The notes under the pieces: generated by a model | What the model was told of the DNA's origin: nothing | What the model saw: the letters and a program-made list of their open reading frames with translations, nothing else | Databases searched by the model: none | Translations under genes and position numbers: made by a program | Source: Ruegeria sp. ANG-R | GTDB lineage: Bacteria; Pseudomonadota; Alphaproteobacteria; Rhodobacterales; Rhodobacteraceae | Direction of reading: 5' to 3' | DNA length: 64,000 bases | NCBI RefSeq assembly: GCF_000813985.1 | Contig: NZ_JWLJ01000001.1 | Location: forward strand, 670,453-734,452 | Shown: positions 1 to 64,000 of the stretch, one piece after another | How the letters are laid out: each line of letters starts with the position of its first letter | How positions within the stretch are numbered: position 1 is the stretch's first letter

Positions 1-2430
1 GATACCATGCGGGGTGCAATTGCCGCGCTTGTCCCCGAGGCGCAGTTTGTCCGGCGCGAGCGGATGTCTCAACTGGTCTATTCCGGGTCGAAGAAGATTA
101 GCCGGATGCCTGCCCGCAGCGCCATCGTCGGGTTTTCGGTCGAGAATGTTTATGCCATTGCCGAATTGCTTCGTCGGCAGAAGGGCGGAGCGGCAGTCGT
201 CATGGGTGCCCTTAGCCCGCGCACAAGGAATGCGCAGGTCGATCTCTACCAGAATGGTGAGGTCGATTATCTCGTGGCTACCGATGCCATCGGCATGGGT
301 CTGAATCTGGATGTGAACCATGTGGCGTTCTCATCCCTTACCAAATTCGACGGTCGCCGTATGCGTCCTTTGGCGCCCAACGAACTGGCCCAGATCGCAG
401 GTCGGGCAGGGCGTGGCATGTCGGATGGCACGTTTGGCGTGACCGGAGAAGCACCGCCGCTGGACGAAGGCGTGGCGCAAGCGATCATGGACAGCCGGTT
501 CACGCCGATGAAAAAGCTGAACTGGCGGAATGCTGCCCTCAGGTTTGGCTCGATCGAGGCGCTCATCGACTCGCTTGAGGTCGGCCCTAACAACGAGCAC
601 CTCATAAAGGCGCGACCAGCAGACGATCTGCACGCGCTGAAATCTCTGTCGCAGGTCACCGAGGTCATAGCGCGCGCCAGCGATGGCCCGTCGGTCCGAT
701 TGCTGTGGGATGTCTGCCGAATCCCTGATTTTCGGGGCATCAGCCACGCCGAACACGCCAGCCTTCTTGAAGTGATTTACGGCCACCTTCACGAGAAGGG
801 GTCAATCCCCGACGATTTCATGGCGCGGCAAATCCGCCGGATCGACCGGACGGATGGGGATATTGATGCACTGTCCAAAAGGTTGGCATATATTCGCACC
901 TGGACATATGTTGCGCAACGAAACGGATGGGTACGTGACGAATCCCATTGGCGTGAGGAAACGCGCACTGTAGAAGACAGGCTGTCAGACGCTCTTCACG
1001 ATCGTTTGACCCAACGATTTGTGGACCGGCGTACATCTGTATTGCTGCGCCGGCTCAAACAGAAGGAGGCCCTTTTGGCCGAAGTAAATGACAAGGGTGA
1101 AGTGACCGTCGAAGGCGAATTCGTCGGTCGTCTGGAAGGGTTCCGGTTTACTCCGGACAAAAGCGCGCAGGGAACCGAGGCGAAAGCTTTGAAATCGGCG
1201 TCTCTGCAAGCACTCGCGCCGCAATTCCATCTGCGTGCCGATCGCTTCTACAACGCGCCCGATACCGAAATTGATTTCACCGATCAGGGTGGCCTGATGT
1301 GGGGCGAGTACGCTGTCGGCAAACTGGTTGCCGGGGCCGAACCTCTCAAGCCCGTGGTCGAGGTTTTTGTTGATGAGGCCGCCGGGCCGGACGTGGAGCA
1401 AAAGGTTCAGCGCCGCCTGCAGCATTTCATCGACCGCAAGGTGGCTGCTCTGTTCGAGCCGCTGCTGAACCTGTCGCGGGATGAAGAGCTGAGCGGTCTG
1501 GCCAAAGGCTTTGCCTTCCGCATGGTCGAGGCGCTGGGCGTGCTGCCTCGCGCAGCTGTCGCGCAAGAGGTCAAGGATCTGGATCAGGACGCCCGTGGCG
1601 CGTTGCGCAAGCACGGCATTCGCTTTGGTCAATTCACCATCTTCATGCCACTGCTGTTGAAACCTGCACCAACGCGCCTGCGTCTGGTTCTCTGGGCACT
1701 GTCAAGCGGCTTGCAGGAGTTTCCCGAAGCGCCACCTCCGGGCCTGGTTACCGTGCCCGTCGCCAAGGACGCGCCGCAGGGTTATGACACCATGTGCGGC
1801 TACCGCGACGCGGGTGAACGTTCGATCCGGATCGACATGCTGGAACGTCTGGCCGACATGTTGCGGTCCGAGGACAGCCGGGGCGGATTCGAAGCCAAGC
1901 CTGATATGTTGTCGATCACCGGTATGACGTTGGATCAGTTCGCTGACCTGATGCAGGGGCTGGGCTACAAGGCCGAACGTGGCGAGCGTGAGAAGGTGAA
2001 GCCAGCACCGGTCGAAACCGTACCCGAAACTACGACAGACGCGCCTGAGCAACCTGTCGCCGAAGATACTCCTGCGCCAGAGGCACCGACCGAAGACGTC
2101 GCGACACCCGCCGAGGCGCCAGCCGAGGCCACCGAAAGCACCGAGGCGGCAGACGAGGCACCCGCTGCGGATGAGCCAGAGGTTGAGGTGTTCTATACCT
2201 TCACTTGGGGTCGCCAGCGCCAGCAAAACCGTGGCCCGCGCCGCGAGCAGGGGCAGGGCAAAGGCAAGCCGCGAGGGAAACCTCAGGACGGTCGCAAGCC
2301 GCAAGGCAAGAAGGGCGGTAAGCCTCAGGGCGCCAAGTCATTCTCGTCACGGCCTCCGAAAAAGGAAAAGGCCATCGATCCCGACAACCCCTTCGCCGCC
2401 GCGCTGATGGGTTTGAAGGACGGCAACTGA
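1..2430 (+). CDS. SUV3-like helicase, C-terminal part (5' end outside window)
   Basis: The reading frame is open to base 1, so the ATG at 7 is internal and the N-terminal ATPase lobe lies upstream of the window. What is visible starts in the second RecA-like lobe: a VATDAIGMGLNLDV motif and then QIAGRAGRG (helicase motif VI, arginine finger) about 130 residues in. This matches the SUV3/Mgs-type RNA helicase family annotated in alphaproteobacteria. A long middle region follows, then an Ala/Pro/Glu-rich acidic stretch (roughly codons 670-730) and a strongly basic Gly/Lys/Arg/Gln tail, typical of a low-complexity RNA-binding extension. The stop is 6 bp before the S4-domain gene, suggesting co-transcription. 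The role in RNA turnover or ribosome biogenesis is inferred. Confidence 0.85.
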   Translation, partial: DTMRGAIAALVPEAQFVRRERMSQLVYSGSKKISRMPARSAIVGFSVENVYAIAELLRRQKGGAAVVMGALSPRTRNAQVDLYQNGEVDYLVATDAIGMGLNLDVNHVAFSSLTKFDGRRMRPLAPNELAQIAGRAGRGMSDGTFGVTGEAPPLDEGVAQAIMDSRFTPMKKLNWRNAALRFGSIEALIDSLEVGPNNEHLIKARPADDLHALKSLSQVTEVIARASDGPSVRLLWDVCRIPDFRGISHAEHASLLEVIYGHLHEKGSIPDDFMARQIRRIDRTDGDIDALSKRLAYIRTWTYVAQRNGWVRDESHWREETRTVEDRLSDALHDRLTQRFVDRRTSVLLRRLKQKEALLAEVNDKGEVTVEGEFVGRLEGFRFTPDKSAQGTEAKALKSASLQALAPQFHLRADRFYNAPDTEIDFTDQGGLMWGEYAVGKLVAGAEPLKPVVEVFVDEAAGPDVEQKVQRRLQHFIDRKVAALFEPLLNLSRDEELSGLAKGFAFRMVEALGVLPRAAVAQEVKDLDQDARGALRKHGIRFGQFTIFMPLLLKPAPTRLRLVLWALSSGLQEFPEAPPPGLVTVPVAKDAPQGYDTMCGYRDAGERSIRIDMLERLADMLRSEDSRGGFEAKPDMLSITGMTLDQFADLMQGLGYKAERGEREKVKPAPVETVPETTTDAPEQPVAEDTPAPEAPTEDVATPAEAPAEATESTEAADEAPAADEPEVEVFYTFTWGRQRQQNRGPRREQGQGKGKPRGKPQDGRKPQGKKGGKPQGAKSFSSRPPKKEKAIDPDNPFAAALMGLKDGN

Positions 2431-2436
2431 TCCGTC

Positions 2437-2802
2437 ATGGATCAGGCCAAGCTGCGGATTGACAAATGGTTGTGGCAGGCGCGGTTCTTCAAGACCCGCA
2501 GCCTGGCCGCCAAACAGGTCAGCGGCGGCCATGTCAGACTAAACGGAAACCGGGTGCTGAAACCAGCGCAGGCCGTGGCACCCGGAGATGTTCTGACCTT
2601 TCCACAGGGGCGGATCATCCGGGTTGTTCGTATCGAAAAACTGGGTGAGCGCCGCGGTCCGGCACCCGAGGCGCAAACATTGTACTTCGATATGACCGAA
2701 AAGAAGGACGCACCGCCCAGAAATCCGGGTTTCGAGGGAAAGGGTCGTCCAACCAAGAAGGATCGCCGCGCGCTTGATCTTTCTCGCACTCCGAAGGGGT
2801 GA
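2437..2802 (+). CDS. S4-domain RNA-binding protein (Hsp15-like)
   Basis: This 121-residue basic protein opens with the S4 fold signature: LRIDKWLWQARFFKTRSLAAK, then GGHVRLNG and a PGDVLTF turn at residues 5-55. That is the layout of Hsp15 (HslR), which in E. coli binds stalled 50S subunits carrying nascent peptidyl-tRNA. The C-terminal third is Lys/Arg-rich (KKDRRALDLSRT). It starts 6 bp after the helicase stop, so the two RNA-associated proteins probably share a transcript. The family call is solid; the exact ribosome-rescue function is taken from the family and not shown here. Confidence 0.85.
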   Translation: MDQAKLRIDKWLWQARFFKTRSLAAKQVSGGHVRLNGNRVLKPAQAVAPGDVLTFPQGRIIRVVRIEKLGERRGPAPEAQTLYFDMTEKKDAPPRNPGFEGKGRPTKKDRRALDLSRTPKG

Positions 2803-2868
2803 TCTTCTCTTGAAGAGGCGGGCAGTCTGAATTAGCTAGACGCTCAAACGCAAACGGAAAGTCCAGCC

Positions 2869-3207
2869 ATGACCTATGTTGTCACCGAAAACTGCATTGC
2901 CTGCAAATATACCGACTGTGTTGAGGTATGCCCGGTGGACTGTTTCTACGAAGGTGAGAACACGCTGGTCATCCACCCCGACGAATGCATCGATTGCGGT
3001 GTGTGCGAGCCTGAATGCCCCGCTGACGCGATCCGCCCTGATACTGAGCCGGGAATGGAGCAATGGGTGGAGTTCAACCGTAAATTCTCGGAGCAATGGC
3101 CAGTGATCGTCACCAAGAAAGATCCGCTGCCCGAGGCCGAAGAGCGGGACGGTGAAGAAGGCAAGATGGAGAAGTATTTCTCTGAAGCACCCGGTGAAGG
3201 TGGCTAA
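2869..3207 (+). CDS. fdxA: 7Fe ferredoxin (3Fe-4S/4Fe-4S)
   Basis: A 112-residue ferredoxin of the FdxA type. The N-terminus has C9, C17 and C21 spaced as in 3Fe-4S sites, with a CPVDCFY motif after them. The 4Fe-4S motif [12 protein letters not shown] follows at about residues 40-51. The C-terminal half is acidic and lacks further cysteines, as usual for seven-iron ferredoxins of alphaproteobacteria. It is a soluble cytoplasmic low-potential electron carrier. It lies between the S4 gene and carD, an arrangement common in Rhodobacteraceae. Confidence 0.93.
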
Positions 3208-3303
3208 GCGATTCGCTTGGTCAGTCTTCCCCGCAAAGGGTGAAGATCGACTACAAGTGTCAGATAACAAAGTGCTTTCGGGCAGTTTGTGACGAGCGCT
3301 CTT

Positions 3304-3330
3304 TTGAGTGTCGCATTTTTGTGATATACT
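3304..3330 (+). promoter_or_regulatory. candidate sigma-70 promoter of carD
   Basis: TTGAGT (3304-3309) and TATACT (3325-3330) are separated by 15 bases, slightly shorter than ideal; shifting the -35 by one base to TTTGAG gives 16. The region around it is the most A/T-rich part of the gap between fdxA and carD. If used, transcription would start near 3337 and give carD a leader of about 155 nt. Confidence 0.4.
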
Positions 3331-3348
3331 AACCCCTGAATGATGACT

Positions 3349-3471
3349 GAGATTGGGATACGCTCCGTAAGTATGCTCGCTTTGGAGTTCTAATTTTATG
3401 ACAACGCAGCCGCCTGACGGGGCCGACCAAGGCCACGGATGGGGCGTTTTGTCGTCTCGTATCCCGGTCTC
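3349..3471 (+). promoter_or_regulatory. candidate structured leader RNA upstream of carD
   Basis: Bases 3349-3362 (GAGATTGGGATACG) can pair along all 14 positions with 3458-3471 (CGTATCCCGGTCTC), with two G-U wobbles. The enclosed 95 nt contain smaller complementary pieces (CTCC 3363-3366 with GGAG 3384-3387; repeated GGCC blocks). The closing arm ends seven bases before the carD ribosome-binding site AAGGA (3478-3482). A 38-codon frame (3398-3514) begins inside the loop and overlaps the carD start. I do not recognise a known riboswitch class. The pairing is seen; the regulatory role is inferred. Confidence 0.35.
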
Positions 3472-3491
3472 GCAACCAAGGATGAATCTGA

Positions 3492-4007
3492 ATGTCGAAG
3501 TCGAAAAAGCTTGAGTTCCGCCCGAACGATTATGTCGTCTACCCGGCTCATGGCGTAGGTCAGATCGTATCGATCGAAGAGCAGGAAGTCGCAGGCTTCT
3601 CGCTTGAGCTGTTCGTGATCTCTTTTGAAAAAGACAAGATGACCCTGCGCGTGCCGACCAACAAGGTCACCGAATCCGGCCTGCGTTCGCTCAGCTCACC
3701 TGATGTGATCAGCCAGGCGATGAAAACGCTGAAGGGCAAGGCCAAGGTTAAACGCGCCATGTGGTCGCGCCGGGCGCAGGAATATGAGCAAAAGATCAAC
3801 TCGGGTGATCTGATCTCGATCGCCGAAGTGGTCCGCGACCTGCACCGCACAGATGACCAGCGCGAGCAGAGCTATTCGGAACGTCAGCTCTATGAGGCCG
3901 CGCTTGAGCGTCTGACCCGCGAGGTCGCTGCCGTATCCGGTGCGGATGAAATCTCGGCAGCCAAGCAGGTTGACGAGGTACTGACCTCACGCGCCGCCGC
4001 TGCCTGA
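3492..4007 (+). CDS. carD: CarD-family transcriptional regulator
   Basis: A 171-residue protein with the CarD/TRCF RNA polymerase-interacting domain at the N-terminus (DYVVYPAHGVGQIVSIEEQEV, residues 13-33) and a helical C-terminal DNA-binding region. CarD binds the beta subunit of RNA polymerase and stabilises open complexes at rRNA and other promoters; in alphaproteobacteria it replaces some functions of strong -35/-10 promoters. The start is supported by AAGGA 9 bases upstream. A clear intrinsic terminator follows the stop, so carD is probably monocistronic or the end of its transcript. Confidence 0.95.
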   Translation: MSKSKKLEFRPNDYVVYPAHGVGQIVSIEEQEVAGFSLELFVISFEKDKMTLRVPTNKVTESGLRSLSSPDVISQAMKTLKGKAKVKRAMWSRRAQEYEQKINSGDLISIAEVVRDLHRTDDQREQSYSERQLYEAALERLTREVAAVSGADEISAAKQVDEVLTSRAAAA

Positions 4008-4027
4008 TCACGGGCACAACCAGGTTC

Positions 4028-4056
4028 AAAGCCGCTCCGTCATCGGGGCGGCTTTT
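4028..4056 (+). terminator. intrinsic terminator after carD
   Basis: AAAGCCGC ... GCGGCTTTTTT: an 8-bp G/C-rich stem with a 12-nt loop (itself partly paired) followed directly by a run of six T. It lies 20 bases after the carD stop. Confidence 0.85.
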
Positions 4057-4131
4057 TTCGTGAGCCAACGTTTGGTACCGTGATGGCTTGAGGGTATTTC
4101 TTATTCATAAATAAGAGGATGCGGGACCAGG

Positions 4132-4893
4132 ATGAAGCAGGCTGTAAAGTTCCTATACATCAGCCACGACCCGATTTCCGTCTGGTTTCGGTATGGTCTG
4201 ATCCTGTTCGATATCGCGACCATCGTGTTCTTTGTCGCCACTGCGCATATCCCGCATGGTCCCGGCCTCACGGTGGCGAGTATCGGCGTTGGCGTGCTAA
4301 TTCTGATGGATTTTTCGGCCCGGTTGTGGATCGCGAAGGATCGTTGGAAGCTGCTATGCAAGATATACACACTGGCTGATATCGTTGTTATTGCTTCGCT
4401 TTTTCTAGATCCGTTCCTGACCGGAAATCTGGCGTTTCTGCGAATATTGCGCGCCCTGCGCCTTATTCACTCCTATCATCTGCTGCGGGACTTGCGACGA
4501 GACAGCAGGTTTTTCCGCACCCATGAGGACGCGGTGATTGCGGCGATCAATCTGCTGGTCTTTGTCTTCGCGACCTCGACTGCAGTGCTGGTCTTTTTTG
4601 TGCCTGAGGATTCACAGACGCCCTATATAGATGCGCTGTATTTCACGATGGCCACTCTGACGACCACGGGGTTTGGCGATATCACTTTGACGACACCGGC
4701 GGGAAAGCTGTTCTCGGTATTCATCATGGTGGTGGGCGTGGCGCTGTTCGTGCGACTGGCACAGGCGATTTTCATGCCTCAGAAAGTGCGTTACAAATGC
4801 CCAAGTTGCGGGCTGTTCCGTCACGACCCTGACGCCGTGCATTGCAAACATTGTGGTGCGACACTGAGGATCGAGACCGGAGGGGCTGGTTAG
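4132..4893 (+). CDS. voltage-gated-type potassium channel with C-terminal zinc ribbon
   Basis: A 253-residue membrane protein with the six-segment ion-transporter layout: S1-S3 within residues 20-95, an arginine-bearing S4-like segment at 104-124, and a pore with the selectivity filter TTTGFGD at 177-183, followed by S6. After S6 the protein carries a short zinc-ribbon-like tail, C223xxC226...C238xxC241, in place of a usual RCK domain. The filter reads GFG rather than GYG, which is accepted by many K+ channels. The start follows a purine-rich GGGACCAGG. It converges on cobS with a 4-bp overlap. Potassium selectivity is inferred from the filter. Confidence 0.85.
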   Translation: MKQAVKFLYISHDPISVWFRYGLILFDIATIVFFVATAHIPHGPGLTVASIGVGVLILMDFSARLWIAKDRWKLLCKIYTLADIVVIASLFLDPFLTGNLAFLRILRALRLIHSYHLLRDLRRDSRFFRTHEDAVIAAINLLVFVFATSTAVLVFFVPEDSQTPYIDALYFTMATLTTTGFGDITLTTPAGKLFSVFIMVVGVALFVRLAQAIFMPQKVRYKCPSCGLFRHDPDAVHCKHCGATLRIETGGAG

Positions 4894-5654
4894 ATCAGGG
4901 CCGCAAGCGCCAGGAGAAAGGTGATTTCACCCACCTGTTGCGTTGCTCCCAGAATGTCTCCGGTCTGGCCGCCAATCTTGGCTTTGGCGATCCGGGCTAC
5001 GATCCCGCCGGCAATCATCGCAAAAAGCATAGGGGCGAAAGCGAGGCTACCGAGCAAAACCAGAGAAAGCAGTGCCGCCAGCACAAGACCGGCCAGAACT
5101 GTAGGCAAAGGTGGAGCACCGACCGAATGGCTCAGCCCGGTTTGCCGGGCATTCGGAAGTAACGTCATGAGGGCGGGCATCAGAGCGCGTGAGAACACAC
5201 AAGCTGCCAACACACCCGTCAGCATCCCCGCACCAAGAAGGGTGGCAATGGCGGCGATGCGCAGGAGTTGCGACAGCAGCAGTGCCAGCACGCCGTAGGT
5301 GCCAATATGGCTGTCTTTCATGATCTCCAGTCGCCGCTCAGCCGAGAAACCACCCCATAACCCATCGACGGTGTCGGCCAGTCCGTCTTCATGCATGGCG
5401 CCCGTGACAATGATCAGCGTTGCAACCAGCAGGCTTGCAGCCGCAAAGGTGGGTAACTGCACCCAGATCGCAATCCATGCGACTCCACACGCAAGAGCGC
5501 CAACGATAAGACCGGCGAGGGGAAAGGCCCAAGCGGCGCGTGCTTGCCGGGCGAAACTGGCTTCGGGCAGTTTTGGCAGCGGCAGACGGGTCAGCAGGAC
5601 CAAAGCCACGGGGATATCCCAGCGGGAAAACAGGGCGGTGTCGTTTTTGTTCAC
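4890..5654 (-). CDS. cobS: adenosylcobinamide-GDP ribazoletransferase
   Basis: CobS joins alpha-ribazole phosphate to adenosylcobinamide-GDP, the last assembly step of cobalamin, at the inner membrane. The 254-residue product is very hydrophobic, with [16 protein letters not shown] at about residues 90-105, the conserved acidic motif of the family. The frame is open further upstream to 5846, but that extension would overlap cobT and is not CobS-like; the GTG at 5654 ([12 protein letters not shown]) gives the family length and has AAAGG upstream. It is divergent from cobT, 79 bp apart, so one intergenic region serves both lower-ligand genes. Confidence 0.92.
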
Positions 5655-5733
5655 TCCCAGGCCTTTCCGGGTCTTGTTGATGTGCCAGCATTGGTTAAAC
5701 ACACAGGACCACTCTGATGCAACGAGGCTTTCA

Positions 5734-6744
5734 ATGCTGCCCGAACTCACCGACCTGAACAGTTTCCGCAATGCGCTGGCCGATGCGCCCGGACCAGACC
5801 CGTCAGCGGTAAATGGTGCTGAAGAGCGAAATGGCCAGTTGACCAAACCGCCCGGAGCGCTGGGGCGGCTTGAAGATCTGGCGATCTGGTACGCTGGCTG
5901 GCGCGGGGATGCGCGGCCTCAGATCACTGCACCTCAGGTCATCGTGTTCGCTGGTAATCACGGGGTGACGGCTCAGGGCGTTTCAGCTTTCCCGCCAGAG
6001 GTAACGGTGCAGATGGTCATGAATTTCGAACATGGCGGCGCCGCGATCAACCAGCTTGCCAAAGCCGCAGGCGCGAAGATGGACGTACACGCGCTTGATC
6101 TGGAGCGCCCGACAGCGGATTTCACACAAGGCCCGGCGATGAGCGAGGACGAGTTGCTACAGGCCCTTCGCACCGGCTGGCAGGCGGTTGATCCGAGCGC
6201 TGATCTGCTGGTTGTCGGAGAGATGGGGATCGGCAACACAACCCCGGCCGCGGCCATCGCTTGCGCACTGTTCGGTGGCGAAGCCGCCGACTGGACCGGG
6301 CGCGGAACCGGAGTGGATGATGCCGGATTAGCCAATAAAACCCGTGTCGTTGCGGAAGGTGTTGCCCTGCACGGTCAGGGCGATGGCCTTCATATCCTGC
6401 GCTGTCTGGGCGGGCGCGAGATTGCGGCCATGGCGGGGGCCATTGCTGCGGCCCGCGTATTGCGCATTCCGGTCATCCTAGACGGTTTCATTTGCACCGC
6501 TGCGGCAGCTTGTCTGGCGCAACTATCAGGCGCCGCACTCGATCATACCATTGCGGGCCACCAAAGCGCTGAGGGCGCTCATGCGGCGATGCTGAGCAAG
6601 CTGGGCAAGGAACCGTTGCTCAGCCTCGGCTTGCGATTGGGCGAGGGTTCTGGCGGGGCGCTGGCGATCAACATCCTGAAAAGCGCGGTGGCCTGCCATT
6701 CAGGCATGGCGACCTTTGCCGAAGCCGGTGTCTCGGACGGCTAA
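5734..6744 (+). CDS. cobT: nicotinate-nucleotide--dimethylbenzimidazole phosphoribosyltransferase
   Basis: CobT makes alpha-ribazole phosphate from nicotinate mononucleotide and a benzimidazole, supplying the CobS substrate. The product is 336 residues, the usual length, with [13 protein letters not shown] near the N-terminus, [20 protein letters not shown] and the C-terminal [10 protein letters not shown], whose Glu is the family's catalytic base. The open frame extends upstream to 5299, antisense to cobS; the ATG at 5734 with AGG 9 bases upstream is the natural start. Confidence 0.95.
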
Positions 6745-6761
6745 GCCGGGTGTCAGGAGGG

Positions 6762-8645
6762 TCACGCCGACTTCTTGGCGTGTTCCTCTGCCAGCTCCAG
6801 TAGCGCGGTTTCCAGATCTTTTTCCAGTTGCCGCGCCCGCTCGATGTATTTCTTGTTCTCGGCCGTCGGCATTCCGGGTATCCAAAGCTCGGCCAGTTCG
6901 CGTACCGACCCCCGGTCATGATGGTAAAAGGTCTGTTCGGCCTGCGCGGCCTCATATTCGCTGAGGCCGATATTCTCCAGAACATAACGTCCGGCGCGCA
7001 GCGATCCGTCGAACATCTCTCGCACGATGTCATTCGCACCCGCCTGATAGAGCTCGTACACGTGGTTGCGGTCTCGGGCGCGGGCGATGATGTGCAGGTC
7101 GGGCCGCTGGCGGCGGGCATATCCGACCAGACGGGTGACTTGCTTATAATCATCCATAGCCGCGACCAGAACGGCAGCTTTTTCGATCCCGGCGGCGCGC
7201 AGCAGCTCGGGGCGTGTCGGATCGCCCAGGAAACCTTTCACGCCGAACCGCCGCATAAGCTGGATGGTTTCAATGTCATGATCCAGAACCACGGTCTTGA
7301 AGCCGCTGGCCTGCACCAGGCGGTTGACGATCTGACCAAAGCGTCCAATTCCCGCGATGATGACCGGACCTCTTTCGTCGATCTCGTCCGGTTCGACCTG
7401 CGGTTTGCTGTCTCTGGCGTAGCGGGTAAGCAAGTCGTAGAGGATGAACAGAAGTGGTGTGATCAGCATCGTCAGGGCGATAATCATCAGAAGTTTTTGG
7501 GACAGGCCCGGCGGAATCACGTTCTGCTGCGTTGAGAACGCCAGCAGGACAAAACCGAACTCACCGGCTTGGGCCAGCCCCAGCGTGAAAAGCCAGTGAT
7601 CGCGGCCGCGCAGCTTGAAGGCACGCCCGACGATGAACAGGATGATGCCTTTGGCCAGAATGACCAGCAGGGCCAGACCGATCAGATCAAACGGATCAGC
7701 GAAGAAATACCCCACATCAATTCCGGCGCCGACAGTGATGAAGAACAAACCCAGCAAAAGCCCCTTGAAGGGCTCAAGGTCGCTCTCCATCTCATGCCGG
7801 AATTCCGAGCTGGCCAGAACGACGCCCGCCAGAAACGCGCCCAGGGCAGGGGAAAGGCCCACCAGCGTCATCAGGAACGAGATGCCGACCACGATCATCA
7901 GCGCCAGCGCCGTGTACATCTCGCGCAGGCGTGTGGCGTGGATGAACCGGAACAGGGGACGGGTCAGGTAAATGCCCGCCAGTACGACGAAGGCGACCGC
8001 TCCGATGGTTACAAGCGTGACCGCCCAGCCGGGCAACCCTTCGACCAATGACAGCGTGGCGTGATGATCCGCACCGTGGGCCGCACCAACGCCCCGATTG
8101 ATCGAGCCATCGTCTTCAATTTGGATGCTTGCAGGTAGTGCCAGGAGCGGCAGGAAGGCAAGAATCGGGATCACGGCAATGTCTTGCGTCAGCAGGACCG
8201 AGAAGGTTGCCCTCCCGCCGTTTGTTTGCATCAGCCCCTTTTCGGACAGGGTCTGCAGCACGATCGCCGTCGAGGACAGAGATAGGGTAAGCCCTACCGC
8301 CAGCGCCACCGACCATGCGTGCCCGGCATAAAATGCCACTGCGGCGATGGCGGCGGTCGACAGGGCGACCTGCAGCCCTCCGAGGCCCAGCAGCTTGTCT
8401 CGCATATCCCAGAGGGCGCGCGGCTCCAACTCGAGCCCGATAAGGAACAGCATCATGACAACGCCGAATTCGGCGACATGTTGCAGGCTTTCGGTTTCGG
8501 CCCCGACAAGACCCAGAATGGGTCCGATGGCAATGCCCGCCGCCAGATACCCCAGAACTGACCCCAACCCCAGGCGCGCCGATAAAGGTACGGCAATCAC
8601 CGCCGCTGCCAGATAGATTGATGCCTGATAAAGGAACTCATTCAT
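6762..8645 (-). CDS. CPA2-family monovalent cation:proton antiporter (Kef-type)
   Basis: A 627-residue protein. Residues 1 to about 390 form a 12-13 segment Na+/H+ exchanger domain, including LGYLAAGIAIGP and GLELEPRALW. The C-terminal part is a TrkA-N/RCK domain with the Rossmann signature GPVIIAGIGRFGQIV, followed by VVLDHD and a charged helical tail ending in EEHAKKSA. This is the KefB/KefC-like arrangement in which nucleotide or glutathione adduct binding gates K+ efflux. No KefF/KefG partner is adjacent, so glutathione gating is uncertain. The ATG has AGGAAAG upstream. Confidence 0.9.
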   Translation of the reverse strand: MNEFLYQASIYLAAAVIAVPLSARLGLGSVLGYLAAGIAIGPILGLVGAETESLQHVAEFGVVMMLFLIGLELEPRALWDMRDKLLGLGGLQVALSTAAIAAVAFYAGHAWSVALAVGLTLSLSSTAIVLQTLSEKGLMQTNGGRATFSVLLTQDIAVIPILAFLPLLALPASIQIEDDGSINRGVGAAHGADHHATLSLVEGLPGWAVTLVTIGAVAFVVLAGIYLTRPLFRFIHATRLREMYTALALMIVVGISFLMTLVGLSPALGAFLAGVVLASSEFRHEMESDLEPFKGLLLGLFFITVGAGIDVGYFFADPFDLIGLALLVILAKGIILFIVGRAFKLRGRDHWLFTLGLAQAGEFGFVLLAFSTQQNVIPPGLSQKLLMIIALTMLITPLLFILYDLLTRYARDSKPQVEPDEIDERGPVIIAGIGRFGQIVNRLVQASGFKTVVLDHDIETIQLMRRFGVKGFLGDPTRPELLRAAGIEKAAVLVAAMDDYKQVTRLVGYARRQRPDLHIIARARDRNHVYELYQAGANDIVREMFDGSLRAGRYVLENIGLSEYEAAQAEQTFYHHDRGSVRELAELWIPGMPTAENKKYIERARQLEKDLETALLELAEEHAKKSA

Positions 8646-8665
8646 TATCGTTCTTTCCTGTGCGC

Positions 8666-9154
8666 TCAGGTCGGGAGCGGAGCGTCGCGTTTCAATTGGT
8701 CCATCACGATCTGGCTTTGGACCCGTGCCACTGCAGGATGGGGCAGGATCACCTCGTGAAGCAAGCTGTTGAGCGCTGGCAGATCGTCACAATAGACATG
8801 AAGCAGGTAATCAGCCTCTCCGGTCATCGTCCAGGCGCTGCTGATTTCGGGGCGGGTGTTGACCATACGGGCGAAACTGGCGGATTGCTCCGGGCCGTGC
8901 GTCCCCAAATGCACCTGAATGAACCCCTGTACCTGCAGCCCCAGCTTCAGCGGGTCCAGCCGGGCGGTGTATCCGGTGATATAGCCTTCGGCTTCCAGTC
9001 GCTGGCGGCGGCGGCCCGCCTGGCTGGCGGACAGGTTCAACATCTCGCCCAGCTGATGCGCCGTCAGGTGCGCGTTTTTCTGTAAAGCGGACAATAGCCG
9101 TGTATCTGTTGCATCGAGCACGTGCGGATATTCTCCATTTTTTATTCGATACAT
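8666..9154 (-). CDS. Lrp/AsnC-family transcriptional regulator
   Basis: A 162-residue regulator with an N-terminal helix-turn-helix (LLSALQKNAHLTAHQLGEML, then RRRQRLEAEGYI) and a C-terminal RAM/AsnC ligand-binding domain (TGEADYLLHVYCDDLPAL). A GTG at 9121 (VLDATDTRLL), with GGAG upstream, would give 151 residues, closer to the family norm, and may be the true start. It is divergent from hppD, so control of tyrosine catabolism by an aromatic amino acid is the natural guess. Confidence 0.88.
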   Translation of the reverse strand: MYRIKNGEYPHVLDATDTRLLSALQKNAHLTAHQLGEMLNLSASQAGRRRQRLEAEGYITGYTARLDPLKLGLQVQGFIQVHLGTHGPEQSASFARMVNTRPEISSAWTMTGEADYLLHVYCDDLPALNSLLHEVILPHPAVARVQSQIVMDQLKRDAPLPT

Positions 9155-9208
9155 GCGGAATTTACGCGCTTAGACTTAGTTTACACGAAAACAACGCGCA
9201 GAAACAGC

Positions 9209-9236
9209 GCTGATTAAGGCGTATTTTTGAATCAGC
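9209..9236. promoter_or_regulatory. inverted repeat between lrp-type gene and hppD
   Basis: GCTGATT (9209-9215) and AATCAGC (9230-9236) form perfect 7-base arms with a 14-base A/T-rich centre. The site is 33 bases before the hppD ATG and about 55-80 bases from the regulator start, the right place for an operator of the divergent Lrp-type protein. No T-run follows, so a terminator is unlikely. Confidence 0.35.
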
Positions 9237-9268
9237 AAAGAAATTCCTGTTTTCCAAGGAGACGCGCC

Positions 9269-10366
9269 ATGGGTCCTTTCCCGCATAACGCCCCGAAATC
9301 TGTCATCAGCGATGAAAACCCTGCCGGCACCGACGGGTTCGAATTCGTGGAGTTCGCCCACCCCGAGCCGCAGGAACTGCGCGATCTGTTTGCGCGGATG
9401 GGGTTTGAATATGTCGGTTATCACCGGGACACGCCCAAGGTCGAGCTGTGGCAGCAGGGCGATGTCACCTATATTCTGAATGCGGACGCCGACAGTTTTG
9501 CAGCCAAATTCGCGGCCGAGCACGGCCCCTGCGCCCCGTCGATGGGCTGGCGCGTGGTGGATGCGCAAAAAGCCTATGAACATGCAATTGCCAAAGGCGC
9601 CGAGCCTTACGATGAGGCCGACAAGACGATGAATGTCCCGGCCATCAAAGGCATTGGTGGCTCACTGATCTATTTTATCGACCAATATTACGACACATCG
9701 CCCTATAACGAGGAATTCGAGTGGCTGAAACAGTCCAAGCCGGGTGGTGACGGGTTCTACTATCTCGATCACCTGACCCATAATGTGTTCAAGGGCAACA
9801 TGGACAAGTGGTTCAGGTTCTACGGCGACCTGTTCAATTTCCGCGAAATCCGATTCTTTGATATCCAGGGAAAGTTCACCGGTCTTTACAGCCGGGCGCT
9901 GACGTCTCCCTGCGGTCGAATTCGAATTCCGATCAACGAAGACCGGGGTGAAACCGGGCAGATTGTTTCATATCTGAAGAAGTACAAAGGTGAAGGCATT
10001 CAGCACATCGCCGTTGGCAGCGACGATATCTACAGCTCGACCGATGCGATTGCCGAGAAGGGCTTGAAGTTCATGCCTGGTCCGAACGAGGCCTACTATG
10101 ACATGTCCTATGACCGCGTGACCGGTCATGACGAACCCAAGCACCGGATGATGCAACATGGAATCCTGATCGACGGCGAAGGTGTCGTGGATGGGGGCGA
10201 GACCAGGATTCTGCTGCAGATTTTCTCGAAGACTGTGATCGGCCCGATCTTCTTTGAGTTCATACAGCGCAAGGGGGATGACGGATTCGGTGAGGGCAAC
10301 TTCAAAGCCCTGTTTGAATCTATCGAACGCGAACAGATTGAATCGGGTGAAATCTCGGCCGCCTGA
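9269..10366 (+). CDS. hppD: 4-hydroxyphenylpyruvate dioxygenase
   Basis: Fe(II) enzyme converting 4-hydroxyphenylpyruvate to homogentisate in tyrosine degradation. The 365-residue product has the two vicinal-oxygen-chelate halves; the iron ligands are readable as H168 (DHLTHNV), H246 (GIQHIAVG) and E330 (FFEFIQRKG). The frame opens at 9227, but the ATG at 9269 is preceded by AAGGAG (9256-9261) with ideal spacing and gives the family N-terminus MGPFPHNAP. No homogentisate dioxygenase or maleylacetoacetate isomerase is adjacent. Confidence 0.96.
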   Translation: MGPFPHNAPKSVISDENPAGTDGFEFVEFAHPEPQELRDLFARMGFEYVGYHRDTPKVELWQQGDVTYILNADADSFAAKFAAEHGPCAPSMGWRVVDAQKAYEHAIAKGAEPYDEADKTMNVPAIKGIGGSLIYFIDQYYDTSPYNEEFEWLKQSKPGGDGFYYLDHLTHNVFKGNMDKWFRFYGDLFNFREIRFFDIQGKFTGLYSRALTSPCGRIRIPINEDRGETGQIVSYLKKYKGEGIQHIAVGSDDIYSSTDAIAEKGLKFMPGPNEAYYDMSYDRVTGHDEPKHRMMQHGILIDGEGVVDGGETRILLQIFSKTVIGPIFFEFIQRKGDDGFGEGNFKALFESIEREQIESGEISAA

Positions 10367-10390
10367 TCGCAGACCTGCAAAACCGAACGT

Positions 10391-10424
10391 CGGAGCGCCG
10401 TGTCTTCATGATATCGGCGCTCCG
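10391..10424. terminator. hairpin between convergent hppD and the 10438-12342 gene
   Basis: CGGAGCGCCG and CGGCGCTCCG form a perfect 10-bp stem with a 14-nt loop in the 71-bp gap between two converging genes. There is no T-tract on either side, so it may be a weak bidirectional terminator or an mRNA-end stabiliser. Confidence 0.5.
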
Positions 10425-10437
10425 TCTCGTATTGCCG

Positions 10438-12342
10438 CTATCCGCGTGGCATTTTTAGCGTGATGTTCTTCCCGCGTTTCTGATAGCGCAGTTCGCTGTC
10501 ACCGATGGCGACGACGTTGCCGCCGTCGATGCGGTCACCCACTTTCAATTTCTTGTACCGCCCGCTCGGCAGGCGCACCAATGCTCGGCGATTGGCCGGA
10601 GTGCCGTAGACACCGATCAGGTTGAGTTTGCGCAGGTTGATCGCGTTGTCGATGGTCGCCTGTCGCGCGACCGAGGCGGTTGTCGGTATCTTCGGCTTCA
10701 CCGACCTCGGCTGGAAGGACCCGGCCTCGTCATCCGTGGCCGCCACGTTCGCAGTTGACCCAAGCGGAGCGCTGCCCGCGCCCGGTTTCTTCGCGACCAA
10801 TGCGGCGATATTCGCAGGGCGTGTTTTGGGCCGGGGAACACGAACAACGGCCAGGGCGGTGGGCGTCTCGTCAACCTGCGGTCTGGATTGCAGGCTTTCA
10901 GGCCGCAATTTGGGCCGCACGGCCGCCAGCTCCTCGCGAGACCGGCCGCCGAGCTGCTGCCGCTCGAACTGATCGACAAGATTTTCCGGGCGCGGACGGG
11001 GCCGGAGGCCGGCAAGCCGGTCATCGACCTCTTCGATTACGGGTTCGGTTTCGAACCGTGTTGGCGGTTCAGGAGGTACCGATGCCGGGCGTCCCAGATA
11101 AACCGTGACGCCAGCCGGGTTCAGTGTGCCCTCGGGGGTGGGGGTCACCAACCCGCGCGCATCCAGTTCGAACCGTTGACCAGCCGCACCCGGCAGCGCG
11201 GTCGGTTCGAAAGGTTCATCGGTGTCGAGGCTGCCGGCCGAGGGCAGCGCGATCGTGTCGGTTGCAAGATCAGCGCGATCGACCGAGGTCAGATAGGTAT
11301 CGGTGCTCTGGTCCCGCGACGGTTCGGCCAAAGCGGCTGGCTCAACTGGTGCAGTCCCGGTGAAGTCCCGAAATTCTGCCGTAGTATCGGGCAGTTTGGC
11401 AATCTCTTCTACGGGTTCCGGCGCGATCTTCAAGGCTTCGAGAATGGCAGCATCCGTCGCCGACAGCTCTGTTTCGCCCTCAGAGACAGCCGGGGCAGCT
11501 TCCGCTTCTGTCGGTATCTCCGCAACATCTGGTTCGCCGGGCTCAAGTGTCGTCGCGACCTCGGTCTGTGGTTCAGATGCGGGCGTCTCAGCCACTTGTG
11601 GTTCCGGCGTTTCGACCGTTGGCTCGTCCGGGCCCAGGGACCAGAGGCCCAGCACTATGCCCAGCAGAACAGATGCGGCAACGGCCGGAATGACATATCT
11701 TTTCACGCCCGCAGGCGGCGAAGACGTCGATGGCAGCGCGCTCTGAGCTGGACGGAAGGTTGATGGATCTGCCGCATCCGCAATGGCGTGGACCGGCATA
11801 TCCGGCGTGTCGTCGGACGCAGTTTCGGAGGGTTCGGTCACCACTGCAGGGCTGGCGATGACCGGCTCGCTTACGGGCAATTCGTGGACCGGACCCGTCA
11901 AGGCGTCTTGGCCTGTCGCGCTGACCCAAAACGCCTCGGGAATGAAGCCATGTTCGATGGCGAACGAGCGGGCCTCATCCAATGTCTGCTGTGCCACGGC
12001 GGCGACACGAGTGTTCGCACCATCGGGAATGGCGACATAGGCCAGTTCGGACAGGTCGTAAGGTGTGGCCGTTTCCAGTACGGATCGAACTTCCTGTTCC
12101 GCCGCATCCGAATCCAGCCCATCGGTATCGACCGTTAAAAGGCGCGCTTGATCTGATGGGATGACAAGCTTGCAACTCAGATCATTTTCCAGTGCGAATC
12201 CCTGATCCCGCAGCGCCTGCATCTGGTCCGCGAAGTCCGGCGCATCCAGCGGGACAGTGCCAATGCAGTACCAGTCTCCATCCGACTGGTGATGCAAGGA
12301 AATGCCGTTTTCAGAAAATGACAGCGCAAAGGCGGGTTTCAT
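10438..12342 (-). CDS. single-pass membrane protein, PilM/GspL-like N-terminus and PilP/GspC-like C-terminus
   Basis: A 634-residue protein without a clear named family. Residues 1-155 are soluble and resemble the actin-like fold of PilM/GspL in rhythm (VIPSDQARLLTVDTDGLD; EVRSVLETATPYDLSELAYV). A single membrane segment (VIPAVAASVLLGIVLGLW, about 215-235) is followed by a 300-residue Pro/Glu/Thr/Ala linker with repeated RPKLRPES and RPRPRPEN pieces. The last 65 residues (VYGTPANRRALVRLPSGRYK, then KVGDRIDGGNVVAIGDSELR) look like the beta domain of PilP/GspC. This would place the N-terminus in the cytoplasm and the tail in the periplasm. Family links are by eye only; no pilus or secretion genes are adjacent. 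Confidence 0.6.
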   Translation of the reverse strand: MKPAFALSFSENGISLHHQSDGDWYCIGTVPLDAPDFADQMQALRDQGFALENDLSCKLVIPSDQARLLTVDTDGLDSDAAEQEVRSVLETATPYDLSELAYVAIPDGANTRVAAVAQQTLDEARSFAIEHGFIPEAFWVSATGQDALTGPVHELPVSEPVIASPAVVTEPSETASDDTPDMPVHAIADAADPSTFRPAQSALPSTSSPPAGVKRYVIPAVAASVLLGIVLGLWSLGPDEPTVETPEPQVAETPASEPQTEVATTLEPGEPDVAEIPTEAEAAPAVSEGETELSATDAAILEALKIAPEPVEEIAKLPDTTAEFRDFTGTAPVEPAALAEPSRDQSTDTYLTSVDRADLATDTIALPSAGSLDTDEPFEPTALPGAAGQRFELDARGLVTPTPEGTLNPAGVTVYLGRPASVPPEPPTRFETEPVIEEVDDRLAGLRPRPRPENLVDQFERQQLGGRSREELAAVRPKLRPESLQSRPQVDETPTALAVVRVPRPKTRPANIAALVAKKPGAGSAPLGSTANVAATDDEAGSFQPRSVKPKIPTTASVARQATIDNAINLRKLNLIGVYGTPANRRALVRLPSGRYKKLKVGDRIDGGNVVAIGDSELRYQKRGKNITLKMPRG

Positions 12343-12506
12343 AATCCGGATGAACCATAATTGTCAGCTTTGATGCAAACGCTCTGACGCCTGCCTACCG
12401 AATTTATAGCAGGAACTCGCCGAGGGAAAGAAAAAGGCACGTTTCCCCCTTGCCGTGTGCCGATGTGAAAACCCATCTTGAACGCAAGCAAACAGGAGGG
12501 ATCACC

Positions 12507-13202
12507 TTGAAGACACTTGCTTTTCTGGCTGCGATGACCGCAGCAGTCGCGGCGCTGCCCGCCCATGCGGAAGAACGTCGCATCACCGTCAGCGGGACCG
12601 GAACGGCCCTGGCAGCACCCGATATGGCGACGATAACGCTTGGTGTGACCAATCAGGACGTGCAGGCATCCGTCGCGATGCAGGCCACCTCTGATGCGGT
12701 AACGCAGATTCTTGCACGGTTGGATGAGATGGGGCTGGAATCGCGGGATGTGCAGACACGCGATCTGTCTCTTTCTCCGGTCTGGTCGGGGCGCAGCAAC
12801 TCCAGCAACGAGGCGCCGAAGATCACCGGTTTTACAGCGTCCAACCGTGTTTCGGTGCGGGTTCGGGATCTGGATAAACTGGGCCAGATCATGGATGCGG
12901 TCATCAGGGACGGGGCCAATGATTTCGGCGGCCTGAGCTTTGGTGTGCAAGAGCCCAAACCGCTAGAGGCTGAAGCGCGTGCAAAGGCCGTGGCCGATGC
13001 AACGGAGAAGGCGCAGCAACTGGCGCAGGCGGCCGGGATTACTCTGGGCCCTGTGATATCGATCAATGATCACGGTGGCGGCGTCCGTCCGATGGCTCAG
13101 ATGCGCGAAATGGCGATGTCGGATGCCGGTGGTGTTCCGGTCGCGGGCGGAGAGATCTCCGTCTCGGTCAATATCGCGATGGAGTTCGAAATTTCGGACT
13201 GA
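12507..13202 (+). CDS. SIMPL/DUF541-domain periplasmic protein
   Basis: A 231-residue exported protein. The signal peptide is MKTLAFLAAMTAAVAALPAHA, cleaved before EERRITV. The rest is the SIMPL (DUF541) domain: ITVSGTGTALAAPDMATITLGV at the start, SNRVSVRVRDLDKLG in the middle, and ALAQAAGITLGPVISI-type sequence toward the end. The ATG at 12450 lacks a site and would bury the signal peptide; the TTG at 12507 has AGGAGGG (12494-12500) upstream. Family members are linked to oxidative stress or membrane roles, but the function is poorly known. Confidence 0.85.
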   Translation: MKTLAFLAAMTAAVAALPAHAEERRITVSGTGTALAAPDMATITLGVTNQDVQASVAMQATSDAVTQILARLDEMGLESRDVQTRDLSLSPVWSGRSNSSNEAPKITGFTASNRVSVRVRDLDKLGQIMDAVIRDGANDFGGLSFGVQEPKPLEAEARAKAVADATEKAQQLAQAAGITLGPVISINDHGGGVRPMAQMREMAMSDAGGVPVAGGEISVSVNIAMEFEISD

Positions 13203-13203
13203 T

Positions 13204-13914
13204 CTATGATTCCGCGCGGGCTTGCAGCGATTGGCGCTGCCGGCCCGCCGCATCGAAATTTCCCGGAGCAAGCCAGTTCTCGAAAGCAGCCCGAATGCGC
13301 GGCCATTCGCTGTCGATAATTGAGAACCAAGCGGTATCCCGGTTGCGCCCTTTGTAATGAGTCGCTTGCCGGAATATGCCCTCGAACGTGAACCCCAGCC
13401 GTTCTGCTGCCTGACGCGATGGCGCGTTCAGGGCGTCGCATTTCCATTCGTAGCGGCGATATCCAAGCTCATCGAACACCCGGCGCATCATCAGATACAT
13501 CACTTCGGTTGATTGCGGTTTACGCTGCAGCAGGGGTGAGAAATGGATGTGGCCCACTTCAATTGCACCCGCCGCTGGTTCGACCCGCAGGTACGAGGCC
13601 ATCCCCACGGGCACCTCATCCGCGTCGAGCACCGTATGGAACATCGGGTCGGCATCCATGCAGTTATTCTGTGCCCATGCGGTGAAATCAGCCTCGGAGC
13701 TGAAAGGCCCATACGGCAGGTATGTCCAGTTATGGCCATCCGTGTCACTTGCAAACGCCCGGAACAAGCCGGGCGCATGTCGGTTTACATCCAACGGCAC
13801 AACAGAGCAGAACCGGCCTTGCATCGGTGTGTAAGGCGGGGTGGGGCGAGGAAACTCGCCCTCTACCGGAAGACCAATAGGCTGACCCAGTTCATTTGTA
13901 TCGTGCCCTGCCAT
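13204..13914 (-). CDS. GNAT-family N-acetyltransferase (RimJ/RimL-like)
   Basis: About 236 residues with the RimJ/RimL GNAT layout: GMASYLRVEPAAGAIEVGHI (beta4-5), the acetyl-CoA loop region STEVMYLMMRRVFDELGYRR, and NAPSRQAAERLGFTFEG at the end of the fold. The substrate is unknown; some relatives in this group act on small amines rather than ribosomal proteins. The frame opens at a GTG at 13926; I prefer the ATG at 13914. Neither start has a good ribosome-binding site, consistent with translational coupling to metY, which ends at 13919. Confidence 0.82.
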   Translation of the reverse strand: MAGHDTNELGQPIGLPVEGEFPRPTPPYTPMQGRFCSVVPLDVNRHAPGLFRAFASDTDGHNWTYLPYGPFSSEADFTAWAQNNCMDADPMFHTVLDADEVPVGMASYLRVEPAAGAIEVGHIHFSPLLQRKPQSTEVMYLMMRRVFDELGYRRYEWKCDALNAPSRQAAERLGFTFEGIFRQATHYKGRNRDTAWFSIIDSEWPRIRAAFENWLAPGNFDAAGRQRQSLQARAES

Positions 13915-13918
13915 CGGA

Positions 13919-15211
13919 TCAGGCACTGGCTTTGGCGAGCGCCTGATCGAGATCCGCGATCAGATCGTCTGCATCCTCGATCCCGATGGACACGCGAACG
14001 ACGCCGGGGCCTGCACCTGCGGCTTCCTGCTGCTCAGGCGTCAATTGGCGGTGCGTCGTCGAGGCCGAGTGGATGATCAGCGAGCGCGCATCGCCCAGAT
14101 TGGCCACATGGCTGAAGATTTCCAACGCGTTGACCAGCTTGATGCAGGCGTCATAGCCGCCCTTGACCGCAAATGTGAACAGCGCACCCGCACCGCGCGG
14201 GTAGTGCTTTTTCACCCTGTCGCTATAGGGTGACGAAGGCAGCCCGGCATAGGTGACGTAGTCAACGCGATCATCGGCCTCCAGCCATGCGGCGATCTTC
14301 TGCGCGTTTTCGACATGGCGTTCCATCCGCAGTGAGAGTGTCTCGATCCCCATCAGCGTGTAATGCGCCGCCTGCGGGTTCATCGTCATGCCCAGATCGC
14401 GTAGACCGATGGCAATGCCGTGGAAGGTGAAGGCCAGCGGGCCGAAAGTTTCGTGGAATTTCAGGCCGTGATACGCAGTTTCGGGTTCGCTGAGCGAGGG
14501 GAACTTGTCATTCGCCGACCAGTCGAACTTGCCCGAATCCACGATGCAGCCGCCGGTGACGGTGCCGTTGCCGGTGAGATATTTGGTGGTCGAATGCACG
14601 ACCAGGGTGGCGCCGTGTTCGATCGGGCGGCACAGGTAGGGGGTGGCCGAGGTGTTGTCGACGATCAGCGGAATGCCCGCCGCGTCCGCGATATCCGCCA
14701 GCGCGCGGATGTCGGTGACATACCCACCTGGGTTGGCGATGGATTCGCAGAACACGGCGCGGGTGTTTTCGTCGACGGCAGCCTTCACGGCGTCCAGATC
14801 GTCGGTGTCCACGAATTTGGCCGACCAGCCAAAACGTTTGATCGTCTGGCTGAACTGCGTGACTGTGCCGCCGTAAAGGCGCGTCGATGCCACCACATTG
14901 CAGCCAGGCCCCATCAATGGGAACAGCGCCATGATTTGCGCCGCGTGACCCGAGGAACAGCAGACGGCTCCAACGCCACCCTCAAGGGTCGCCACGCGTT
15001 CCTGCAGCACCGCAACGGTCGGGTTGGTCAGGCGTGAGTAGATGAAGCCCACTTCCTGCAGATTGAACAGCGCAGCAGCGTGGTCGGCATCGCGAAACAC
15101 ATAGGCGGTGGTCTGGTAAATCGGCGTCTGGCGCGCACCGGTGGCAGGGTCGGGGCGGGCTCCGGCGTGAATTTGCAGCGTGTCGAAACCGTAGGTCGGG
15201 CCGTCAGACAT
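13919..15211 (-). CDS. metY: O-acetylhomoserine sulfhydrylase / cysteine synthase, PLP-dependent
   Basis: A 430-residue Cys/Met-metabolism PLP enzyme that makes homocysteine (or methionine with methanethiol) from O-acetylhomoserine. QTTAYVFRDADHAAALF is typical of the MetY branch; the PLP lysine sits in VVHSTTKYLTGNG and the phosphate loop in CCSSGHAAQIMA. The length and the C-terminal SIGIEDADDLIADLDQAL fit MetY rather than the shorter MetZ. AGGAG lies 9 bases upstream of the ATG. Upstream, CTAGA-ATC-TCTAG (15242-15254) is a short inverted repeat that could be an operator. No SAM-II riboswitch is visible in the 73-bp leader. Confidence 0.93.
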   Translation of the reverse strand: MSDGPTYGFDTLQIHAGARPDPATGARQTPIYQTTAYVFRDADHAAALFNLQEVGFIYSRLTNPTVAVLQERVATLEGGVGAVCCSSGHAAQIMALFPLMGPGCNVVASTRLYGGTVTQFSQTIKRFGWSAKFVDTDDLDAVKAAVDENTRAVFCESIANPGGYVTDIRALADIADAAGIPLIVDNTSATPYLCRPIEHGATLVVHSTTKYLTGNGTVTGGCIVDSGKFDWSANDKFPSLSEPETAYHGLKFHETFGPLAFTFHGIAIGLRDLGMTMNPQAAHYTLMGIETLSLRMERHVENAQKIAAWLEADDRVDYVTYAGLPSSPYSDRVKKHYPRGAGALFTFAVKGGYDACIKLVNALEIFSHVANLGDARSLIIHSASTTHRQLTPEQQEAAGAGPGVVRVSIGIEDADDLIADLDQALAKASA

Positions 15212-15284
15212 CTTTGAAATCTCCTGTTGGTATTGGCGTTGCTAGAATCTCTAGGGCATTGCCCCGCCGCGCACAACGTCCGCG

Positions 15285-16280
15285 TCACCGTAACCACAGC
15301 CCTTTGGACTTGATGGTCTTTCGAATGACCTGTTCACGCGCAGGCAGGTTATCCTGATCAAACAGGGCCCGGATTTTCGCACCCTTGCGCTGGATCACCA
15401 GCTTCTTCAGCGGATCGTATCCCTTTAGAACCTTCTTGAGCTTGTTTGGTGCAACGACGGTTTCCAGCACCTCAATCACATGGTCGCTTTCGCGGGCATA
15501 GAGCATCGGGAACAGGTGATAGTGACAGCTGACCGACCCGTCCAACAGGCCCGGCGGCAAGGCATCGCGTCCTCCGCCGAAAGAGTGGATGACCAGTGGC
15601 AGGGCCACCTGATCCAGCCAGGGGTCCAGAACCTGCCCCGTCAGTTCGGGGATTCCCTCGTCCCGGATTGTACGGGCGTAGTCGAGATACCGCTGACCAA
15701 ACAGGCGAGGGCATTTGTAGAAGAAGTAACCGGCATTGAAATAAAGGTAGCGCCGCCAGTAACCCGGAGGTTGACCGGGATCGAGCGAGCTTTCGAAATC
15801 CAGCCCGAAACGGTCGTACAGCGCACGCCAGATGCCGTCATATCCGGGGCCGTAGAGCGTGGGTTTGGGCCAAGTGCCTTCGACCCTGAGTGAGGCCCCG
15901 GGCCGTTCAAAATCGAACGGCACATCGCCCAGTTCGCCGGTGATCAGCGTGTCGGTATCGAAGAACACAAAGGGCTCACCCTCGGGCATCGCCAGCAGGG
16001 CCTCGATTTTGTTGCCGATCGGGTAGCTTGCGCCAAAGGCGTGACAGTCAAACGGCAGTATTTCGGCACCCAGCTGATTCAGCGCCTGCAATACATCAGC
16101 GTCCTGAATGCTTGGGTCTTGCGGCCACAGCGGGCCTTTTTGCGGCACGCCAACAAACAGGCGTCCGCCGAACCCCGGAGCGCTGTGGCGCAGCGAGGCG
16201 GCGAACAAAAGGGCCTCATATTGCAGACGATTGTTTTGCCCGATGATGAGGATGTTGAATGTCGCCGGGCTTGCCTGCAT
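15285..16280 (-). CDS. GT-A-fold glycosyltransferase-like protein
   Basis: About 331 residues. The N-terminal FNILIIGQNNRLQYEALLF opens a Rossmann-like nucleotide-sugar fold, and FFDTDTLITG carries the Asp-x-Asp metal motif of GT-A glycosyltransferases. The C-terminal third is basic (KKVLKGYDPLKKLVIQRKGAK). No signal peptide is seen, so it acts in the cytoplasm. The donor and acceptor are unknown. The open frame runs back to 16442, overlapping the divergent cupin gene; starts at 16280 (MQASPAT) or 16316 (MPNSGPI) avoid this. Confidence 0.65.
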   Translation of the reverse strand: MQASPATFNILIIGQNNRLQYEALLFAASLRHSAPGFGGRLFVGVPQKGPLWPQDPSIQDADVLQALNQLGAEILPFDCHAFGASYPIGNKIEALLAMPEGEPFVFFDTDTLITGELGDVPFDFERPGASLRVEGTWPKPTLYGPGYDGIWRALYDRFGLDFESSLDPGQPPGYWRRYLYFNAGYFFYKCPRLFGQRYLDYARTIRDEGIPELTGQVLDPWLDQVALPLVIHSFGGGRDALPPGLLDGSVSCHYHLFPMLYARESDHVIEVLETVVAPNKLKKVLKGYDPLKKLVIQRKGAKIRALFDQDNLPAREQVIRKTIKSKGLWLR

Positions 16281-16431
16281 CTTGTCGCGCTTTCTGATCG
16301 GGCCGGAATTCGGCATCTGCCTCAACCGGAAGTACAACAAGCTGTGAAGGGCGTCAAAACCCCAAACGCGAGCGGTTTGAATTTCAGCACCCAAGCTCCA
16401 TCTGTTATAGCAGCAACTCAGGAGAAAACAG

Positions 16432-17064
16432 ATGCGGATCAACGCGGATTTCAGTCAACGGGTCGCCGTTCACTTTGACAAGACCGATTGGGTTGCGTCG
16501 CCCGCCGCCGGGGTCGAACGCAAGATGCTCGACCGCATCGGTGAAGAAGTGGCGCGGGCAACCACGATTGTGCGCTTTGCACCCGGCAGCGCCTTTTCGG
16601 CGCATACCCATGACGGAGGCGAGGAGTACCTAGTGCTCGATGGGGTGTTTCAGGATGAAACCGGAGATTTCCCCGTGGGTAGTTATGTGCGCAACCCTCC
16701 GACGTCCTCCCACACGCCTTCGGCCAGCGAAGGCGCGACCATTCTGGTCAAGCTGCATCAATTCGATCCTGATGATCGCACCGAGGTGCGCCGCTCGATC
16801 AACGGGGGCGGGGATATCGAGTTGTTTCGGGATGCACATGAGGATGTTCAGGTGCAAACTTGGGCCGCAGGTGAACATATCGAATTGGACGCCGACAAGG
16901 GGTTTGAGGTCTTTGTAATCGAAGGCGGCTTTGTCGAGGCAGGTGAAGACTTTGGCACTTGGGACTGGTTGCGCTTACCGCCCGGATCGCGCTCGGCTGC
17001 CATTGCAGGAGAGGGCGGAGCCCGTGTTTGGATCAAATCCGGGCACCTCAGCGACATGGTTTGA
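16432..17064 (+). CDS. ChrR-like double-cupin protein
   Basis: A 210-residue protein made of two cupin halves. The first has HTHDGGEEYLVLDGVFQDE (His-x-His...Glu metal motif) near residues 60-80, and the second has EVFVIEGGFVEAGEDF. It resembles the C-terminal cupin of the anti-sigma factor ChrR, but the N-terminal zinc-binding anti-sigma domain is absent and no ECF sigma gene is adjacent. A metal-dependent role in stress response or small-molecule binding is likely. AGGAG precedes the ATG, and a strong terminator follows. Confidence 0.8.
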   Translation: MRINADFSQRVAVHFDKTDWVASPAAGVERKMLDRIGEEVARATTIVRFAPGSAFSAHTHDGGEEYLVLDGVFQDETGDFPVGSYVRNPPTSSHTPSASEGATILVKLHQFDPDDRTEVRRSINGGGDIELFRDAHEDVQVQTWAAGEHIELDADKGFEVFVIEGGFVEAGEDFGTWDWLRLPPGSRSAAIAGEGGARVWIKSGHLSDMV

Positions 17065-17100
17065 GATCGCCTCTGCCGACAAAATAGGCAGTTTCCAACG

Positions 17101-17128
17101 AAATCCGGGCCATTCCGCCCGGATTTTT
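17101..17128 (+). terminator. intrinsic terminator after the cupin gene
   Basis: AAATCCGGGC / GCCCGGATTT form a perfect 10-bp stem with the 6-nt loop CATTCC, running into a T-rich tract. It isolates the cupin gene from the pyrimidine operon promoter just downstream. Confidence 0.9.
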
Positions 17129-17134
17129 CATTTT

Positions 17135-17167
17135 TTGACCATTTGGCAAATTTTACCATTTGATAAA
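17135..17167 (+). promoter_or_regulatory. tandem imperfect RutR boxes upstream of preT
   Basis: Two 16-bp sites lie one base apart. TTGACCATTTGGCAAA (17135-17150) matches the RutR palindrome TTGACCAnnTGGTCAA at 12 of 14 defined positions, and TTTACCATTTGATAAA (17152-17167) at 11 of 14. They are 58-90 bp upstream of the preT ATG. A perfect copy lies in front of the amidohydrolase gene, next to the RutR-type gene itself, which supports the assignment. Confidence 0.65.
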
Positions 17168-17224
17168 AAATCAGAATGTGGCAAGCTGTAGCCCATAACA
17201 AACATATCTACAGGGAGTAGAGTG

Positions 17225-18559
17225 ATGGCACAGGGCCAGATGGCACCCGGGATCGTCTCCGGGCGGCTTTCCAGCGATGAGCTGACCTCGAATTTCACCG
17301 ATCTGCATCCGCCTCTGGCCCCGCACGAGGCTGCCGTGGCCGCAGATCGCTGCTATTTCTGCTATGACGCGCCGTGTGTGACGGCCTGTCCGACGGATAT
17401 CGATATTCCGTTGTTCATCCGTCAGATTCAGGCTGGGCAGCCTCGGGCGGCGGGGCAAACCATACTTGAACAGAATATCCTTGGAGGCATGTGCGCCCGC
17501 GTGTGCCCGACCGAGACGCTGTGCGAGGAAGCCTGCGTGCGTGAGACTGCCGAGGGTAAACCCGTTGAGATCGGCAGGTTGCAGCGTTTTGCCACCGACG
17601 ATGTGATGGCGACCGGCGCGCAACCGTTCGAACGCGCGGCGCCGACGGGCAGGACAATTGCTGTTGTCGGGGCAGGGCCAGCAGGGCTGGCTTGTGCGCA
17701 CCGGTTGGCGGTGTTGGGTCATGATGTGGTCATACATGAATCCAGGCCCAAGCCGGGTGGCCTCAACGAGTACGGAATCGCCGCCTACAAATCGACCAAT
17801 GACTTTGCGCAGGCTGAGGTTGACTGGCTGCTCAAGATCGGCGGCATCACCATAGAAACAGGGTCGGTTCTGGGTGAGACAATCTCGCTGGATGGATTGC
17901 TGGGCAATTATGATGCGGTGTTTCTTTCGATCGGTCTGGCTGGTGTGAACGCGCTGCGGGCGCAAGGGGCCGACAAGGACGGTGTGCGTCACGCAGTCGA
18001 TTTCATATCGGATGTGCGGCAGGCGGATGACCTTGCGCATCTGCCGGTCGGGCGCAACGTCGTGGTGATTGGCGGCGGTATGACCGCCGTGGATGCGGCT
18101 GTGAAATCCAGACTGCTGGGTGCCGAACATGTCACCATCGCCTATCGCCGGGCCCGCGATGCGATGGGTGCCAGCCGATATGAGCAGGATCTGGCCGCCT
18201 CGCACGGGGTTCGGATCATGTGCAACGTCCAGCCGGTCGCCGTTCACGGAAATGGGGCGGCGGCAGAGATCGAACTGGAGTATACTACCAGCCAAGAGGG
18301 CCGACTGACCGGTACGGGTGACACCGTTCGCGTCCCTGCTGATCAGGTGTTGAAAGCCATTGGCCAGACGCTGGAGGGCGCGCCCGAAGGGCTATCGCTG
18401 GATGGCAACAAGATCGCAGTAAGCGACGCAGGACGTACGTCGATGGACGGTGTCTGGGCAGGCGGGGATTGTGCCACGGGTGGCGATGATCTGACCGTGA
18501 CGGCTGTAGCCGAGGGGCGCGATGCGGCGATGGATATCCACGCGGCTCTGTCTTCGTGA
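17225..18559 (+). CDS. preT: NAD-dependent dihydropyrimidine dehydrogenase, FAD/NAD subunit
   Basis: PreT passes electrons between NAD(H) and the PreA subunit for reduction of uracil and thymine to the dihydro forms. The 444-residue protein has the N-terminal Fe-S domain of the GltD/DPD type (CYFCYDAPCVTACPTDIDIP; GGMCARVCPTETLCEEAC), an FAD Rossmann motif VVGAGPAGLACAHRL and an NAD motif VVIGGGMTAVDAA. A GTG lies one codon before the ATG at 17225; AGGGAG (17212-17217) fits the ATG better. It is followed by preA after 70 bp containing a repeat element. Confidence 0.93.
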   Translation: MAQGQMAPGIVSGRLSSDELTSNFTDLHPPLAPHEAAVAADRCYFCYDAPCVTACPTDIDIPLFIRQIQAGQPRAAGQTILEQNILGGMCARVCPTETLCEEACVRETAEGKPVEIGRLQRFATDDVMATGAQPFERAAPTGRTIAVVGAGPAGLACAHRLAVLGHDVVIHESRPKPGGLNEYGIAAYKSTNDFAQAEVDWLLKIGGITIETGSVLGETISLDGLLGNYDAVFLSIGLAGVNALRAQGADKDGVRHAVDFISDVRQADDLAHLPVGRNVVVIGGGMTAVDAAVKSRLLGAEHVTIAYRRARDAMGASRYEQDLAASHGVRIMCNVQPVAVHGNGAAAEIELEYTTSQEGRLTGTGDTVRVPADQVLKAIGQTLEGAPEGLSLDGNKIAVSDAGRTSMDGVWAGGDCATGGDDLTVTAVAEGRDAAMDIHAALSS

Positions 18560-18577
18560 CCGAACAGCGTGGGCACT

Positions 18578-18599
18578 GAGTATTTATGAAAAGATGAAG
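18578..18599 (+). repeat. gene-end repeat element, copy 1 (short form)
   Basis: Matches the tail of a five-copy family in this window with the core TATTTTTGGCCAGATGAAG; here TATTTATGAAAAGATGAAG. It lacks the hairpin seen in the longer copies. It lies between preT and preA, in the orientation of preT. Confidence 0.55.
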
Positions 18600-18629
18600 A
18601 TGCGGATCTGCATCAGGGAGGCCGGATAA

Positions 18630-19934
18630 ATGGCTGATTTGACGACAAACTTTCTGGGAATTTCAAGTCCGAACCCCTATTGGCTGGCTTCGGCGCCGCC
18701 AACGGATAAGGAATACAACGTGCGCCGGGCGTTTGAGGCTGGCTGGGGCGGCGTCGTCTGGAAAACGCTGGGGTCCGAAGGACCTCCGGTCGTGAATGTG
18801 AACGGGCCGAGATATGGGGCGATTTACGGCGCGGATCGGCGCTTGTTGGGGTTGAACAATATCGAATTGATCACCGACCGTCCGCTTGAGGTGAACCTTG
18901 AGGAGATGGCACGGGTCAAAGCCGACTATCCTGACCGTGCGCTAATCGCTTCGATCATGGTGCCGTGCGAAGAGGAGGCATGGAAAGCCATCCTGCCCCG
19001 TGTGGCGGAGACTGGGGCCGACGGTATTGAACTGAACTTTGGCTGCCCGCATGGGATGAGCGAGCGTGGTATGGGGTCCGCTGTGGGGCAGGTGCCGGAG
19101 TACATCGAGATGGTGACCCGGTGGTGCAAACAGTATTACGACCGTCCAGTGATCGTAAAGTTGACGCCGAACATCACCGATATCCGTAAACCCGCTGCGG
19201 CCGCCAGAAATGGCGGGGCGGACGCCGTGTCTCTGATCAACACGATCAACTCGATCACCAGCGTCAACCTGGATACGTTCAGCCCCGAGCCATCCATCGA
19301 CGGCAAAGGCAGCCACGGCGGCTATTGCGGCCCGGCAGTCAAGCCGATTGCGCTGTCGATGGTCTCTGAAATCGCGCGGGCTGAGGCCACGCATGGTATG
19401 CCAATCTCGGGCATTGGCGGAGTGAGCACATGGCGTGATGCAGCCGAGTTTATCTCGTTGGGCTGTGGCACAGTTCAGGTCTGCACTGCCGCGATGACCT
19501 ATGGATTCAAGATCATTGATGAATTGACGGCTGGCTTGTCGGAGTGGATGGATCAGAAAGGTTATACCAGCATCGATGAGGTCATTGGCCGCGCGGTGCC
19601 CAATGTGACAGACTGGCAGTACCTCAACCTGAACTACATCGCCAAGGCCAAGATCGATCAGGACCAGTGTATCAAATGTGGCCGGTGCTATGCCGCCTGC
19701 GAAGATACGAGCCATCAAGCGATTTCGATGTCGGCAGATCGGGTGTTTGAGGTGGTCGATGAAGAATGCGTCGCCTGTAACCTCTGCGTGGATGTTTGCC
19801 CGGTTGAAGGCTGTGTCTCGATGGTGCCGATGGCTGCCGGTGAGGTTGACCCACGTACCGGTAAGGTCGTTGAGCCGGAATACGCCAACTGGACCACGCA
19901 TCCGAACAACCCGATGGCAAAAGCGGCGGAGTAG
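18630..19934 (+). CDS. preA: NAD-dependent dihydropyrimidine dehydrogenase, FMN/Fe-S subunit
   Basis: The catalytic subunit that reduces uracil or thymine. It has an FMN TIM barrel (residues 1 to about 310; ELNFGCPHGMSERGMGS, KLTPNITDIRKPA, GIGGVSTWRDAAEFI) and a C-terminal two-[4Fe-4S] domain (CIKCGRCYAACEDTSH; CVACNLCVDVCPVEGC). Length 434 is standard. In mammalian DPD the general acid Cys lies in LACGQ of the same loop; here the position reads SAVGQ, i.e. Val. Neighbours preT, amidohydrolase and dihydropyrimidinase give the complete reductive route. Confidence 0.94.
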   Translation: MADLTTNFLGISSPNPYWLASAPPTDKEYNVRRAFEAGWGGVVWKTLGSEGPPVVNVNGPRYGAIYGADRRLLGLNNIELITDRPLEVNLEEMARVKADYPDRALIASIMVPCEEEAWKAILPRVAETGADGIELNFGCPHGMSERGMGSAVGQVPEYIEMVTRWCKQYYDRPVIVKLTPNITDIRKPAAAARNGGADAVSLINTINSITSVNLDTFSPEPSIDGKGSHGGYCGPAVKPIALSMVSEIARAEATHGMPISGIGGVSTWRDAAEFISLGCGTVQVCTAAMTYGFKIIDELTAGLSEWMDQKGYTSIDEVIGRAVPNVTDWQYLNLNYIAKAKIDQDQCIKCGRCYAACEDTSHQAISMSADRVFEVVDEECVACNLCVDVCPVEGCVSMVPMAAGEVDPRTGKVVEPEYANWTTHPNNPMAKAAE

Positions 19935-19938
19935 GCTG

Positions 19939-19987
19939 AGATTTTTCGTCGAAAAATCTTGGTGGAGAAAATTCGACGAATTTTCTC
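19939..19987. repeat. two tandem palindromes between convergent genes
   Basis: First: AGATTTTTCG (19939-19948), central T, CGAAAAATCT (19950-19959). Second: GAGAAAATTCG (19965-19975), central A, CGAATTTTCTC (19977-19987). Both are perfect, share a TTCGWCGAA core, and fill the gap between preA and the converging small gene, where they can act as a bidirectional terminator. The first palindrome recurs exactly at 34333-34353. Confidence 0.75.
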
Positions 19988-20210
19988 AGAACAGGATATC
20001 AATCGGTCCGTTGTGACAGATGATGACATATTGATTGGCGGTGCGGATCAGATGGTATCCGCGCCGTTTTATTTCTGCCTGGAAAGCCGCGTGGCCAACC
20101 TCGCGTTCAACCCAGGCGACTGAGCGACGCACGACGGCGCCCGTTCGTGCAGACCGGGACGAGAAAAGCTGAGTGATCCATGGCTCGGGATTTGGCTGAT
20201 ATGTCATCAT
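19986..20210 (-). CDS. conserved small Rhodobacteraceae protein of unknown function
   Basis: A 74-residue basic protein containing WITQLFSSRSARTGAVVRRS, VEREVGHAAF and KRRGYHLIRTANQYVIICH. I recognise this as a small protein family common in Rhodobacteraceae, often mis-named in databases; no enzymatic motif is visible. The frame starts at a TTG at 20228; the ATG at 20210 with CAGG just upstream, or the one at 20207, is more likely. The stop overlaps a palindrome shared with the end of preA. Confidence 0.65.
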   Translation of the reverse strand: MMTYQPNPEPWITQLFSSRSARTGAVVRRSVAWVEREVGHAAFQAEIKRRGYHLIRTANQYVIICHNGPIDILF

Positions 20211-20244
20211 GCCTGGAGCTTTTCTCAATAGGGTTAATCGTCCC

Positions 20245-20853
20245 TTAAGGTGTCAGCAGTTTTCGGTAGAGCGTTTCCACAAACTGACCGGCGCCTTCGA
20301 AAGGGTCCTCATCCCCCAGGATCGCCCGGACCTGAACATCAAAATCCGCATAGTGCTGCGTCAGCGCCCAGATTGAGAAAATCAAATGATAGGGATGGAC
20401 CCGCGCAATTTTACCGTGCTCCATCCAACGGGTGAGGATCGCGGTTTTGTCATCAACCAGCTTTTTAAGATCGCTGGATAAAGCCTCGTGAATACGCGGC
20501 GCGCCCTGAACAAGTTCATTGGCGAACAAGCGGCTTTCGCGCGGCAGATCGCGGCTCATCTCAAGTTTGCGTTGAATGTAGGAGAGTATTTCTTCCAGCG
20601 GATCGCCGTTTTCGTCCAGCGCATGTAGAGGGGCCAGCCAAACCTCAAGCAGACCGGATAGAAGCGCTGTGTGAATCGCCTCTTTCGATGGGAAATAATA
20701 CAGCAGGTTCGGTTTGCTCAGCCCCGCTTCGGTGGCGATTTGGTCCACGGTGGCTCCGCGAAACCCGTGGGCTGAAAAGACATTCAGAGCGGCTTCAAGA
20801 ATCGCTGCCCGGTTTTTTTGCTGAATCCGTGTCGCGGCGCGGTCTTTGGGCAT
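20245..20853 (-). CDS. rutR: TetR-family regulator, RutR type (pyrimidine catabolism)
   Basis: A 202-residue TetR regulator. The helix-turn-helix is at about residues 30-52 (GATVDQIATEAGLSKPNLLY, then YFPSKEAIH). The C-terminal domain (ALTQHYADFDVQVRAILG; FVETLYRKLLTP) fits the RutR/TetR_C family, which in E. coli senses uracil. It is divergent from the amidohydrolase and sits inside the pyrimidine genes. A perfect RutR box at 20958-20973 lies between them, and two imperfect ones precede preT. The call rests on family resemblance and on these sites. Confidence 0.85.
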   Translation of the reverse strand: MPKDRAATRIQQKNRAAILEAALNVFSAHGFRGATVDQIATEAGLSKPNLLYYFPSKEAIHTALLSGLLEVWLAPLHALDENGDPLEEILSYIQRKLEMSRDLPRESRLFANELVQGAPRIHEALSSDLKKLVDDKTAILTRWMEHGKIARVHPYHLIFSIWALTQHYADFDVQVRAILGDEDPFEGAGQFVETLYRKLLTP

Positions 20854-20925
20854 GCTTATCCGAGCTCTTTTTTGATCGGTTGTTTGGCAGACATGTCGAA
20901 AGTTCCGTCGATGTCATGCAATTTC

Positions 20926-20953
20926 TTGACTGATGTTGAACCCGTGATAGCGT
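20926..20953 (+). promoter_or_regulatory. candidate promoter of the amidohydrolase-dihydropyrimidinase transcript
   Basis: TTGACT (20926-20931) and TAGCGT (20948-20953) with a 16-bp spacer. The -10 is a poor match. The RutR box begins 5 bases downstream and would cover the expected transcription start, a classic repressor position. Confidence 0.35.
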
Positions 20954-20957
20954 GAGT

Positions 20958-20973
20958 TTGACCAGATGGTCAA
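20958..20973. promoter_or_regulatory. perfect RutR box
   Basis: TTGACCAGATGGTCAA matches TTGACCAnnTGGTCAA at all 14 defined bases, and the palindrome extends by one more pair (T20957/A20974). It lies in the 168-bp gap between the divergent rutR-type gene and the amidohydrolase gene, so it can serve both autoregulation and pathway control. Confidence 0.8.
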
Positions 20974-21021
20974 ATCAAGACACCAAAAGCGAGCCAAATC
21001 GCAAGCAACAGGGGAAGACAG

Positions 21022-22272
21022 ATGGCAGCTCCGGCGCAGAACCTAAGGATCAATGGCGACAGGTTGTGGGACAGCCTGATGGAGATGGCTAAGATCGGTC
21101 CTGGTGTTGCGGGCGGGAACAATCGCCAGACGTTGACCGACGAAGACGCTGAGGGGCGCGCATTATTCCAGAAATGGTGTGAGGATGCGGGTTGCGCGAT
21201 GGGTCTGGACCAAATGGGTAACATGTTCGCCCATCGCGAGGGAACGGACCCGGAGGCCCTGCCGGTCTACGTGGGCTCACATCTGGATACACAGCCCACG
21301 GGCGGCAAATATGATGGTGTTTTAGGCGTGCTTGGCGGGTTGGAGATCATCCGAACCCTGAACGATCTTGGCATCAAGACCAAACATCCCATCGTGGCGA
21401 CCAACTGGACCAATGAAGAGGGGACGCGATATGCGCCTGCAATGCTGTCATCGGGCGTATTCGCGGGAATGCACACCCAGGATTGGGCTTACGATCGCGA
21501 GGACGCCGAAGGTAAGAAATTTGGGGATGAGCTGAACCGCATCGGCTGGCGTGGAGATGAAGAGGTTGGTGCGCGCAAGATGCACGCCTTTTTTGAACTG
21601 CACATTGAACAAGGACCGATACTGGAAGCCGAAGAGAAGGATATCGGTGTTGTCACCCACGGTCAGGGGCTGAGTTGGACGCAAGTGACGGTGACCGGCA
21701 AGGACGCACATACCGGATCGACCCCGATGCCGATGCGCAAGAATGCCGGACTGGCGATGGCGCGGATATTGGAGAAGGTGGACGAAATCGCCTGGTCTCA
21801 TGCCCCGCACGCGGTTGGTGCGGCGGGTCATATCGATGTGTATCCGAACTCTCGCAATGTGATTCCGGGCAAGGTTGTGTTTACTGTTGATTTTCGATCG
21901 CCGGACTTGGACGTAATTGCCGATATGGAAAACCGGTTGCGTGTGGCAGCCGAGGATATCGTCGAAGAGATGGGTTTGCAGATCGAATTCGAGAAGGTTG
22001 GTGGATTTGACCCGGTGAAGTTCGATGACGACTGCGTGGCTGCAGTGCGGAATGCTGCGGAACGTCTGGGATATTCGCATACGGACATCATCTCGGGGGC
22101 CGGACATGATGCCTGCTGGATCAACCGGGTGGCACCGACGGCAATGGTGATGTGCCCTTGCGTGGACGGGTTGAGCCATAATGAGGCTGAGGAGATCAGC
22201 AAGGATTGGGCGGCAGCCGGGGCCGATGTTCTGTTTCATGCAGTCGTTGAGACGGCTGAGATCGTGGAATAG
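21022..22272 (+). CDS. M20-family N-carbamoyl amidohydrolase (probable beta-ureidopropionase)
   Basis: A 416-residue zinc hydrolase of the hydantoinase/carbamoylase group. Metal-site motifs are GSHLDTQPTGGKYDG, TNEEGTRY, FELHIEQGPILE and GLSHNEAEE; GHDACW is also conserved. Relatives hydrolyse N-carbamoyl amino acids, allantoate or N-carbamoyl-beta-alanine. Being between preTA and dihydropyrimidinase, the last is the likely substrate, giving beta-alanine (or beta-aminoisobutyrate), CO2 and NH3. A RutR box is 49 bp upstream. Confidence 0.88.
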   Translation: MAAPAQNLRINGDRLWDSLMEMAKIGPGVAGGNNRQTLTDEDAEGRALFQKWCEDAGCAMGLDQMGNMFAHREGTDPEALPVYVGSHLDTQPTGGKYDGVLGVLGGLEIIRTLNDLGIKTKHPIVATNWTNEEGTRYAPAMLSSGVFAGMHTQDWAYDREDAEGKKFGDELNRIGWRGDEEVGARKMHAFFELHIEQGPILEAEEKDIGVVTHGQGLSWTQVTVTGKDAHTGSTPMPMRKNAGLAMARILEKVDEIAWSHAPHAVGAAGHIDVYPNSRNVIPGKVVFTVDFRSPDLDVIADMENRLRVAAEDIVEEMGLQIEFEKVGGFDPVKFDDDCVAAVRNAAERLGYSHTDIISGAGHDACWINRVAPTAMVMCPCVDGLSHNEAEEISKDWAAAGADVLFHAVVETAEIVE

Positions 22273-22332
22273 GGGGCTCTGCCCCCGTCGCCCGATGGGC
22301 GACTCCCCCGGGATATTTTTAGCCAGATGAAG
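22272..22332 (+). repeat. gene-end repeat element, copy 2
   Basis: GGGGGCTCTGCCCCC hairpin, then a second GTCGCCC/GGGCGAC hairpin, CCCCCGGGA and the tail TATTTTTAGCCAGATGAAG. It starts right at the amidohydrolase stop, in its orientation, and ends 32 bp before the dihydropyrimidinase start. Confidence 0.7.
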
Positions 22333-22364
22333 CAAGCGGCGCAGACCGCATCAGGGAGTTTAAG

Positions 22365-23819
22365 ATGAGCACTGTGATCAAGAACGGAACCGTTGTGACC
22401 GCTGATCTGACCTATAAGGCAGATGTGAAGGTTGAGGGTGGCGTGATTACCGAAATTGGGCCGGACCTGCGTGGTGACAAGGAATTGGATGCGTCGGGCT
22501 GTTATGTCATGCCGGGCGGGATCGATCCGCATACGCATCTGGAAATGCCGTTTATGGGCACCTATTCCAGTGATGATTTTGAAAGCGGGACGCGGGCGGC
22601 GCTGGCTGGCGGGACCACGATGGTGGTGGATTTTGCGCTGCCCAATCCGGGTGAAAGCCTGTTGGATGCGCTGAAACGCTGGGACAACAAGTCAACGCGG
22701 GCGAATTGTGACTACTCGTTCCATATGGCGGTGACCTGGTGGGGTGAGCAGGTGTTTGATGACATCAAGACAGTGATCGAGACACGCGGCATCAACACGT
22801 TCAAGCATTTCATGGCCTACAAAGGCGCTCTGATGGTGAACGACGATGAGCTGTTTGCCTCGTTCAAACGTCTGGCCGAGCTGGGCGGCACCGCGATGGT
22901 TCATGCAGAGAATGGCGATGTGGTTGCTGAGCTGAGTGCGAAATTGCTCGCCGAGGGCAATACCGGGCCGGAGGCACATGCTTATTCCCGCCCACCGCAG
23001 GTTGAAGGTGAGGCAACCAACCGCGCAATCATGATTGCCGATATGGCCGGTGTGCCGCTTTACGTGGTGCATACGTCCTGTGAGGAGGCGCATGAGGCCA
23101 TCCGACGCGCGAAGATGCAGGGCAAGCGGGTGTGGGGCGAGCCATTGATCCAACACCTGACATTGGATGAAAGCGAATACTTCCACCACGATTGGGAGCA
23201 CGCGGCGCGTCGGGTCATGAGCCCTCCGTTCCGGAACAAGCAGCATCAGGACAGCTTATGGAACGGTCTGCAGTCCGGGACACTGAGCGTTGTGGCCACG
23301 GATCACTGTGCCTTTACGACCGAGCAGAAACGCTATGGCGTGGGGGATTTCACCAAGATCCCGAACGGGACCGGAGGGCTGGAGGATCGGATGCCGATGC
23401 TTTGGACTCATGGGGTGAATACCGGGCGCCTGACGCCGAACGAGTTCGTGGCTGTCACTTCAACGAACATCGCCAAGATATTGAATTGTTATCCGAAAAA
23501 AGGTGCAGTTCTTGTGGGCGCGGATGCGGATCTGGTTGTTTGGGACCCGGACAAGGCCAAGGTGATCTCGGCTGAGACTCAGCAATCGTCCATCGACTAC
23601 AACGTTTTCGAGGGCAAAGAGGTGCGCGGGCTGCCTCGGTTCACGCTGACCCGTGGTGCAGTGGCTGTTCATGACGGCGAGATCAGGACGCAGGAAGGAC
23701 ACGGGAAATTCGTGGCGCGTGAGGCCAATACCCATGTGAATAAGGCGCTGAGCACCTGGAAGGAACTGACAGCACCGCGACCGGTCGAGCGGACAGGTAT
23801 TCCGGCAACTGGGGTTTGA
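22365..23819 (+). CDS. hydA: dihydropyrimidinase
   Basis: Opens the ring of dihydrouracil or dihydrothymine to the N-carbamoyl acid, the step between PreTA and the amidohydrolase. The 484-residue amidohydrolase-fold protein shows GGIDPHTHLEMPF (metal His pair), the KHFMAYKGALM region with the lysine that is carboxylated in the family, YVVHTSCEEAHEAI, and VATDHCAFTTEQKR with the catalytic Asp. The C-terminus GRFVAR-like GKFVAREANTH is typical. Hydantoin may also be accepted. Confidence 0.94.
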   Translation: MSTVIKNGTVVTADLTYKADVKVEGGVITEIGPDLRGDKELDASGCYVMPGGIDPHTHLEMPFMGTYSSDDFESGTRAALAGGTTMVVDFALPNPGESLLDALKRWDNKSTRANCDYSFHMAVTWWGEQVFDDIKTVIETRGINTFKHFMAYKGALMVNDDELFASFKRLAELGGTAMVHAENGDVVAELSAKLLAEGNTGPEAHAYSRPPQVEGEATNRAIMIADMAGVPLYVVHTSCEEAHEAIRRAKMQGKRVWGEPLIQHLTLDESEYFHHDWEHAARRVMSPPFRNKQHQDSLWNGLQSGTLSVVATDHCAFTTEQKRYGVGDFTKIPNGTGGLEDRMPMLWTHGVNTGRLTPNEFVAVTSTNIAKILNCYPKKGAVLVGADADLVVWDPDKAKVISAETQQSSIDYNVFEGKEVRGLPRFTLTRGAVAVHDGEIRTQEGHGKFVAREANTHVNKALSTWKELTAPRPVERTGIPATGV

Positions 23820-23829
23820 TCACGGCAAA

Positions 23830-24324
23830 ATGGGTTTGGAATTCTGGCTGGATATCTCGGCGGATGTGGCGGCGATCCTTGCTGCGCTGGCTGTGATCGT
23901 AACAACTGCGTTTGTTTGGAGGCAGATGCGCCTGCAGGCGCGCGGTCAGGACAAGGATGAGCGGCGGTTTTTGCGTGAATCGATCCATGTGATTCACGAA
24001 ACGCTGCAAGCCATTCAGTTCCGTGAGGCAAGGCAGCGTTTCTTTGCTGGCCCGCATCTGAGTGACTACAGTAACCTGGAAAGCGAGGAGCGCGGGTTAG
24101 CGCGTTATATACTCAGCGTTTATGGGTTGATGGCGCGGATGATCAGACACGGTGCAATTGATGAAGAAATTCTGCGTGATTACTGGCGTACGGCACTCTA
24201 TCGCGATTGGGACAGGCTGGAGAACTTCGTCAGTGGCGAGCGCCTGAGGGCAAAAAATGGAAACCTTTTCGCTGCAACCGAGCAAATGGTTGCCCGCTGG
24301 AAGACAACGGATAAAGAGACATGA
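23830..24324 (+). CDS. small membrane-anchored protein (DUF4760-like)
   Basis: A 164-residue protein with one N-terminal membrane segment (ADVAAILAALAVIVTTAFVW, residues 11-30) followed by a soluble, helical, charged region (RQMRLQARGQDKDERRFL...; ARYILSVYGLMARMIRHGAI; YWRTALYRDWDRLENFV). This resembles DUF4760 proteins, whose function is unknown. It starts 10 bp after hydA and overlaps the ABC ATPase start by 4 bp, so it is part of the operon. Confidence 0.65.
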   Translation: MGLEFWLDISADVAAILAALAVIVTTAFVWRQMRLQARGQDKDERRFLRESIHVIHETLQAIQFREARQRFFAGPHLSDYSNLESEERGLARYILSVYGLMARMIRHGAIDEEILRDYWRTALYRDWDRLENFVSGERLRAKNGNLFAATEQMVARWKTTDKET

Positions 24325-25112
24325 ACGAAGCGGGCACAACTGTTATCGAAGCCAGAAACTTGGACCTCACCTTCCAAACCAATGACGGGCCAATACATGC
24401 TCTGAAAGACGTGAACCTGGCCATCAACAAGGGTGATTTCGTCAGTTTCATCGGTCCCTCAGGCTGCGGCAAGACCACGTTTCTGCGCTGTATTGCGGCG
24501 CTTGAAACGCCGACGGGTGGCGCTCTGACCGTGAATGGAATGACCCCGGATGAGGCGCGGAGAAGCCGGGCTTACGGATATGTGTTTCAGGCGGCGGGGC
24601 TGTATCCATGGCGAACGATTGCCAAGAACATCAAGCTGCCGCTTGAGATCATGGGCTATTCCTCTGCTGAGCAGGATGAGCGGGTTAATAAGGTCTTGGA
24701 ACTTGTTGATCTTGCAGGATTTGGCGGCAAGTTTCCGTGGCAGCTTTCGGGTGGGATGCAGCAGCGGGCCAGCATCGCGCGGGCCTTGGCGTTTGATGCA
24801 GACATCCTGCTGATGGACGAACCGTTTGGCGCGCTCGATGAAATCGTGCGCGACCATTTGAACGAGCAGCTGTTGGCATTGTGGGCACGGACCGAGAAGA
24901 CCATAGGGTTCGTGACGCACTCGATCCCCGAAGCGGTATATCTGAGTACCAAGATCGTTGTGATGAGCCCGCGGCCCGGTCGGATTACGGATGTGATTGA
25001 CAGCCCTCTGCCGAAGGAACGACCCCTGGATATACGCGATACGCCCGAGTTTATCGAGGTTGCTCACCGTGTGCGTGAGGGGCTGAGGGCCGGTCACGGG
25101 GATGACGTGTGA
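24321..25112 (+). CDS. ABC transporter ATP-binding protein (nitrate/sulfonate/thiamine-precursor type)
   Basis: A 263-residue ATPase of the SsuB/TauB/ThiZ group: Walker A GPSGCGKTT, signature LSGGMQQRASIARAL, Walker B ILLMDEPFGALDEI, and a switch His in GFVTHSIPEAV. It pairs with two permeases and an NMT1-type binding protein just downstream. With the surrounding pyrimidine catabolic genes, import of a pyrimidine or related ring compound is the best inference. ATGA overlaps on both sides indicate translational coupling. Confidence 0.9.
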   Translation: MNEAGTTVIEARNLDLTFQTNDGPIHALKDVNLAINKGDFVSFIGPSGCGKTTFLRCIAALETPTGGALTVNGMTPDEARRSRAYGYVFQAAGLYPWRTIAKNIKLPLEIMGYSSAEQDERVNKVLELVDLAGFGGKFPWQLSGGMQQRASIARALAFDADILLMDEPFGALDEIVRDHLNEQLLALWARTEKTIGFVTHSIPEAVYLSTKIVVMSPRPGRITDVIDSPLPKERPLDIRDTPEFIEVAHRVREGLRAGHGDDV

Positions 25113-25543
25113 TGATGGGGAAGGACATCAGGCGGGCCTCTCTTGACGATGTGTCGGACTGCGCACGCATCATCGCGACTTGGGCTAAGCAGACCGATTG
25201 GATGCCCGAGGAACTGCCAGAGGAGAAGCTGGCAGATCTCATCCGAGAAGCTTTCCCGGATCGCGACATCTGGATCGCTGGCGAGCCGGTTGATTGCTAC
25301 ATGTCGGTCGATCCGGTCGGCTGCAAGGTGGGTGCCCTTTACTGTCTGCGAACGGGGCAGGGTGTCGGCAAGCAACTGTTGGATAAGGCCAAAGACGGGC
25401 GCGATTATCTACGGCTGACGACGCATGTGCCCAACGTGCGGGCGCAGCGGTTTTACCGTCGTGAAGGGTTTGTCGAGACGGGAACCGAACCGCCGACACC
25501 GCCCGATACCGTTCCGGTTATTCGGATGGAGTGGCGCGCATGA
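25112..25543 (+). CDS. GNAT-family N-acetyltransferase inside the ABC operon
   Basis: A 143-residue GNAT protein: IRRASLDDVSDCARIIATWA at the N-terminus, RTGQGVGKQLLDKAKDGR as the acetyl-CoA loop, and NVRAQRFYRREGFVETG at the C-terminus. Length and motifs are complete. GTG ATG ATG at 25109-25117 offers three starts; ATG 25112 overlaps the ATPase stop as TGATG. It lies between the ATPase and the permeases, with a further ATGA overlap downstream. The substrate is unknown; acting on an amine product of the imported compound is possible. Confidence 0.8.
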   Translation: MMGKDIRRASLDDVSDCARIIATWAKQTDWMPEELPEEKLADLIREAFPDRDIWIAGEPVDCYMSVDPVGCKVGALYCLRTGQGVGKQLLDKAKDGRDYLRLTTHVPNVRAQRFYRREGFVETGTEPPTPPDTVPVIRMEWRA

Positions 25544-26457
25544 AGCAGATCATTGCTGTGCTGACCGTCATCGCCGCACTTGTTGTGGTCTGGTACGCGG
25601 CCTGTATCCCGATGAATATCAAAGGGGTTCTGACTGAACAGGAGCGCGCGGGCGCCGAAGTTCAGCCCCCCTCGGCCAAGGATCGACGCGACCTGAGTGA
25701 GATCGGGCTGGCGTTGAACAACAGTTTCGCCATACCTGCCACGTGGGAACAGGATCGTCCGCGCTTGCCGGCGCCTCATCAGGTTGCAATCGAATTGTGG
25801 GAGACCACGGTTCAGAAGAAAATCACTTCAAAGCGCTCACTGATCTATCATGGTTGGGTGACGCTGAGCGCGACGATGCTGGGTTTTGCGATCGGTACCG
25901 GTTTGGGTATCCTGCTGGCCGTCGGGATCGTGCACAGTCGGGTGATGGATTTGTCGGTGATGCCCTGGGCGATTGTCAGCCAGACCATTCCGATCATCGC
26001 GCTGGCGCCGATGATCATTGTTGTCCTGTATTCGGTCGGCATTCAGGGGATCATTCCCAAGGCGATCATTTCGGCGTATCTGAGTTTCTTCCCTGTGGTC
26101 GTTGGCATGGTGAAAGGACTGCGCAGCCCGGATGCCATGCAGCTTGATCTGCTGAGGACCTATAATGCTAGCCGCTCGCAGGGGTTCTGGAAGCTGCGCC
26201 TGCCGGCCTCGATGCCCTATCTGTTCACATCGCTGAAAATTGGCGTCGCCGCGTCTCTAGTGGGGGCCATCGTCGGTGAACTGCCTACCGGTGCCGTAGC
26301 GGGGCTGGGCGCGCGATTGCTGGCTGGCAGCTATTACGGCCAGACCGTGCAAATATGGTCAGCGCTGTTCGCGGCGGCCATTCTTGCAGCCTGTCTGGTA
26401 GGGTTGCTGGGGCTGATTGAACGGGCGGTACTGAAACGAATGGGGATGGCACAATGA
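25540..26457 (+). CDS. ABC transporter permease, larger subunit
   Basis: A 305-residue BPD_transp_1 permease. After one N-terminal segment (IIAVLTVIAALVVVWYAAC) there is a periplasmic stretch, then five or six segments including GWVTLSATMLGFAIGTGLGI and the EAA-type loop TYNASRSQGFWKLRLPASMPYL, which contacts the ATPase. The start at ATG 25540 overlaps the GNAT stop; the frame itself opens at GTG 25531. The second permease follows with a 4-bp overlap. Confidence 0.9.
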   Translation: MKQIIAVLTVIAALVVVWYAACIPMNIKGVLTEQERAGAEVQPPSAKDRRDLSEIGLALNNSFAIPATWEQDRPRLPAPHQVAIELWETTVQKKITSKRSLIYHGWVTLSATMLGFAIGTGLGILLAVGIVHSRVMDLSVMPWAIVSQTIPIIALAPMIIVVLYSVGIQGIIPKAIISAYLSFFPVVVGMVKGLRSPDAMQLDLLRTYNASRSQGFWKLRLPASMPYLFTSLKIGVAASLVGAIVGELPTGAVAGLGARLLAGSYYGQTVQIWSALFAAAILAACLVGLLGLIERAVLKRMGMAQ

Positions 26458-27299
26458 TACCTATTCTTGGTGCAATCGCTGTCTGGTTATTGGGCTGGTG
26501 GTTGAACAGCCGTCTGGCCAGCGGACCCTACTCCGACTCACGGATGGTGCGGTTTCTTGCGCCCATGATCTTCGGTCTGACCGTCATTGGCATCTGGGAG
26601 CTGGTCGTGCACGGCCTTGAGGTGCCATTGGTCATCCTGCCGGCACCATCTGTCATCTGGGATCGCTTCTGGGATAGCCTGCCGACGCTTTGGGCGGACT
26701 TTGTACAAACGATCATCAAGGGTGCTTTGAGTGGATATCTCATCGGATGTGGCTCGGCCTTCCTGATGGCGATTGCTGTGGATCGTTGGGATTTCCTGCG
26801 CCTCGGGCTGCTGCCTGTCGGAAACTTCGTCGCAGCGCTGCCGATCGTGGGCACAGCGCCAATTCTGGTGATGTGGTTCGGCTTCGACTGGCACTCCAAA
26901 GCGGCCGTTGTCGTTGTGATGGTGTTCTTCCCCATGCTGGTGAATACCGTGGCCGGTCTACGCGAAGCCACTGCGATGCAGCGGGACCTAATGGAGACTT
27001 ACGCGGCCACATATTGGCAAAGTTTTCTGAAACTGCGTTTGCCAGCGGCGATGCCATTCATTTTCAACGGGTTAAAGATTTCTACCACCCTGGCCCTGAT
27101 CGGCGCTATCGTGGCCGAGTTCTTTGGCTCACCCACCCTGGGTATGGGCTTTCGGATTTCAACCAGCGTCGGTCAGTTGTCGCTGGATATGGTCTGGGCT
27201 GAAATCGTGGTGGCCGCGCTGGCGGGGACGGCCTTTTATGGCCTTGTAGCGATGATCGAAAAGGCGGTGACCTTCTGGCATCCGTCGCAGCGAGGATAG
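26454..27299 (+). CDS. ABC transporter permease, second subunit
   Basis: A 281-residue permease of the same family: two N-terminal segments (IPILGAIAVWLLGWWL; LAPMIFGLTVIGIWELVV), then the core with SGYLIGCGSAFLMAIAVD and the EAA loop TYAATYWQSFLKLRLPAAMPF. Two non-identical permeases imply a heterodimeric channel, as in some NMT1-type systems. It starts at the overlapping ATGA of the preceding gene. Confidence 0.9.
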   Translation: MIPILGAIAVWLLGWWLNSRLASGPYSDSRMVRFLAPMIFGLTVIGIWELVVHGLEVPLVILPAPSVIWDRFWDSLPTLWADFVQTIIKGALSGYLIGCGSAFLMAIAVDRWDFLRLGLLPVGNFVAALPIVGTAPILVMWFGFDWHSKAAVVVVMVFFPMLVNTVAGLREATAMQRDLMETYAATYWQSFLKLRLPAAMPFIFNGLKISTTLALIGAIVAEFFGSPTLGMGFRISTSVGQLSLDMVWAEIVVAALAGTAFYGLVAMIEKAVTFWHPSQRG

Positions 27300-27353
27300 A
27301 AGGAATAATTCAACAGACCCCAAAAACGGGGCAAACATAAGCAACTAGGAGAT

Positions 27354-28349
27354 ATGATGATGAAGAAGCTACTCAGCGGGGCGGTTGCCGCCTTTAGCCT
27401 GGCAGCCGGCGCGGCACTTGCTGCGGACGAGGTGACGCTGCAATTGAAGTGGGTCACTCAGGCGCAGTTTGCGGGCTACTATGTGGCGAAAGACAAGGGA
27501 TTCTATGAGGAAGAGGGGCTGGACGTCACCATCCTGCCCGGAGGCCCCGACATTGCGCCGACGCAGGTGATCGCGGGTGGCGGTGCAGATGTCACCGTCG
27601 AATGGATGCCGGCAGCTCTGGCTGCGCGTGAAAAAGGACTGCCTTTGGTGAACATCGCGCAGCCCTTCAAAAGCTCGGGCATGATGCTGACCTGCTGGAA
27701 GGATGCGGGGATCGCTTCACCCGAGGATTTGAAGAACCGCACGCTGGGTGTCTGGTTTTTCGGCAACGAGTTTCCATTCATGAGCTGGATGAGCCAGTTG
27801 GGCATCAGCACCGATGGTAAAAGCGAGAGCGGTGTCGAGGTTCTCAAACAGGGCTTTAACGTCGATCCTTTGCTGCAACGTCAGGCAGATTGCATCAGCA
27901 CCATGACCTACAATGAGTATTGGCAGGTGATCGACTCGGGCGTCGCGCCCGAGGAACTCGTGACCTTCAAATACGAGGATCAGGGCGTCGCCACGCTTGA
28001 GGATGGTCTGTATGTGCTTGAGGAAAACCTGAGCGATGCGGCTTTCGCCGACAAGATGGAGCGGTTCGTCCGTGCCTCGATGAAAGGCTGGAAATACGCT
28101 GAGGAGCACCCGGATGAAGCAGCCGAGATCGTGCTGGAGAACGATGCGACCGGCGCCCAGACCGAAGAACATCAGAAGCGCATGATGGGTGAGATTGCCA
28201 AGTTGACCGCAGGGTCGAACGGTGCTCTGGACCCGGCAGATTTCGAGCGTACGGTTGGAACCCTGCTGGCGGGCGGATCTGATCCGGTTATCACCAAGCA
28301 GCCAGAGGGCGCCTGGACACACCAGATCACGGACGCTGCACTGAACTAA
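27354..28349 (+). CDS. NMT1/THI5-like ABC substrate-binding protein
   Basis: A 331-residue periplasmic protein: signal peptide MKKLLSGAVAAFSLAAGAALA, then EVTLQLKWVTQAQFAGYYVA and DKGFYEEEGLDVTI, the hallmark opening of NMT1/THI5/ThiY proteins that bind pyrimidine or pyrimidine-like ligands. GNEFPFMSWM and QADCISTMTYNEYWQV are further family-like stretches. Three in-frame ATGs occur at 27354, 27357 and 27360; AGGAGA (27347-27352) best suits the last two. A strong terminator follows, closing the island. Confidence 0.88.
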   Translation: MMMKKLLSGAVAAFSLAAGAALAADEVTLQLKWVTQAQFAGYYVAKDKGFYEEEGLDVTILPGGPDIAPTQVIAGGGADVTVEWMPAALAAREKGLPLVNIAQPFKSSGMMLTCWKDAGIASPEDLKNRTLGVWFFGNEFPFMSWMSQLGISTDGKSESGVEVLKQGFNVDPLLQRQADCISTMTYNEYWQVIDSGVAPEELVTFKYEDQGVATLEDGLYVLEENLSDAAFADKMERFVRASMKGWKYAEEHPDEAAEIVLENDATGAQTEEHQKRMMGEIAKLTAGSNGALDPADFERTVGTLLAGGSDPVITKQPEGAWTHQITDAALN

Positions 28350-28373
28350 ACACAACCTATAACGAACCAATCG

Positions 28374-28400
28374 AACGCGGCCCCCAACGGGGCCGCGTTT
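28374..28400 (+). terminator. intrinsic terminator of the pyrimidine/ABC operon
   Basis: AACGCGGCCCC / GGGGCCGCGTT, an 11-bp perfect stem with loop CAAC, followed by TTCTTGTTTT. It lies 24 bp after the binding-protein stop. Confidence 0.92.
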
Positions 28401-28470
28401 CTTGTTTTGAATGCCGGTTTTGTGTCTGTACTTGCGGGCTGAAAGGTTTAATGATCTTATGTAATTATAT

Positions 28471-28489
28471 GCATTTCATTAGGAAATGC
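28471..28489. promoter_or_regulatory. inverted repeat in front of tupB
   Basis: GCATTTC-ATTAG-GAAATGC: perfect 7-base arms around a 5-base centre, in an A/T-rich region (28450-28505) 18 bp before the GTG start of tupB. The ATG at 28486, the start of the longer reading frame, falls inside the right arm, favouring the GTG. It could be an operator for a metal-responsive regulator or a hairpin in the leader. I do not see a second copy in the window. Confidence 0.45.
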
Positions 28490-28506
28490 TGATATGGTGG
28501 TATATA

Positions 28507-29220
28507 GTGCAGGGATTTGCAGCAGAATTCAATCAAGCGCTCTCACTTATCCTCAATGGGGATGCAGAGCTGTGGGCGATTGTGCTTTTGTCTCTGCGGG
28601 TCTCGATCTTTGCTGTTCTGATTTCGGCGGTCATCGGAATGCCTATCGGAGCGGCGTTAGCCGTTGCGCGATTTCCCGGGCGCCGCGTGATGATTATCCT
28701 GGTGAATGCTCTGATGGGGTTTCCGCCGGTTGTGGTCGGTTTGCTGGTTTATCTGATGCTGTCCCGATCGGGCCCTTTGGGGGTGTTGGAACTGCTCTAT
28801 ACCCCGACCGCCATGATCATTGCTCAGGTGGTGCTGGTGACGCCGATCATGGCAGCACTCACCCGGCAGGTGGTCGAAATGCTGGCCGAGGAGTATTCCG
28901 AACAGCTCCGCTCGCTTGGCGTATCCCGTCTGGCCTCGGTTCCGGTGCTGCTGTGGGACGCGCGCTTGGCGCTGGTCACCGCTTTGCTGGCCGGGTTTGG
29001 CCGGGCGATCGCCGAGGTTGGCGCGGTGATTATTGTGGGCGGCAATATCAATCACGTCACCCGGGTGATGACCACCACGATTGCCCTTGAAACGTCGAAA
29101 GGAAATCTGGCGTTGGCGTTGGCCTTGGGGGTCATCCTTATCGGCCTCGCCGTGGTGGTAAATGCGATGGTCAGTACGCTGACCCTGCGCGCCGAGCGGG
29201 AAGGGCTGCGCCATGCGTGA
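28507..29220 (+). CDS. tupB: tungstate ABC transporter permease
   Basis: A 237-residue permease with the TupB pattern: QALSLILNGDAELWAIVLLS at the N-terminus, NALMGFPPVVVGLLVYLMLS, and the ATPase-contact stretch EQLRSLGVSRLASVPVLLWD, then GFGRAIAEVGAVIIVGGNI. The start is uncertain: an ATG at 28486 adds seven residues, but its spacing from AGGA is one base, whereas the GTG at 28507 has GGTGG six bases upstream. It overlaps tupC by 8 bp. Confidence 0.88.
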   Translation: MQGFAAEFNQALSLILNGDAELWAIVLLSLRVSIFAVLISAVIGMPIGAALAVARFPGRRVMIILVNALMGFPPVVVGLLVYLMLSRSGPLGVLELLYTPTAMIIAQVVLVTPIMAALTRQVVEMLAEEYSEQLRSLGVSRLASVPVLLWDARLALVTALLAGFGRAIAEVGAVIIVGGNINHVTRVMTTTIALETSKGNLALALALGVILIGLAVVVNAMVSTLTLRAEREGLRHA

Positions 29221-29947
29221 TGTCGTGACCGGGACGCCGGGTGTATTGGAGGTAAGCGGGTTGTCCATTGCCCGCGATGGCAAGGTGCTGCTGGATGTCC
29301 CGCATCTGTGTCTCGATGGCCCCGGCCCAACACTGATTCTTGGTCCCAACGGGGCGGGCAAAAGCCTGTTGCTGCGCTGCCTGCACGGTTTGATTCAGCC
29401 GGACCGGGGACGAGTCTGCCAGAACGGGGTTGTTTTGAATGCGGGTCACAAAGCGCGGCAGGCGATGGTGTTTCAAAGCCCTGTATTGTTGCGCCGCTCG
29501 GTTGCGGCCAATCTGGACTTTGTGTTGAAGCGGCAATCCATGCCACGCGCGCTGCGCAAGAGACGTATCGAGGCCCTGCTGGCCGAAGGTGGGCTGGATG
29601 GTAAGGCACGTCAACCCGCGCGCTCGCTCTCCGGCGGCGAGGCGCAGCGGCTGGCGATTTTACGGGCGCTGGCGTTGGACCCCGAGACGTTGTTTCTGGA
29701 CGAGCCCACCAGCGCATTAGACCCCAGCGCCACGCAGATGATCGAGCGGATGGTGCTGCGCGCCTCGACCCGTGGTGTGCGCATCGTGATGGTGACGCAT
29801 GACATCGGGCAGGCGCGACGTCTGGCATCGGACATCGTGATGATGCAGGCGGGATATGTGGTTGAACACGGGGCGGCGCGGCGCGTTCTGGAAACCCCGG
29901 AAAGCGACGACTCGCGCCGGTATCTGGCTGGCGGATTGGTAACCTGA
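29213..29947 (+). CDS. tupC: tungstate ABC transporter ATP-binding protein
   Basis: A 244-residue ATPase: Walker A LGPNGAGKSLLLR, signature SLSGGEAQRLAILRAL, Walker B LFLDEPTSALDP, switch VTHDIGQARRLA. Short length without a C-terminal regulatory TOBE domain fits TupC rather than ModC. It is coupled to tupB (8-bp overlap) and tupA (1-bp overlap). Confidence 0.9.
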   Translation: MRDVVTGTPGVLEVSGLSIARDGKVLLDVPHLCLDGPGPTLILGPNGAGKSLLLRCLHGLIQPDRGRVCQNGVVLNAGHKARQAMVFQSPVLLRRSVAANLDFVLKRQSMPRALRKRRIEALLAEGGLDGKARQPARSLSGGEAQRLAILRALALDPETLFLDEPTSALDPSATQMIERMVLRASTRGVRIVMVTHDIGQARRLASDIVMMQAGYVVEHGAARRVLETPESDDSRRYLAGGLVT

Positions 29948-30783
29948 TGAATAGATGGAGAAAACGAGTGATTCCAGATTTCATTCGTGTATCGGTAGTG
30001 GCGCTTGGCCTGACGACGGGCATTGGTTGGGCAGACGAGCCCTTCATCATCGTGCAATCCACGACATCGACGCAGAACTCGGGCTTGCTGGATTACATCC
30101 TGCCGGGATTTGAGGCGGAAACCGGTATCGACGTTCGTGTCGTTGCTGTTGGAACCGGGCAGGCGATCCGGAATGCGGTCAACGGCGATGGCGATGTTCT
30201 GCTGGTTCACGCCAAACCCGCCGAAGAACAGTTCGTGGCTGATGGCTGGGGCGTGGAACGGTTCGACGTCATGTACAACGACTTTGTGCTTGTCGGCCCA
30301 AAGTCTGACCCGGCAAATGTGAAAGGCGGCTCGGATATTGTCGAGGCGCTGGCAACCGTGGCTGGTGGAGAAGCCCCTTTCGTTTCGCGCGGGGACGACA
30401 GCGGGACGCATAAGGCCGAGATGCGCCATTGGGGTGCGGCAGGCATCGACCCGACAGGAGCGTCGGGAACCTGGTATCGCGAAGCCGGTGCGGGCATGGG
30501 GGCAACGTTGAACGTGGCCAGCGGAATGGGAGCCTATGTTCTGACGGACCGTGCGACATGGCTGTCCTTCGGCAATCGGGGCGATCTTGAGGTTTTGGTC
30601 GAGGGCGACCCGCGGTTGTTCAACCAATATGGCGTGACCCTCGTGAACCCGGAAAAGCACCCCGGAGTGCGCGCAACTGCAGGTCAAAGGTTCATTGACT
30701 GGCTGATCGGACCGGATGGTCAAGCTGCGATCGATTCATATATGCTGGATGGTCAGCAGTTGTTTTTCTCAAACGCGAAGTAG
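29947..30783 (+). CDS. tupA: tungstate-binding periplasmic protein
   Basis: A 278-residue binding protein with a signal peptide ending near GIGWA-DEP. The TupA ligand motif STTSTQNSGLLDYILPGF follows at about residues 40-57; in TupA the TTTS-type segment binds the oxyanion. SRGDDSGTHKAE and NQYGVTLVNPEKHPGV are also conserved. Tungstate is preferred in this family, matching the formate dehydrogenase island next door; molybdate cannot be excluded from sequence alone. The order B-C-A is unusual, since A-B-C is more common. Confidence 0.9.
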   Translation: MNRWRKRVIPDFIRVSVVALGLTTGIGWADEPFIIVQSTTSTQNSGLLDYILPGFEAETGIDVRVVAVGTGQAIRNAVNGDGDVLLVHAKPAEEQFVADGWGVERFDVMYNDFVLVGPKSDPANVKGGSDIVEALATVAGGEAPFVSRGDDSGTHKAEMRHWGAAGIDPTGASGTWYREAGAGMGATLNVASGMGAYVLTDRATWLSFGNRGDLEVLVEGDPRLFNQYGVTLVNPEKHPGVRATAGQRFIDWLIGPDGQAAIDSYMLDGQQLFFSNAK

Positions 30784-30784
30784 A

Positions 30785-30821
30785 TTTCGCCTTCGGCGAG
30801 AGTATTGCGGAAAAGATGAAG
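30785..30821 (+). repeat. gene-end repeat element, copy 3
   Basis: CGCC-TTC-GGCG hairpin (30788-30798), then AGAGTATTGCGG and AAAAGATGAAG. It starts just after the tupA stop, in its orientation, and abuts the end of the converging regulator gene. Confidence 0.6.
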
Positions 30822-30823
30822 AG

Positions 30824-31696
30824 CTAGCCGCTTGCGCCGTTGTAATGGATATGGCCCAGGGCCGACAGGTCGTAGCCGCCAAGCTGGGCGGCGCGTTCGG
30901 TGAACCGGTCGGAATGCAGAAAGTCCGTCAGGTTTTGCATCGGAGCATCGAAAAAGGCGCGGCGCCATATTGCGAGATCCAGGCGTTCGGAATGGGTGGG
31001 CACGAATCTCAGGTCGTAGAACCCGGCCAGAGCACCCAACCCGAACCCGGCTTCGGCCTTGCCGTCGCGCAGGGCGATCGCCAGTTCTTCTTCGGTGCGG
31101 GCGCAGATTGGCAGGGCATTCAGATCATCACGGCTGAGCCCGTGTTTGTCGAGCTCTGCGTCGAACAGGTGCTGACTTGCGGCGCTGTTCTGACGCAAAA
31201 TGACGCGACGGTCCCTCAGGTCCTGAAATCCGGAAATGCCGGAGGTGCCAGGCGCAAGCAGCAGGCCGCGCTGGCGGTGGGCGATCTGGTACAGGATGAC
31301 CGGTGCGTTACCCACGGCGTCCTGCAGTGATTGGGTGTTGAAGCCACCCGGTTCGTGTATGTGCATCGCTGCCGCCTGCGCGGTGCGATCCGAAAGCCGG
31401 TTCAGGCCATCGAATGATCCGTCATAGTAGGTGGCCAGTCCCGATCCGCTTTCCCGCAGCGCCCAGTCCAACAAGGGATCGTGGCTACCGGCAACAATGG
31501 GGGGCAGGGGCGGCTCGGCCACTTGCGGGCCTGAGCGCGAGGCATTGAGCCATGCGATGATCTCGGCCTTGGGAAACAGTAGCTTGCCCATGGCGCGCAC
31601 GCAGGGGATTTCGCCGGACGAGGCCAGATCGTAGGCTTTCCGCTCGCCGATGCGCAGCAGATCCGCCAGTTCTCGGGTGGTCAGGTATTGCGGCAT
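30824..31696 (-). CDS. DNA-binding regulator with periplasmic-binding-protein-like sensor domain
   Basis: A 290-residue protein. Residues 1-55 form an excisionase/MerR-like winged helix (YLTTRELADLLRIGERKAYD; GKLLFPKAEIIAWL). Residues from about 65 to the end are a PBP_like_2-type domain (HDPLLDWALRESGSGLATYY; LLLAPGTSGISGFQDL; DGKAEAGFGLGALA), the type sometimes fused to molybdopterin or metal-oxyanion regulators. It converges on tupA and is the last gene of the formate dehydrogenase transcript. A molybdate/tungstate- or cofactor-responsive regulator of tup and/or fdh is inferred. Confidence 0.8.
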   Translation of the reverse strand: MPQYLTTRELADLLRIGERKAYDLASSGEIPCVRAMGKLLFPKAEIIAWLNASRSGPQVAEPPLPPIVAGSHDPLLDWALRESGSGLATYYDGSFDGLNRLSDRTAQAAAMHIHEPGGFNTQSLQDAVGNAPVILYQIAHRQRGLLLAPGTSGISGFQDLRDRRVILRQNSAASQHLFDAELDKHGLSRDDLNALPICARTEEELAIALRDGKAEAGFGLGALAGFYDLRFVPTHSERLDLAIWRRAFFDAPMQNLTDFLHSDRFTERAAQLGGYDLSALGHIHYNGASG

Positions 31697-31822
31697 TCAG
31701 TCGAGACGTACCGAGGAGCCGGAACCCGCATCAGCGGCGCTGAAACCGATCTGGTCCAGCACGGTTGGCGCGGTCGCGGTTATGACAACCATCACAACGA
31801 CGGCGGACAGGAAGGCTTTCAT
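31697..31822 (-). CDS. 41-residue membrane-anchored or secreted peptide
   Basis: ATG at 31822 with an excellent ribosome-binding site GGAGGAG four bases upstream; the stop abuts the start of the regulator gene. The peptide begins MKAFLSAVVVMVVITATAPT, a single hydrophobic segment, then VLDQIGFSAADAGSGSSVRL. It is either a small membrane protein or a short exported peptide. No known family is recognised. Its position between the WD40-cytochrome and the regulator suggests it belongs to the formate dehydrogenase operon. Confidence 0.7.
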   Translation of the reverse strand: MKAFLSAVVVMVVITATAPTVLDQIGFSAADAGSGSSVRLD

Positions 31823-31835
31823 GGTCTCCTCCGGC

Positions 31836-33098
31836 TCAGTTTTCAGGTGCCGTCGCGCGTCGCAGGAAGGCGATCAGATCAATACGGTCTTGCGATCCGG
31901 TGATCCGCTGCATCGGCATCTTTGATCCCGGAATGTAGTGGTCCGGGCCCTCGTCGAAAAGAGCGTTTATCGTGTCTTCATCCCAAATGATATCAGAGTT
32001 TTGCAGTGTGTCTGAGTAGAGATACTCGGGTAAAGTACCTGCTGAGCGCCCAAACACGCCATACAGGGTCGGCCCCGCACGCCGTCGGCCATCCGGTGTC
32101 AGGCTGTGGCAGATTGAGCATTTGCGGGCGAACTGGCGTTCCCCGTTTCCCATTTCGTCCGGGTTTTTTAGAAAGCTGGGTTCGGTTGCCGCCATTTGTT
32201 CGCGATCTTCCGGGGCAGAGATCGGCCAGCTGTACATCGCTTCATCGATGCCGCCAGCGTGGATGTTCTGTCCATCGGTCGAAAAGGCCAGCGCCCAAAC
32301 GGGCCCGCGCAGCGTGGCCCTGAAATCCTGTGCGATGCGCCAGTTCAGGGTGTCGATGACCATGATGTAACCCTCACCATCGCCGACTGCGAGAAGACTT
32401 CGATCAGGGCTGAGGGCAAGCGCCAGGATCGGGCGGCGATCGAGTGTAAAGTCGTGTTCCTGACCGGTCTTCAGGTCGAGGATGCGGGTCACGCCATCGA
32501 CGGCACCGTAGGCGATCCAGTTGTCTGCAGAATTCAGGACCAACTCGTTTATGCCAAACCCATGTTCGACAAGACGATCCACCTCGTGACCGCTTGCGAC
32601 GTCCCAGACACGGATCGAACCATCGACGCCGGCCGACCAAAGCTGTGATCCGTCAGCTGTGAACACCACCGCGTTTACCCCGCTTCCCGTTGGCCCGAGC
32701 AGCTTGGGTTCTGATCCATCAACTGGCCAAAGACCGATCGTTCCGTCCCAGCTTGCCGTTGCAACATGGGTTTTTGATGCGGCCAGACCGACAATTTTTC
32801 CTTTGTGTTGGCCAACGACGTCTCCACCGGGCCAGCGGCGTAGAGTGAAGTCATCCCCGGCGGAGTAGATTGCGGTACCGTTGAACGCGACAGTGTTGAC
32901 GGCAGCTTCGTGCCCTTCCAGCCATTCCGGGTTCTGTCCGGTCCAGATACCAACCGAGTTGTCGAAACTAGCAGTAGCGATACGACCATCCGGTGCGGTT
33001 GCGATGCCCATGATCGGCCCGCCGTGGCCCTTGAGTGTGAAGAACTCAGCTGACGCGGACACAGGGGCCAAGGCCAGTGCTAAAAATAGCCAGCGCAT
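31836..33098 (-). CDS. periplasmic WD40-repeat cytochrome c
   Basis: A 420-residue protein with signal peptide MRWLFLALALAPVSASA, then about seven WD40-type blades (for example FTLKGHGGPIMGIATAPDG; ATASWDGTIGLWPVDGS; SAGVDGSIRVWDVASGHEV) to residue about 300, and a C-terminal class I cytochrome c domain: CSICH at 327-331 (heme attachment) with a likely axial Met in SKMPMQ near 394-396. It starts directly after the fdhC stop. A role as an electron acceptor or docking partner for the periplasmic formate dehydrogenase is inferred. Confidence 0.85.
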   Translation of the reverse strand: MRWLFLALALAPVSASAEFFTLKGHGGPIMGIATAPDGRIATASFDNSVGIWTGQNPEWLEGHEAAVNTVAFNGTAIYSAGDDFTLRRWPGGDVVGQHKGKIVGLAASKTHVATASWDGTIGLWPVDGSEPKLLGPTGSGVNAVVFTADGSQLWSAGVDGSIRVWDVASGHEVDRLVEHGFGINELVLNSADNWIAYGAVDGVTRILDLKTGQEHDFTLDRRPILALALSPDRSLLAVGDGEGYIMVIDTLNWRIAQDFRATLRGPVWALAFSTDGQNIHAGGIDEAMYSWPISAPEDREQMAATEPSFLKNPDEMGNGERQFARKCSICHSLTPDGRRRAGPTLYGVFGRSAGTLPEYLYSDTLQNSDIIWDEDTINALFDEGPDHYIPGSKMPMQRITGSQDRIDLIAFLRRATAPEN

Positions 33099-34280
33099 CT
33101 ATTCCGCAGGCGAGGCCACACCTTTGCTCGCCTCTTTTTCCTGCACCTCGTCCAGCCACAGCGAGTGGTGCTCGCGCGCCCACTGTTCCTCAACCTCGCC
33201 AGTGCCCATGGCGTCAAACGCGCCCTCCATTCCGACGGAACCCAGATAGATATGAGCAATGATGATGGCGATGAACACATAAGCCACCATGACGTGCCAG
33301 ACTTGCGCGTATTGCATCTCTTCCTGCGGAGACATCTGTAAAGGCAGGTTCAGCCCAAGCATCTGAGGAATACCGGTTGAATTCGCAATCGAGAAGGTTT
33401 TGGCAAACAAAGGCATCTCGAACGGGAACAGCAGGGACAGGCCCGATAGGCTGATAGAAACGCCCAAAAGAATGCACGCCCAGAAGATGATCTTTTGCCC
33501 AGCGTTGAACTTCTTGGCAGGCGGGTGACTGCCTTTGGTGAACAGCCCCCCTCCGGCGGCCAGCCATTTCAGGTCGGTCCGGTTGGGGATGTTATGCGCG
33601 ATCCAGTTCAAGGTCACGATGATCAGCCCCAGCATAAAGGCCCATGCGAGGTTATTATGCAGCCACTTGCACCCCTGAGCGATGGCGGCAAAACCCTCTT
33701 TCCCGAAAATCGGGATCAGGAAATCCCGACCATAGAGCGTCAGCAGACCGGTGAGGCCAAGGATCAGGAATGATCCGGCAAAAAGCCAGTGGCCGAATCG
33801 TTCGAAACCGGAAAACCGCGTCACGGTGCGGCCTGTTTTCTCTCCGTCGATGCGGATTTTGCCACGCAGCAGGAAGAACAAAAGAATGATCGCCACCATT
33901 CCAACCAGAATATAGGTGCCGTATTCGCGAAGCGGGCCGGTGCGAAAGTTCAGCCACCACATCCCACCATCCTGGATCAAGACGCTGGCGGCCGGTCCTC
34001 GGGATGAAACTGTGACATCGGCTGATCCGTATCGCAAAGCGCGATATACGTCGCTGTCTGACGCGACTCCGCGTGTTCCTAGCTGACCCAGCAGCCCCTC
34101 TGCATTTCCTTGCCCGGTATTCTCGGACCGATAAGAATTGTCGACCTGTTCTCCGCGCTGGCGTGCAAGAATGTCTTCAAGTGTCGAGGCGCCTCCAGTG
34201 GTCGAGCGATCAGGAGCTTCCTGTGCCAGAGCGGGCACCGTGAAGACAAAAATGCAGAAGATAAGTCGCAGAAATGCCAT
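33099..34280 (-). CDS. fdhC: formate dehydrogenase cytochrome b556 (gamma) subunit
   Basis: A 393-residue membrane subunit passing electrons from FdhB to quinone via b hemes. A signal-like segment (MAFLRLIFCIFVFTVPALA) is followed by a periplasmic stretch, then four to five membrane segments: YILVGMVAIILLFFLLRG, FGHWLFAGSFLILGLTGLL, WLHNNLAWAFMLGLIIVT, and YVFIAIIIAHIYLGSVGM; His residues in these segments are the expected heme ligands. The frame opens at 34322; ATG 34280 with AGAGG upstream gives the signal peptide start. Confidence 0.92.
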   Translation of the reverse strand: MAFLRLIFCIFVFTVPALAQEAPDRSTTGGASTLEDILARQRGEQVDNSYRSENTGQGNAEGLLGQLGTRGVASDSDVYRALRYGSADVTVSSRGPAASVLIQDGGMWWLNFRTGPLREYGTYILVGMVAIILLFFLLRGKIRIDGEKTGRTVTRFSGFERFGHWLFAGSFLILGLTGLLTLYGRDFLIPIFGKEGFAAIAQGCKWLHNNLAWAFMLGLIIVTLNWIAHNIPNRTDLKWLAAGGGLFTKGSHPPAKKFNAGQKIIFWACILLGVSISLSGLSLLFPFEMPLFAKTFSIANSTGIPQMLGLNLPLQMSPQEEMQYAQVWHVMVAYVFIAIIIAHIYLGSVGMEGAFDAMGTGEVEEQWAREHHSLWLDEVQEKEASKGVASPAE

Positions 34281-34332
34281 GTCAGCCTCTGTCGCGGTGT
34301 TGCAATCGGACCTCCGCCACAAAACGCGGCAG

Positions 34333-34353
34333 AGATTTTTCGTCGAAAAATCT
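34333..34353. repeat. palindrome shared with the preA gene end
   Basis: AGATTTTTCG, central T, CGAAAAATCT: identical to the first palindrome at 19939-19959. It lies in the 122-bp gap between fdhB and fdhC, inside what otherwise looks like a single operon. Confidence 0.75.
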
Positions 34354-34402
34354 TATGGTGCCCCGGCGCGACCTGCGCGCGCCGGTACATCCGTTGGCGG
34401 AG

Positions 34403-34996
34403 TTATCCGTCTTTCTGGTCGTAGGCCGTGCCCCAACCCCAAGCGCCCGAGCCGAAGCCGCGCGCCACGACGCGTTCGCGGTAAACGGCAGACACCACGT
34501 CGCCGTCACCGGCAAGCAGGGCTTTGGTGGAGCACATCTCGGCGCAGATCGGCAATTTGCCCTCGGCGATCCGGTTGCGACCGTATTTGGCGAACTCTGC
34601 GGTCGAGTGCGTTTCCTCGGGGCCACCGGCGCAGAAGGTACATTTGTCCATCTTGCCGCGCGATCCGAAGTTGCCCGCCTGCGGGTATTGCGGCGCACCG
34701 AAGGGGCACGCATAGAAGCAATAGCCGCAGCCAATGCACAGGTCCTTTGAGTGCAGGACGACGCCTTCTTCGTTCTGATAGAAGCAGTCGACCGGGCACA
34801 CCGCCATGCAAGGCGCATCCGAACAATGCATACAAGCCACCGAGATCGAGCGTTCGCCCGGGTTGCCGTCATTGATTGTCACCACCCTGCGGCGGTTGAT
34901 GCCCCACGGCACCTCGTGTTCGTTTTTACACGCGGTTACGCAGGCGTTGCACTCGATGCAGCGTTCAGCGTCGCAGAGAAACTTTGCTCTAGCCAT
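34403..34996 (-). CDS. fdhB: formate dehydrogenase iron-sulfur (beta) subunit
   Basis: A 197-residue four-cluster ferredoxin: [20 protein letters not shown] near the N-terminus, [38 protein letters not shown], and CTFCAG...CAEMC. It carries electrons from FdhA to FdhC. It lacks a C-terminal membrane anchor as found in E. coli FdnH. The tail is Gly/Trp-rich ([18 protein letters not shown]). It starts 12 bp after fdhA. Confidence 0.95.
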
Positions 34997-35008
34997 TCGT
35001 CGTCCTCC

Positions 35009-37903
35009 TTACGCTGCCGAGATCTTGCAGAGAGTCGCTTTGGTCTCCTGCATCTGGGTCACTGAATCGTAGCCATAGGTTTGGGCGGTGTTGGAGCTTT
35101 CACCCAAGACATAGGGATCAGCGCCTGCGGGATATTTGTCCCGCAAATCCTGTCCCTGGAAATGGCCGCCAAAGTGGAACGGCATAAAGGCGACACCGGC
35201 ACCGACCCTGTTGGTCAGCATCGCCATCACTTTGACCTTTCCACCCTCAGGACCTTCGACCCAGACCTGCGATCCATCGCGAATACCAAGGTTGTTGGCA
35301 TCGCGTGGATTGATCTCGACGAACATGTCTTGCTGAAGCTCGGCCAGCCACGGGTTCGACCGGGTTTCCTCGCCACCGCCCTCATATTCGACCAGACGAC
35401 CTGACGTCAGGATTATCGGGTAATCCTTTGAAAAGTCGTTCTTTTGGATCGAGGCATAAAGGGTAGGTAGGCGATAGGCCTGACGGTCCTCGTAGGTCGG
35501 ATAATCCGCCACCAGATCGCGTCGGTTCGTATAGAGCGGCTCGCGATGCAGCGGGACGGGGTCCGGGAAGGTCCAGACGACCGCACGGGCTTTGGCGTTC
35601 CCGAAGGGCGCACAGCCGTGCTCGATCGCAACCCGCTGGATGCCGCCCGAAAGGTCAGTCTTCCAGTTGGTCTTCTCGGCTGCAACGGCATCAATGGCCG
35701 CGCGTTCTTCTGCGGTCAGATCGCCGTCCCAGCCTAGATCCATCAGCATCTGCATCGTGAATTCGGGATAGCCATCCTGAATTTCCGACCCAACGCTATA
35801 GACCCCTTCGGCCAGCAGGTTGTCGCCATCGCGTTCCACGCCAAAGCGAGCGCGGAAGGTCAGGCCGCCTTCGGCCACCGGTTTGGACATGTCATAGAGG
35901 TTTGGTGTCCCCGTATGACCCATTTCCGGTGTTCCCCAGCAGGGCCAGGGCAGACCGTAGTACTCGCCATCATTCGGACCGCCCACAGCCTGCAGCGTAG
36001 TTCTGTCGAACGTGTGCTGGTTGGCCATGTGGCTTTTCAGACGTTCTGGCGATTGTCCGGTATACCCGATTGTCCAGAGGCCCGAGTTGAACTCACGCGT
36101 GATGCTTTCAACATTCGGGGTTTCGGGATCTTCCATCTCGATATTGCGGAAGAACCGATCCGCCCAGCCGAACTTGTTGGCGAACTTGGCCATGATGACC
36201 TCGTCGGGCAGGCTTTCGAACAGGGGTTCGACGATCTTGTCCCGCCACTGCAGCGACCGGTTCGAGGCCGTGACCGAGCCACGGGTTTCAAACTGCGTAC
36301 AGGCGGGCAACAGGTAGACGCCATCGGTGCGGTCATGCAGTACGGCGGAAACGGTGGGATACGGGTCGATCACGACTAGCATGTCCAGCTTTTCCATCGC
36401 CGTTTTCATTTCCGTCATTCGGGTCTGCGAGTTGGGCGCGTGGCCCCACAGAACCATGGCGCGAACATTGTTGTCTTGGTCCATGTTGGCCGGGTCTTCC
36501 AGAACACCGTCGATCCAGCGAGAGACCGGGATTCCGCGCTCGTTCTGCAGCGGTTTGTCCTTGCCTTCCTTGTCCTTGATCGTGGCGAATTGGCCTGCGA
36601 GCCATTCGGGCTCTTCACCCCAGACACGAGCCCAGTGACCCCATGCGCCTTTCGACAGGCCATAGTAGCCCGGCAGAGTGTGGGACAGAACACCAAGGTC
36701 GGTTGCGCCCTGCACGTTGTCATGGCCACGGAAGATATTGGTGCCGCCACCCGAAGTGCCCATGTTGCCTAGAGCTAACTGGAGCACGCAATAGGCGCGG
36801 GTGTTGTTATTGCCGTTGGTGTGCTGCGTACCACCCATGCACCAGACGACCGTACCGGGACGGTTGTTCGCCATCGTGCGGGCAACGCGCTTCAACTGTG
36901 ATCCCGGAGTTCCGGTTACACGTTCGACCTCATCCGGGTTCCACTTAGCAACCTCTTCGCGGATCTGATCCATACCCCAGACACGGGTGCGGATGAACTC
37001 TTTGTCCTCCCAGCCGTTGTCGAAGATGTGCCACAGGATACCCCAGATCAGCGCCACGTCTGTACCAGGGCGGAAGCGGACATATTCATCTGCATGAGCC
37101 GCAGTGCGCGTAAAGCGCGGATCACAGACGATCAGCGGTGCGTTGTTCTGCTCTTTCGCGCGCAGAATATGCAGCAGCGAGACGGGGTGCGCCTCGGCCG
37201 GGTTGCCACCGATGATGAAGATAGCCTTGCTATTGTGCATGTCATTGTACGAATTGGTCATGGCGCCGTAGCCCCATGTATTCGCAACACCCGCAACAGT
37301 GGTTGAGTGGCAGATACGAGCCTGGTGATCTACATTGTTCGTGCCCCAGTAGGCGGCGAACTTGCGGAACAGATAAGCCTGTTCGTTATTATGCTTGGCA
37401 GAACCCAGCCAATACACGCTGTCTGGCCCGGATTCCTCGCGGATGCTCATCATGCCGTCGCCGATCTCGTTGATCGCCTCTTCCCAGCTGATGCGCTTCC
37501 ACTCGCCGCCTTCCTTTTTCATCGGATACTTGAGGCGGCGCTCGCCATGGGCGTGCTCGCGGACCGAGGCCCCCTTGGCGCAGTGTGCACCCAAATTGAA
37601 CGGACTGTCCCAGCCGGGTTCCTGCCCGATCCAGACGCCGTTCTGTACCTCGGCTACGACCGTGCAGCCCACCGAGCAGTGAGTGCATACGGATTTGATA
37701 TTCTCAACGGCGGTGTTTGCCGCTGTCTGGGCACTGGCAGGCGTCACGGTTCCACCCGTGGCGCTGATCGCGGCAAGGCCGCCGATCGTCAGGCCCGAGC
37801 CACGCAGGAATGCGCGGCGATCGACGGTTTTCTCGCCGACTTGGGACAGGATACTTGTCCGCTGGGGGCGTCTCGCAACCCCGTTGGTCTTTTTCCTAAG
37901 CAT
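35009..37903 (-). CDS. fdhA: formate dehydrogenase catalytic (alpha) subunit, Mo/W-bis-MGD
   Basis: Oxidises formate to CO2 in the periplasm. The 964-residue protein has a Tat signal (DRRAFLRGSG, residues 28-37), a [4Fe-4S] motif C73xxC76xxxC80...C108, and the metal ligand at C198 in RICHSTTVAG, encoded by TGC, so this is a cysteine and not a selenocysteine enzyme. HSTTVAG is the formate dehydrogenase active-site stretch with the catalytic His. GGGAGG lies 6 bases before the ATG. Tungsten use is plausible because tupBCA is in the same island. Confidence 0.96.
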   Translation of the reverse strand: MLRKKTNGVARRPQRTSILSQVGEKTVDRRAFLRGSGLTIGGLAAISATGGTVTPASAQTAANTAVENIKSVCTHCSVGCTVVAEVQNGVWIGQEPGWDSPFNLGAHCAKGASVREHAHGERRLKYPMKKEGGEWKRISWEEAINEIGDGMMSIREESGPDSVYWLGSAKHNNEQAYLFRKFAAYWGTNNVDHQARICHSTTVAGVANTWGYGAMTNSYNDMHNSKAIFIIGGNPAEAHPVSLLHILRAKEQNNAPLIVCDPRFTRTAAHADEYVRFRPGTDVALIWGILWHIFDNGWEDKEFIRTRVWGMDQIREEVAKWNPDEVERVTGTPGSQLKRVARTMANNRPGTVVWCMGGTQHTNGNNNTRAYCVLQLALGNMGTSGGGTNIFRGHDNVQGATDLGVLSHTLPGYYGLSKGAWGHWARVWGEEPEWLAGQFATIKDKEGKDKPLQNERGIPVSRWIDGVLEDPANMDQDNNVRAMVLWGHAPNSQTRMTEMKTAMEKLDMLVVIDPYPTVSAVLHDRTDGVYLLPACTQFETRGSVTASNRSLQWRDKIVEPLFESLPDEVIMAKFANKFGWADRFFRNIEMEDPETPNVESITREFNSGLWTIGYTGQSPERLKSHMANQHTFDRTTLQAVGGPNDGEYYGLPWPCWGTPEMGHTGTPNLYDMSKPVAEGGLTFRARFGVERDGDNLLAEGVYSVGSEIQDGYPEFTMQMLMDLGWDGDLTAEERAAIDAVAAEKTNWKTDLSGGIQRVAIEHGCAPFGNAKARAVVWTFPDPVPLHREPLYTNRRDLVADYPTYEDRQAYRLPTLYASIQKNDFSKDYPIILTSGRLVEYEGGGEETRSNPWLAELQQDMFVEINPRDANNLGIRDGSQVWVEGPEGGKVKVMAMLTNRVGAGVAFMPFHFGGHFQGQDLRDKYPAGADPYVLGESSNTAQTYGYDSVTQMQETKATLCKISAA

Positions 37904-38008
37904 TTCTTTCCTCCCTTGCGCGCCGTGTAAGCCACGGCTGGCTTGGTACTGCTGCTCCCGACGTCAGGGCCAATCGCAACCGTCTGTCAGGTGTGAAAAC
38001 GTCCGGTC

Positions 38009-38197
38009 TTAGAACCGGGTGCTTTCGATGTATGCGCGCGTGTGCGCGGTGTCCTGCATCCGGGTTTCGTCCGTCGGCAGCTCGGCTGCTTCGGCTTTCC
38101 CGGTCAGGCTGGCAGCGGCGACGGCAGCGGGCGCTGCGGTTCCGGCCAGTTTCAGGAAGTCGCGGCGGGTTGCGCCTTCTTCCTTGGTCTTGCTCAT
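38009..38197 (-). CDS. small Tat-signal protein of formate dehydrogenase operons
   Basis: A 62-residue peptide starting MSKTKEEGATRRDFLKLAGT, a clear twin-arginine motif (RRDFLK), then a hydrophobic AAPAAVAAASLTG stretch and a 30-residue tail. Such short Tat-signal proteins are found beside fdhA in many alpha- and betaproteobacteria; a role in co-export or maturation is suspected but unproven. The frame opens at 38239; ATG 38197 with GGAGGAA upstream is clearly better. Confidence 0.85.
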   Translation of the reverse strand: MSKTKEEGATRRDFLKLAGTAAPAAVAAASLTGKAEAAELPTDETRMQDTAHTRAYIESTRF

Positions 38198-38224
38198 GGG
38201 TTCCTCCTGTCCCAATTGCAGTTT

Positions 38225-38240
38225 GGTGCCGTGCGGCACC
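38225..38240 (-). promoter_or_regulatory. short hairpin between the chaperone and the Tat peptide gene
   Basis: GGTGCCG-TG-CGGCACC, a perfect 7-bp stem just upstream of the Tat-peptide ribosome-binding site. It could be an RNA processing or stability element. There is no T-run. Confidence 0.35.
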
Positions 38241-38253
38241 GGCGAATGGCGGG

Positions 38254-38865
38254 TTAGGCCGCCGTCATTCGGAAGGCTTCGCGTTCAATCTCCATGAACA
38301 CCCGACCGGCGGTACCGACCGAGGCATAGAGCACCGAGTTCTCAGCGCCTTCCAAATCCGAATAGAAATGCGCGGCCCAGGGGCCGATATGTTTACTCCA
38401 GAACGCTTTTTGATCTTCGACCGAGGCAGGGGTGCCAAACCGACCGACGATCATGCCCGCCATCATTTCCATCAGCGACGCGATGTTGTCTTCAGGCTCA
38501 TAAACATTCTGCGCTCGGGTGATGCCCCGCGCTGCCATGTCATTGCGCAATTGGGCCAGAGGTTTCTCGTTCAGGAACCCTGTCAGATAGAAAGAGGCAT
38601 AAGGCAGCAGTTCGCCCCGCCCCAATCCGATGAACAGCGCGTTAAATTCCCGTTCGGCAGCGGCGGGTTTGGTGACCTTTGCCACCCGCGCCATGGCCTG
38701 AATGGCCTGACCTAGATCCGAGTCATCTCCGCTCAGGCCAGCCATCTGGTCCAGCAGCACATGATCGGGCGGACCGGCAAGAAGCAGGCCCAGGAAATTG
38801 TAGAAATCAGCGCGCAGGCGATCCTCGGCCGAGACGTCCAGGGGTTGCGCGTTATTTGCGGTCAT
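38254..38865 (-). CDS. TorD/DmsD-family molybdoenzyme chaperone
   Basis: A 203-residue helical protein with the TorD family pattern: DFYNFLGLLLAGPPDHVLLD near the N-terminus, EFNALFIGLGRGELLPYASFYLTGFLNEKPL in the middle and EPEDNIASLMEMM. Such chaperones bind the Tat signal of the catalytic subunit and hold it until the molybdopterin cofactor is inserted. It lies just upstream of the Tat peptide and fdhA, which are its likely clients. Confidence 0.92.
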   Translation of the reverse strand: MTANNAQPLDVSAEDRLRADFYNFLGLLLAGPPDHVLLDQMAGLSGDDSDLGQAIQAMARVAKVTKPAAAEREFNALFIGLGRGELLPYASFYLTGFLNEKPLAQLRNDMAARGITRAQNVYEPEDNIASLMEMMAGMIVGRFGTPASVEDQKAFWSKHIGPWAAHFYSDLEGAENSVLYASVGTAGRVFMEIEREAFRMTAA

Positions 38866-38869
38866 TCAG

Positions 38870-39451
38870 CTATCCTTCGAATTCAAATTTCATACGGCGT
38901 GGGGCAGGGGTAAGCTCAGCGTCCTCTGAGTCTTCCTCGGCTGCCATCAACATGGGTTCTGGTGAAGGTTCGGCGGCGTAGGACTCATCAGCTTCTGCTT
39001 CGGCAAGCTCGGAGGCATCGATCTCTGGCTCGGTTTCCGCAACTTCCTCTGGGGCGGCAAGAGCTTCGACATGAGCCAGCATACCCTTGCCAACCTGATA
39101 GGCCGTCTGGATGTTCTCGATCACGCAGGCGGCGTCTGTGTAGTCTTCGCCATAGTCGACCAGACCGTCGACGTTCGCCAGAACCGGGTTCAGCCGCCAC
39201 AAACGCCGAAGCGCCCGACGGCGCAGGCGGTCGGGTACGGCCTTGGCCATAAAGCCCGAGATATCGTCACCCTCCTGCAGTTGGTCGGGGTCGGGCAGGT
39301 TGAACTCGGCCAGAAGCTCGGCATCGGTCTTTTCATCCAACTCGGCGTGCTGCGCAGCCAGCGCCTTCTCTTCGACCGTCGCGCGCTCGGCCTCGGCTTC
39401 GGCCTGAACGGCGGCCTTGCGGCGGGACCAGAAATCGCGCGCTTCGCTCAT
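38870..39451 (-). CDS. DUF3306 protein
   Basis: A 193-residue protein whose first half matches DUF3306: RDFWSRRKAAVQAEAEA, LPDPDQLQEGDDISGFMAKA, VPDRLRRRALRRLWRLNPVL, then DYGEDYTDAACV. The second half is an acidic Glu/Ala-rich stretch ending RRMKFEFEG. The family occurs with DUF3305 in formate dehydrogenase clusters; the function is unknown. The stop is 4 bp from the start of the TorD gene, and the start overlaps DUF3305 by 4 bp. Confidence 0.85.
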   Translation of the reverse strand: MSEARDFWSRRKAAVQAEAEAERATVEEKALAAQHAELDEKTDAELLAEFNLPDPDQLQEGDDISGFMAKAVPDRLRRRALRRLWRLNPVLANVDGLVDYGEDYTDAACVIENIQTAYQVGKGMLAHVEALAAPEEVAETEPEIDASELAEAEADESYAAEPSPEPMLMAAEEDSEDAELTPAPRRMKFEFEG

Positions 39452-40002
39452 TGCAGAACCCTGCGCGGCGCGCGGTAAACATCGGAGTCCTGACGGATGC
39501 GACCGTCACCGCGGCCGTCTTCGACCAGATCGATGCGTTTCTTGTCACGGCGGCGTTTGACGAAGACCTCATCCTTGTGATGCAGGAGCGTGAAATCCCG
39601 CACCCAGGCAATCAGCCCTTCGGTCATCGGAATTTTCTCGACGATCTCTTCCCCGGTATCCGCGTAGTCCTGACCTTCGAACGGAGAGGCCGTGACCAAG
39701 ACGGCATTCAGCGGCTGATCGCCCCTCAGTTCATCCCGCAGCACCAGATAGATCGACGGCTGGCCGTCGGCGAGGTTTACCATATAAGCTTCGGTTTCGT
39801 CGCGCCATAATGTCAGGGGCAGGGTGGCAGCATGATACTCGACGGCGTCGCCTTCCCGGCGCAGCTCGTGCCAATTGGCGGGGCCTGCACCGGGCAGTAC
39901 CGCGACAGCGCGCCAGTTCCATCGCGCCCAGCGGGTCACTCCGGGTGTTTTGCGCACGACGACGCCAACCGACATTTCAATCTGGCTTGCGGCCTTGGCC
40001 AC
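39448..40002 (-). CDS. DUF3305 protein
   Basis: A 184-residue protein: IEMSVGVVVRKTPGVTRWAR, WRAVAVLPGAGPANWHELR, TLPLTLWRDETEAYMVNL, SIYLVLRDE, matching DUF3305. It has no metal or nucleotide motif visible. The C-terminus is basic (VKRRRDKKRIDL). The open frame extends to 40086, but the GTG at 40002 has GGAGGAG five bases upstream. It is the first gene of the formate dehydrogenase transcript, directly behind the divergent promoter region. Confidence 0.83.
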   Translation of the reverse strand: MAKAASQIEMSVGVVVRKTPGVTRWARWNWRAVAVLPGAGPANWHELRREGDAVEYHAATLPLTLWRDETEAYMVNLADGQPSIYLVLRDELRGDQPLNAVLVTASPFEGQDYADTGEEIVEKIPMTEGLIAWVRDFTLLHHKDEVFVKRRRDKKRIDLVEDGRGDGRIRQDSDVYRAPRRVLQ

Positions 40003-40041
40003 TGGCTCCTCCCCGGAAGGCTCTCCCCTGCCTTCGCTAAG

Positions 40042-40057
40042 ATGTACTATGATACAT
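40042..40057. promoter_or_regulatory. inverted repeat in the divergent fdh/polyferredoxin promoter region
   Basis: ATGTA-CTATGA-TACAT, 5-base arms around 6 bases, in the 257-bp gap between DUF3305 and the polyferredoxin. On the minus strand, TTGGCA (complement of 40071-40076) precedes it with promoter-like spacing. The rest of the gap is A/T-rich up to about 40190 and otherwise shows no recognisable element. Confidence 0.35.
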
Positions 40058-40259
40058 AATTTGACGTTGTGCCAAGTCCACATCACGCGATTTGGTCGTA
40101 TTCACCATTAATTTATTCGTTAACAGTCTCTGATTATGGTGATGGCCTGTGGTGTGATGAAAAATAATGCATAAATCGGGTTTTCGTCCCGACGTTGCAT
40201 TGCCCCCGCCCGGATTAGGTCTAAGGTGCTTGGGGGCAGCAAGCAGTCCGGGGGAGGAT

Positions 40260-42215
40260 ATGGCCAGCAAGCTTTTGTTATGTGACTGCGAGAGGACGCA
40301 GTCACTGGATGCAGATCGCATATCGTCGACCTGCGAGGTGAGTTGCTCCAAGGTACACACAGCTTTGTGCACGCGTGAACTTGGCTTGGCGGTCGAACTG
40401 CTCAAGACAGACGATCAGGTGGTCATTGCTTGTGGGCAAGAGAAGGAGGTGTTTTCCGATCTCGCGGATGATCTCGGAGCGGATCAGCCTGGTTTTGTTG
40501 ATCTGAGAGACCGCGCCGGATGGTCCGCACAGGGTAACGACGAGACCCCGAAGATGGCTGCGCTGACAGCCGAAGCACTTCTGCCTCAACCAATTGCGTC
40601 CAGCGTAGATGTTATTAGTGAAGGTACCTGCTGTATCATCGGCCCTGGGAACATCGCCTATGAGCTCGCGGCGCAACTGTCAGACGCTCTGGCGGTGACG
40701 GTGCTGGTCACCGATGATGTCGAGCCGCTGAGCCGTGCTTTCGATGTGGTCCGCGCAAAGGTGCGCAGCCTGAGCGGTGCCCTGGGTGGTTTTACGTGGC
40801 AGTTGGATCAAGTACAGCAGCTAAAGCTTGGCGGGCGCGGTCGCTTTACATGGGGCGCACCTCGGGATGGGGCGACTTCACGCTGTGATATCGTTGTTGA
40901 TCTGACCGGCGGAACGCCATTGGTTCCTGCGGACGAGAAACGCGAAGGCTATTTGCGCGCCGATCCTCGCGATGCCGTCGCCGCTGCCCGTGTTGCCTTC
41001 GAAGCTGTGCAGCTTGTGGGGACGTTCGAGAAGCCGCTTTACGTGCGCCTCGACGAGTCACTTTGCGCCCATTCGCGGGCAGAGCAAATTGGGTGTTCGA
41101 ACTGTCTGGATATCTGCCCAACCGGTGCGATCGCGCCTGCAGGAGATCATGTTGCGATCGATCCCATGATCTGTGCGGGATGCGGGGCGTGCTCTGCTTT
41201 GTGTCCCTCGACCGCGATCACTTACGAGGCCCCGCCGGTTTCGGCACTTCTGGCGCGTATGCACATCCTGGCGCGTACCTACCGACGCGCCGGTGGGACG
41301 GCGCCGCGCTTGTTGATCCATGATGAGCACGGGGCTGAAATGATCCGTCTTTCTGCCCGGTTTGGCCGGGGCCTTCCTGCGGATGTCATCCCGTTGGAAC
41401 TGAGTGTGATCTCAGGCTTTGGTCATGCCGAGATGCTGGCTGCGCTGGCGCACGGATTTGCGCGTGTCGATGTCCTTCTGGCCCCAAGAACCGAGCGGGA
41501 CGCACTGCACCTGGAACTGGCTCTGGCGCAGGCTATTGCCGGTGATGCCGGAATTGGCGTGATCGATGAAACCGATCCGGATGCCCTGTCAGATCTGCTC
41601 TATACACAGCAAGTCCCGCGGTCCTTGATCGATCCCGTGTTGCCGCTCGGCAATCGACGGCAGATTGCGCGATTGGCTGCGCAGGCTTTGAATCCCAAAG
41701 CCGAAGCACCTTTGCCGCTACCGGAGGGCGCACCATACGGAGCCGTCGCGGTGAACGCGGATTCCTGCACCTTGTGTCTAAGCTGTGTATCACTGTGTCC
41801 CTCTGGTGCGCTGATCGACAACCCGGACAAACCGCAACTGAATTTCCAGCAGGACGCCTGCCTGCAGTGTGGACTCTGCCGTACGATCTGTCCCGAACAG
41901 GCGATCGCGCTGGTGCCTCAGCTTGATCTGAGCGACAAGGCATTGTCGCAGCAGGTGCTGAATGAAGAAGAGCCGTTCGAATGCGTCGAATGCGGTGCGC
42001 TCTTTGGCGTCAGATCAACAGTCGAGCGGATCATGGAAAAGCTTTCAGGCACGCATCCGATGTTTGCGACCTCGGATCAGGCAAGACTGATCCAGATGTG
42101 CGATGATTGCAGGGTGAATGCCCAGTTCCACAGCGCCGACAATCCCTTTCAATCGGCGCCGCGCCCTCGCGTTGTAACGACGGATGACTATCTCTCGAAA
42201 CGCAAGGATCACTGA
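40260..42215 (+). CDS. multi-cluster 4Fe-4S protein of formate dehydrogenase islands
   Basis: A 651-residue cytoplasmic protein. Residues 1-60 are Cys-rich (CDC at 8-10, C25, C29, C37, C58); 130-160 is a Rossmann-like turn (IIGPGNIAYELA); 279-325 and 503-548 are two double [4Fe-4S] ferredoxin domains (CSNCLDICP, CAGCGACSALCP, CTLCLSCVSLCP, CLQCGLCRTICP). The C-terminus has two CxxC pairs (C575/C578 and C614/C617). It is divergent from the fdh operon. An electron donor or maturation function is inferred. The upstream frame to 40167 is unlikely; GGGGAGG lies just before ATG 40260. Confidence 0.85.
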   Translation: MASKLLLCDCERTQSLDADRISSTCEVSCSKVHTALCTRELGLAVELLKTDDQVVIACGQEKEVFSDLADDLGADQPGFVDLRDRAGWSAQGNDETPKMAALTAEALLPQPIASSVDVISEGTCCIIGPGNIAYELAAQLSDALAVTVLVTDDVEPLSRAFDVVRAKVRSLSGALGGFTWQLDQVQQLKLGGRGRFTWGAPRDGATSRCDIVVDLTGGTPLVPADEKREGYLRADPRDAVAAARVAFEAVQLVGTFEKPLYVRLDESLCAHSRAEQIGCSNCLDICPTGAIAPAGDHVAIDPMICAGCGACSALCPSTAITYEAPPVSALLARMHILARTYRRAGGTAPRLLIHDEHGAEMIRLSARFGRGLPADVIPLELSVISGFGHAEMLAALAHGFARVDVLLAPRTERDALHLELALAQAIAGDAGIGVIDETDPDALSDLLYTQQVPRSLIDPVLPLGNRRQIARLAAQALNPKAEAPLPLPEGAPYGAVAVNADSCTLCLSCVSLCPSGALIDNPDKPQLNFQQDACLQCGLCRTICPEQAIALVPQLDLSDKALSQQVLNEEEPFECVECGALFGVRSTVERIMEKLSGTHPMFATSDQARLIQMCDDCRVNAQFHSADNPFQSAPRPRVVTTDDYLSKRKDH

Positions 42216-42937
42216 AGTTGCAGCGGTGCGCCCAGATCGGCGGCGCTGATGGCGGCGACGAAGGCGAGAATCGCTTCAAGATCATCCAGGCTCATTTCAA
42301 CCGGATGGATGGGCGATGGGCGCTCGGGCGAGAATGGTTCGGTCACGCCCTCGATTTGGGTGAACGAGGGATGCGGGTTCAGGGCAAAGAATGCCTGAAA
42401 ACGCTCGGACCAGTCGGGCATCGCGCGCAGGACGGCGAAAGACGGCGTAGAGCCAAGCCCATTCATGCGGTTCTGCGGTCCAATGACGTGGCAACGGCCG
42501 CAATGCGTAAACGACAGATCTTGCCCCAACGCCGCATCGCCTTCGATTTCCTGTTCCTCGTCAACGACTGCAACATCGAAACTCGCGCTGAAGGGTGCTC
42601 CCTCGGTGGGAGCAAAGCTTTCGACCGTTCGCTTGCCAATATCGGACAGCAGCCAATCGCGGAAACGCGTCTGTTGAGGAGCGTCCATCGTGCGAAGATG
42701 ATAAATGACACCATCACGCGCAAAAACCGGATCACCCGGAGGCGCGATGGCCAGTGACATGACGCCGTTTTCATCTGCGACAACGCGTATCCCGGTCTTG
42801 AGTGAGAAGCGCGGAAGAATATGTTGCAAAAGACCCGTGTCTGAGACTGCATCGGGTGCCGCAAGGCCAATCGCCTCTTGTGACCAAGAGGGGGTGGCAG
42901 AGAGCGTCAAGCTCAGGCACAACAGGGCAAAGCGCAT
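42209..42937 (-). CDS. cytochrome c with an N-terminal shortened TupA-like domain
   Basis: A 242-residue exported protein (signal MRFALLCLSLTLSATPSWSQ). Residues 33-55 (DTGLLQHILPRFSLKTGIRV) mirror the TupA opening NSGLLDYILPGFEAETGIDV, and 91-117 (RFRDWLLSDIGKRTVESFAP...) mirrors the TupA end RFIDWLIGPDGQAAIDSYML; the roughly 150 residues between are missing. A c-type heme motif CGRCH follows at 146-150 and a likely ligand Met is near 219. It ends 7 bp inside the polyferredoxin gene, tail to tail. The ATG at 42937 is preferred to a TTG two codons upstream. Confidence 0.75.
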   Translation of the reverse strand: MRFALLCLSLTLSATPSWSQEAIGLAAPDAVSDTGLLQHILPRFSLKTGIRVVADENGVMSLAIAPPGDPVFARDGVIYHLRTMDAPQQTRFRDWLLSDIGKRTVESFAPTEGAPFSASFDVAVVDEEQEIEGDAALGQDLSFTHCGRCHVIGPQNRMNGLGSTPSFAVLRAMPDWSERFQAFFALNPHPSFTQIEGVTEPFSPERPSPIHPVEMSLDDLEAILAFVAAISAADLGAPLQLQ

Positions 42938-43069
42938 GGCCAAACCTAACGGCGACGGGCCAACTGCGTCAAATGAACGAAAATAGACGGAGTATCATGC
43001 AATGAGCGGCGACCAAAAATTGTCGATACGCAAGGCCCCAAATGCAGGGCGGACAAAGGGGGCAATCGC

Positions 43070-44131
43070 ATGAGCATCCGTGATGCAGTTCTGGCGAACC
43101 TTAAGAAGATCACCGATCCGGTATCGGGGCAGGATATCGTCAGCGCAGGTATTGTCCGCGCGTTAAATGTTGAGGGTGATACTGTTCGTTTTGTGCTTGA
43201 GATCGACCCCAAACAGGCTGAGAAGATGGAGCCTGTGCGTGAGACCGCAGAGAAAGCTGCGCAAATGGTAGATGGCGTTACCAAGGTCTCGGCCATGCTG
43301 ACCGCACATTCCGACAAAGCGCCACCCGATCTGAAACCTAAGCCAAAACCCTCGCAGACAGGTCCTCAAGCCGTTCCCGGTGTCGACCGGATCATAGCGG
43401 TGGCCTCGGGTAAAGGTGGGGTTGGCAAGTCGACTGTCTCAGCGAACCTTGCTTGCGCATTGGCTGCGGAAGGGCGCCGGGTGGGGCTGCTGGATGCCGA
43501 TGTATATGGCCCGTCGCAGCCGCGAATGCTGGGTGTTTCAGGTCGTCCGGCCAGCCCGGATGGCAAGACAATCCTGCCGTTACGCAACCACGGCGTCACG
43601 ATGATGTCGATGGGGCTGATGACCAATGAGGGCCAGGCGGTTGTCTGGCGTGGTCCGATGCTTATGGGTGCGTTGCAGCAGATGATGAGCCAGGTGCAGT
43701 GGGGCGCGCTGGATGTGCTGATCGTCGATTTGCCGCCCGGTACCGGTGACGTGCAGTTGACCTTGAGCCAGAAGTTCAAAGTGGACGGGGCCATTGTGGT
43801 CTCGACCCCACAGGACGTGGCATTGATCGACGCCCGTAAGGGGATCGACATGTTCAATCAGCTCAAGACACCGATCGTTGGGATGATCGAAAACATGTCG
43901 ACCCATATCTGCTCGAATTGCGGACATGAGGAACATGTTTTTGGACATGGCGGCGTTGCGTCCGAGGCTGAGGCGCTGGGCGTCCCACTGTTGGGAGAGA
44001 TTCCGTTGCATCTGGATATTCGGGTCGCTGCCGACGGAGGTGCGCCGATTGTGGTCAGCAAGCCGGACAGCCCGCAGGCCGAATCTTTCCGCAAGATTGC
44101 ACGAGATATGATCGCCAAGGGCGATGCATGA
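43070..44131 (+). CDS. mrp: Mrp/ApbC-type Fe-S cluster carrier ATPase
   Basis: A 353-residue P-loop ATPase. Residues 1-75 are a MIP18-type domain (RDAVLANLKKITDPVSGQDI). The ATPase part has Walker A GKGGVGKSTVSANLA, VYGPSQPRMLG, DLPPGTGDVQLTL and the Cys pair CSNC near residue 280, which binds the transferred cluster. It can supply Fe-S clusters to apo-proteins such as those encoded nearby. It is coupled by an ATGA overlap to the next gene. Confidence 0.94.
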   Translation: MSIRDAVLANLKKITDPVSGQDIVSAGIVRALNVEGDTVRFVLEIDPKQAEKMEPVRETAEKAAQMVDGVTKVSAMLTAHSDKAPPDLKPKPKPSQTGPQAVPGVDRIIAVASGKGGVGKSTVSANLACALAAEGRRVGLLDADVYGPSQPRMLGVSGRPASPDGKTILPLRNHGVTMMSMGLMTNEGQAVVWRGPMLMGALQQMMSQVQWGALDVLIVDLPPGTGDVQLTLSQKFKVDGAIVVSTPQDVALIDARKGIDMFNQLKTPIVGMIENMSTHICSNCGHEEHVFGHGGVASEAEALGVPLLGEIPLHLDIRVAADGGAPIVVSKPDSPQAESFRKIARDMIAKGDA

Positions 44132-44826
44132 GCGAGCCGGTTTTTCCCCCTCTGCTGACAGGCCATCCGGTTCAGGGTGGGGAAGACCCGTTCGACCGGG
44201 CTCAGGCCATGGCGGCGCTGGGCTGCGACTCAGGTACGGTAGTCTACAACATTCAAGCGGATCATCTGCGGGTAGCCATCGTCTTTGCGCCTGAGGTGCC
44301 TTTGCGGGATGCAATGGCAATGCTGCCGCTCTGCGCCGTGGGGTTCCAGAACGCGCTGGGTGCTCTGGCCCCGCCCGAGGTTGCGGTGCATCTTGGCTGG
44401 GACGGATTGATTTGCGTAAACGGCGCCCGCTGTGGTGCCTTCCATACGGCTGCTTCCACGACTGATCCAGCCGAGCTTCCGGATTGGTTGATCATCGGAT
44501 GGGAATTGGCGTTGCTACAAACCAGCGATGCACCCGGTGAGACACCGGACGTGACCGCGCTTTACGACGAAGGCTGTGCTGATGTTTCGGCGACACAGTT
44601 GGTAGAAAGCTGGTCGCGCCACATGCTGACATGGCTCAATCGATGGGAAGAGGATAGCAATGCACCGCTGCATAGTGAGTGGATGGGATTGCTGCGCGGC
44701 GTAGGCGAGCCAATCGGGGAGGAAGGAGTTTTCCTTGGTACCGATGAACGGTTCGGTATGTTGATCCGCGATGGTGCCGAGACACATCTGCGCCCACTCA
44801 CCGATTTGTTGGAGACCGCAAGATGA
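44128..44826 (+). CDS. biotin/lipoate ligase-like protein with DUF4444 tail
   Basis: A 232-residue protein. The N-terminal 170 residues resemble a biotin/lipoate A/B ligase fold (FPPLLTGHPVQGGEDPFDRA; PPEVAVHLGWDGLICVNGA; LPDWLIIGWELALL). The usual catalytic Lys/Gly motif seems replaced (NGARCGAFHTAAS), so ligase activity is doubtful. The last 40 residues (GEEGVFLGTDERFGMLIR) match DUF4444. It is translationally coupled to mrp (ATGA) and to DUF6505 (ATGA). Confidence 0.8.
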   Translation: MSEPVFPPLLTGHPVQGGEDPFDRAQAMAALGCDSGTVVYNIQADHLRVAIVFAPEVPLRDAMAMLPLCAVGFQNALGALAPPEVAVHLGWDGLICVNGARCGAFHTAASTTDPAELPDWLIIGWELALLQTSDAPGETPDVTALYDEGCADVSATQLVESWSRHMLTWLNRWEEDSNAPLHSEWMGLLRGVGEPIGEEGVFLGTDERFGMLIRDGAETHLRPLTDLLETAR

Positions 44827-45302
44827 AGCTGGCTCGTGCTATCCATTTCGATGAAAGTGATATGAACGTGTTTCATTCACCTGCGAGAACCGGTGAATGG
44901 TGCATCTCGGGCGGGTTTGAGTTTTCGAACTGGGGTGAGGCGGATCTTGAAGGGAAGGCACGTCAGGCCTTTGCCAACGGTTGGCTGGGGCTCGAGACCT
45001 TTGGTCGCGTGACTTTTGTGGCAGTCACCCAAGTGGAACAGTCCGAGATGGACCAGATCGCGCAGAATCTCGCCGAACATTTCGTTCGTTTGTACGGCGC
45101 CCCCTCGGTTGATGCGGCGCTGGACGTGGCACAGACGGAGATTGCGCATATGTCCGAGCTTTGCGACGAACATGCCCCCAACACCCTGCTAACTGTCGCA
45201 CGGGAATTAACCGGCGCAGGCGTACACGAGGCATTTCGTGTCATCACTCCGCAGGAAACGCAGCTTGAAGCGCTGGCCGTCCATGGCTCGCTGGATGATT
45301 AG
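44823..45302 (+). CDS. DUF6505 protein
   Basis: A 159-residue soluble protein: LARAIHFDESDMNVFHSPAR at the start, GEWCISGGFEFSNW, KARQAFANGWLGLETFGR, and a helical C-terminal half. I recognise it as DUF6505, found with mrp and DUF4444 in Rhodobacterales. Function is unknown. It ends the three-gene operon and overlaps the converging flavin reductase by 4 bp. Confidence 0.75.
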   Translation: MKLARAIHFDESDMNVFHSPARTGEWCISGGFEFSNWGEADLEGKARQAFANGWLGLETFGRVTFVAVTQVEQSEMDQIAQNLAEHFVRLYGAPSVDAALDVAQTEIAHMSELCDEHAPNTLLTVARELTGAGVHEAFRVITPQETQLEALAVHGSLDD

Positions 45303-45799
45303 ATCAGATCGGCGAAGCCGCCGAACTGACCGCGTTTGAAGATCAATCCCTGACCTGGGCGGTGCATCACCTTTTCGACCTGGCCTACCAGAATCAGATG
45401 ATCTCCGGCCTCGTGGCGGGCCGCCAAACGGCAATCGAAACGGGCGAGACATTCCGTCAAGCGGGGTCTTCCGCTCTGATCCGGTTGCCAGTCGGCATGT
45501 GAAAAATCGAAACCGTTACGCGCAAAGCGCAGCGCCTGATCGTGCTGCTCCTGCGCCATCACGTGAATGGCGTAGTGCTCGCAGTCATGGAACGCATCAT
45601 ACCTGTTTGAGTCCCGATCCAGACACCACAAGACAAGCGGCGGGTCCAGCGATACCGAAGCAAACGAATTGACCGTGATCGCGGCAGGGCCGTTTGCGGT
45701 ATTTGTGGTCACGACAGTGACGCCGGTTCCAAAACACCCCAATGCCTCGCGAAAGGCAAGGCGCTGCTCAGGGCCGGGGATGAAAGTCTTTTCGGTCAT
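45299..45799 (-). CDS. flavin reductase-family protein
   Basis: A 166-residue FMN-binding split-barrel protein: FREALGCFGTGVTVVTTNT, ITVNSFASVSLDPPLVLWCLDRDS, and ECLARFDCRLAARHEAGDH are standard motifs. It uses NAD(P)H to reduce flavin, typically for a two-component monooxygenase, though no oxygenase is adjacent. The frame opens at 45835; ATG 45799 (MTEKTFIPGPEQ) is preferred on length. It is unrelated in orientation to the genes before it. Confidence 0.87.
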   Translation of the reverse strand: MTEKTFIPGPEQRLAFREALGCFGTGVTVVTTNTANGPAAITVNSFASVSLDPPLVLWCLDRDSNRYDAFHDCEHYAIHVMAQEQHDQALRFARNGFDFSHADWQPDQSGRPRLTECLARFDCRLAARHEAGDHLILVGQVEKVMHRPGQGLIFKRGQFGGFADLI

Positions 45800-45886
45800 C
45801 GCGCGCTCGTTCAATGGGCCTGTCTCAGGTGCCATGTGGCGCGGGGATTGTCCACGAAAAGCTTACGTGAAATCTGCAATTTTTGA

Positions 45887-47299
45887 TCAGTTTAGATCTT
45901 CCAGCAGGCGCCCGTGTTTGCGGGTTTCCGCGATGACATCGCCAAAGGTCACCATGCCGCGTGCGGTCAGCATCGGCAGCATCCGGACCAATGCCTCGGC
46001 AGTGGCGACTGCATCGCCCAAAGCCGTATGGCGCAGGGTGTCCGGGATGGTAACGCCGAGCCGTTCACAGACAGCGTCCAGTGTGTGGGTTTCGCTTGCT
46101 CCAAACAGAACGGCCGACAGCAATACGGTATCGAGAATGGGATGGGTCCATTCCACCTCCATCCGTTGGGCATTGCGTCGTAGAAACGCCATGTCGAATG
46201 GAGCGTTGTGGGCAACAATAACCGCATCTTGGGCGAATTGATGAAAGCTCCTGCCGGCCTGAGCGATATCCGGTGCACCCTGAACCATCATGTCACTGAC
46301 CTTGTGAACCTTGGTCGAGGCGGGAGGGATCGGTATACCCGGATTGACGAGCGTATCGAACTGTTCGCCTTCGACAATCTTGCCTTTCACCACCCGAACA
46401 GCACCGATCTGTACGATCTCATCCTTGTGAGGCAAAAGGCCCGTTGTTTCAGTGTCGAAGACCACGAAACACAGATCCGACAGGGGGCGGTCCTCAAAGG
46501 CCTCATCCCCGGATGTTTCGAGCAGATCGAAATCATAGACCAGCGGACGGGCGTCTTCGGGGGGAATGCGCGCCACGCTGCCTTCGAACACCAGCATGTA
46601 TCCCGGCGCATCGCCCAGCGGTTTCATCCGCGCGGAATAGGTTTGCCGTCCATCGACGCTGGATAAGGTGCAATAGACATCCATGCCAGTCGCAATCATC
46701 TCTTTATAGGCATCGGTCAGGCCGGTGCTTTCGAGGTAATCGAACAGTGAGGCATTCAGCCGAGGATGGGCGATCTGAGCCAGAACCCCTGCCGCCTGCG
46801 CATCATAAAGAACGATCTGGTGTTTTGGGCCAGCCAGCAGCATGGCGACGGGTATCTCGGTCAACAAGGCGGTAAGCCGCTGTTTCTCGGCGGCGAGATG
46901 AGCGGTCTCGGCGGCGACCGCTTCGGCGGTGGTCATGGCGTTTTCCGCCAGTTGTTCCGCCAATCCGGCGGCAGCGGGGGCCAGATCGCCTAGATATCGG
47001 GCGGCCTGAAGGTCCATATCCGTGCTGACCCCGGCGTGGGCCCGTGCCCGGAGTTGCGACGAAAGCCGTTCGATCGGTTTGGCCACGTTGTCATCGAACA
47101 ACAGCCAGATTCCGGCGATCAGGGCAAGCAGCCCAAAGGCTATTATTATTTCGGCAAAGATGAAGGCATCGATCAGGGCGGGATCACCGGCCCGCCTATA
47201 GCTGATCCACAAAGCCAGAGTGCTGATGGCCAGCCCACCTGCCGCAAGCAACAGAAAGAAAAGGAAGACTCGCAGACGCAGGCTCAGATGGTTCAGCAT
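45887..47299 (-). CDS. membrane-anchored HAMP/PAS-like DnaQ-family exonuclease
   Basis: A 470-residue protein. Two membrane segments (LRVFLFFLLLAAGGLAISTL; AEIIIAFGLLALIAGIWLLF) are followed by a HAMP-like stretch (NVAKPIERLSSQLRARAHAG), a coiled region and a PAS-like section (EIPVAMLLAGPKHQIVLYDA). The C-terminal ~190 residues are a DEDDh 3'-5' exonuclease: FDTETTG, HNAPFDMAFL and HTALGDAVATAEAL supply all acidic and His residues. This is a sensor layout with an exonuclease output. It lies beside the DUF294/ActP genes of the acetate module. Confidence 0.88.
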   Translation of the reverse strand: MLNHLSLRLRVFLFFLLLAAGGLAISTLALWISYRRAGDPALIDAFIFAEIIIAFGLLALIAGIWLLFDDNVAKPIERLSSQLRARAHAGVSTDMDLQAARYLGDLAPAAAGLAEQLAENAMTTAEAVAAETAHLAAEKQRLTALLTEIPVAMLLAGPKHQIVLYDAQAAGVLAQIAHPRLNASLFDYLESTGLTDAYKEMIATGMDVYCTLSSVDGRQTYSARMKPLGDAPGYMLVFEGSVARIPPEDARPLVYDFDLLETSGDEAFEDRPLSDLCFVVFDTETTGLLPHKDEIVQIGAVRVVKGKIVEGEQFDTLVNPGIPIPPASTKVHKVSDMMVQGAPDIAQAGRSFHQFAQDAVIVAHNAPFDMAFLRRNAQRMEVEWTHPILDTVLLSAVLFGASETHTLDAVCERLGVTIPDTLRHTALGDAVATAEALVRMLPMLTARGMVTFGDVIAETRKHGRLLEDLN

Positions 47300-47301
47300 T
47301 G

Positions 47302-47820
47302 TCAGACCCCGCAGGTCGCCTTGATCACAGGATCATCAGCGTTGATCTTGATCCAGCTGGCGTTCAGCACACGCCCGTCATCTGCGAATTCAGCACCGTC
47401 CGCCAGATTGGCCCGGCTGTACTCGGCGCAGTTGACGGCGACGGGCATCTTCGAGACCGGAGCCCAACGACCGAAGAAATAGAGATCAACCAGTCGCTCG
47501 TCCGGCACACTCGCATTGGTGCGTACAGATGCGGCGTCGATGGCCGCAAATCGGTCAACAAACGGCACCGCGTAGGTCCAGGGACGATAGAAGGCGCGGC
47601 TTTCAACCTCTTGCACTACCGTCAGGCTGTCGGGCAGTTGGTCTCGGGTACGGTCGTACCACGAGTATTCACTGGTAATTGTCATTGCGATCATCCCGAC
47701 ACCTGCCGCGATCGGCGCGGCCCATTTGGGCAGTCGGCCTCCGGTCAGTTTGTTGACGACCATCACGACACCCGCAAACGCGAAGCCCGCAAATATCGTT
47801 CCGATCAGTTCCAGAAACAT
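47302..47820 (-). CDS. small membrane protein of unknown function
   Basis: A 172-residue protein with two N-terminal membrane segments (LIGTIFAGFAFAGVVMVVN; WAAPIAAGVGMIAMTITS), a possible periplasmic remainder, and two Cys (near residue 131 and at CGV at the end). GGAGAG precedes the ATG. It sits 2 bp before the exonuclease gene and 27 bp after the DUF294 gene, so all three are likely co-transcribed. No family recognised. Confidence 0.7.
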   Translation of the reverse strand: MFLELIGTIFAGFAFAGVVMVVNKLTGGRLPKWAAPIAAGVGMIAMTITSEYSWYDRTRDQLPDSLTVVQEVESRAFYRPWTYAVPFVDRFAAIDAASVRTNASVPDERLVDLYFFGRWAPVSKMPVAVNCAEYSRANLADGAEFADDGRVLNASWIKINADDPVIKATCGV

Positions 47821-47847
47821 TCGGTCTCTCCGTTCATTCTTTTCATC

Positions 47848-49671
47848 TTAGCCCAGCATTCCTTTGCCATGTCCAACTGCCGATTGCATCGTTTTTACCA
47901 CGACAAAGGCATCGCGGAGGTGACTGCGCTCAAAATCCGAAAGGGCGGTCGGGGGCATGTAATTGTCCGGTATGCCGCCCGATTTTACCATCCTGACCTG
48001 ATGTTCCAGCCGCGTTTCGGCAATCAGATCATAGGCGTCCAGCAGATCACGCGCACCAGAGGCGCTGAGCACCCCTGCGGCCTCGGCAGCGCTTAGCCGG
48101 GCGCGGGTGTTGGCCTCGGGCAGCTCACCCTGAAGGCTGTAGATGCGGGCAAGGTCAACCACCGGTACAACCCCGTTATGCTTGAGGTCCAGCGTATCGC
48201 GATGTTCGCCCGACCGGATTGTGGCAAAGCCACGCAACAAGCCCAATGGCGGCGTGTGTTTCAATGAATTCGAAATCATGTGGGCCACGAAGATCGAGTT
48301 GGTGCTGGCCTTGGCCAGGGTCTCGGACTGCAAATCAGCGAAGAGATCGAAACTGCCTCCGATAGGGCGCAGATCGAACATGACCGAGGCCAGCATCTGG
48401 GCTTCGGGATTGGGCTTGGCGATCCAACCGTCGAAGTAGTCACGCCAGACCCGGAGCGGCTGACACCAGCGCGGGTTTGTCGCCATCATATCGCCGGGGC
48501 AATAGAAATAGCCGCAGGCGTCCAGCCCGTCCGATACAAATGTTGCCAACTCGGCAAAATAGGCCATATCCGGATCGGTCACACTGTCATCCAGCATCAA
48601 GCAGTTATCCTGATCGGATACCCCTGTCTGTTCCTGTCGCCCCTGCGAACCGCAGGCCAGCCACAGGTAAGGCGCCGGGGGCGGGCCGAGCTTGGCTTCG
48701 CCCAGTGTCAAAAGGCGGCGTGTGGCCGTGTCTGCAATATCCGTGATCAGCCGGGTCACGATCTCGTGCCGGTTGCCGCCTGCGACGAGTTGAACCAGAA
48801 GCTGTGGAATCTCTGCGGTGACAAGCGCCATATCGTCGGCGGTATTCGCGCGTGCGATCCGGCGGACCAGTTCGGCTGAACTGACGGCCTGATAATGGGT
48901 CAGGTCGGTCTGGGTGACCATTCCGACCAGCCGCCCACCTTCGACAATGGGGATATGGCCGATATTCCGTTCCATCATCGCGTGCAGAACATCCGAGCCG
49001 ATATCCGCAGGTGACAGCGTGATCGGGTCGCGCGTCATGATCCGATTGATTTCGGTGGTTGGGGGCAGGGCGTCGGCAACCACCTTGCCCGACAGGTCAC
49101 GTACCGTTGCGATACCGCGCAGGCTGTCCCCTTCGGTAATGCAAATTGAGGATATTCCACGATCCCGCATCAGTTGGGCAGCTTGCTGCACCGTCGTGTC
49201 CGGGGCGCAGGTGGTCGGGTTGCGCGTCATCAGCGTATCGATGCGACTGGTCGCCAGCGACGGCTGAGCTGCGCGCGGAGCACGAACGCGGTTGAAGAAC
49301 CTCGATACGACGTCGTGTGTCTCGATCAGTTCCCGCACCAGAGCCGGCGGTAGGACGATCAGAACCGAAGGGGTATGGGTGCGCGCGGAAGTGGCTGCCT
49401 TGCCGTCCTTGAGCAAGCCCCGCTCACCAAACGAGTTGCGCAGCCCGAGATGCGAGACGACAGCACCGTTCTCATCCGTAATTTCTACCTGTCCTTCATA
49501 GATCACAAACACGCCGGGCATGGCGTGATCCAGTTCGTAGACCGGATGGTCCGCATCGACCTCCCAGACTTCGATAGACGTTGCCAATTCGTCCAATATG
49601 TCTGCTGGCAGGGCATCATAGGGGTGTACGGATTTCAGAAACCGGGTGATCTGATCATGGGACAGGGGCAT
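47848..49671 (-). CDS. cNMP-binding/CBS/DUF294 nucleotidyltransferase-like protein
   Basis: A 607-residue signalling protein. Residues 1-130: cyclic-nucleotide-binding domain (GVFVIYEGQVEITDENGAVV; NSFGERGLL). About 145-260: a CBS pair (DTLMTRNPTTCAPDTTVQQA; RIMTRDPITLSPADIGSDVL; HIPIVEGGRLVGMVT). About 290-600: DUF294 with the nucleotidyltransferase signature CGSQGRQEQTGVSDQDNCLM and its C-terminal helical domain. This family is commonly linked to ActP/DUF4212 acetate transporters; control of the transporter or its gene is suspected. Confidence 0.9.
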   Translation of the reverse strand: MPLSHDQITRFLKSVHPYDALPADILDELATSIEVWEVDADHPVYELDHAMPGVFVIYEGQVEITDENGAVVSHLGLRNSFGERGLLKDGKAATSARTHTPSVLIVLPPALVRELIETHDVVSRFFNRVRAPRAAQPSLATSRIDTLMTRNPTTCAPDTTVQQAAQLMRDRGISSICITEGDSLRGIATVRDLSGKVVADALPPTTEINRIMTRDPITLSPADIGSDVLHAMMERNIGHIPIVEGGRLVGMVTQTDLTHYQAVSSAELVRRIARANTADDMALVTAEIPQLLVQLVAGGNRHEIVTRLITDIADTATRRLLTLGEAKLGPPPAPYLWLACGSQGRQEQTGVSDQDNCLMLDDSVTDPDMAYFAELATFVSDGLDACGYFYCPGDMMATNPRWCQPLRVWRDYFDGWIAKPNPEAQMLASVMFDLRPIGGSFDLFADLQSETLAKASTNSIFVAHMISNSLKHTPPLGLLRGFATIRSGEHRDTLDLKHNGVVPVVDLARIYSLQGELPEANTRARLSAAEAAGVLSASGARDLLDAYDLIAETRLEHQVRMVKSGGIPDNYMPPTALSDFERSHLRDAFVVVKTMQSAVGHGKGMLG

Positions 49672-49694
49672 CGGTAAGCCTTGGGTGTCTGAAT

Positions 49695-49727
49695 GAAAAG
49701 TCCCGCCCGGTGGAATGCCGGGCGGGA
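49695..49727 (-). terminator. intrinsic terminator of the actP transcript
   Basis: TCCCGCCCGG / CCGGGCGGGA, a perfect 10-bp stem with a 7-nt loop; on the minus strand it is followed by CTTTTC. It lies between the end of the symporter and the start of the DUF294 gene, suggesting they are at least partly separate transcripts. Confidence 0.85.
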
Positions 49728-49779
49728 ACAGTGGATCGAAAGATGGGGCCGGATACGGAAGGCACCGGCCACATCACAC

Positions 49780-51564
49780 TCAGTGATCCTGAGCTGCGCC
49801 CGCACCACGGGGAATGCGAATGCTTTCGACCATATCCTTGATCTCCTGCGGGGGTTCCTTGGTCATCCCCGCGACGACGTAGGCCACCGTAAAGTTGACC
49901 GCAGCACCGATCGCACCGAACGAGGTCGATTTGATCGTACCGATGAACGGGTCCGCGTCGGTGAACGAGTTGGTGCCCGGAATGAACAGCCAGCCCTTGT
50001 GCAGGAAGATGTAGACAAGCGTGACAGTCAGACCGGCCAGCATACCTGCGACCGCACCGGTGTTGTTGATGCGGGTCGAGAAGATCCCCATCATCAGCGC
50101 CGGGAAGATCGAGGCCGCCGCCAGACCAAAGGCCAAAGCCACTGTCTGTGCCGCAAATCCGGGCGGGTTAAGCCCAAGATAGGCCGCCACAACAATGGCA
50201 ACAGCCATGGCGATCCGGGCCGACAACAACTCGCTCTTTTCGGAGATCGACGGGTTGATTGCACCCTTGATCAGGTCGTGGCTAACCGCTGTCGAAATCG
50301 CCAGCAGCAGACCCGCCGCAGTGGACAGAGCCGCAGCAAGGCCGCCCGCCGCCACCAGACCGATGACCCAGCCCGGCAGGTTGGCGATTTCCGGGTTGGC
50401 CAGAACCAGGATGTCCCGGTTGAAGTTGGTCAACTCGTTGCCTTCCCAGCCGTTTTGTTCGGCCATCGCCAGCATGGTCTCGTTCTTGTCGTTATAGTAC
50501 TGGATCTTGCCGTCGCCGTTCTTGTCTTCCCAATCCAGCAGACCGGTTTTCTGCCACGTGGCCATCCAGTCATATTTCGGATCGTTCTCGATCTGCTCGG
50601 TGGTGACAGCACCCCCTTCGATGCCCCCGTTGGGCCACATCATCTCGGTGATGTTCAGGCGTGCCATGGCACCAACAGCCGGAGCGGTCAGATACAGCAG
50701 CGCGATGAACACCAGCGCCCAGCCCGCTGACCAGCGTGCGTCAGACACTTTGGGAACGGTGAAGAAGCGCATGATCACGTGCGGCAGACCGGCGGTGCCG
50801 ATCATCAGCGACAGGGTGAACAGAACCATGTTCAGCGTATCCGCGTGGTGTGTCGTATAGGCGTTGAAGCCCAGTTCGGTCACGATCGAATCCAGCTTGG
50901 TCAGCAGGGGCTCACCGCTGGCGGTATCACCGAACAGACCCAGCGCAGGGATCGGCGTACCGGTCAGCTGCAGCGAGATGAAGATCGCCGGGATGGTGTA
51001 GGCGGTGATCAGCACGCAGTACTGAGCGACCTGTGTGTAGGTCACGCCCTTCATCCCGCCAAACACCGCATAGGCAAACACAACGCCCGCGCCGATCAGC
51101 AGACCTGCGGTGTTGCTGACCTCAAGGAACCGGCCAAAGGCCACACCCACGCCGGTCATCTGACCGATCACGTATGTCACCGAGGCAACGATCAGGCAGA
51201 TCACCGCAACGATCCGTGCGGTCTGGCTGTAGAAACGGTCGCCGATGAACTCGGACACCGTGAACTTGCCGAACTTGCGCAGGTAGGGGGCAAGCAGCAG
51301 CGCCAGCAGCACATAGCCACCGGTCCAACCCATCAGGAAGGTCGAGTTGTCATAGCCGGTAAAGGCGATCAGACCCGCCATCGAGATGAACGAGGCCGCC
51401 GACATCCAGTCCGCCGCTGTGGCCATACCGTTGGTGACGGGGTGAATACCGCGACCGGCGGCGTAGAATTCAGACGTGGTTCCCGCGCGGGCCCAGATCG
51501 CGATGCCGATGTACAGCGCAAAACTCGCGCCAACAAACAGCAGGTTGATGGTAAACTGATCCAT
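49780..51564 (-). CDS. actP: sodium/acetate symporter, ActP-like (VC_2705 subfamily)
   Basis: A 594-residue sodium:solute symporter (SLC5) with about 13 membrane segments: GIAIWARAGTTSEFYAAGRG, NGMATAADWMSAASFISMAG, FAYAVFGGMKGVTYTQVAQY and LVAAGGLAAALSTAAGLLLA. A 60-residue inserted loop (NGGIEGGAVTTEQIENDPKY to DILVLANPE) is characteristic of the VC_2705 branch that needs a DUF4212 small subunit, encoded upstream. Acetate or another short-chain acid is the substrate, in line with acs nearby. Confidence 0.9.
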   Translation of the reverse strand: MDQFTINLLFVGASFALYIGIAIWARAGTTSEFYAAGRGIHPVTNGMATAADWMSAASFISMAGLIAFTGYDNSTFLMGWTGGYVLLALLLAPYLRKFGKFTVSEFIGDRFYSQTARIVAVICLIVASVTYVIGQMTGVGVAFGRFLEVSNTAGLLIGAGVVFAYAVFGGMKGVTYTQVAQYCVLITAYTIPAIFISLQLTGTPIPALGLFGDTASGEPLLTKLDSIVTELGFNAYTTHHADTLNMVLFTLSLMIGTAGLPHVIMRFFTVPKVSDARWSAGWALVFIALLYLTAPAVGAMARLNITEMMWPNGGIEGGAVTTEQIENDPKYDWMATWQKTGLLDWEDKNGDGKIQYYNDKNETMLAMAEQNGWEGNELTNFNRDILVLANPEIANLPGWVIGLVAAGGLAAALSTAAGLLLAISTAVSHDLIKGAINPSISEKSELLSARIAMAVAIVVAAYLGLNPPGFAAQTVALAFGLAAASIFPALMMGIFSTRINNTGAVAGMLAGLTVTLVYIFLHKGWLFIPGTNSFTDADPFIGTIKSTSFGAIGAAVNFTVAYVVAGMTKEPPQEIKDMVESIRIPRGAGAAQDH

Positions 51565-51569
51565 GTTGT

Positions 51570-51851
51570 CTACTCCTCAACACCGTATTCGGCGTCCAGC
51601 TTGTTCATGCGCCAGGCGTAATTGAAGATCAGCACTAGAAAGACCAGGATCGATCCCTGCTGTGCAAACCAAAAGCCCAGATCAGTGCCGCCCACCTCAA
51701 TGCTGTCCAACAACGGGCGCAGCAGAATGCCGAATCCAAAAGACACCAGCGCCCAGATGGCGAGACTGATGTAGATGAGGCGCAGATTGGCCTGCCAATA
51801 GCCCTTGTCGGCTTCGGCAGTCTGCGCGGAGTTTGTTGATTGATCCGCCAT
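51570..51851 (-). CDS. DUF4212 small subunit of the symporter
   Basis: A 93-residue protein with two membrane segments (LIYISLAIWALVSFGFGILL; FAQQGSILVFLVLIFNYAWR) and the end MNKLDAEYGVEE, matching DUF4212. It is found directly before ActP-type symporters and is thought to form a subunit. ATG 51851 has AAGGAGG upstream; the frame's first ATG at 51896 is unlikely. It precedes actP by 5 bp. Confidence 0.9.
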   Translation of the reverse strand: MADQSTNSAQTAEADKGYWQANLRLIYISLAIWALVSFGFGILLRPLLDSIEVGGTDLGFWFAQQGSILVFLVLIFNYAWRMNKLDAEYGVEE

Positions 51852-52033
51852 CGCGGGTTCCTCCTTCGCTTCCCTCATTGGCGGCCCGTTGCTCAATTCC
51901 TCCAGTGCGGTGGGCCGCTTCTCGGTTGTGCCGGACGCCGGGTGGTGTCAGGCATAACTCCTCTGGTCCGCCAGGGCGGGTCCATTGAAGTATTCGGTTG
52001 TAGGGGTAGGCCCCTGGGCCTCTCTCCTCCCCC

Positions 52034-52717
52034 TTAGTTCATCACGCCGCTTACAAGCCCGTGAAGGTCTTGTGCGATGTCGTCGATCTGTCCCATGGCA
52101 TCGATTCCTTTCAGCACGCCCTGGGCCTGATAATAGTCAATCAGCGGTGCAGTCTGCGCGTGATACGCGGTCAGGCGCGAGGCCACGGTTTCCGCGTTAT
52201 CGTCGGCGCGGCGTTTAAATTCGGTGTGCCCGCAATTGTCGCATTTGCCGTCTTCCGCAGGTTGCTTGAACGTGTCGTGAAACCCCTCACCGCAACCGGC
52301 ACAGGTGTAACGGCCCGAAATCCGCGTCACCATCTCGGCATCTTCCACCTCGAGGCTGATCGCTGCGTCGATCTTCTGGTTGGTCGCGGCCAACAGGCCA
52401 TCAAGCGCCTCCGCCTGCACGGTGGTGCGCGGGAACCCGTCCAGAATGACGCCCCTCGCACAGTCGGTTTCGGCCATGCGGTCGCGCAGGATGGCGATGA
52501 CAATCCCGTCGCTGACAAGATCGCCTGCTTCCATGACGGCTTTCGCCGCTTTGCCGGCCTCGGTCCCTGCGGCAACCGCTTCGCGCAGCAGATCGCCGGT
52601 GCTGAGCTGGACCAGCCCGAATTTATCCTCAAGCATACGCGCCTGCGTGCCCTTCCCGGCGCCCGGAGGGCCGAGAAGGATCAGAACAGTGGGTGCGGTG
52701 ATCGTGGCAGCGTCCAT
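52034..52717 (-). CDS. adk: adenylate kinase, zinc-lid type
   Basis: A 227-residue kinase: P-loop LGPPGAGKGTQARML, GDLLREAVAAGT, ILDGFPRTTVQAEAL and ADDNAETVASRL. The lid has the four-Cys zinc motif YTCAGCGEGFHDTF...KCDNCGHTEF, typical of Gram-positive enzymes and some alphaproteobacteria. It starts 7 bp after the acs stop, so it is probably co-transcribed with acs, whose AMP product it converts to ADP. GAGG precedes ATG 52717; the GTG at 52738 is unlikely. Confidence 0.93.
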   Translation of the reverse strand: MDAATITAPTVLILLGPPGAGKGTQARMLEDKFGLVQLSTGDLLREAVAAGTEAGKAAKAVMEAGDLVSDGIVIAILRDRMAETDCARGVILDGFPRTTVQAEALDGLLAATNQKIDAAISLEVEDAEMVTRISGRYTCAGCGEGFHDTFKQPAEDGKCDNCGHTEFKRRADDNAETVASRLTAYHAQTAPLIDYYQAQGVLKGIDAMGQIDDIAQDLHGLVSGVMN

Positions 52718-52724
52718 CACATCC

Positions 52725-54689
<1,965 letters not shown>

Positions 54690-55097
54690 TTTTGAGGCTC
54701 CTCCCTCTGGACTGGATTGCATGGGAACGATATTGCCCGCCGGTCAGCCAATGTCGATCCGGTTCCTCCCCAACTTGGATAATACGGGGTTCAGAAAAGA
54801 AATAAATAAATTGCCATAATCCTTGGATTTGTTTGTAAATAAATTTCTGATCGGTTGCGGTTTTTGTAAAAAAATTTCATATGAGTGGGAAATATTACAT
54901 GTAATCAAATTGGTAGATGTAACTGCTCTGGGGCCTTTCAAGACGTGTCCCGTTCCGCATTCTCGTGCCACATATCCCGAACCGCCATTGGTTGAGGTCG
55001 GATCGCTCTCCTTCGCGGGGGTTGGCAGGTTCCGGACTTGGCGCTAGCTTCACATTCAAGCGCTTCGATAGGGGGCGCATCAATGGGAGAGATCACT
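54690..55097. promoter_or_regulatory. divergent acs/dctP control region
   Basis: A 408-bp gap without a gene. Bases about 54775-54915 are strikingly A/T-rich against a G/C-rich background and hold the perfect 12-bp palindrome ATTACATGTAAT (54894-54905) and several TTTGTAAATAAA-like pieces. From 54920 to 55097 the base composition returns to normal and leads to GGAGAG before dctP. Promoters for both genes must lie here, but no clear -35/-10 pair stands out. Confidence 0.5.
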
Positions 55098-56114
55098 ATG
55101 AACAAGATGTTGAGCGGTGCGGCCTTTGCCGCCCTGAGCGTGGCGTTTGTGACCGAGGCGGCCGCGACGGAATGGAATGCCTCTGTCTGGGGCAAGCGCC
55201 GGGCCTTTACCGAGCATGTCGAGAAACTGGCCGAACTGGTCAGCGAGAAAACCGATGGCGAGTTCACCATCAATGTCAGCTACGGCGGCTTGTCGAAGCC
55301 CAAGGAAAATCTGGACGGGATCGAGATCGGCGCGTTCGAGATGGCGCAGTTCTGCGCGGGCTACCACCGTGACAAGAACCGGGCGATCACCGTGCTGGAA
55401 CTGCCCTTCCTGGGCGTGAACACATTGGATGAAGAAGTGGCGGTCAGCCACGCGGTATATGATCACCCGGCGGTCAAGGATGAGATGGCGCAATGGAATG
55501 CACGCATCATCATGACTTCGCCGATGCCCCAGTATAACCTTGTGGGCACAGGTGACCCTCGTGACGAGCTTGCGGAATTCGACGGGATGCGCGTTCGCGC
55601 CACTGGCGGTCTGGGGCAGGCTTTCGAGGCGGTTGGAGGCGTACCGACATCCGTGCCCGCGACCGAAGCTTATAACGCGATGGAATCCGGCGTGGTCGAC
55701 ACCGTGGCCTTCGCACAGCACGCGCACCTGTCATTTGGAACCATCAACGAAGCCGACTGGTGGACGGCCAACCTGAATCCGGGAACCGTGAACTGCCCTG
55801 TGGTGGTGAATATCGACGCTTACGAGGCTCTGCCAGCGGAACACCGCGAAGCACTTGACAGCTCGATTGATGAGGCCATTGCACATTATCTGGCCAATTA
55901 CGGTGGTCTGCTTGAAAAGTGGGATGGCGTTCTGGAAGAGAAGGGCGTCGAAAAGGTCGAGATCGACGACGCCGTGCTTGAAGAGTTCCGCGCCAAGGCT
56001 GCCGATCCGATCCGCGCACAATGGATCGAGGATATGACGGCTCAGGGCCTGCCGGCACAGGATCTCTATGATCTGGTGCAATCGACGCTTCAGCAGCAGC
56101 GCGGCGGTAACTGA
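55098..56114 (+). CDS. dctP: TRAP transporter substrate-binding protein
   Basis: A 338-residue periplasmic protein of the DctP family. A short signal peptide (MNKMLSGAAFAALSVAFVTEAAA) precedes TEWNASVWGKRRAFTEHVEK; the ligand Arg lies in FDGMRVRATGGLG, and NLVGTGDPRDELAEF and AYNAMESGVVDTVAF are in the hinge region. The substrate, usually a carboxylate, is unknown. The frame starts at 55038; ATG 55098 with GGAGAG six bases upstream gives the signal peptide. Confidence 0.88.
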   Translation: MNKMLSGAAFAALSVAFVTEAAATEWNASVWGKRRAFTEHVEKLAELVSEKTDGEFTINVSYGGLSKPKENLDGIEIGAFEMAQFCAGYHRDKNRAITVLELPFLGVNTLDEEVAVSHAVYDHPAVKDEMAQWNARIIMTSPMPQYNLVGTGDPRDELAEFDGMRVRATGGLGQAFEAVGGVPTSVPATEAYNAMESGVVDTVAFAQHAHLSFGTINEADWWTANLNPGTVNCPVVVNIDAYEALPAEHREALDSSIDEAIAHYLANYGGLLEKWDGVLEEKGVEKVEIDDAVLEEFRAKAADPIRAQWIEDMTAQGLPAQDLYDLVQSTLQQQRGGN

Positions 56115-56121
56115 TCGCCAC

Positions 56122-56150
56122 AGCCGGGTGCCGCGAGGCGCCCGGCTTTT
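56122..56150 (+). terminator. attenuating terminator between dctP and dctQ
   Basis: AGCCGGGTGCC / GGCGCCCGGCT (one G-T pair) with loop GCGA, followed by TTTT. Such intra-operon hairpins are common behind binding-protein genes and keep their expression above that of the permeases. Confidence 0.75.
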
Positions 56151-56173
56151 CCTGAAAACAAAGGAATGCTGAG

Positions 56174-56803
56174 ATGGCAGGACATGCCACGGTGCTAGAG
56201 GATAGCAGTCTTCTAAGCCGACTGGATCATCGTTTGCTGCGGTTAGAGCGTTTTATGGCGCTGATCAGCGGTCTGGCGGTGTTCGGGCTGATGGTGCTGG
56301 CGGTTGTGTCTGTCAGCGGTCGCAATGCCTTGAACGCGCCTTTGCCCGGTTATGTGGATTGGATCGAGCAGGCGATGCCCCTGATCGCGTTTTTGGGCAT
56401 TTCATATGTCCAGCGCGATGGTGGGCATATACGAATGGACATCGTCATCTCACGTCTGAAAGGGCGGGCGTTGTGGCTGTTTGAGTTGATCTCGGTCCTG
56501 TTGATCCTGCTGCTGATGGTGGCACTTGTCTGGGGCAGTTGGTCCCACTTCGATCGATCTTTCGACTTTGGCGCGCCGCTTTGGAGCCGTGATAGCTCGA
56601 TCGATATCGGCATCCCGATCTGGCCCGCGAAACTGTTGGCGCCCGTTGCTTTTTCGGTGCTTTGCGCGCGGCTTGTCCTGCAGGTCTGGGGGTACGGGCG
56701 CGCTGTCGTTTTGGGGCTTGATCACCCGGTAGCGGTTCCGCTGATCCAGGATGCCGCGGCCCAGGCGGCGGCCGAGGCCGACCAGTTCGAAAGGCGTACC
56801 TGA
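56174..56803 (+). CDS. dctQ: TRAP transporter small permease
   Basis: A 209-residue protein with four membrane segments: FMALISGLAVFGLMVLAVVS, WIEQAMPLIAFLGISYVQRD, LFELISVLLILLLMVALVWG and LLAPVAFSVLCARLVLQVWG. GGHIRMDI after the second segment is a DctQ hallmark. It forms the membrane complex with DctM. AAGGA lies nine bases upstream. Confidence 0.88.
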   Translation: MAGHATVLEDSSLLSRLDHRLLRLERFMALISGLAVFGLMVLAVVSVSGRNALNAPLPGYVDWIEQAMPLIAFLGISYVQRDGGHIRMDIVISRLKGRALWLFELISVLLILLLMVALVWGSWSHFDRSFDFGAPLWSRDSSIDIGIPIWPAKLLAPVAFSVLCARLVLQVWGYGRAVVLGLDHPVAVPLIQDAAAQAAAEADQFERRT

Positions 56804-56806
56804 TCC

Positions 56807-58210
56807 ATGGATACGATAGAAATCGGCCTTTGGGTCACAGCCGGGCTGCTGCTGCTTGTGGTCACGGGAATGCGCGTGGCTTTCGCAGCCGGGCTGGCTG
56901 GGTTGGTCGGGCTGATCTGGATATTCTGGGCCAAGTTTGGCTACGATCCCGACCGGTTCGGCAAGGCGCTGACGATCGCGGTGAAAACGGCCGGGCAGGT
57001 GCCGCATTCCAAGGTGGCGTCCCATACGCTCAGCCTGATCCCGACGTTCATTTTGATCGGCTATCTGGCCTATTACGCCGGTCTGACCCGCGCCTTGTTC
57101 GAAGCCGCAAAACGCTGGATTGCCTGGGTTCCCGGTGGGCTGGCCGTCTCGACGATCTTTGCGACTGCGGGATTTGCTGCGGTCTCAGGTGCGTCGGTCG
57201 CGACATCGGCTGTCTTTGCCCGCATTGCAATCCCCGAGATGCTTGCGGTCGGATACAACAAACGTTTCGCGGCTGGTGTGGTTGCTGCTGGCGGAACGTT
57301 GGCCTCGCTCATCCCGCCTTCGGCGATCCTTGTGATCTATGCCATCATTGTGGAACAGGACGTGGGCAAACTGCTGCTCGCGGGATTTATACCCGGCGCG
57401 TTCTCGGCAGTGATCTATGGTCTGCTGATCGTCGGGATCGCGGTCGTGTTCAAATCCGTCGGGCCTCCGGTGACAGGTTTTAGCTGGAAACAACGTTTTG
57501 CAGCGCTGCCCGGCGCGTTGCCAATCGTGGCCGTGATCCTCATCATCATATGCTTCGTCTACAACCCGTTCGGCGACAAAGCCTGGGGTACCCCGACCGA
57601 AGGTGGTGCGATAGGCGCCTTCATTGTGTTCTGTTTTGCCCTGGTCCACGGTATGCGCTGGCCCGAGTTCAAATCGGCCTTGCTTGAAACGGCCAAGCTT
57701 ACAGCCATGATATTCGCGATCATCTGGGGCGTTCTGATCTATGTGCGGTTTTTAGGGTTTGCCGATCTTCCGGGGGCTTTCTCGGACTGGATCACCTCGC
57801 TCGAGATGTCGCCCATGTTGATCCTGATCTGCATCCTGTTGGCCTATGCGGTGCTGGGTATGTTCATGGACGCCATCGGTATGCTGCTTCTGACACTTCC
57901 CGTCGTCTATCCCGCCGTGATGGCCCTGAACGGTGGCGAGGCCGTCAGCGCAGCAGACAGCGCATTTGGCATGTCCGGGCCAATGTGTGCGATCTGGTTT
58001 GGCATTCTGGTTGTGAAGATGGCCGAGTTTTGTCTGATCACGCCGCCTATCGGCCTGAATTGTTTCGTTGTCGCCGGGGTGCGGCCCGATCTGAGTGTTC
58101 AGGATGTCTTCAAGGGTGTCACACCGTTCTTTATCGCGGATGCTCTGACCATAGCATTGCTCGTCGCCTTTCCGGGGATAGTTCTCTATCTGCCATCGCT
58201 TGCGGGATAG
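56807..58210 (+). CDS. dctM: TRAP transporter large permease
   Basis: A 467-residue protein with about 12 membrane segments and the DctM signatures AGGTLASLIPPSAILVIYAI and GMFMDAIGMLLLTLPVVYP. It starts 3 bp after dctQ. It carries the Na+-coupled transport path of the TRAP system. A gene-end repeat follows the stop. Confidence 0.92.
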   Translation: MDTIEIGLWVTAGLLLLVVTGMRVAFAAGLAGLVGLIWIFWAKFGYDPDRFGKALTIAVKTAGQVPHSKVASHTLSLIPTFILIGYLAYYAGLTRALFEAAKRWIAWVPGGLAVSTIFATAGFAAVSGASVATSAVFARIAIPEMLAVGYNKRFAAGVVAAGGTLASLIPPSAILVIYAIIVEQDVGKLLLAGFIPGAFSAVIYGLLIVGIAVVFKSVGPPVTGFSWKQRFAALPGALPIVAVILIIICFVYNPFGDKAWGTPTEGGAIGAFIVFCFALVHGMRWPEFKSALLETAKLTAMIFAIIWGVLIYVRFLGFADLPGAFSDWITSLEMSPMLILICILLAYAVLGMFMDAIGMLLLTLPVVYPAVMALNGGEAVSAADSAFGMSGPMCAIWFGILVVKMAEFCLITPPIGLNCFVVAGVRPDLSVQDVFKGVTPFFIADALTIALLVAFPGIVLYLPSLAG

Positions 58211-58219
58211 AGGGTTTTT

Positions 58220-58264
58220 GCGAGGCTCTGCCTCGCGCTCCGGAGTATTTTCGGCCAGATGAAG
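58220..58264 (+). repeat. gene-end repeat element, copy 4
   Basis: GCGAGGCTCTGCCTCGC hairpin, CTCCGGAG and the tail TATTTTCGGCCAGATGAAG, directly after dctM and in its orientation. It probably ends the TRAP transcript. Confidence 0.7.
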
Positions 58265-58374
58265 TAACGGATTCTTAACCAAAGCGCGCGAAATTGATCA
58301 CGCGGTACAGGCAGGAGTGCCGATGACCGCGCCAGGTGAAGTTCTCCGGTACCGTGCCGAAGAGCGGATTCCTG

Positions 58375-58434
58375 CTTCATCTGGCCAAAAAATACTCCGG
58401 GGGAGTCGCCTAAGGCGACGGGGGCAGCGCCCCC
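58375..58434 (-). repeat. gene-end repeat element, copy 5
   Basis: Reverse-strand copy: GGGGGCGCTGCCCCC-type hairpin, a GTCGCC/GGCGAC hairpin, CCCCCGGAG and the tail TATTTTTTGGCCAGATGAAG. It lies 46 bp after the end of the ornithine cyclodeaminase gene and in its orientation, head-to-head with copy 4. Confidence 0.7.
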
Positions 58435-58479
58435 TCTAGCCTAGATGTTTGTCAGCAAAGGTTGGGTCACCGCGCGGAG

Positions 58480-59520
58480 TTATTCGGCCCGCATCAACAT
58501 GCCAAACAGGTCCCGGGGATCATCCGGGTCTGCGAGCATATCCAGAGGTTCAAAGAAATCAGTGTCTTCTATTGCGCGTTTGATGTAACGCAATGCCGAG
58601 AAATCCTCAATTGCAAAGCCGACACTATCGAACAGGGTGATCTGTCGATCGTCGGTACGTCCCGTGGCCTGTCCGGTCATAACCTCCCACATTTCGGTGA
58701 CGGGATGATCCGCGTCCAATGCCTGGATTTCGCCTTCAATTCGGGTTTGCTCGGGGTACTCGACGAATATCTCCGAACGCAGAAGAATATCACGGTGCAA
58801 TTCGGTCTTGCCGGGGCAGTCGCCGCCGATGGCGTTGATATGCACGCCGGGTCCGACCATGTTGTCGGTCAGAATCGTCGCGTACTTTTTGTCGGCAGTA
58901 CAGGTTGTGATGATCTGCGCACCCTCAATCGCGTCTTCAGGGGTTTTGCAGGGAACAACTTTCAGTCCCTTACCTTGCAGATTGGCTGCGCATTTTGCGG
59001 TCGCATTTGCGTCGGTGTCATACAGGCGTACGGTGTCGATGCCGCACATGGCTTTGAACGCCAGACATTGGAATTCGGACTGGGCCCCATTCCCGATCAT
59101 TGCCATTGTTGTCGCTGATTTTGGGGCGAGGTAGCTGCCCACCAATGCCGACGTCGCAGCGGTGCGCAAGGCGGTCAGTATTGTCATCTCAGTCAAAAGC
59201 GTGGGATAGCCGGTATAGACGTCGGCCAGAAGCCCGAAAGCGGTGACGGTTTGCAGACCTTCGGACGTGTTCTTGGGATGTCCGTTGACATATTTGAACC
59301 CATACGCCTCGCCATCCGAAGTCGGCATGAGTTCAATGACACCATGTGGTGAATGGGCCGGAATACGGGGTGTCTTATCGAAGCTTTCCCAGCGTTTGAA
59401 ATCGGTCTCGATCTGGGCTGCAATCTGCGTAATCATCTGTTCGACCCCGATGTGGTGGATCAGACGCATCATGTTGTCGACGGATACAAAAGGCACGAGG
59501 GCCTTGTCAGAGGGTTGCAT
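58480..59520 (-). CDS. ornithine cyclodeaminase
   Basis: Converts ornithine to proline with release of ammonia, using bound NAD+. The 346-residue protein has the OCD/mu-crystallin pattern: VYTGYPTLLTEMTILTALRT and AATSALVGSYLAPKSATTMA, the NAD motif MIGNGAQSEFQ, and GDCPGKTELHRDILLRSEIF with the catalytic acidic residues. It is the third gene of an arginine-breakdown cluster with CtlX and arginase, 9 bp after CtlX. Confidence 0.92.
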   Translation of the reverse strand: MQPSDKALVPFVSVDNMMRLIHHIGVEQMITQIAAQIETDFKRWESFDKTPRIPAHSPHGVIELMPTSDGEAYGFKYVNGHPKNTSEGLQTVTAFGLLADVYTGYPTLLTEMTILTALRTAATSALVGSYLAPKSATTMAMIGNGAQSEFQCLAFKAMCGIDTVRLYDTDANATAKCAANLQGKGLKVVPCKTPEDAIEGAQIITTCTADKKYATILTDNMVGPGVHINAIGGDCPGKTELHRDILLRSEIFVEYPEQTRIEGEIQALDADHPVTEMWEVMTGQATGRTDDRQITLFDSVGFAIEDFSALRYIKRAIEDTDFFEPLDMLADPDDPRDLFGMLMRAE

Positions 59521-59529
59521 CAGTATCTC

Positions 59530-60450
59530 CTATCGGCGGGATAGATGGATGCCAGCGATCATGCAGCGCACCGATCCACCGGCTGTTTCAATTGTTGGAA
59601 CCGAAAGCGGCAGCGGCGTGGCGCTGGCTTCGATGACCGAGACTTGTGCGGGCGAAAGCGCTTTCAGCGCGCGGCTGGACAACGCCAGCACAAGGCCATC
59701 CGTGCCACTGAGTTCGATGGCGTTTCCGGCAAAATCTGCGATCTGCTCGTGAGAAAGGTCAATGACAATACGGCCGGATTCTTCCAGCCGTCCCCGGACC
59801 GTTGCGCGGCGCTCGAGGTCGGAAATCATATCAAGGCAGATCAACGCATAATGCGTACCGATCCCCATCAGGACATTGGTGTGATAGACGTCGCGCCCTT
59901 CCGCATCCTTCGCATCGAAGGCGATTGGTTCATAGTTGAAATGGGTGCAGAACCGTTCGAGCAAAACCGGGTCGGCGCGGTTGGATCGTACCGTGTAGGC
60001 GATGCGGCCGACGTGATCCAGAACCATTGCCCCGGTCCCTTCAAGTGCGAGGTCGTCTTGTTCAAGGCCGGAATAATCGATGACGTCCTGGACCCGATAT
60101 TCCTGTTTCAGCATTTCAATCACATCCGAGCGTCGTTCGCGCCGGCGTGAGGGAACGAACATCGGATAGATGGCGACATGGCCGCCGGGATGTGTCGAGA
60201 ACCAGTTGTTCGGAAAAACACTGTCGGGAGTGTCACGCTCGCCCTCGTCATCAAACACATGCACGGTGACACCCGCAGCACGCAGCTGCTCTACCGCCTT
60301 ATCATGTTCGTCCCGGGCAGCGGCAGATGTTGCAACATCTGAGCTGTTCGCCAGCGTCTGGAACGCGTTGTCGTCACGGGTCTCGGGGTTCGACGCGAAA
60401 GCGTGGGGGCGGACCATTACAACGGCCGAAGGTGATTGAAGGGAAATCAT
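59530..60450 (-). CDS. ctlX: citrulline utilization hydrolase CtlX
   Basis: A 306-residue member of the guanidino-group modifying (amidinotransferase-fold) superfamily. VVMVRPHAFASNPETRDDNA at the start, DSVFPNNWFSTHPGGHVAIY and MFVPSRRRERRSDV in the middle, and the nucleophile Cys in GSVRCMIAGIH at the end are CtlX-like. Its place between arginase and ornithine cyclodeaminase supports a function in guanidino/ureido amino acid breakdown; the exact substrate (citrulline or a related compound) is not fixed. It overlaps arginase by 1 bp. Confidence 0.88.
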   Translation of the reverse strand: MISLQSPSAVVMVRPHAFASNPETRDDNAFQTLANSSDVATSAAARDEHDKAVEQLRAAGVTVHVFDDEGERDTPDSVFPNNWFSTHPGGHVAIYPMFVPSRRRERRSDVIEMLKQEYRVQDVIDYSGLEQDDLALEGTGAMVLDHVGRIAYTVRSNRADPVLLERFCTHFNYEPIAFDAKDAEGRDVYHTNVLMGIGTHYALICLDMISDLERRATVRGRLEESGRIVIDLSHEQIADFAGNAIELSGTDGLVLALSSRALKALSPAQVSVIEASATPLPLSVPTIETAGGSVRCMIAGIHLSRR

Positions 60451-61370
60451 CAGAAGCTCCGGGTCGGACGATCAAAGATCCGGCGCCCCATCAGCGATGC
60501 AGCCAGGTCGACCATCAGTTTGGCGGTGCGGCCCCTCTCGTCCAGAAACGGGTTCAGTTCGACCAGATCCAGTGAGCAGACAAGCCCGCTTTCATGCAGT
60601 AGTTCCATGACCAGATGCGCCTCGCGTTCGGTCGCGCCTCCTGGGACGGTGGTGCCGACGGCAGGCGCAATCGAGGGATCAAGGAAATCCACATCCAGTG
60701 AGACATGCAGGATTCCGTTTGCTGCGCGCACTTTGTCGAGGAACGCCAGAAGCGGAGCTTTTATGCCGTGTTCGTCGATGCTGCGCATATCGGCCAGCAT
60801 TGCATGATCTTTTTCCAGCGCCGCACGTTCGGCAGGATCAACGGACCGTAGCCCGATCATTCCAACGCGATCGGTGGGGATCGGGGCAACCAGCGGCGGG
60901 AAGGCCTCAAAGCCGGACTGACCCGTGAAATAGGCTACGGGTGTTCCATGCAGGTTGCCGCTGCCAGTGCTGTTGGGGGTGTGAAAATCGCTGTGGGCGT
61001 CCAGCCAGAGAACGAACAGAGGGCGCCCGATGCTGTCTGCATGTGCTGCCATTCCGGTCACCGTTCCCATCGACAGCGCGTGGTCGCCTCCCATGAAGAT
61101 CGGCAGGCCCTGCCGGGCAGCCTCTTGCGCCGTTCTGCTCAGCGCCTGTGTCCAGCCCACGCATTCCGGCAGGGCGAACAGATGCGAATCCTCGGGAATA
61201 TCCACCTGATCCGGTTGCGTATCGCCGATATCGGTCATGGTACAAGCAAGGTCTGACAGCGCTTGCGCCAGACCCGCGACTCTGTAGGCGTCGGGGCCCA
61301 TACGGCAGCCCTGACGCCGTTTGCCGGTATCCATCGGGGCTCCGACAAGAATGATGTTCTTTTTGCTCAT
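60450..61370 (-). CDS. rocF: arginase
   Basis: Mn-dependent hydrolysis of arginine to ornithine and urea. The 306-residue protein has all metal motifs: FMGGDHALSMGTV (His), WLDAHSDFHTPNST (Asp-x-His-x-Asp), and SLDVDFLDPSIAPAVGT (Asp-x-Asp). The N-terminal GAPMDTGKRRQGCRMGPDAY is typical. It heads the three-gene operon, facing a divergent AsnC regulator across an 86-bp gap. Confidence 0.95.
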   Translation of the reverse strand: MSKKNIILVGAPMDTGKRRQGCRMGPDAYRVAGLAQALSDLACTMTDIGDTQPDQVDIPEDSHLFALPECVGWTQALSRTAQEAARQGLPIFMGGDHALSMGTVTGMAAHADSIGRPLFVLWLDAHSDFHTPNSTGSGNLHGTPVAYFTGQSGFEAFPPLVAPIPTDRVGMIGLRSVDPAERAALEKDHAMLADMRSIDEHGIKAPLLAFLDKVRAANGILHVSLDVDFLDPSIAPAVGTTVPGGATEREAHLVMELLHESGLVCSLDLVELNPFLDERGRTAKLMVDLAASLMGRRIFDRPTRSF

Positions 61371-61456
61371 AAGTCTGTCTACCGATACGATATGAGTTGA
61401 GAGAAGAGGGCAATTTGGTCAAACTGGATCAGCTACTTCCGATTTGGTGATCTCGT

Positions 61457-61885
61457 ATGGACGAACTGGATAATCGCTTGCTGAACGCTTTGCACAGAGA
61501 TGCCCGCGCATCCTTGTCGGAGCTGGCAGAACTGCTTGGTGTGACCCGAACGACCGTGCGCAGCCGACTGCAGCGGCTCAAGCAATCCGGCGAAATTGTG
61601 GGTTTCACGGTCGTGACCCGGCAAGGTGTATCGGAAAGCGCTGTCCGTGGATTGATGATGCTGGAGATCGAAGGCCGGGGCGCCGAGCGGATCAGGTCAC
61701 GTATCGCGGCGATGCGGCAGGTTCGGGCCGTACACTCGACCAATGGCAGTTGGGATCTTATCGCTGAGATCGGGACCGATACGCTTGACGAGCTCGACGA
61801 GGTTCTGTTCCAGATCAGGCGGATGGAGGGCATCACGCGGTCCGAAACCAACCTTTTGCTTTCAACGCGCAAGGGTCGGTCGTGA
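61457..61885 (+). CDS. Lrp/AsnC-family regulator of arginine catabolism
   Basis: A 142-residue regulator: LDNRLLNALHRDARASLSEL and LLGVTRTTVRSRLQRLKQSG form the helix-turn-helix; the RAM domain follows (GSWDLIAEIGTDTLDELDEV). It is divergent from arginase, which suggests arginine- or ornithine-dependent activation of the rocF-ctlX-ocd operon. Confidence 0.92.
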   Translation: MDELDNRLLNALHRDARASLSELAELLGVTRTTVRSRLQRLKQSGEIVGFTVVTRQGVSESAVRGLMMLEIEGRGAERIRSRIAAMRQVRAVHSTNGSWDLIAEIGTDTLDELDEVLFQIRRMEGITRSETNLLLSTRKGRS

Positions 61886-61976
61886 CAGGTTGCCCAACGC
61901 ACTTTGACGGATGTGAAATTCGTGCAAAGCTCTGAATTGACACTGATCTGAGGATCACGGGGCAGGGGCAAACGGT

Positions 61977-64000
61977 ATGAGCACACAGCCGACCAGCGAA
62001 GAAACGCGTGTTGAGCGTCTGGCCGAGCGTGTAACGGGGCTGTTGGAGAAGCCGCTGGTCCGGGTAACCGTTCCGCTGTTGATAACCGCGATTGCGCTCG
62101 CTGTACTGCACGACCTTTCTGCGCATGTGAAGTGGGCGGATATTCAGACAGATATTGCAGCGGTCTCATGGAAACTCATGTTCTTTGCGCTGTGCTGGAC
62201 GGGGTTCAGTTTTCTGTCTCTCTCATTTTACGATGTCCTTGCTGTTCGGAGCGTCGCTAACGGCAAGGTTCCTCTGCCCGTTGCAGGTATGGCCGGGGCG
62301 AGTGGATACGCGGTCTCGAACTGCCTTGGGTTTTCCTATATCACCGGCACTGCGGTCCGGTATCGTATCTATGCGTCGCTCGGGCTGGATCTGGGCCGTG
62401 TCGCCGGGGTGATCGCGACCTCCTGGGTGGCGTTCTGGATGGGGTTCGTTCTGCTTCTCGGCCTGTTGCTGACCTTGCACCCGGATGGAATTTCCGCAGC
62501 TCTGCCGATTGGGGAAACGACAGAAACCGTAATTGGCCTGTGCCTTTTGGGGGCGCTTGTGGCCCTGTTTATCTGGCTTTCAAGCGGCGGTCGGCGATTG
62601 GCGTATGGCGGGATCGGGTTTAATCTTCCCGGCGGCAAACTCGCCGGTCTGCTGACGATTGCTGCGGTCGGCGATCTGTTCGGTGCCTCGATGGCGCTGT
62701 ATGTGCTGATGCCGGACGATCTGGGGGTTGGCTACCCCTACTTTTTCACGATCTATATGGCAGCAATCGCCGTCGGTATCCTAAGCCATGCACCAGGCGG
62801 TATTGGCGTGTTCGAGGCAACCCTGATTGCGGGCCTCGGGGCTTCGGGCAGGTCTGATGTGATTGCCTCGTTGCTGCTGTACCGGGTTGTCTACACTTTC
62901 TTGCCGTTTGCCATTGCCAGCCTGTCGATCGCGGTTGCGTCAGCTCTGACCCAGCGCCAGCGCATCGGGGGGGCGGTCACCTGGGTCTATCGCGCAATCC
63001 GTCCCATTGTCCCGATGGTCGCTGCGGGTGTCGCCGCTGTGGCCGGAGTGATCCTGTTGGTCTCGGGTGCTTTGCCCTCCAGCTCTCAGAACCTGGGGAT
63101 GTTGCGCGAAGTACTGCCCCTGTCGTTTGTCGAGGCGTCCCATCTTGCGGGCAGCGCAGTGGGCGTTTTGCTGTTGCTGGTATCCCGCGGCCTGTTCCGC
63201 AAGCTCTACCGTGCGTGGGTCGTTGCGATCTTTTTGATGGTGGCGGGGTTCTTCGCCTCGCTCGCGAAGGGTCTGGATACGCACGAAGCGCTGTCCCTGT
63301 TGGTTACGATCGGCCTTCTGGCGATGTTTCGGGGCGCGTTTTACCGGGTTAGCGGCGCTTCGATCTTTCGGCTGAACATCCCCTGGCTGGTCAGTGTCGT
63401 TGCGCTGTTGGCTGTTATCTTTTGGATAGGATTGTTCGCCTATTCTCATGTCCAATACGAGAACGCGCTGTGGTGGAATTTCGCGTGGAGCGGTGACGCC
63501 TCGCGATTCCTGCGATCCAGCCTCGTGGTTGCGGTGATCCTTGGCATCGTTGCCGTGAATTCGCTGTTCGGGCGGGAAATTCCGGTACCCGTACGTACAG
63601 AGATTCCCGAGGTCGTCGAACGGCTTGTGATGGAGAGCGAGGACACCGAGTCTCAGATATCGCTGACCGGAGACAAACAATTCCTGATCTCACCCGATGA
63701 AACCGCCTTTCTTGCCTATGCCGATACCGGCAATGCGCTGATCACGAAAGGAGAGCCGGTCGGAGACGAAAAAGCGGGTCAGCAGCTGATCTGGCAATTA
63801 CGTGAAATGGCAGATCGGGAGGGCAAACTCTGTGCCTTCTACAGCGTGTCGACCAGGTATCTGCCGACATTTCTTGACCTCGGCCTGTCGATCCTGAAAA
63901 TCGGTGAGGTCGCGCGCGTTGCGTTGAAGGATTTCTCGCTGGACGGAAAGTCGCGCAAACGCTTTCGGCAAGCCAAAAACAGGGCCGAGCGCGAAGGGTA
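61977..64000 (+). CDS. mprF: phosphatidylglycerol lysyltransferase/flippase, truncated by window end
   Basis: ATG at 61977 (MSTQPTSEETRVERLAERV) opens a frame of 674 codons running off the window. The first ~530 residues hold about 14 membrane segments with the lysyl-PG flippase pattern (AGASGYAVSNCLGFSYITGT, AVRYRIYASLGLD; SHAPGGIGVFEATLIAGL). From about residue 560 the cytosolic synthase starts (FLISPDETAFLAYADTGNAL; KLCAFYSVSTRYLPTFLDLG). MprF adds lysine or alanine to phosphatidylglycerol and flips it, lowering membrane charge. The rest of the transferase domain lies beyond 64000. Confidence 0.93.
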   Translation, partial: MSTQPTSEETRVERLAERVTGLLEKPLVRVTVPLLITAIALAVLHDLSAHVKWADIQTDIAAVSWKLMFFALCWTGFSFLSLSFYDVLAVRSVANGKVPLPVAGMAGASGYAVSNCLGFSYITGTAVRYRIYASLGLDLGRVAGVIATSWVAFWMGFVLLLGLLLTLHPDGISAALPIGETTETVIGLCLLGALVALFIWLSSGGRRLAYGGIGFNLPGGKLAGLLTIAAVGDLFGASMALYVLMPDDLGVGYPYFFTIYMAAIAVGILSHAPGGIGVFEATLIAGLGASGRSDVIASLLLYRVVYTFLPFAIASLSIAVASALTQRQRIGGAVTWVYRAIRPIVPMVAAGVAAVAGVILLVSGALPSSSQNLGMLREVLPLSFVEASHLAGSAVGVLLLLVSRGLFRKLYRAWVVAIFLMVAGFFASLAKGLDTHEALSLLVTIGLLAMFRGAFYRVSGASIFRLNIPWLVSVVALLAVIFWIGLFAYSHVQYENALWWNFAWSGDASRFLRSSLVVAVILGIVAVNSLFGREIPVPVRTEIPEVVERLVMESEDTESQISLTGDKQFLISPDETAFLAYADTGNALITKGEPVGDEKAGQQLIWQLREMADREGKLCAFYSVSTRYLPTFLDLGLSILKIGEVARVALKDFSLDGKSRKRFRQAKNRAEREG

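What the first reader, a model, noticed from the sequence alone, without database searches (positions are those of the whole stretch)
42209..42937. Cytochrome c carrying a shortened TupA-like domain
The first mature part aligns to both ends of TupA from the same island: GLLQHILPRF...TGI matches GLLDYILPGF...TGI, and RFRDWLLSDIG...VESF matches RFIDWLIGPDG...IDSY, while about 150 central residues are gone. A heme motif CGRCH follows. A tungstate/molybdate binding fold cut down and joined to an electron carrier would be a new kind of protein; it may sense metal oxyanions or dock to a metal-related partner.
Basis: partly seen in the sequence, partly recalled or inferred. Interest (0 to 1): 0.7.

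Follow-up and report, generated by a model that had tools for sequence, protein, structure and literature searches.

The report
Heme protein with half a tungstate binder
A small heme protein encoded beside formate-oxidising enzyme genes in marine bacteria carries what looks like one half of a tungstate-binding protein, stripped of its metal-binding site and probably reused as a docking piece for moving electrons.

Summary
The gene at 42209-42937 (-) encodes a signal peptide, a ~100-residue domain homologous to both ends of TupA with about 140 residues missing between, and a one-heme cytochrome c domain. A profile of the N-domain alone ranks TupA-type proteins first in the PDB (best E 1.8e-6); NCBIfam's TupA model matches 15 of 33 representatives; 40 column-shuffled controls fail. 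Both stretches map to TupA lobe A; hinge and lobe B are absent and the oxyanion-binding residues are lost, so 'cut-down TupA' is right but 'tungstate sensor' is not supported. The N-domain is under purifying selection (dN/dS 0.20). In 100 of 101 relatives the gene lies in an FDH3-type formate dehydrogenase island, though 34 of 138 genomes with the island marker lack it. Stand-alone relatives of the heme domain lie at the base of its tree, so the TupA half looks like a later addition. The usual axial Met is missing; His189 is invariant (102 of 102). Best reading: an accessory periplasmic electron carrier of FDH3 with the lobe as docking module.

The parts
42209..42937 (-). gene of the TupA-lobe / cytochrome c protein, 242 aa, ATG at 42935-42937, stop 42209-42211
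42881..42937 (-). Sec-type signal peptide, about residues 1-19 (judged by eye; cleavage site inferred)
   Evidence: sequence; dN/dS 0.35
42578..42880 (-). TupA lobe A-like domain, about residues 20-120; motif P-R-F-x-[LF]-[KR] (residues 42-47) in 100 of 102 members, W95 invariant in 33 of 33 representatives
42770..42874 (-). first TupA-like stretch (residues 22-56, matches window TupA 32-70)
42572..42742 (-). second TupA-like stretch (residues about 66-122, matches window TupA about 213-278)
42539..42571 (-). variable linker, about residues 123-133 (dN/dS 0.50 was measured on residues 115-133)
42212..42538 (-). cytochrome c domain, residues 134-242
42488..42502 (-). heme-binding motif CGRCH, residues 146-150
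42371..42373 (-). His189 of N-P-H-P, invariant in 102 of 102 fused members, candidate sixth heme ligand (inferred)
29947..30783 (+). TupA-like substrate-binding protein of the same island, the homologue of the N-domain
33099..37903 (-). fdhC (gamma), fdhB (FDH3 beta, over the NCBIfam cut-off), fdhA: the formate dehydrogenase the cytochrome is linked to
38254..40086 (-). TorD/NarJ-type chaperone, DUF3306, DUF3305
40167..42215 (+). 682-aa 4Fe-4S protein, 3' neighbour, opposite strand in 100 of 100 relatives in which it was found
43070..45302 (+). Mrp-type ATPase, lipoate-ligase-like protein with DUF4444, DUF6505: 5' side of the island

Best explanation
The protein is an accessory periplasmic one-heme c-type cytochrome of an FDH3-type formate dehydrogenase island. 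It is exported by a Sec signal and given a covalent heme. Its C-terminal domain carries single electrons between the exported formate dehydrogenase complex (FDH3 itself, its cytochrome b, or the WD40-cytochrome c of the same island) and another carrier. Its N-terminal domain is lobe A of a TupA-like substrate-binding protein that has lost the hinge, lobe B and the oxyanion site; it no longer binds metal and serves as a protein-docking module that places the heme. Shown here: the homology, what is missing, the conservation and purifying selection of the N-domain, the link to FDH3 islands. Inferred: export and heme attachment (from sequence), the lobe fold (from homology), His/His heme ligation, electron transfer, docking, and which partner.
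For: TupA homology of both ends in order. In the D. alaskensis structure lobe A is A2-R76 and Y201-E251 (PMC5517513, passages); 5my5, which I recall to be that protein, matches at chain 31-71 and 238-272, about residues 8-48 and 215-249 with the offset of 23 set from its TTTS motif. Ligand residues lost. N-domain median dN/dS 0.20 against 0.13 for the heme domain and 0.50 for the linker, on pairs with usable dS among 55 sequences. FeS protein, DUF3305 and DUF3306 in 100 of 101 relatives (the exception lies at a contig end); FeS gene on the opposite strand in 100 of 100, fdhA on the same strand in 93 of 93 where it scored over 500 bits. 104 of 105 genomes with the cytochrome have DUF3305, against 34 of 190 without it. 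FdhB passes the FDH3 beta cut-off; Methylobacterium fdh3 is described as periplasmic (PMC12180729, passages). Seven of ten stand-alone relatives fetched from other families of the class (L253-L262) also have FDH-island genes in the flanks held.
Against: No structure could be predicted. No direct evidence of electron transfer or of any partner. 34 of 138 genomes with DUF3305 lack the gene; of 20 of these 34 loci fetched, none showed the heme domain, and in 14 of 20 the FeS gene and mrp lie within 300 nt of each other, so FDH3 does not need it in general. Two members of the window's family have the heme domain alone and no island gene in the flanks held (L271, L272). The window protein scores below Pfam's Cytochrom_C cut-off. 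FdhC passes the usual gamma-subunit model, which offers a quinone route without this cytochrome. On single PDB chains one end carries most of the score: 3muq start 0.015 and end 4.2, 5my5 end 0.002 and start 170 as per-stretch E-values.
Confidence: 0.5

Rival explanations
1. The lobe still docks on the TupB permease and so links tungstate uptake to the redox state of the periplasm or of FDH3; the heme is the redox sensor.
For: Lobe A is one of the two lobes that such a protein presents to its permease (recalled). A tupA, tupB or tupC gene is held in 38 of 88 relatives with at least 6 kb on that side; tupA is in 103 of 105 genomes with the cytochrome.
Against: tupA is as common in DUF3305 genomes without the cytochrome (33 of 34). 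Two genomes with the cytochrome show no tupA match (G227, G290).
Confidence: 0.12
2. The heme domain is not a carrier but a redox or gas sensor, or a factor in the maturation or repair of the exported FDH; the missing axial Met leaves an exchangeable heme site.
For: No conserved axial Met: the only Met column is residue 158 (70 of 102), 8 residues after the heme motif; the place where five of six generic outgroup cytochromes have PHxxM holds Phe in 94 of 102. The island has a TorD/NarJ-type chaperone and several uncharacterised genes.
Against: An invariant His189 (102 of 102) can be the sixth ligand; but this His is also present in the Met-type outgroups, so its role is undecided.
Confidence: 0.18
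3. The N-domain is a mere stabilising cap or spacer left from a fusion; the working part is the heme domain alone.
For: Stand-alone heme-domain relatives exist in FDH islands, including L253 at the same place between mrp and the FeS gene. Three N-domain-free members (L253, L271, L272) fall among the fused ones in one tree.
Against: N-domain dN/dS 0.20 and a motif with charged residues kept in 100 of 102. The placement of the three is not settled: one clade for all fused members is not rejected (p-AU 0.79).
Confidence: 0.15
4. One reading: the cut-down TupA fold still senses tungstate or molybdate.
For: Homology to TupA.
Against: TTTS positions without any Ser/Thr in 78 of 102, RGDDSGT in 0 of 102, lobe B absent.
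Confidence: 0.03
5. The resemblance to TupA is chance or convergence.
For: The window protein alone matches no binding-protein family in Pfam or NCBIfam; 26 of 33 N-domains do not match Pfam SBP_bac_11 at E <= 1.
Against: Separate profile searches agree on TupA, at both ends and in order, and shuffled profiles fail.
Confidence: 0.02

Closest known systems
TupA, tungstate-binding protein of TupABC (NCBIfam NF041772; PDB 5my5, 3lr1)
   Same: 39 residues near the start and about 66 at the end of TupA, in the same order, i.e. lobe A; signal peptide
   Different: hinge, lobe B and ligand residues missing; fused to a heme domain; the window protein is not matched by the family model
class I one-heme cytochrome c (Pfam PF00034 / PF13442)
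   Same: one CxxCH, size, weak but consistent matches (32 and 24 of 33 members at E <= 1)
   Different: no conserved axial Met, invariant P-H, conserved G-S-T-P-S-F and C-terminal D-L-G; window protein below the Pfam cut-off
FDH3-type formate dehydrogenase islands (NF038355 FDH3 beta; DUF3305/DUF3306/TorD)
   Same: the cytochrome is an accessory gene of this island
   Different: absent from 34 of 138 genomes with DUF3305; not mentioned in the passages on DUF3305/DUF3306 operons seen in PMC4464133
Fusions of cytochrome c domains with molybdoenzymes (PMC6147048, passages)
   Same: a cytochrome c domain (pfam13442) joined to a protein of molybdenum/tungsten metabolism
   Different: there the partner is the molybdoenzyme; here it is half of a transporter's binding protein

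Membership tests
TupA / tungstate-binding SBP | sequence homology to TupA | tested here: met
TupA / tungstate-binding SBP | curated whole-protein cut-off (NF041772, 400 bits) | tested here: not met
   window protein: no match at E <= 10; even the window's own TupA reaches only 203 bits
TupA / tungstate-binding SBP | two lobes joined by a hinge strand | tested here: not met
   about 140 residues that hold the hinge and lobe B have no counterpart (lobe limits from PMC5517513)
TupA / tungstate-binding SBP | TTTS and Arg118/Thr124/Asp170 oxyanion residues | tested here: not met
   78 of 102 without Ser/Thr at the TTTS positions; RGDDSGT in 0 of 102
TupA / tungstate-binding SBP | lobe A fold | not testable with these tools
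   structure prediction switched off
TupA / tungstate-binding SBP | binds tungstate | not testable with these tools
   needs calorimetry
class I cytochrome c | CxxCH heme motif | tested here: met
   both Cys and His in 102 of 102 fused members
class I cytochrome c | Pfam gathering score | tested here: not met
   window protein 16 bits whole, 19 bits for the domain, cut-off 21.3
class I cytochrome c | axial Met | tested here: not met
   no Met column but residue 158 (70 of 102)
class I cytochrome c | covalent heme, redox activity | not testable with these tools
   needs protein
FDH3 island accessory gene | conserved neighbourhood | tested here: met
   100 of 101 relatives; 104 of 105 genomes
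FDH3 island accessory gene | physical or functional link to FDH3 | not testable with these tools
   needs pull-down or knock-out

The most novel reading that the evidence does not exclude
A single lobe of a metal-oxyanion binding protein, cut from its partner lobe and ligand site, has been domesticated once, in or near the Rhodobacterales line, as a docking domain of a formate-dehydrogenase cytochrome: half of a two-lobe binding protein working as a protein-interaction module in electron transfer.
Probability: 0.5. Interest if true: 0.6.

Novelty: new variant of a known kind. Interest (0 to 1): 0.5.

Why it matters
The family is common: 105 of 295 genomes of the window's family, about one a genus, have a member (102 of the 104 fetched are fused), and one scan of GTDB contigs found 368 coding stretches. 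Yet the five plasmid records checked name it 'hypothetical protein' (4) or 'c-type cytochrome' (1). If the reading holds, one lobe of a two-lobe binding protein can live on as a docking domain, and a periplasmic formate dehydrogenase of marine bacteria gains a candidate electron partner. Genomes with the island and without the gene (34 of 138) give a natural contrast for testing.

Tried and rejected
Oxyanion sensing: rejected on the ligand residues. Chance similarity: rejected. A special link of the cytochrome to tupA beyond the island itself: not found. Secondary loss of the N-domain in L253, L271 and L272: suggested by one tree, but a single clade of all fused members is not rejected (p-AU 0.79; quick tree, 35 fused against 10 stand-alone rows, outgroups left out), so I do not claim it. 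Rise of the fusion by simple deletion between tupA and the cytochrome: the three stand-alone genes nearest to a tupA-like gene (L254 and L255, about 0.9 kb; L260, about 1 kb with a regulator between) are on the opposite strand to it, so no route is claimed. Solved structures: the heme domain alone gave only weak hits (best E 0.11, a cytochrome c2). Literature: eight searches listed no paper whose title or shown start of abstract describes a TupA-cytochrome fusion; only open-licence PMC papers are held. I saw passages of PMC4464133, PMC5517513, PMC6147048, PMC3227643 and PMC12180729, the outline with abstract and opening of PMC13197769, and search listings of the rest.
Full report
The thing itself. 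The gene lies at 42209-42937 on the minus strand and encodes 242 residues: a Sec-type signal peptide, a domain of about 100 residues, a short variable linker, and a one-heme cytochrome c domain with CGRCH at residues 146-150. The window is from a Ruegeria-like genome: the best relative in the genome collection is Ruegeria halocynthiae, 88 % identity. It lies in contig 1 of a 4.68 Mb assembly in which the protein finds only itself.

Is the TupA similarity real? I think yes. Pairwise statistics for one target are modest (BLASTP 5e-6 and 0.017; shuffled queries reached the score in 0 and 3 of 2000). I then collected the family: 110 of 295 genomes of the window's family matched at E <= 0.001, of which five matched only through a TupA-like protein, found blind through the N-terminal part (their loci L135-L139 hold tupA). 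Of the other 105, 104 were fetched: 102 fused and two with the heme domain alone. Profile against profile, the N-domain matches the start of TupA (window TupA 32-70, E 1.2e-6) and its end (alignment 192-278, of which about 213-278 is not already taken, E 2.1e-9); forty column-shuffled profiles gave at best E 0.0076 and score 22.9 against 45 and 61. The 33-row profile against the single window TupA gave the first stretch only, and ran it on to TupA 98 (E 1.1e-6), so the inner limits of the two stretches are uncertain. Three searches did not involve the window's TupA. A profile of the whole protein against 177,635 PDB sequences ranks 3muq, 3cvg and 5my5 first (1.1e-4, 3.9e-4, 4.6e-4). The N-domain alone gives 3muq 1.8e-6, 5my5 8.5e-6 and 3cvg 1.2e-4, then 3kn3 0.0027 and 3lr1 0.053, with molybdate- and iron-binding proteins at 0.46 and above; on single chains one of the two ends carries most of the score. 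Of these, 3lr1 is named a tungstate-binding protein, 3muq served as a search model for the TupA structure (PMC5517513), 5my5 is that structure by recall, and 3cvg and 3kn3 are TupA-type by my judgement. NCBIfam's TupA model matches 15 of 33 representatives at E <= 1, best 1.7e-6, and Pfam's SBP_bac_11 7 of 33, best 1.6e-4. Against this, the window protein on its own matches no binding-protein model in either library. In the class survey the family profile also picked out TupA-like genes by their two ends, in order and a few hundred bases apart, in at least 25 genomes by my count of the listed rows.

What is left of TupA. In the D. alaskensis structure lobe A is A2-R76 plus Y201-E251, lobe B A91-Q200, with a central strand T77-P89 between (PMC5517513, passages). 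The stretches of 5my5 that match are about residues 8-48 and 215-249, all in lobe A. So the domain is, by homology, a trimmed lobe A without hinge strand or lobe B; its fold is not shown. The residues that the paper names at the oxyanion site are gone: no Ser/Thr at the four TTTS positions in 78 of 102 members, one in 23, two in 1; RGDDSGT, in 45 of 47 TupA-like proteins of these genomes, in none of 102. The domain has its own motif, P-R-F-x-[LF]-[KR], in 100 of 102, and a Trp (residue 95) invariant in 33 of 33 representatives. It is not decaying: median dN/dS among 55 close relatives is 0.20, against 0.13 for the heme domain, 0.50 for the linker (residues 115-133) and 0.35 for the signal peptide, from the pairs with usable dS (1039, 814, 636 and 1295 of 1485).

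The heme domain. Pfam's cytochrome c models match weakly but consistently (32 and 24 of 33 at E <= 1). The CxxCH residues and His189 of N-P-H-P are invariant in 102 of 102 fused members, and no Met column but residue 158 (70 of 102) exists. Five of six generic outgroup cytochromes (L265-L270) have PHxxM; at that place this family has Phe in 94 of 102. His/His ligation is my guess; a five-coordinate heme is not excluded.

Where it lives. In 101 relatives with longer flanks (all fetched fused members but the window's own), the 682-aa FeS protein, DUF3305 and DUF3306 are each present in 100, the exception (L097) lying at a contig end; the FeS gene is on the opposite strand in 100 of 100, fdhA on the same strand in 93 of 93 that scored over 500 bits. 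Across 295 genomes, DUF3305 is in 104 of 105 with the cytochrome and in 34 of 190 without. The formate dehydrogenase is FDH3: its beta subunit passes the curated cut-off (342.9 against 240 bits), a named plasmid record says the same, and fdh3 of Methylobacterium is described as periplasmic (PMC12180729, passages). The gene is optional: 34 DUF3305 genomes lack it; in 20 of these 34 loci that I fetched no heme domain of this family was seen, and in 14 of 20 the FeS gene and mrp adjoin within 300 nt. tupA does not explain its presence: 103 of 105 genomes with and 33 of 34 without the cytochrome have it.

Spread and origin. In 385 genomes of the class the full fusion appears in the window's family (five genomes drawn that match) and in two genomes of one other family; other strong hits are the heme domain alone, and weaker ones TupA-like proteins or cytochromes. 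In 398 genomes of the phylum the heme-domain profile matches 17, all marked as of the same class or nearer, some of them weakly over half of the domain; the kinship of the 361 genomes not listed is not shown. In 292 of the order it matches 92. Of ten stand-alone heme-domain loci from other families of the class (L253-L262), seven have FDH-island genes in the flanks held and three do not (L257, L259, L262); three lie within about 1 kb of a tupA-like gene (L254, L255, L260). On a tree of the heme domain with generic cytochromes on the far side, ten of thirteen stand-alone genes branch outside the clade that holds all 35 fused rows (support 97/93), and three (L253, L271, L272) inside it; holding all fused rows together is not rejected (p-AU 0.79). 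So the likely order is: FDH-island cytochrome first, one gain of the TupA half-domain later; whether some lines lost it again is open.

How it works. I think it is an electron carrier docked to the FDH3 complex by its lobe. The signal peptide, the heme motif and the island speak for it; the choice of partner and the direction of electron flow are inference. Alternatives are a redox link to the TupB permease, a sensor or maturation role of the heme, and a mere cap; each is testable as listed.

What is new. Neither domain is new. The joining of one lobe of a binding protein to a cytochrome is, as far as the searches named in Tried and rejected go, undescribed, and public annotation in the records checked calls the gene 'hypothetical protein' or 'c-type cytochrome'.

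Noticed in passing
window 31836-33098 (-): A WD40 beta-propeller joined to a cytochrome c domain lies next to fdhC in the same island: a second unusual cytochrome fusion.
   Followed up: no
window 30824-31696 (-): A regulator-like protein, excisionase-type HTH plus a PBP_like domain (PF12727), between tupA and the WD40-cytochrome c.
   Followed up: no
window 29947-30783 (+): The island's TupA scores 203 bits, under NCBIfam's TupA cut-off of 400; none of 295 family genomes reaches that cut-off. Tungstate as its ligand is inferred, although STTS and RGDDSGT are kept.
   Followed up: partly
window 43070-45302 (+): Mrp-type ATPase, a lipoate-ligase-like protein with DUF4444, and DUF6505 travel with FDH3 islands (94, 97 and 95 of 101 relatives); their role with a formate dehydrogenase is unexplained.
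   Followed up: no
window 40167-42215 (+): A 682-aa protein with several 4Fe-4S sites and no match over a curated cut-off among the 25 best NCBIfam rows shown; its gene is on the strand opposite to the cytochrome gene in 100 of 100 relatives.
   Followed up: no
L253 9442-9909: In a genome of another family the heme domain stands alone, without the TupA lobe, at the same place between mrp and the FeS gene: a natural comparison.
   Followed up: partly
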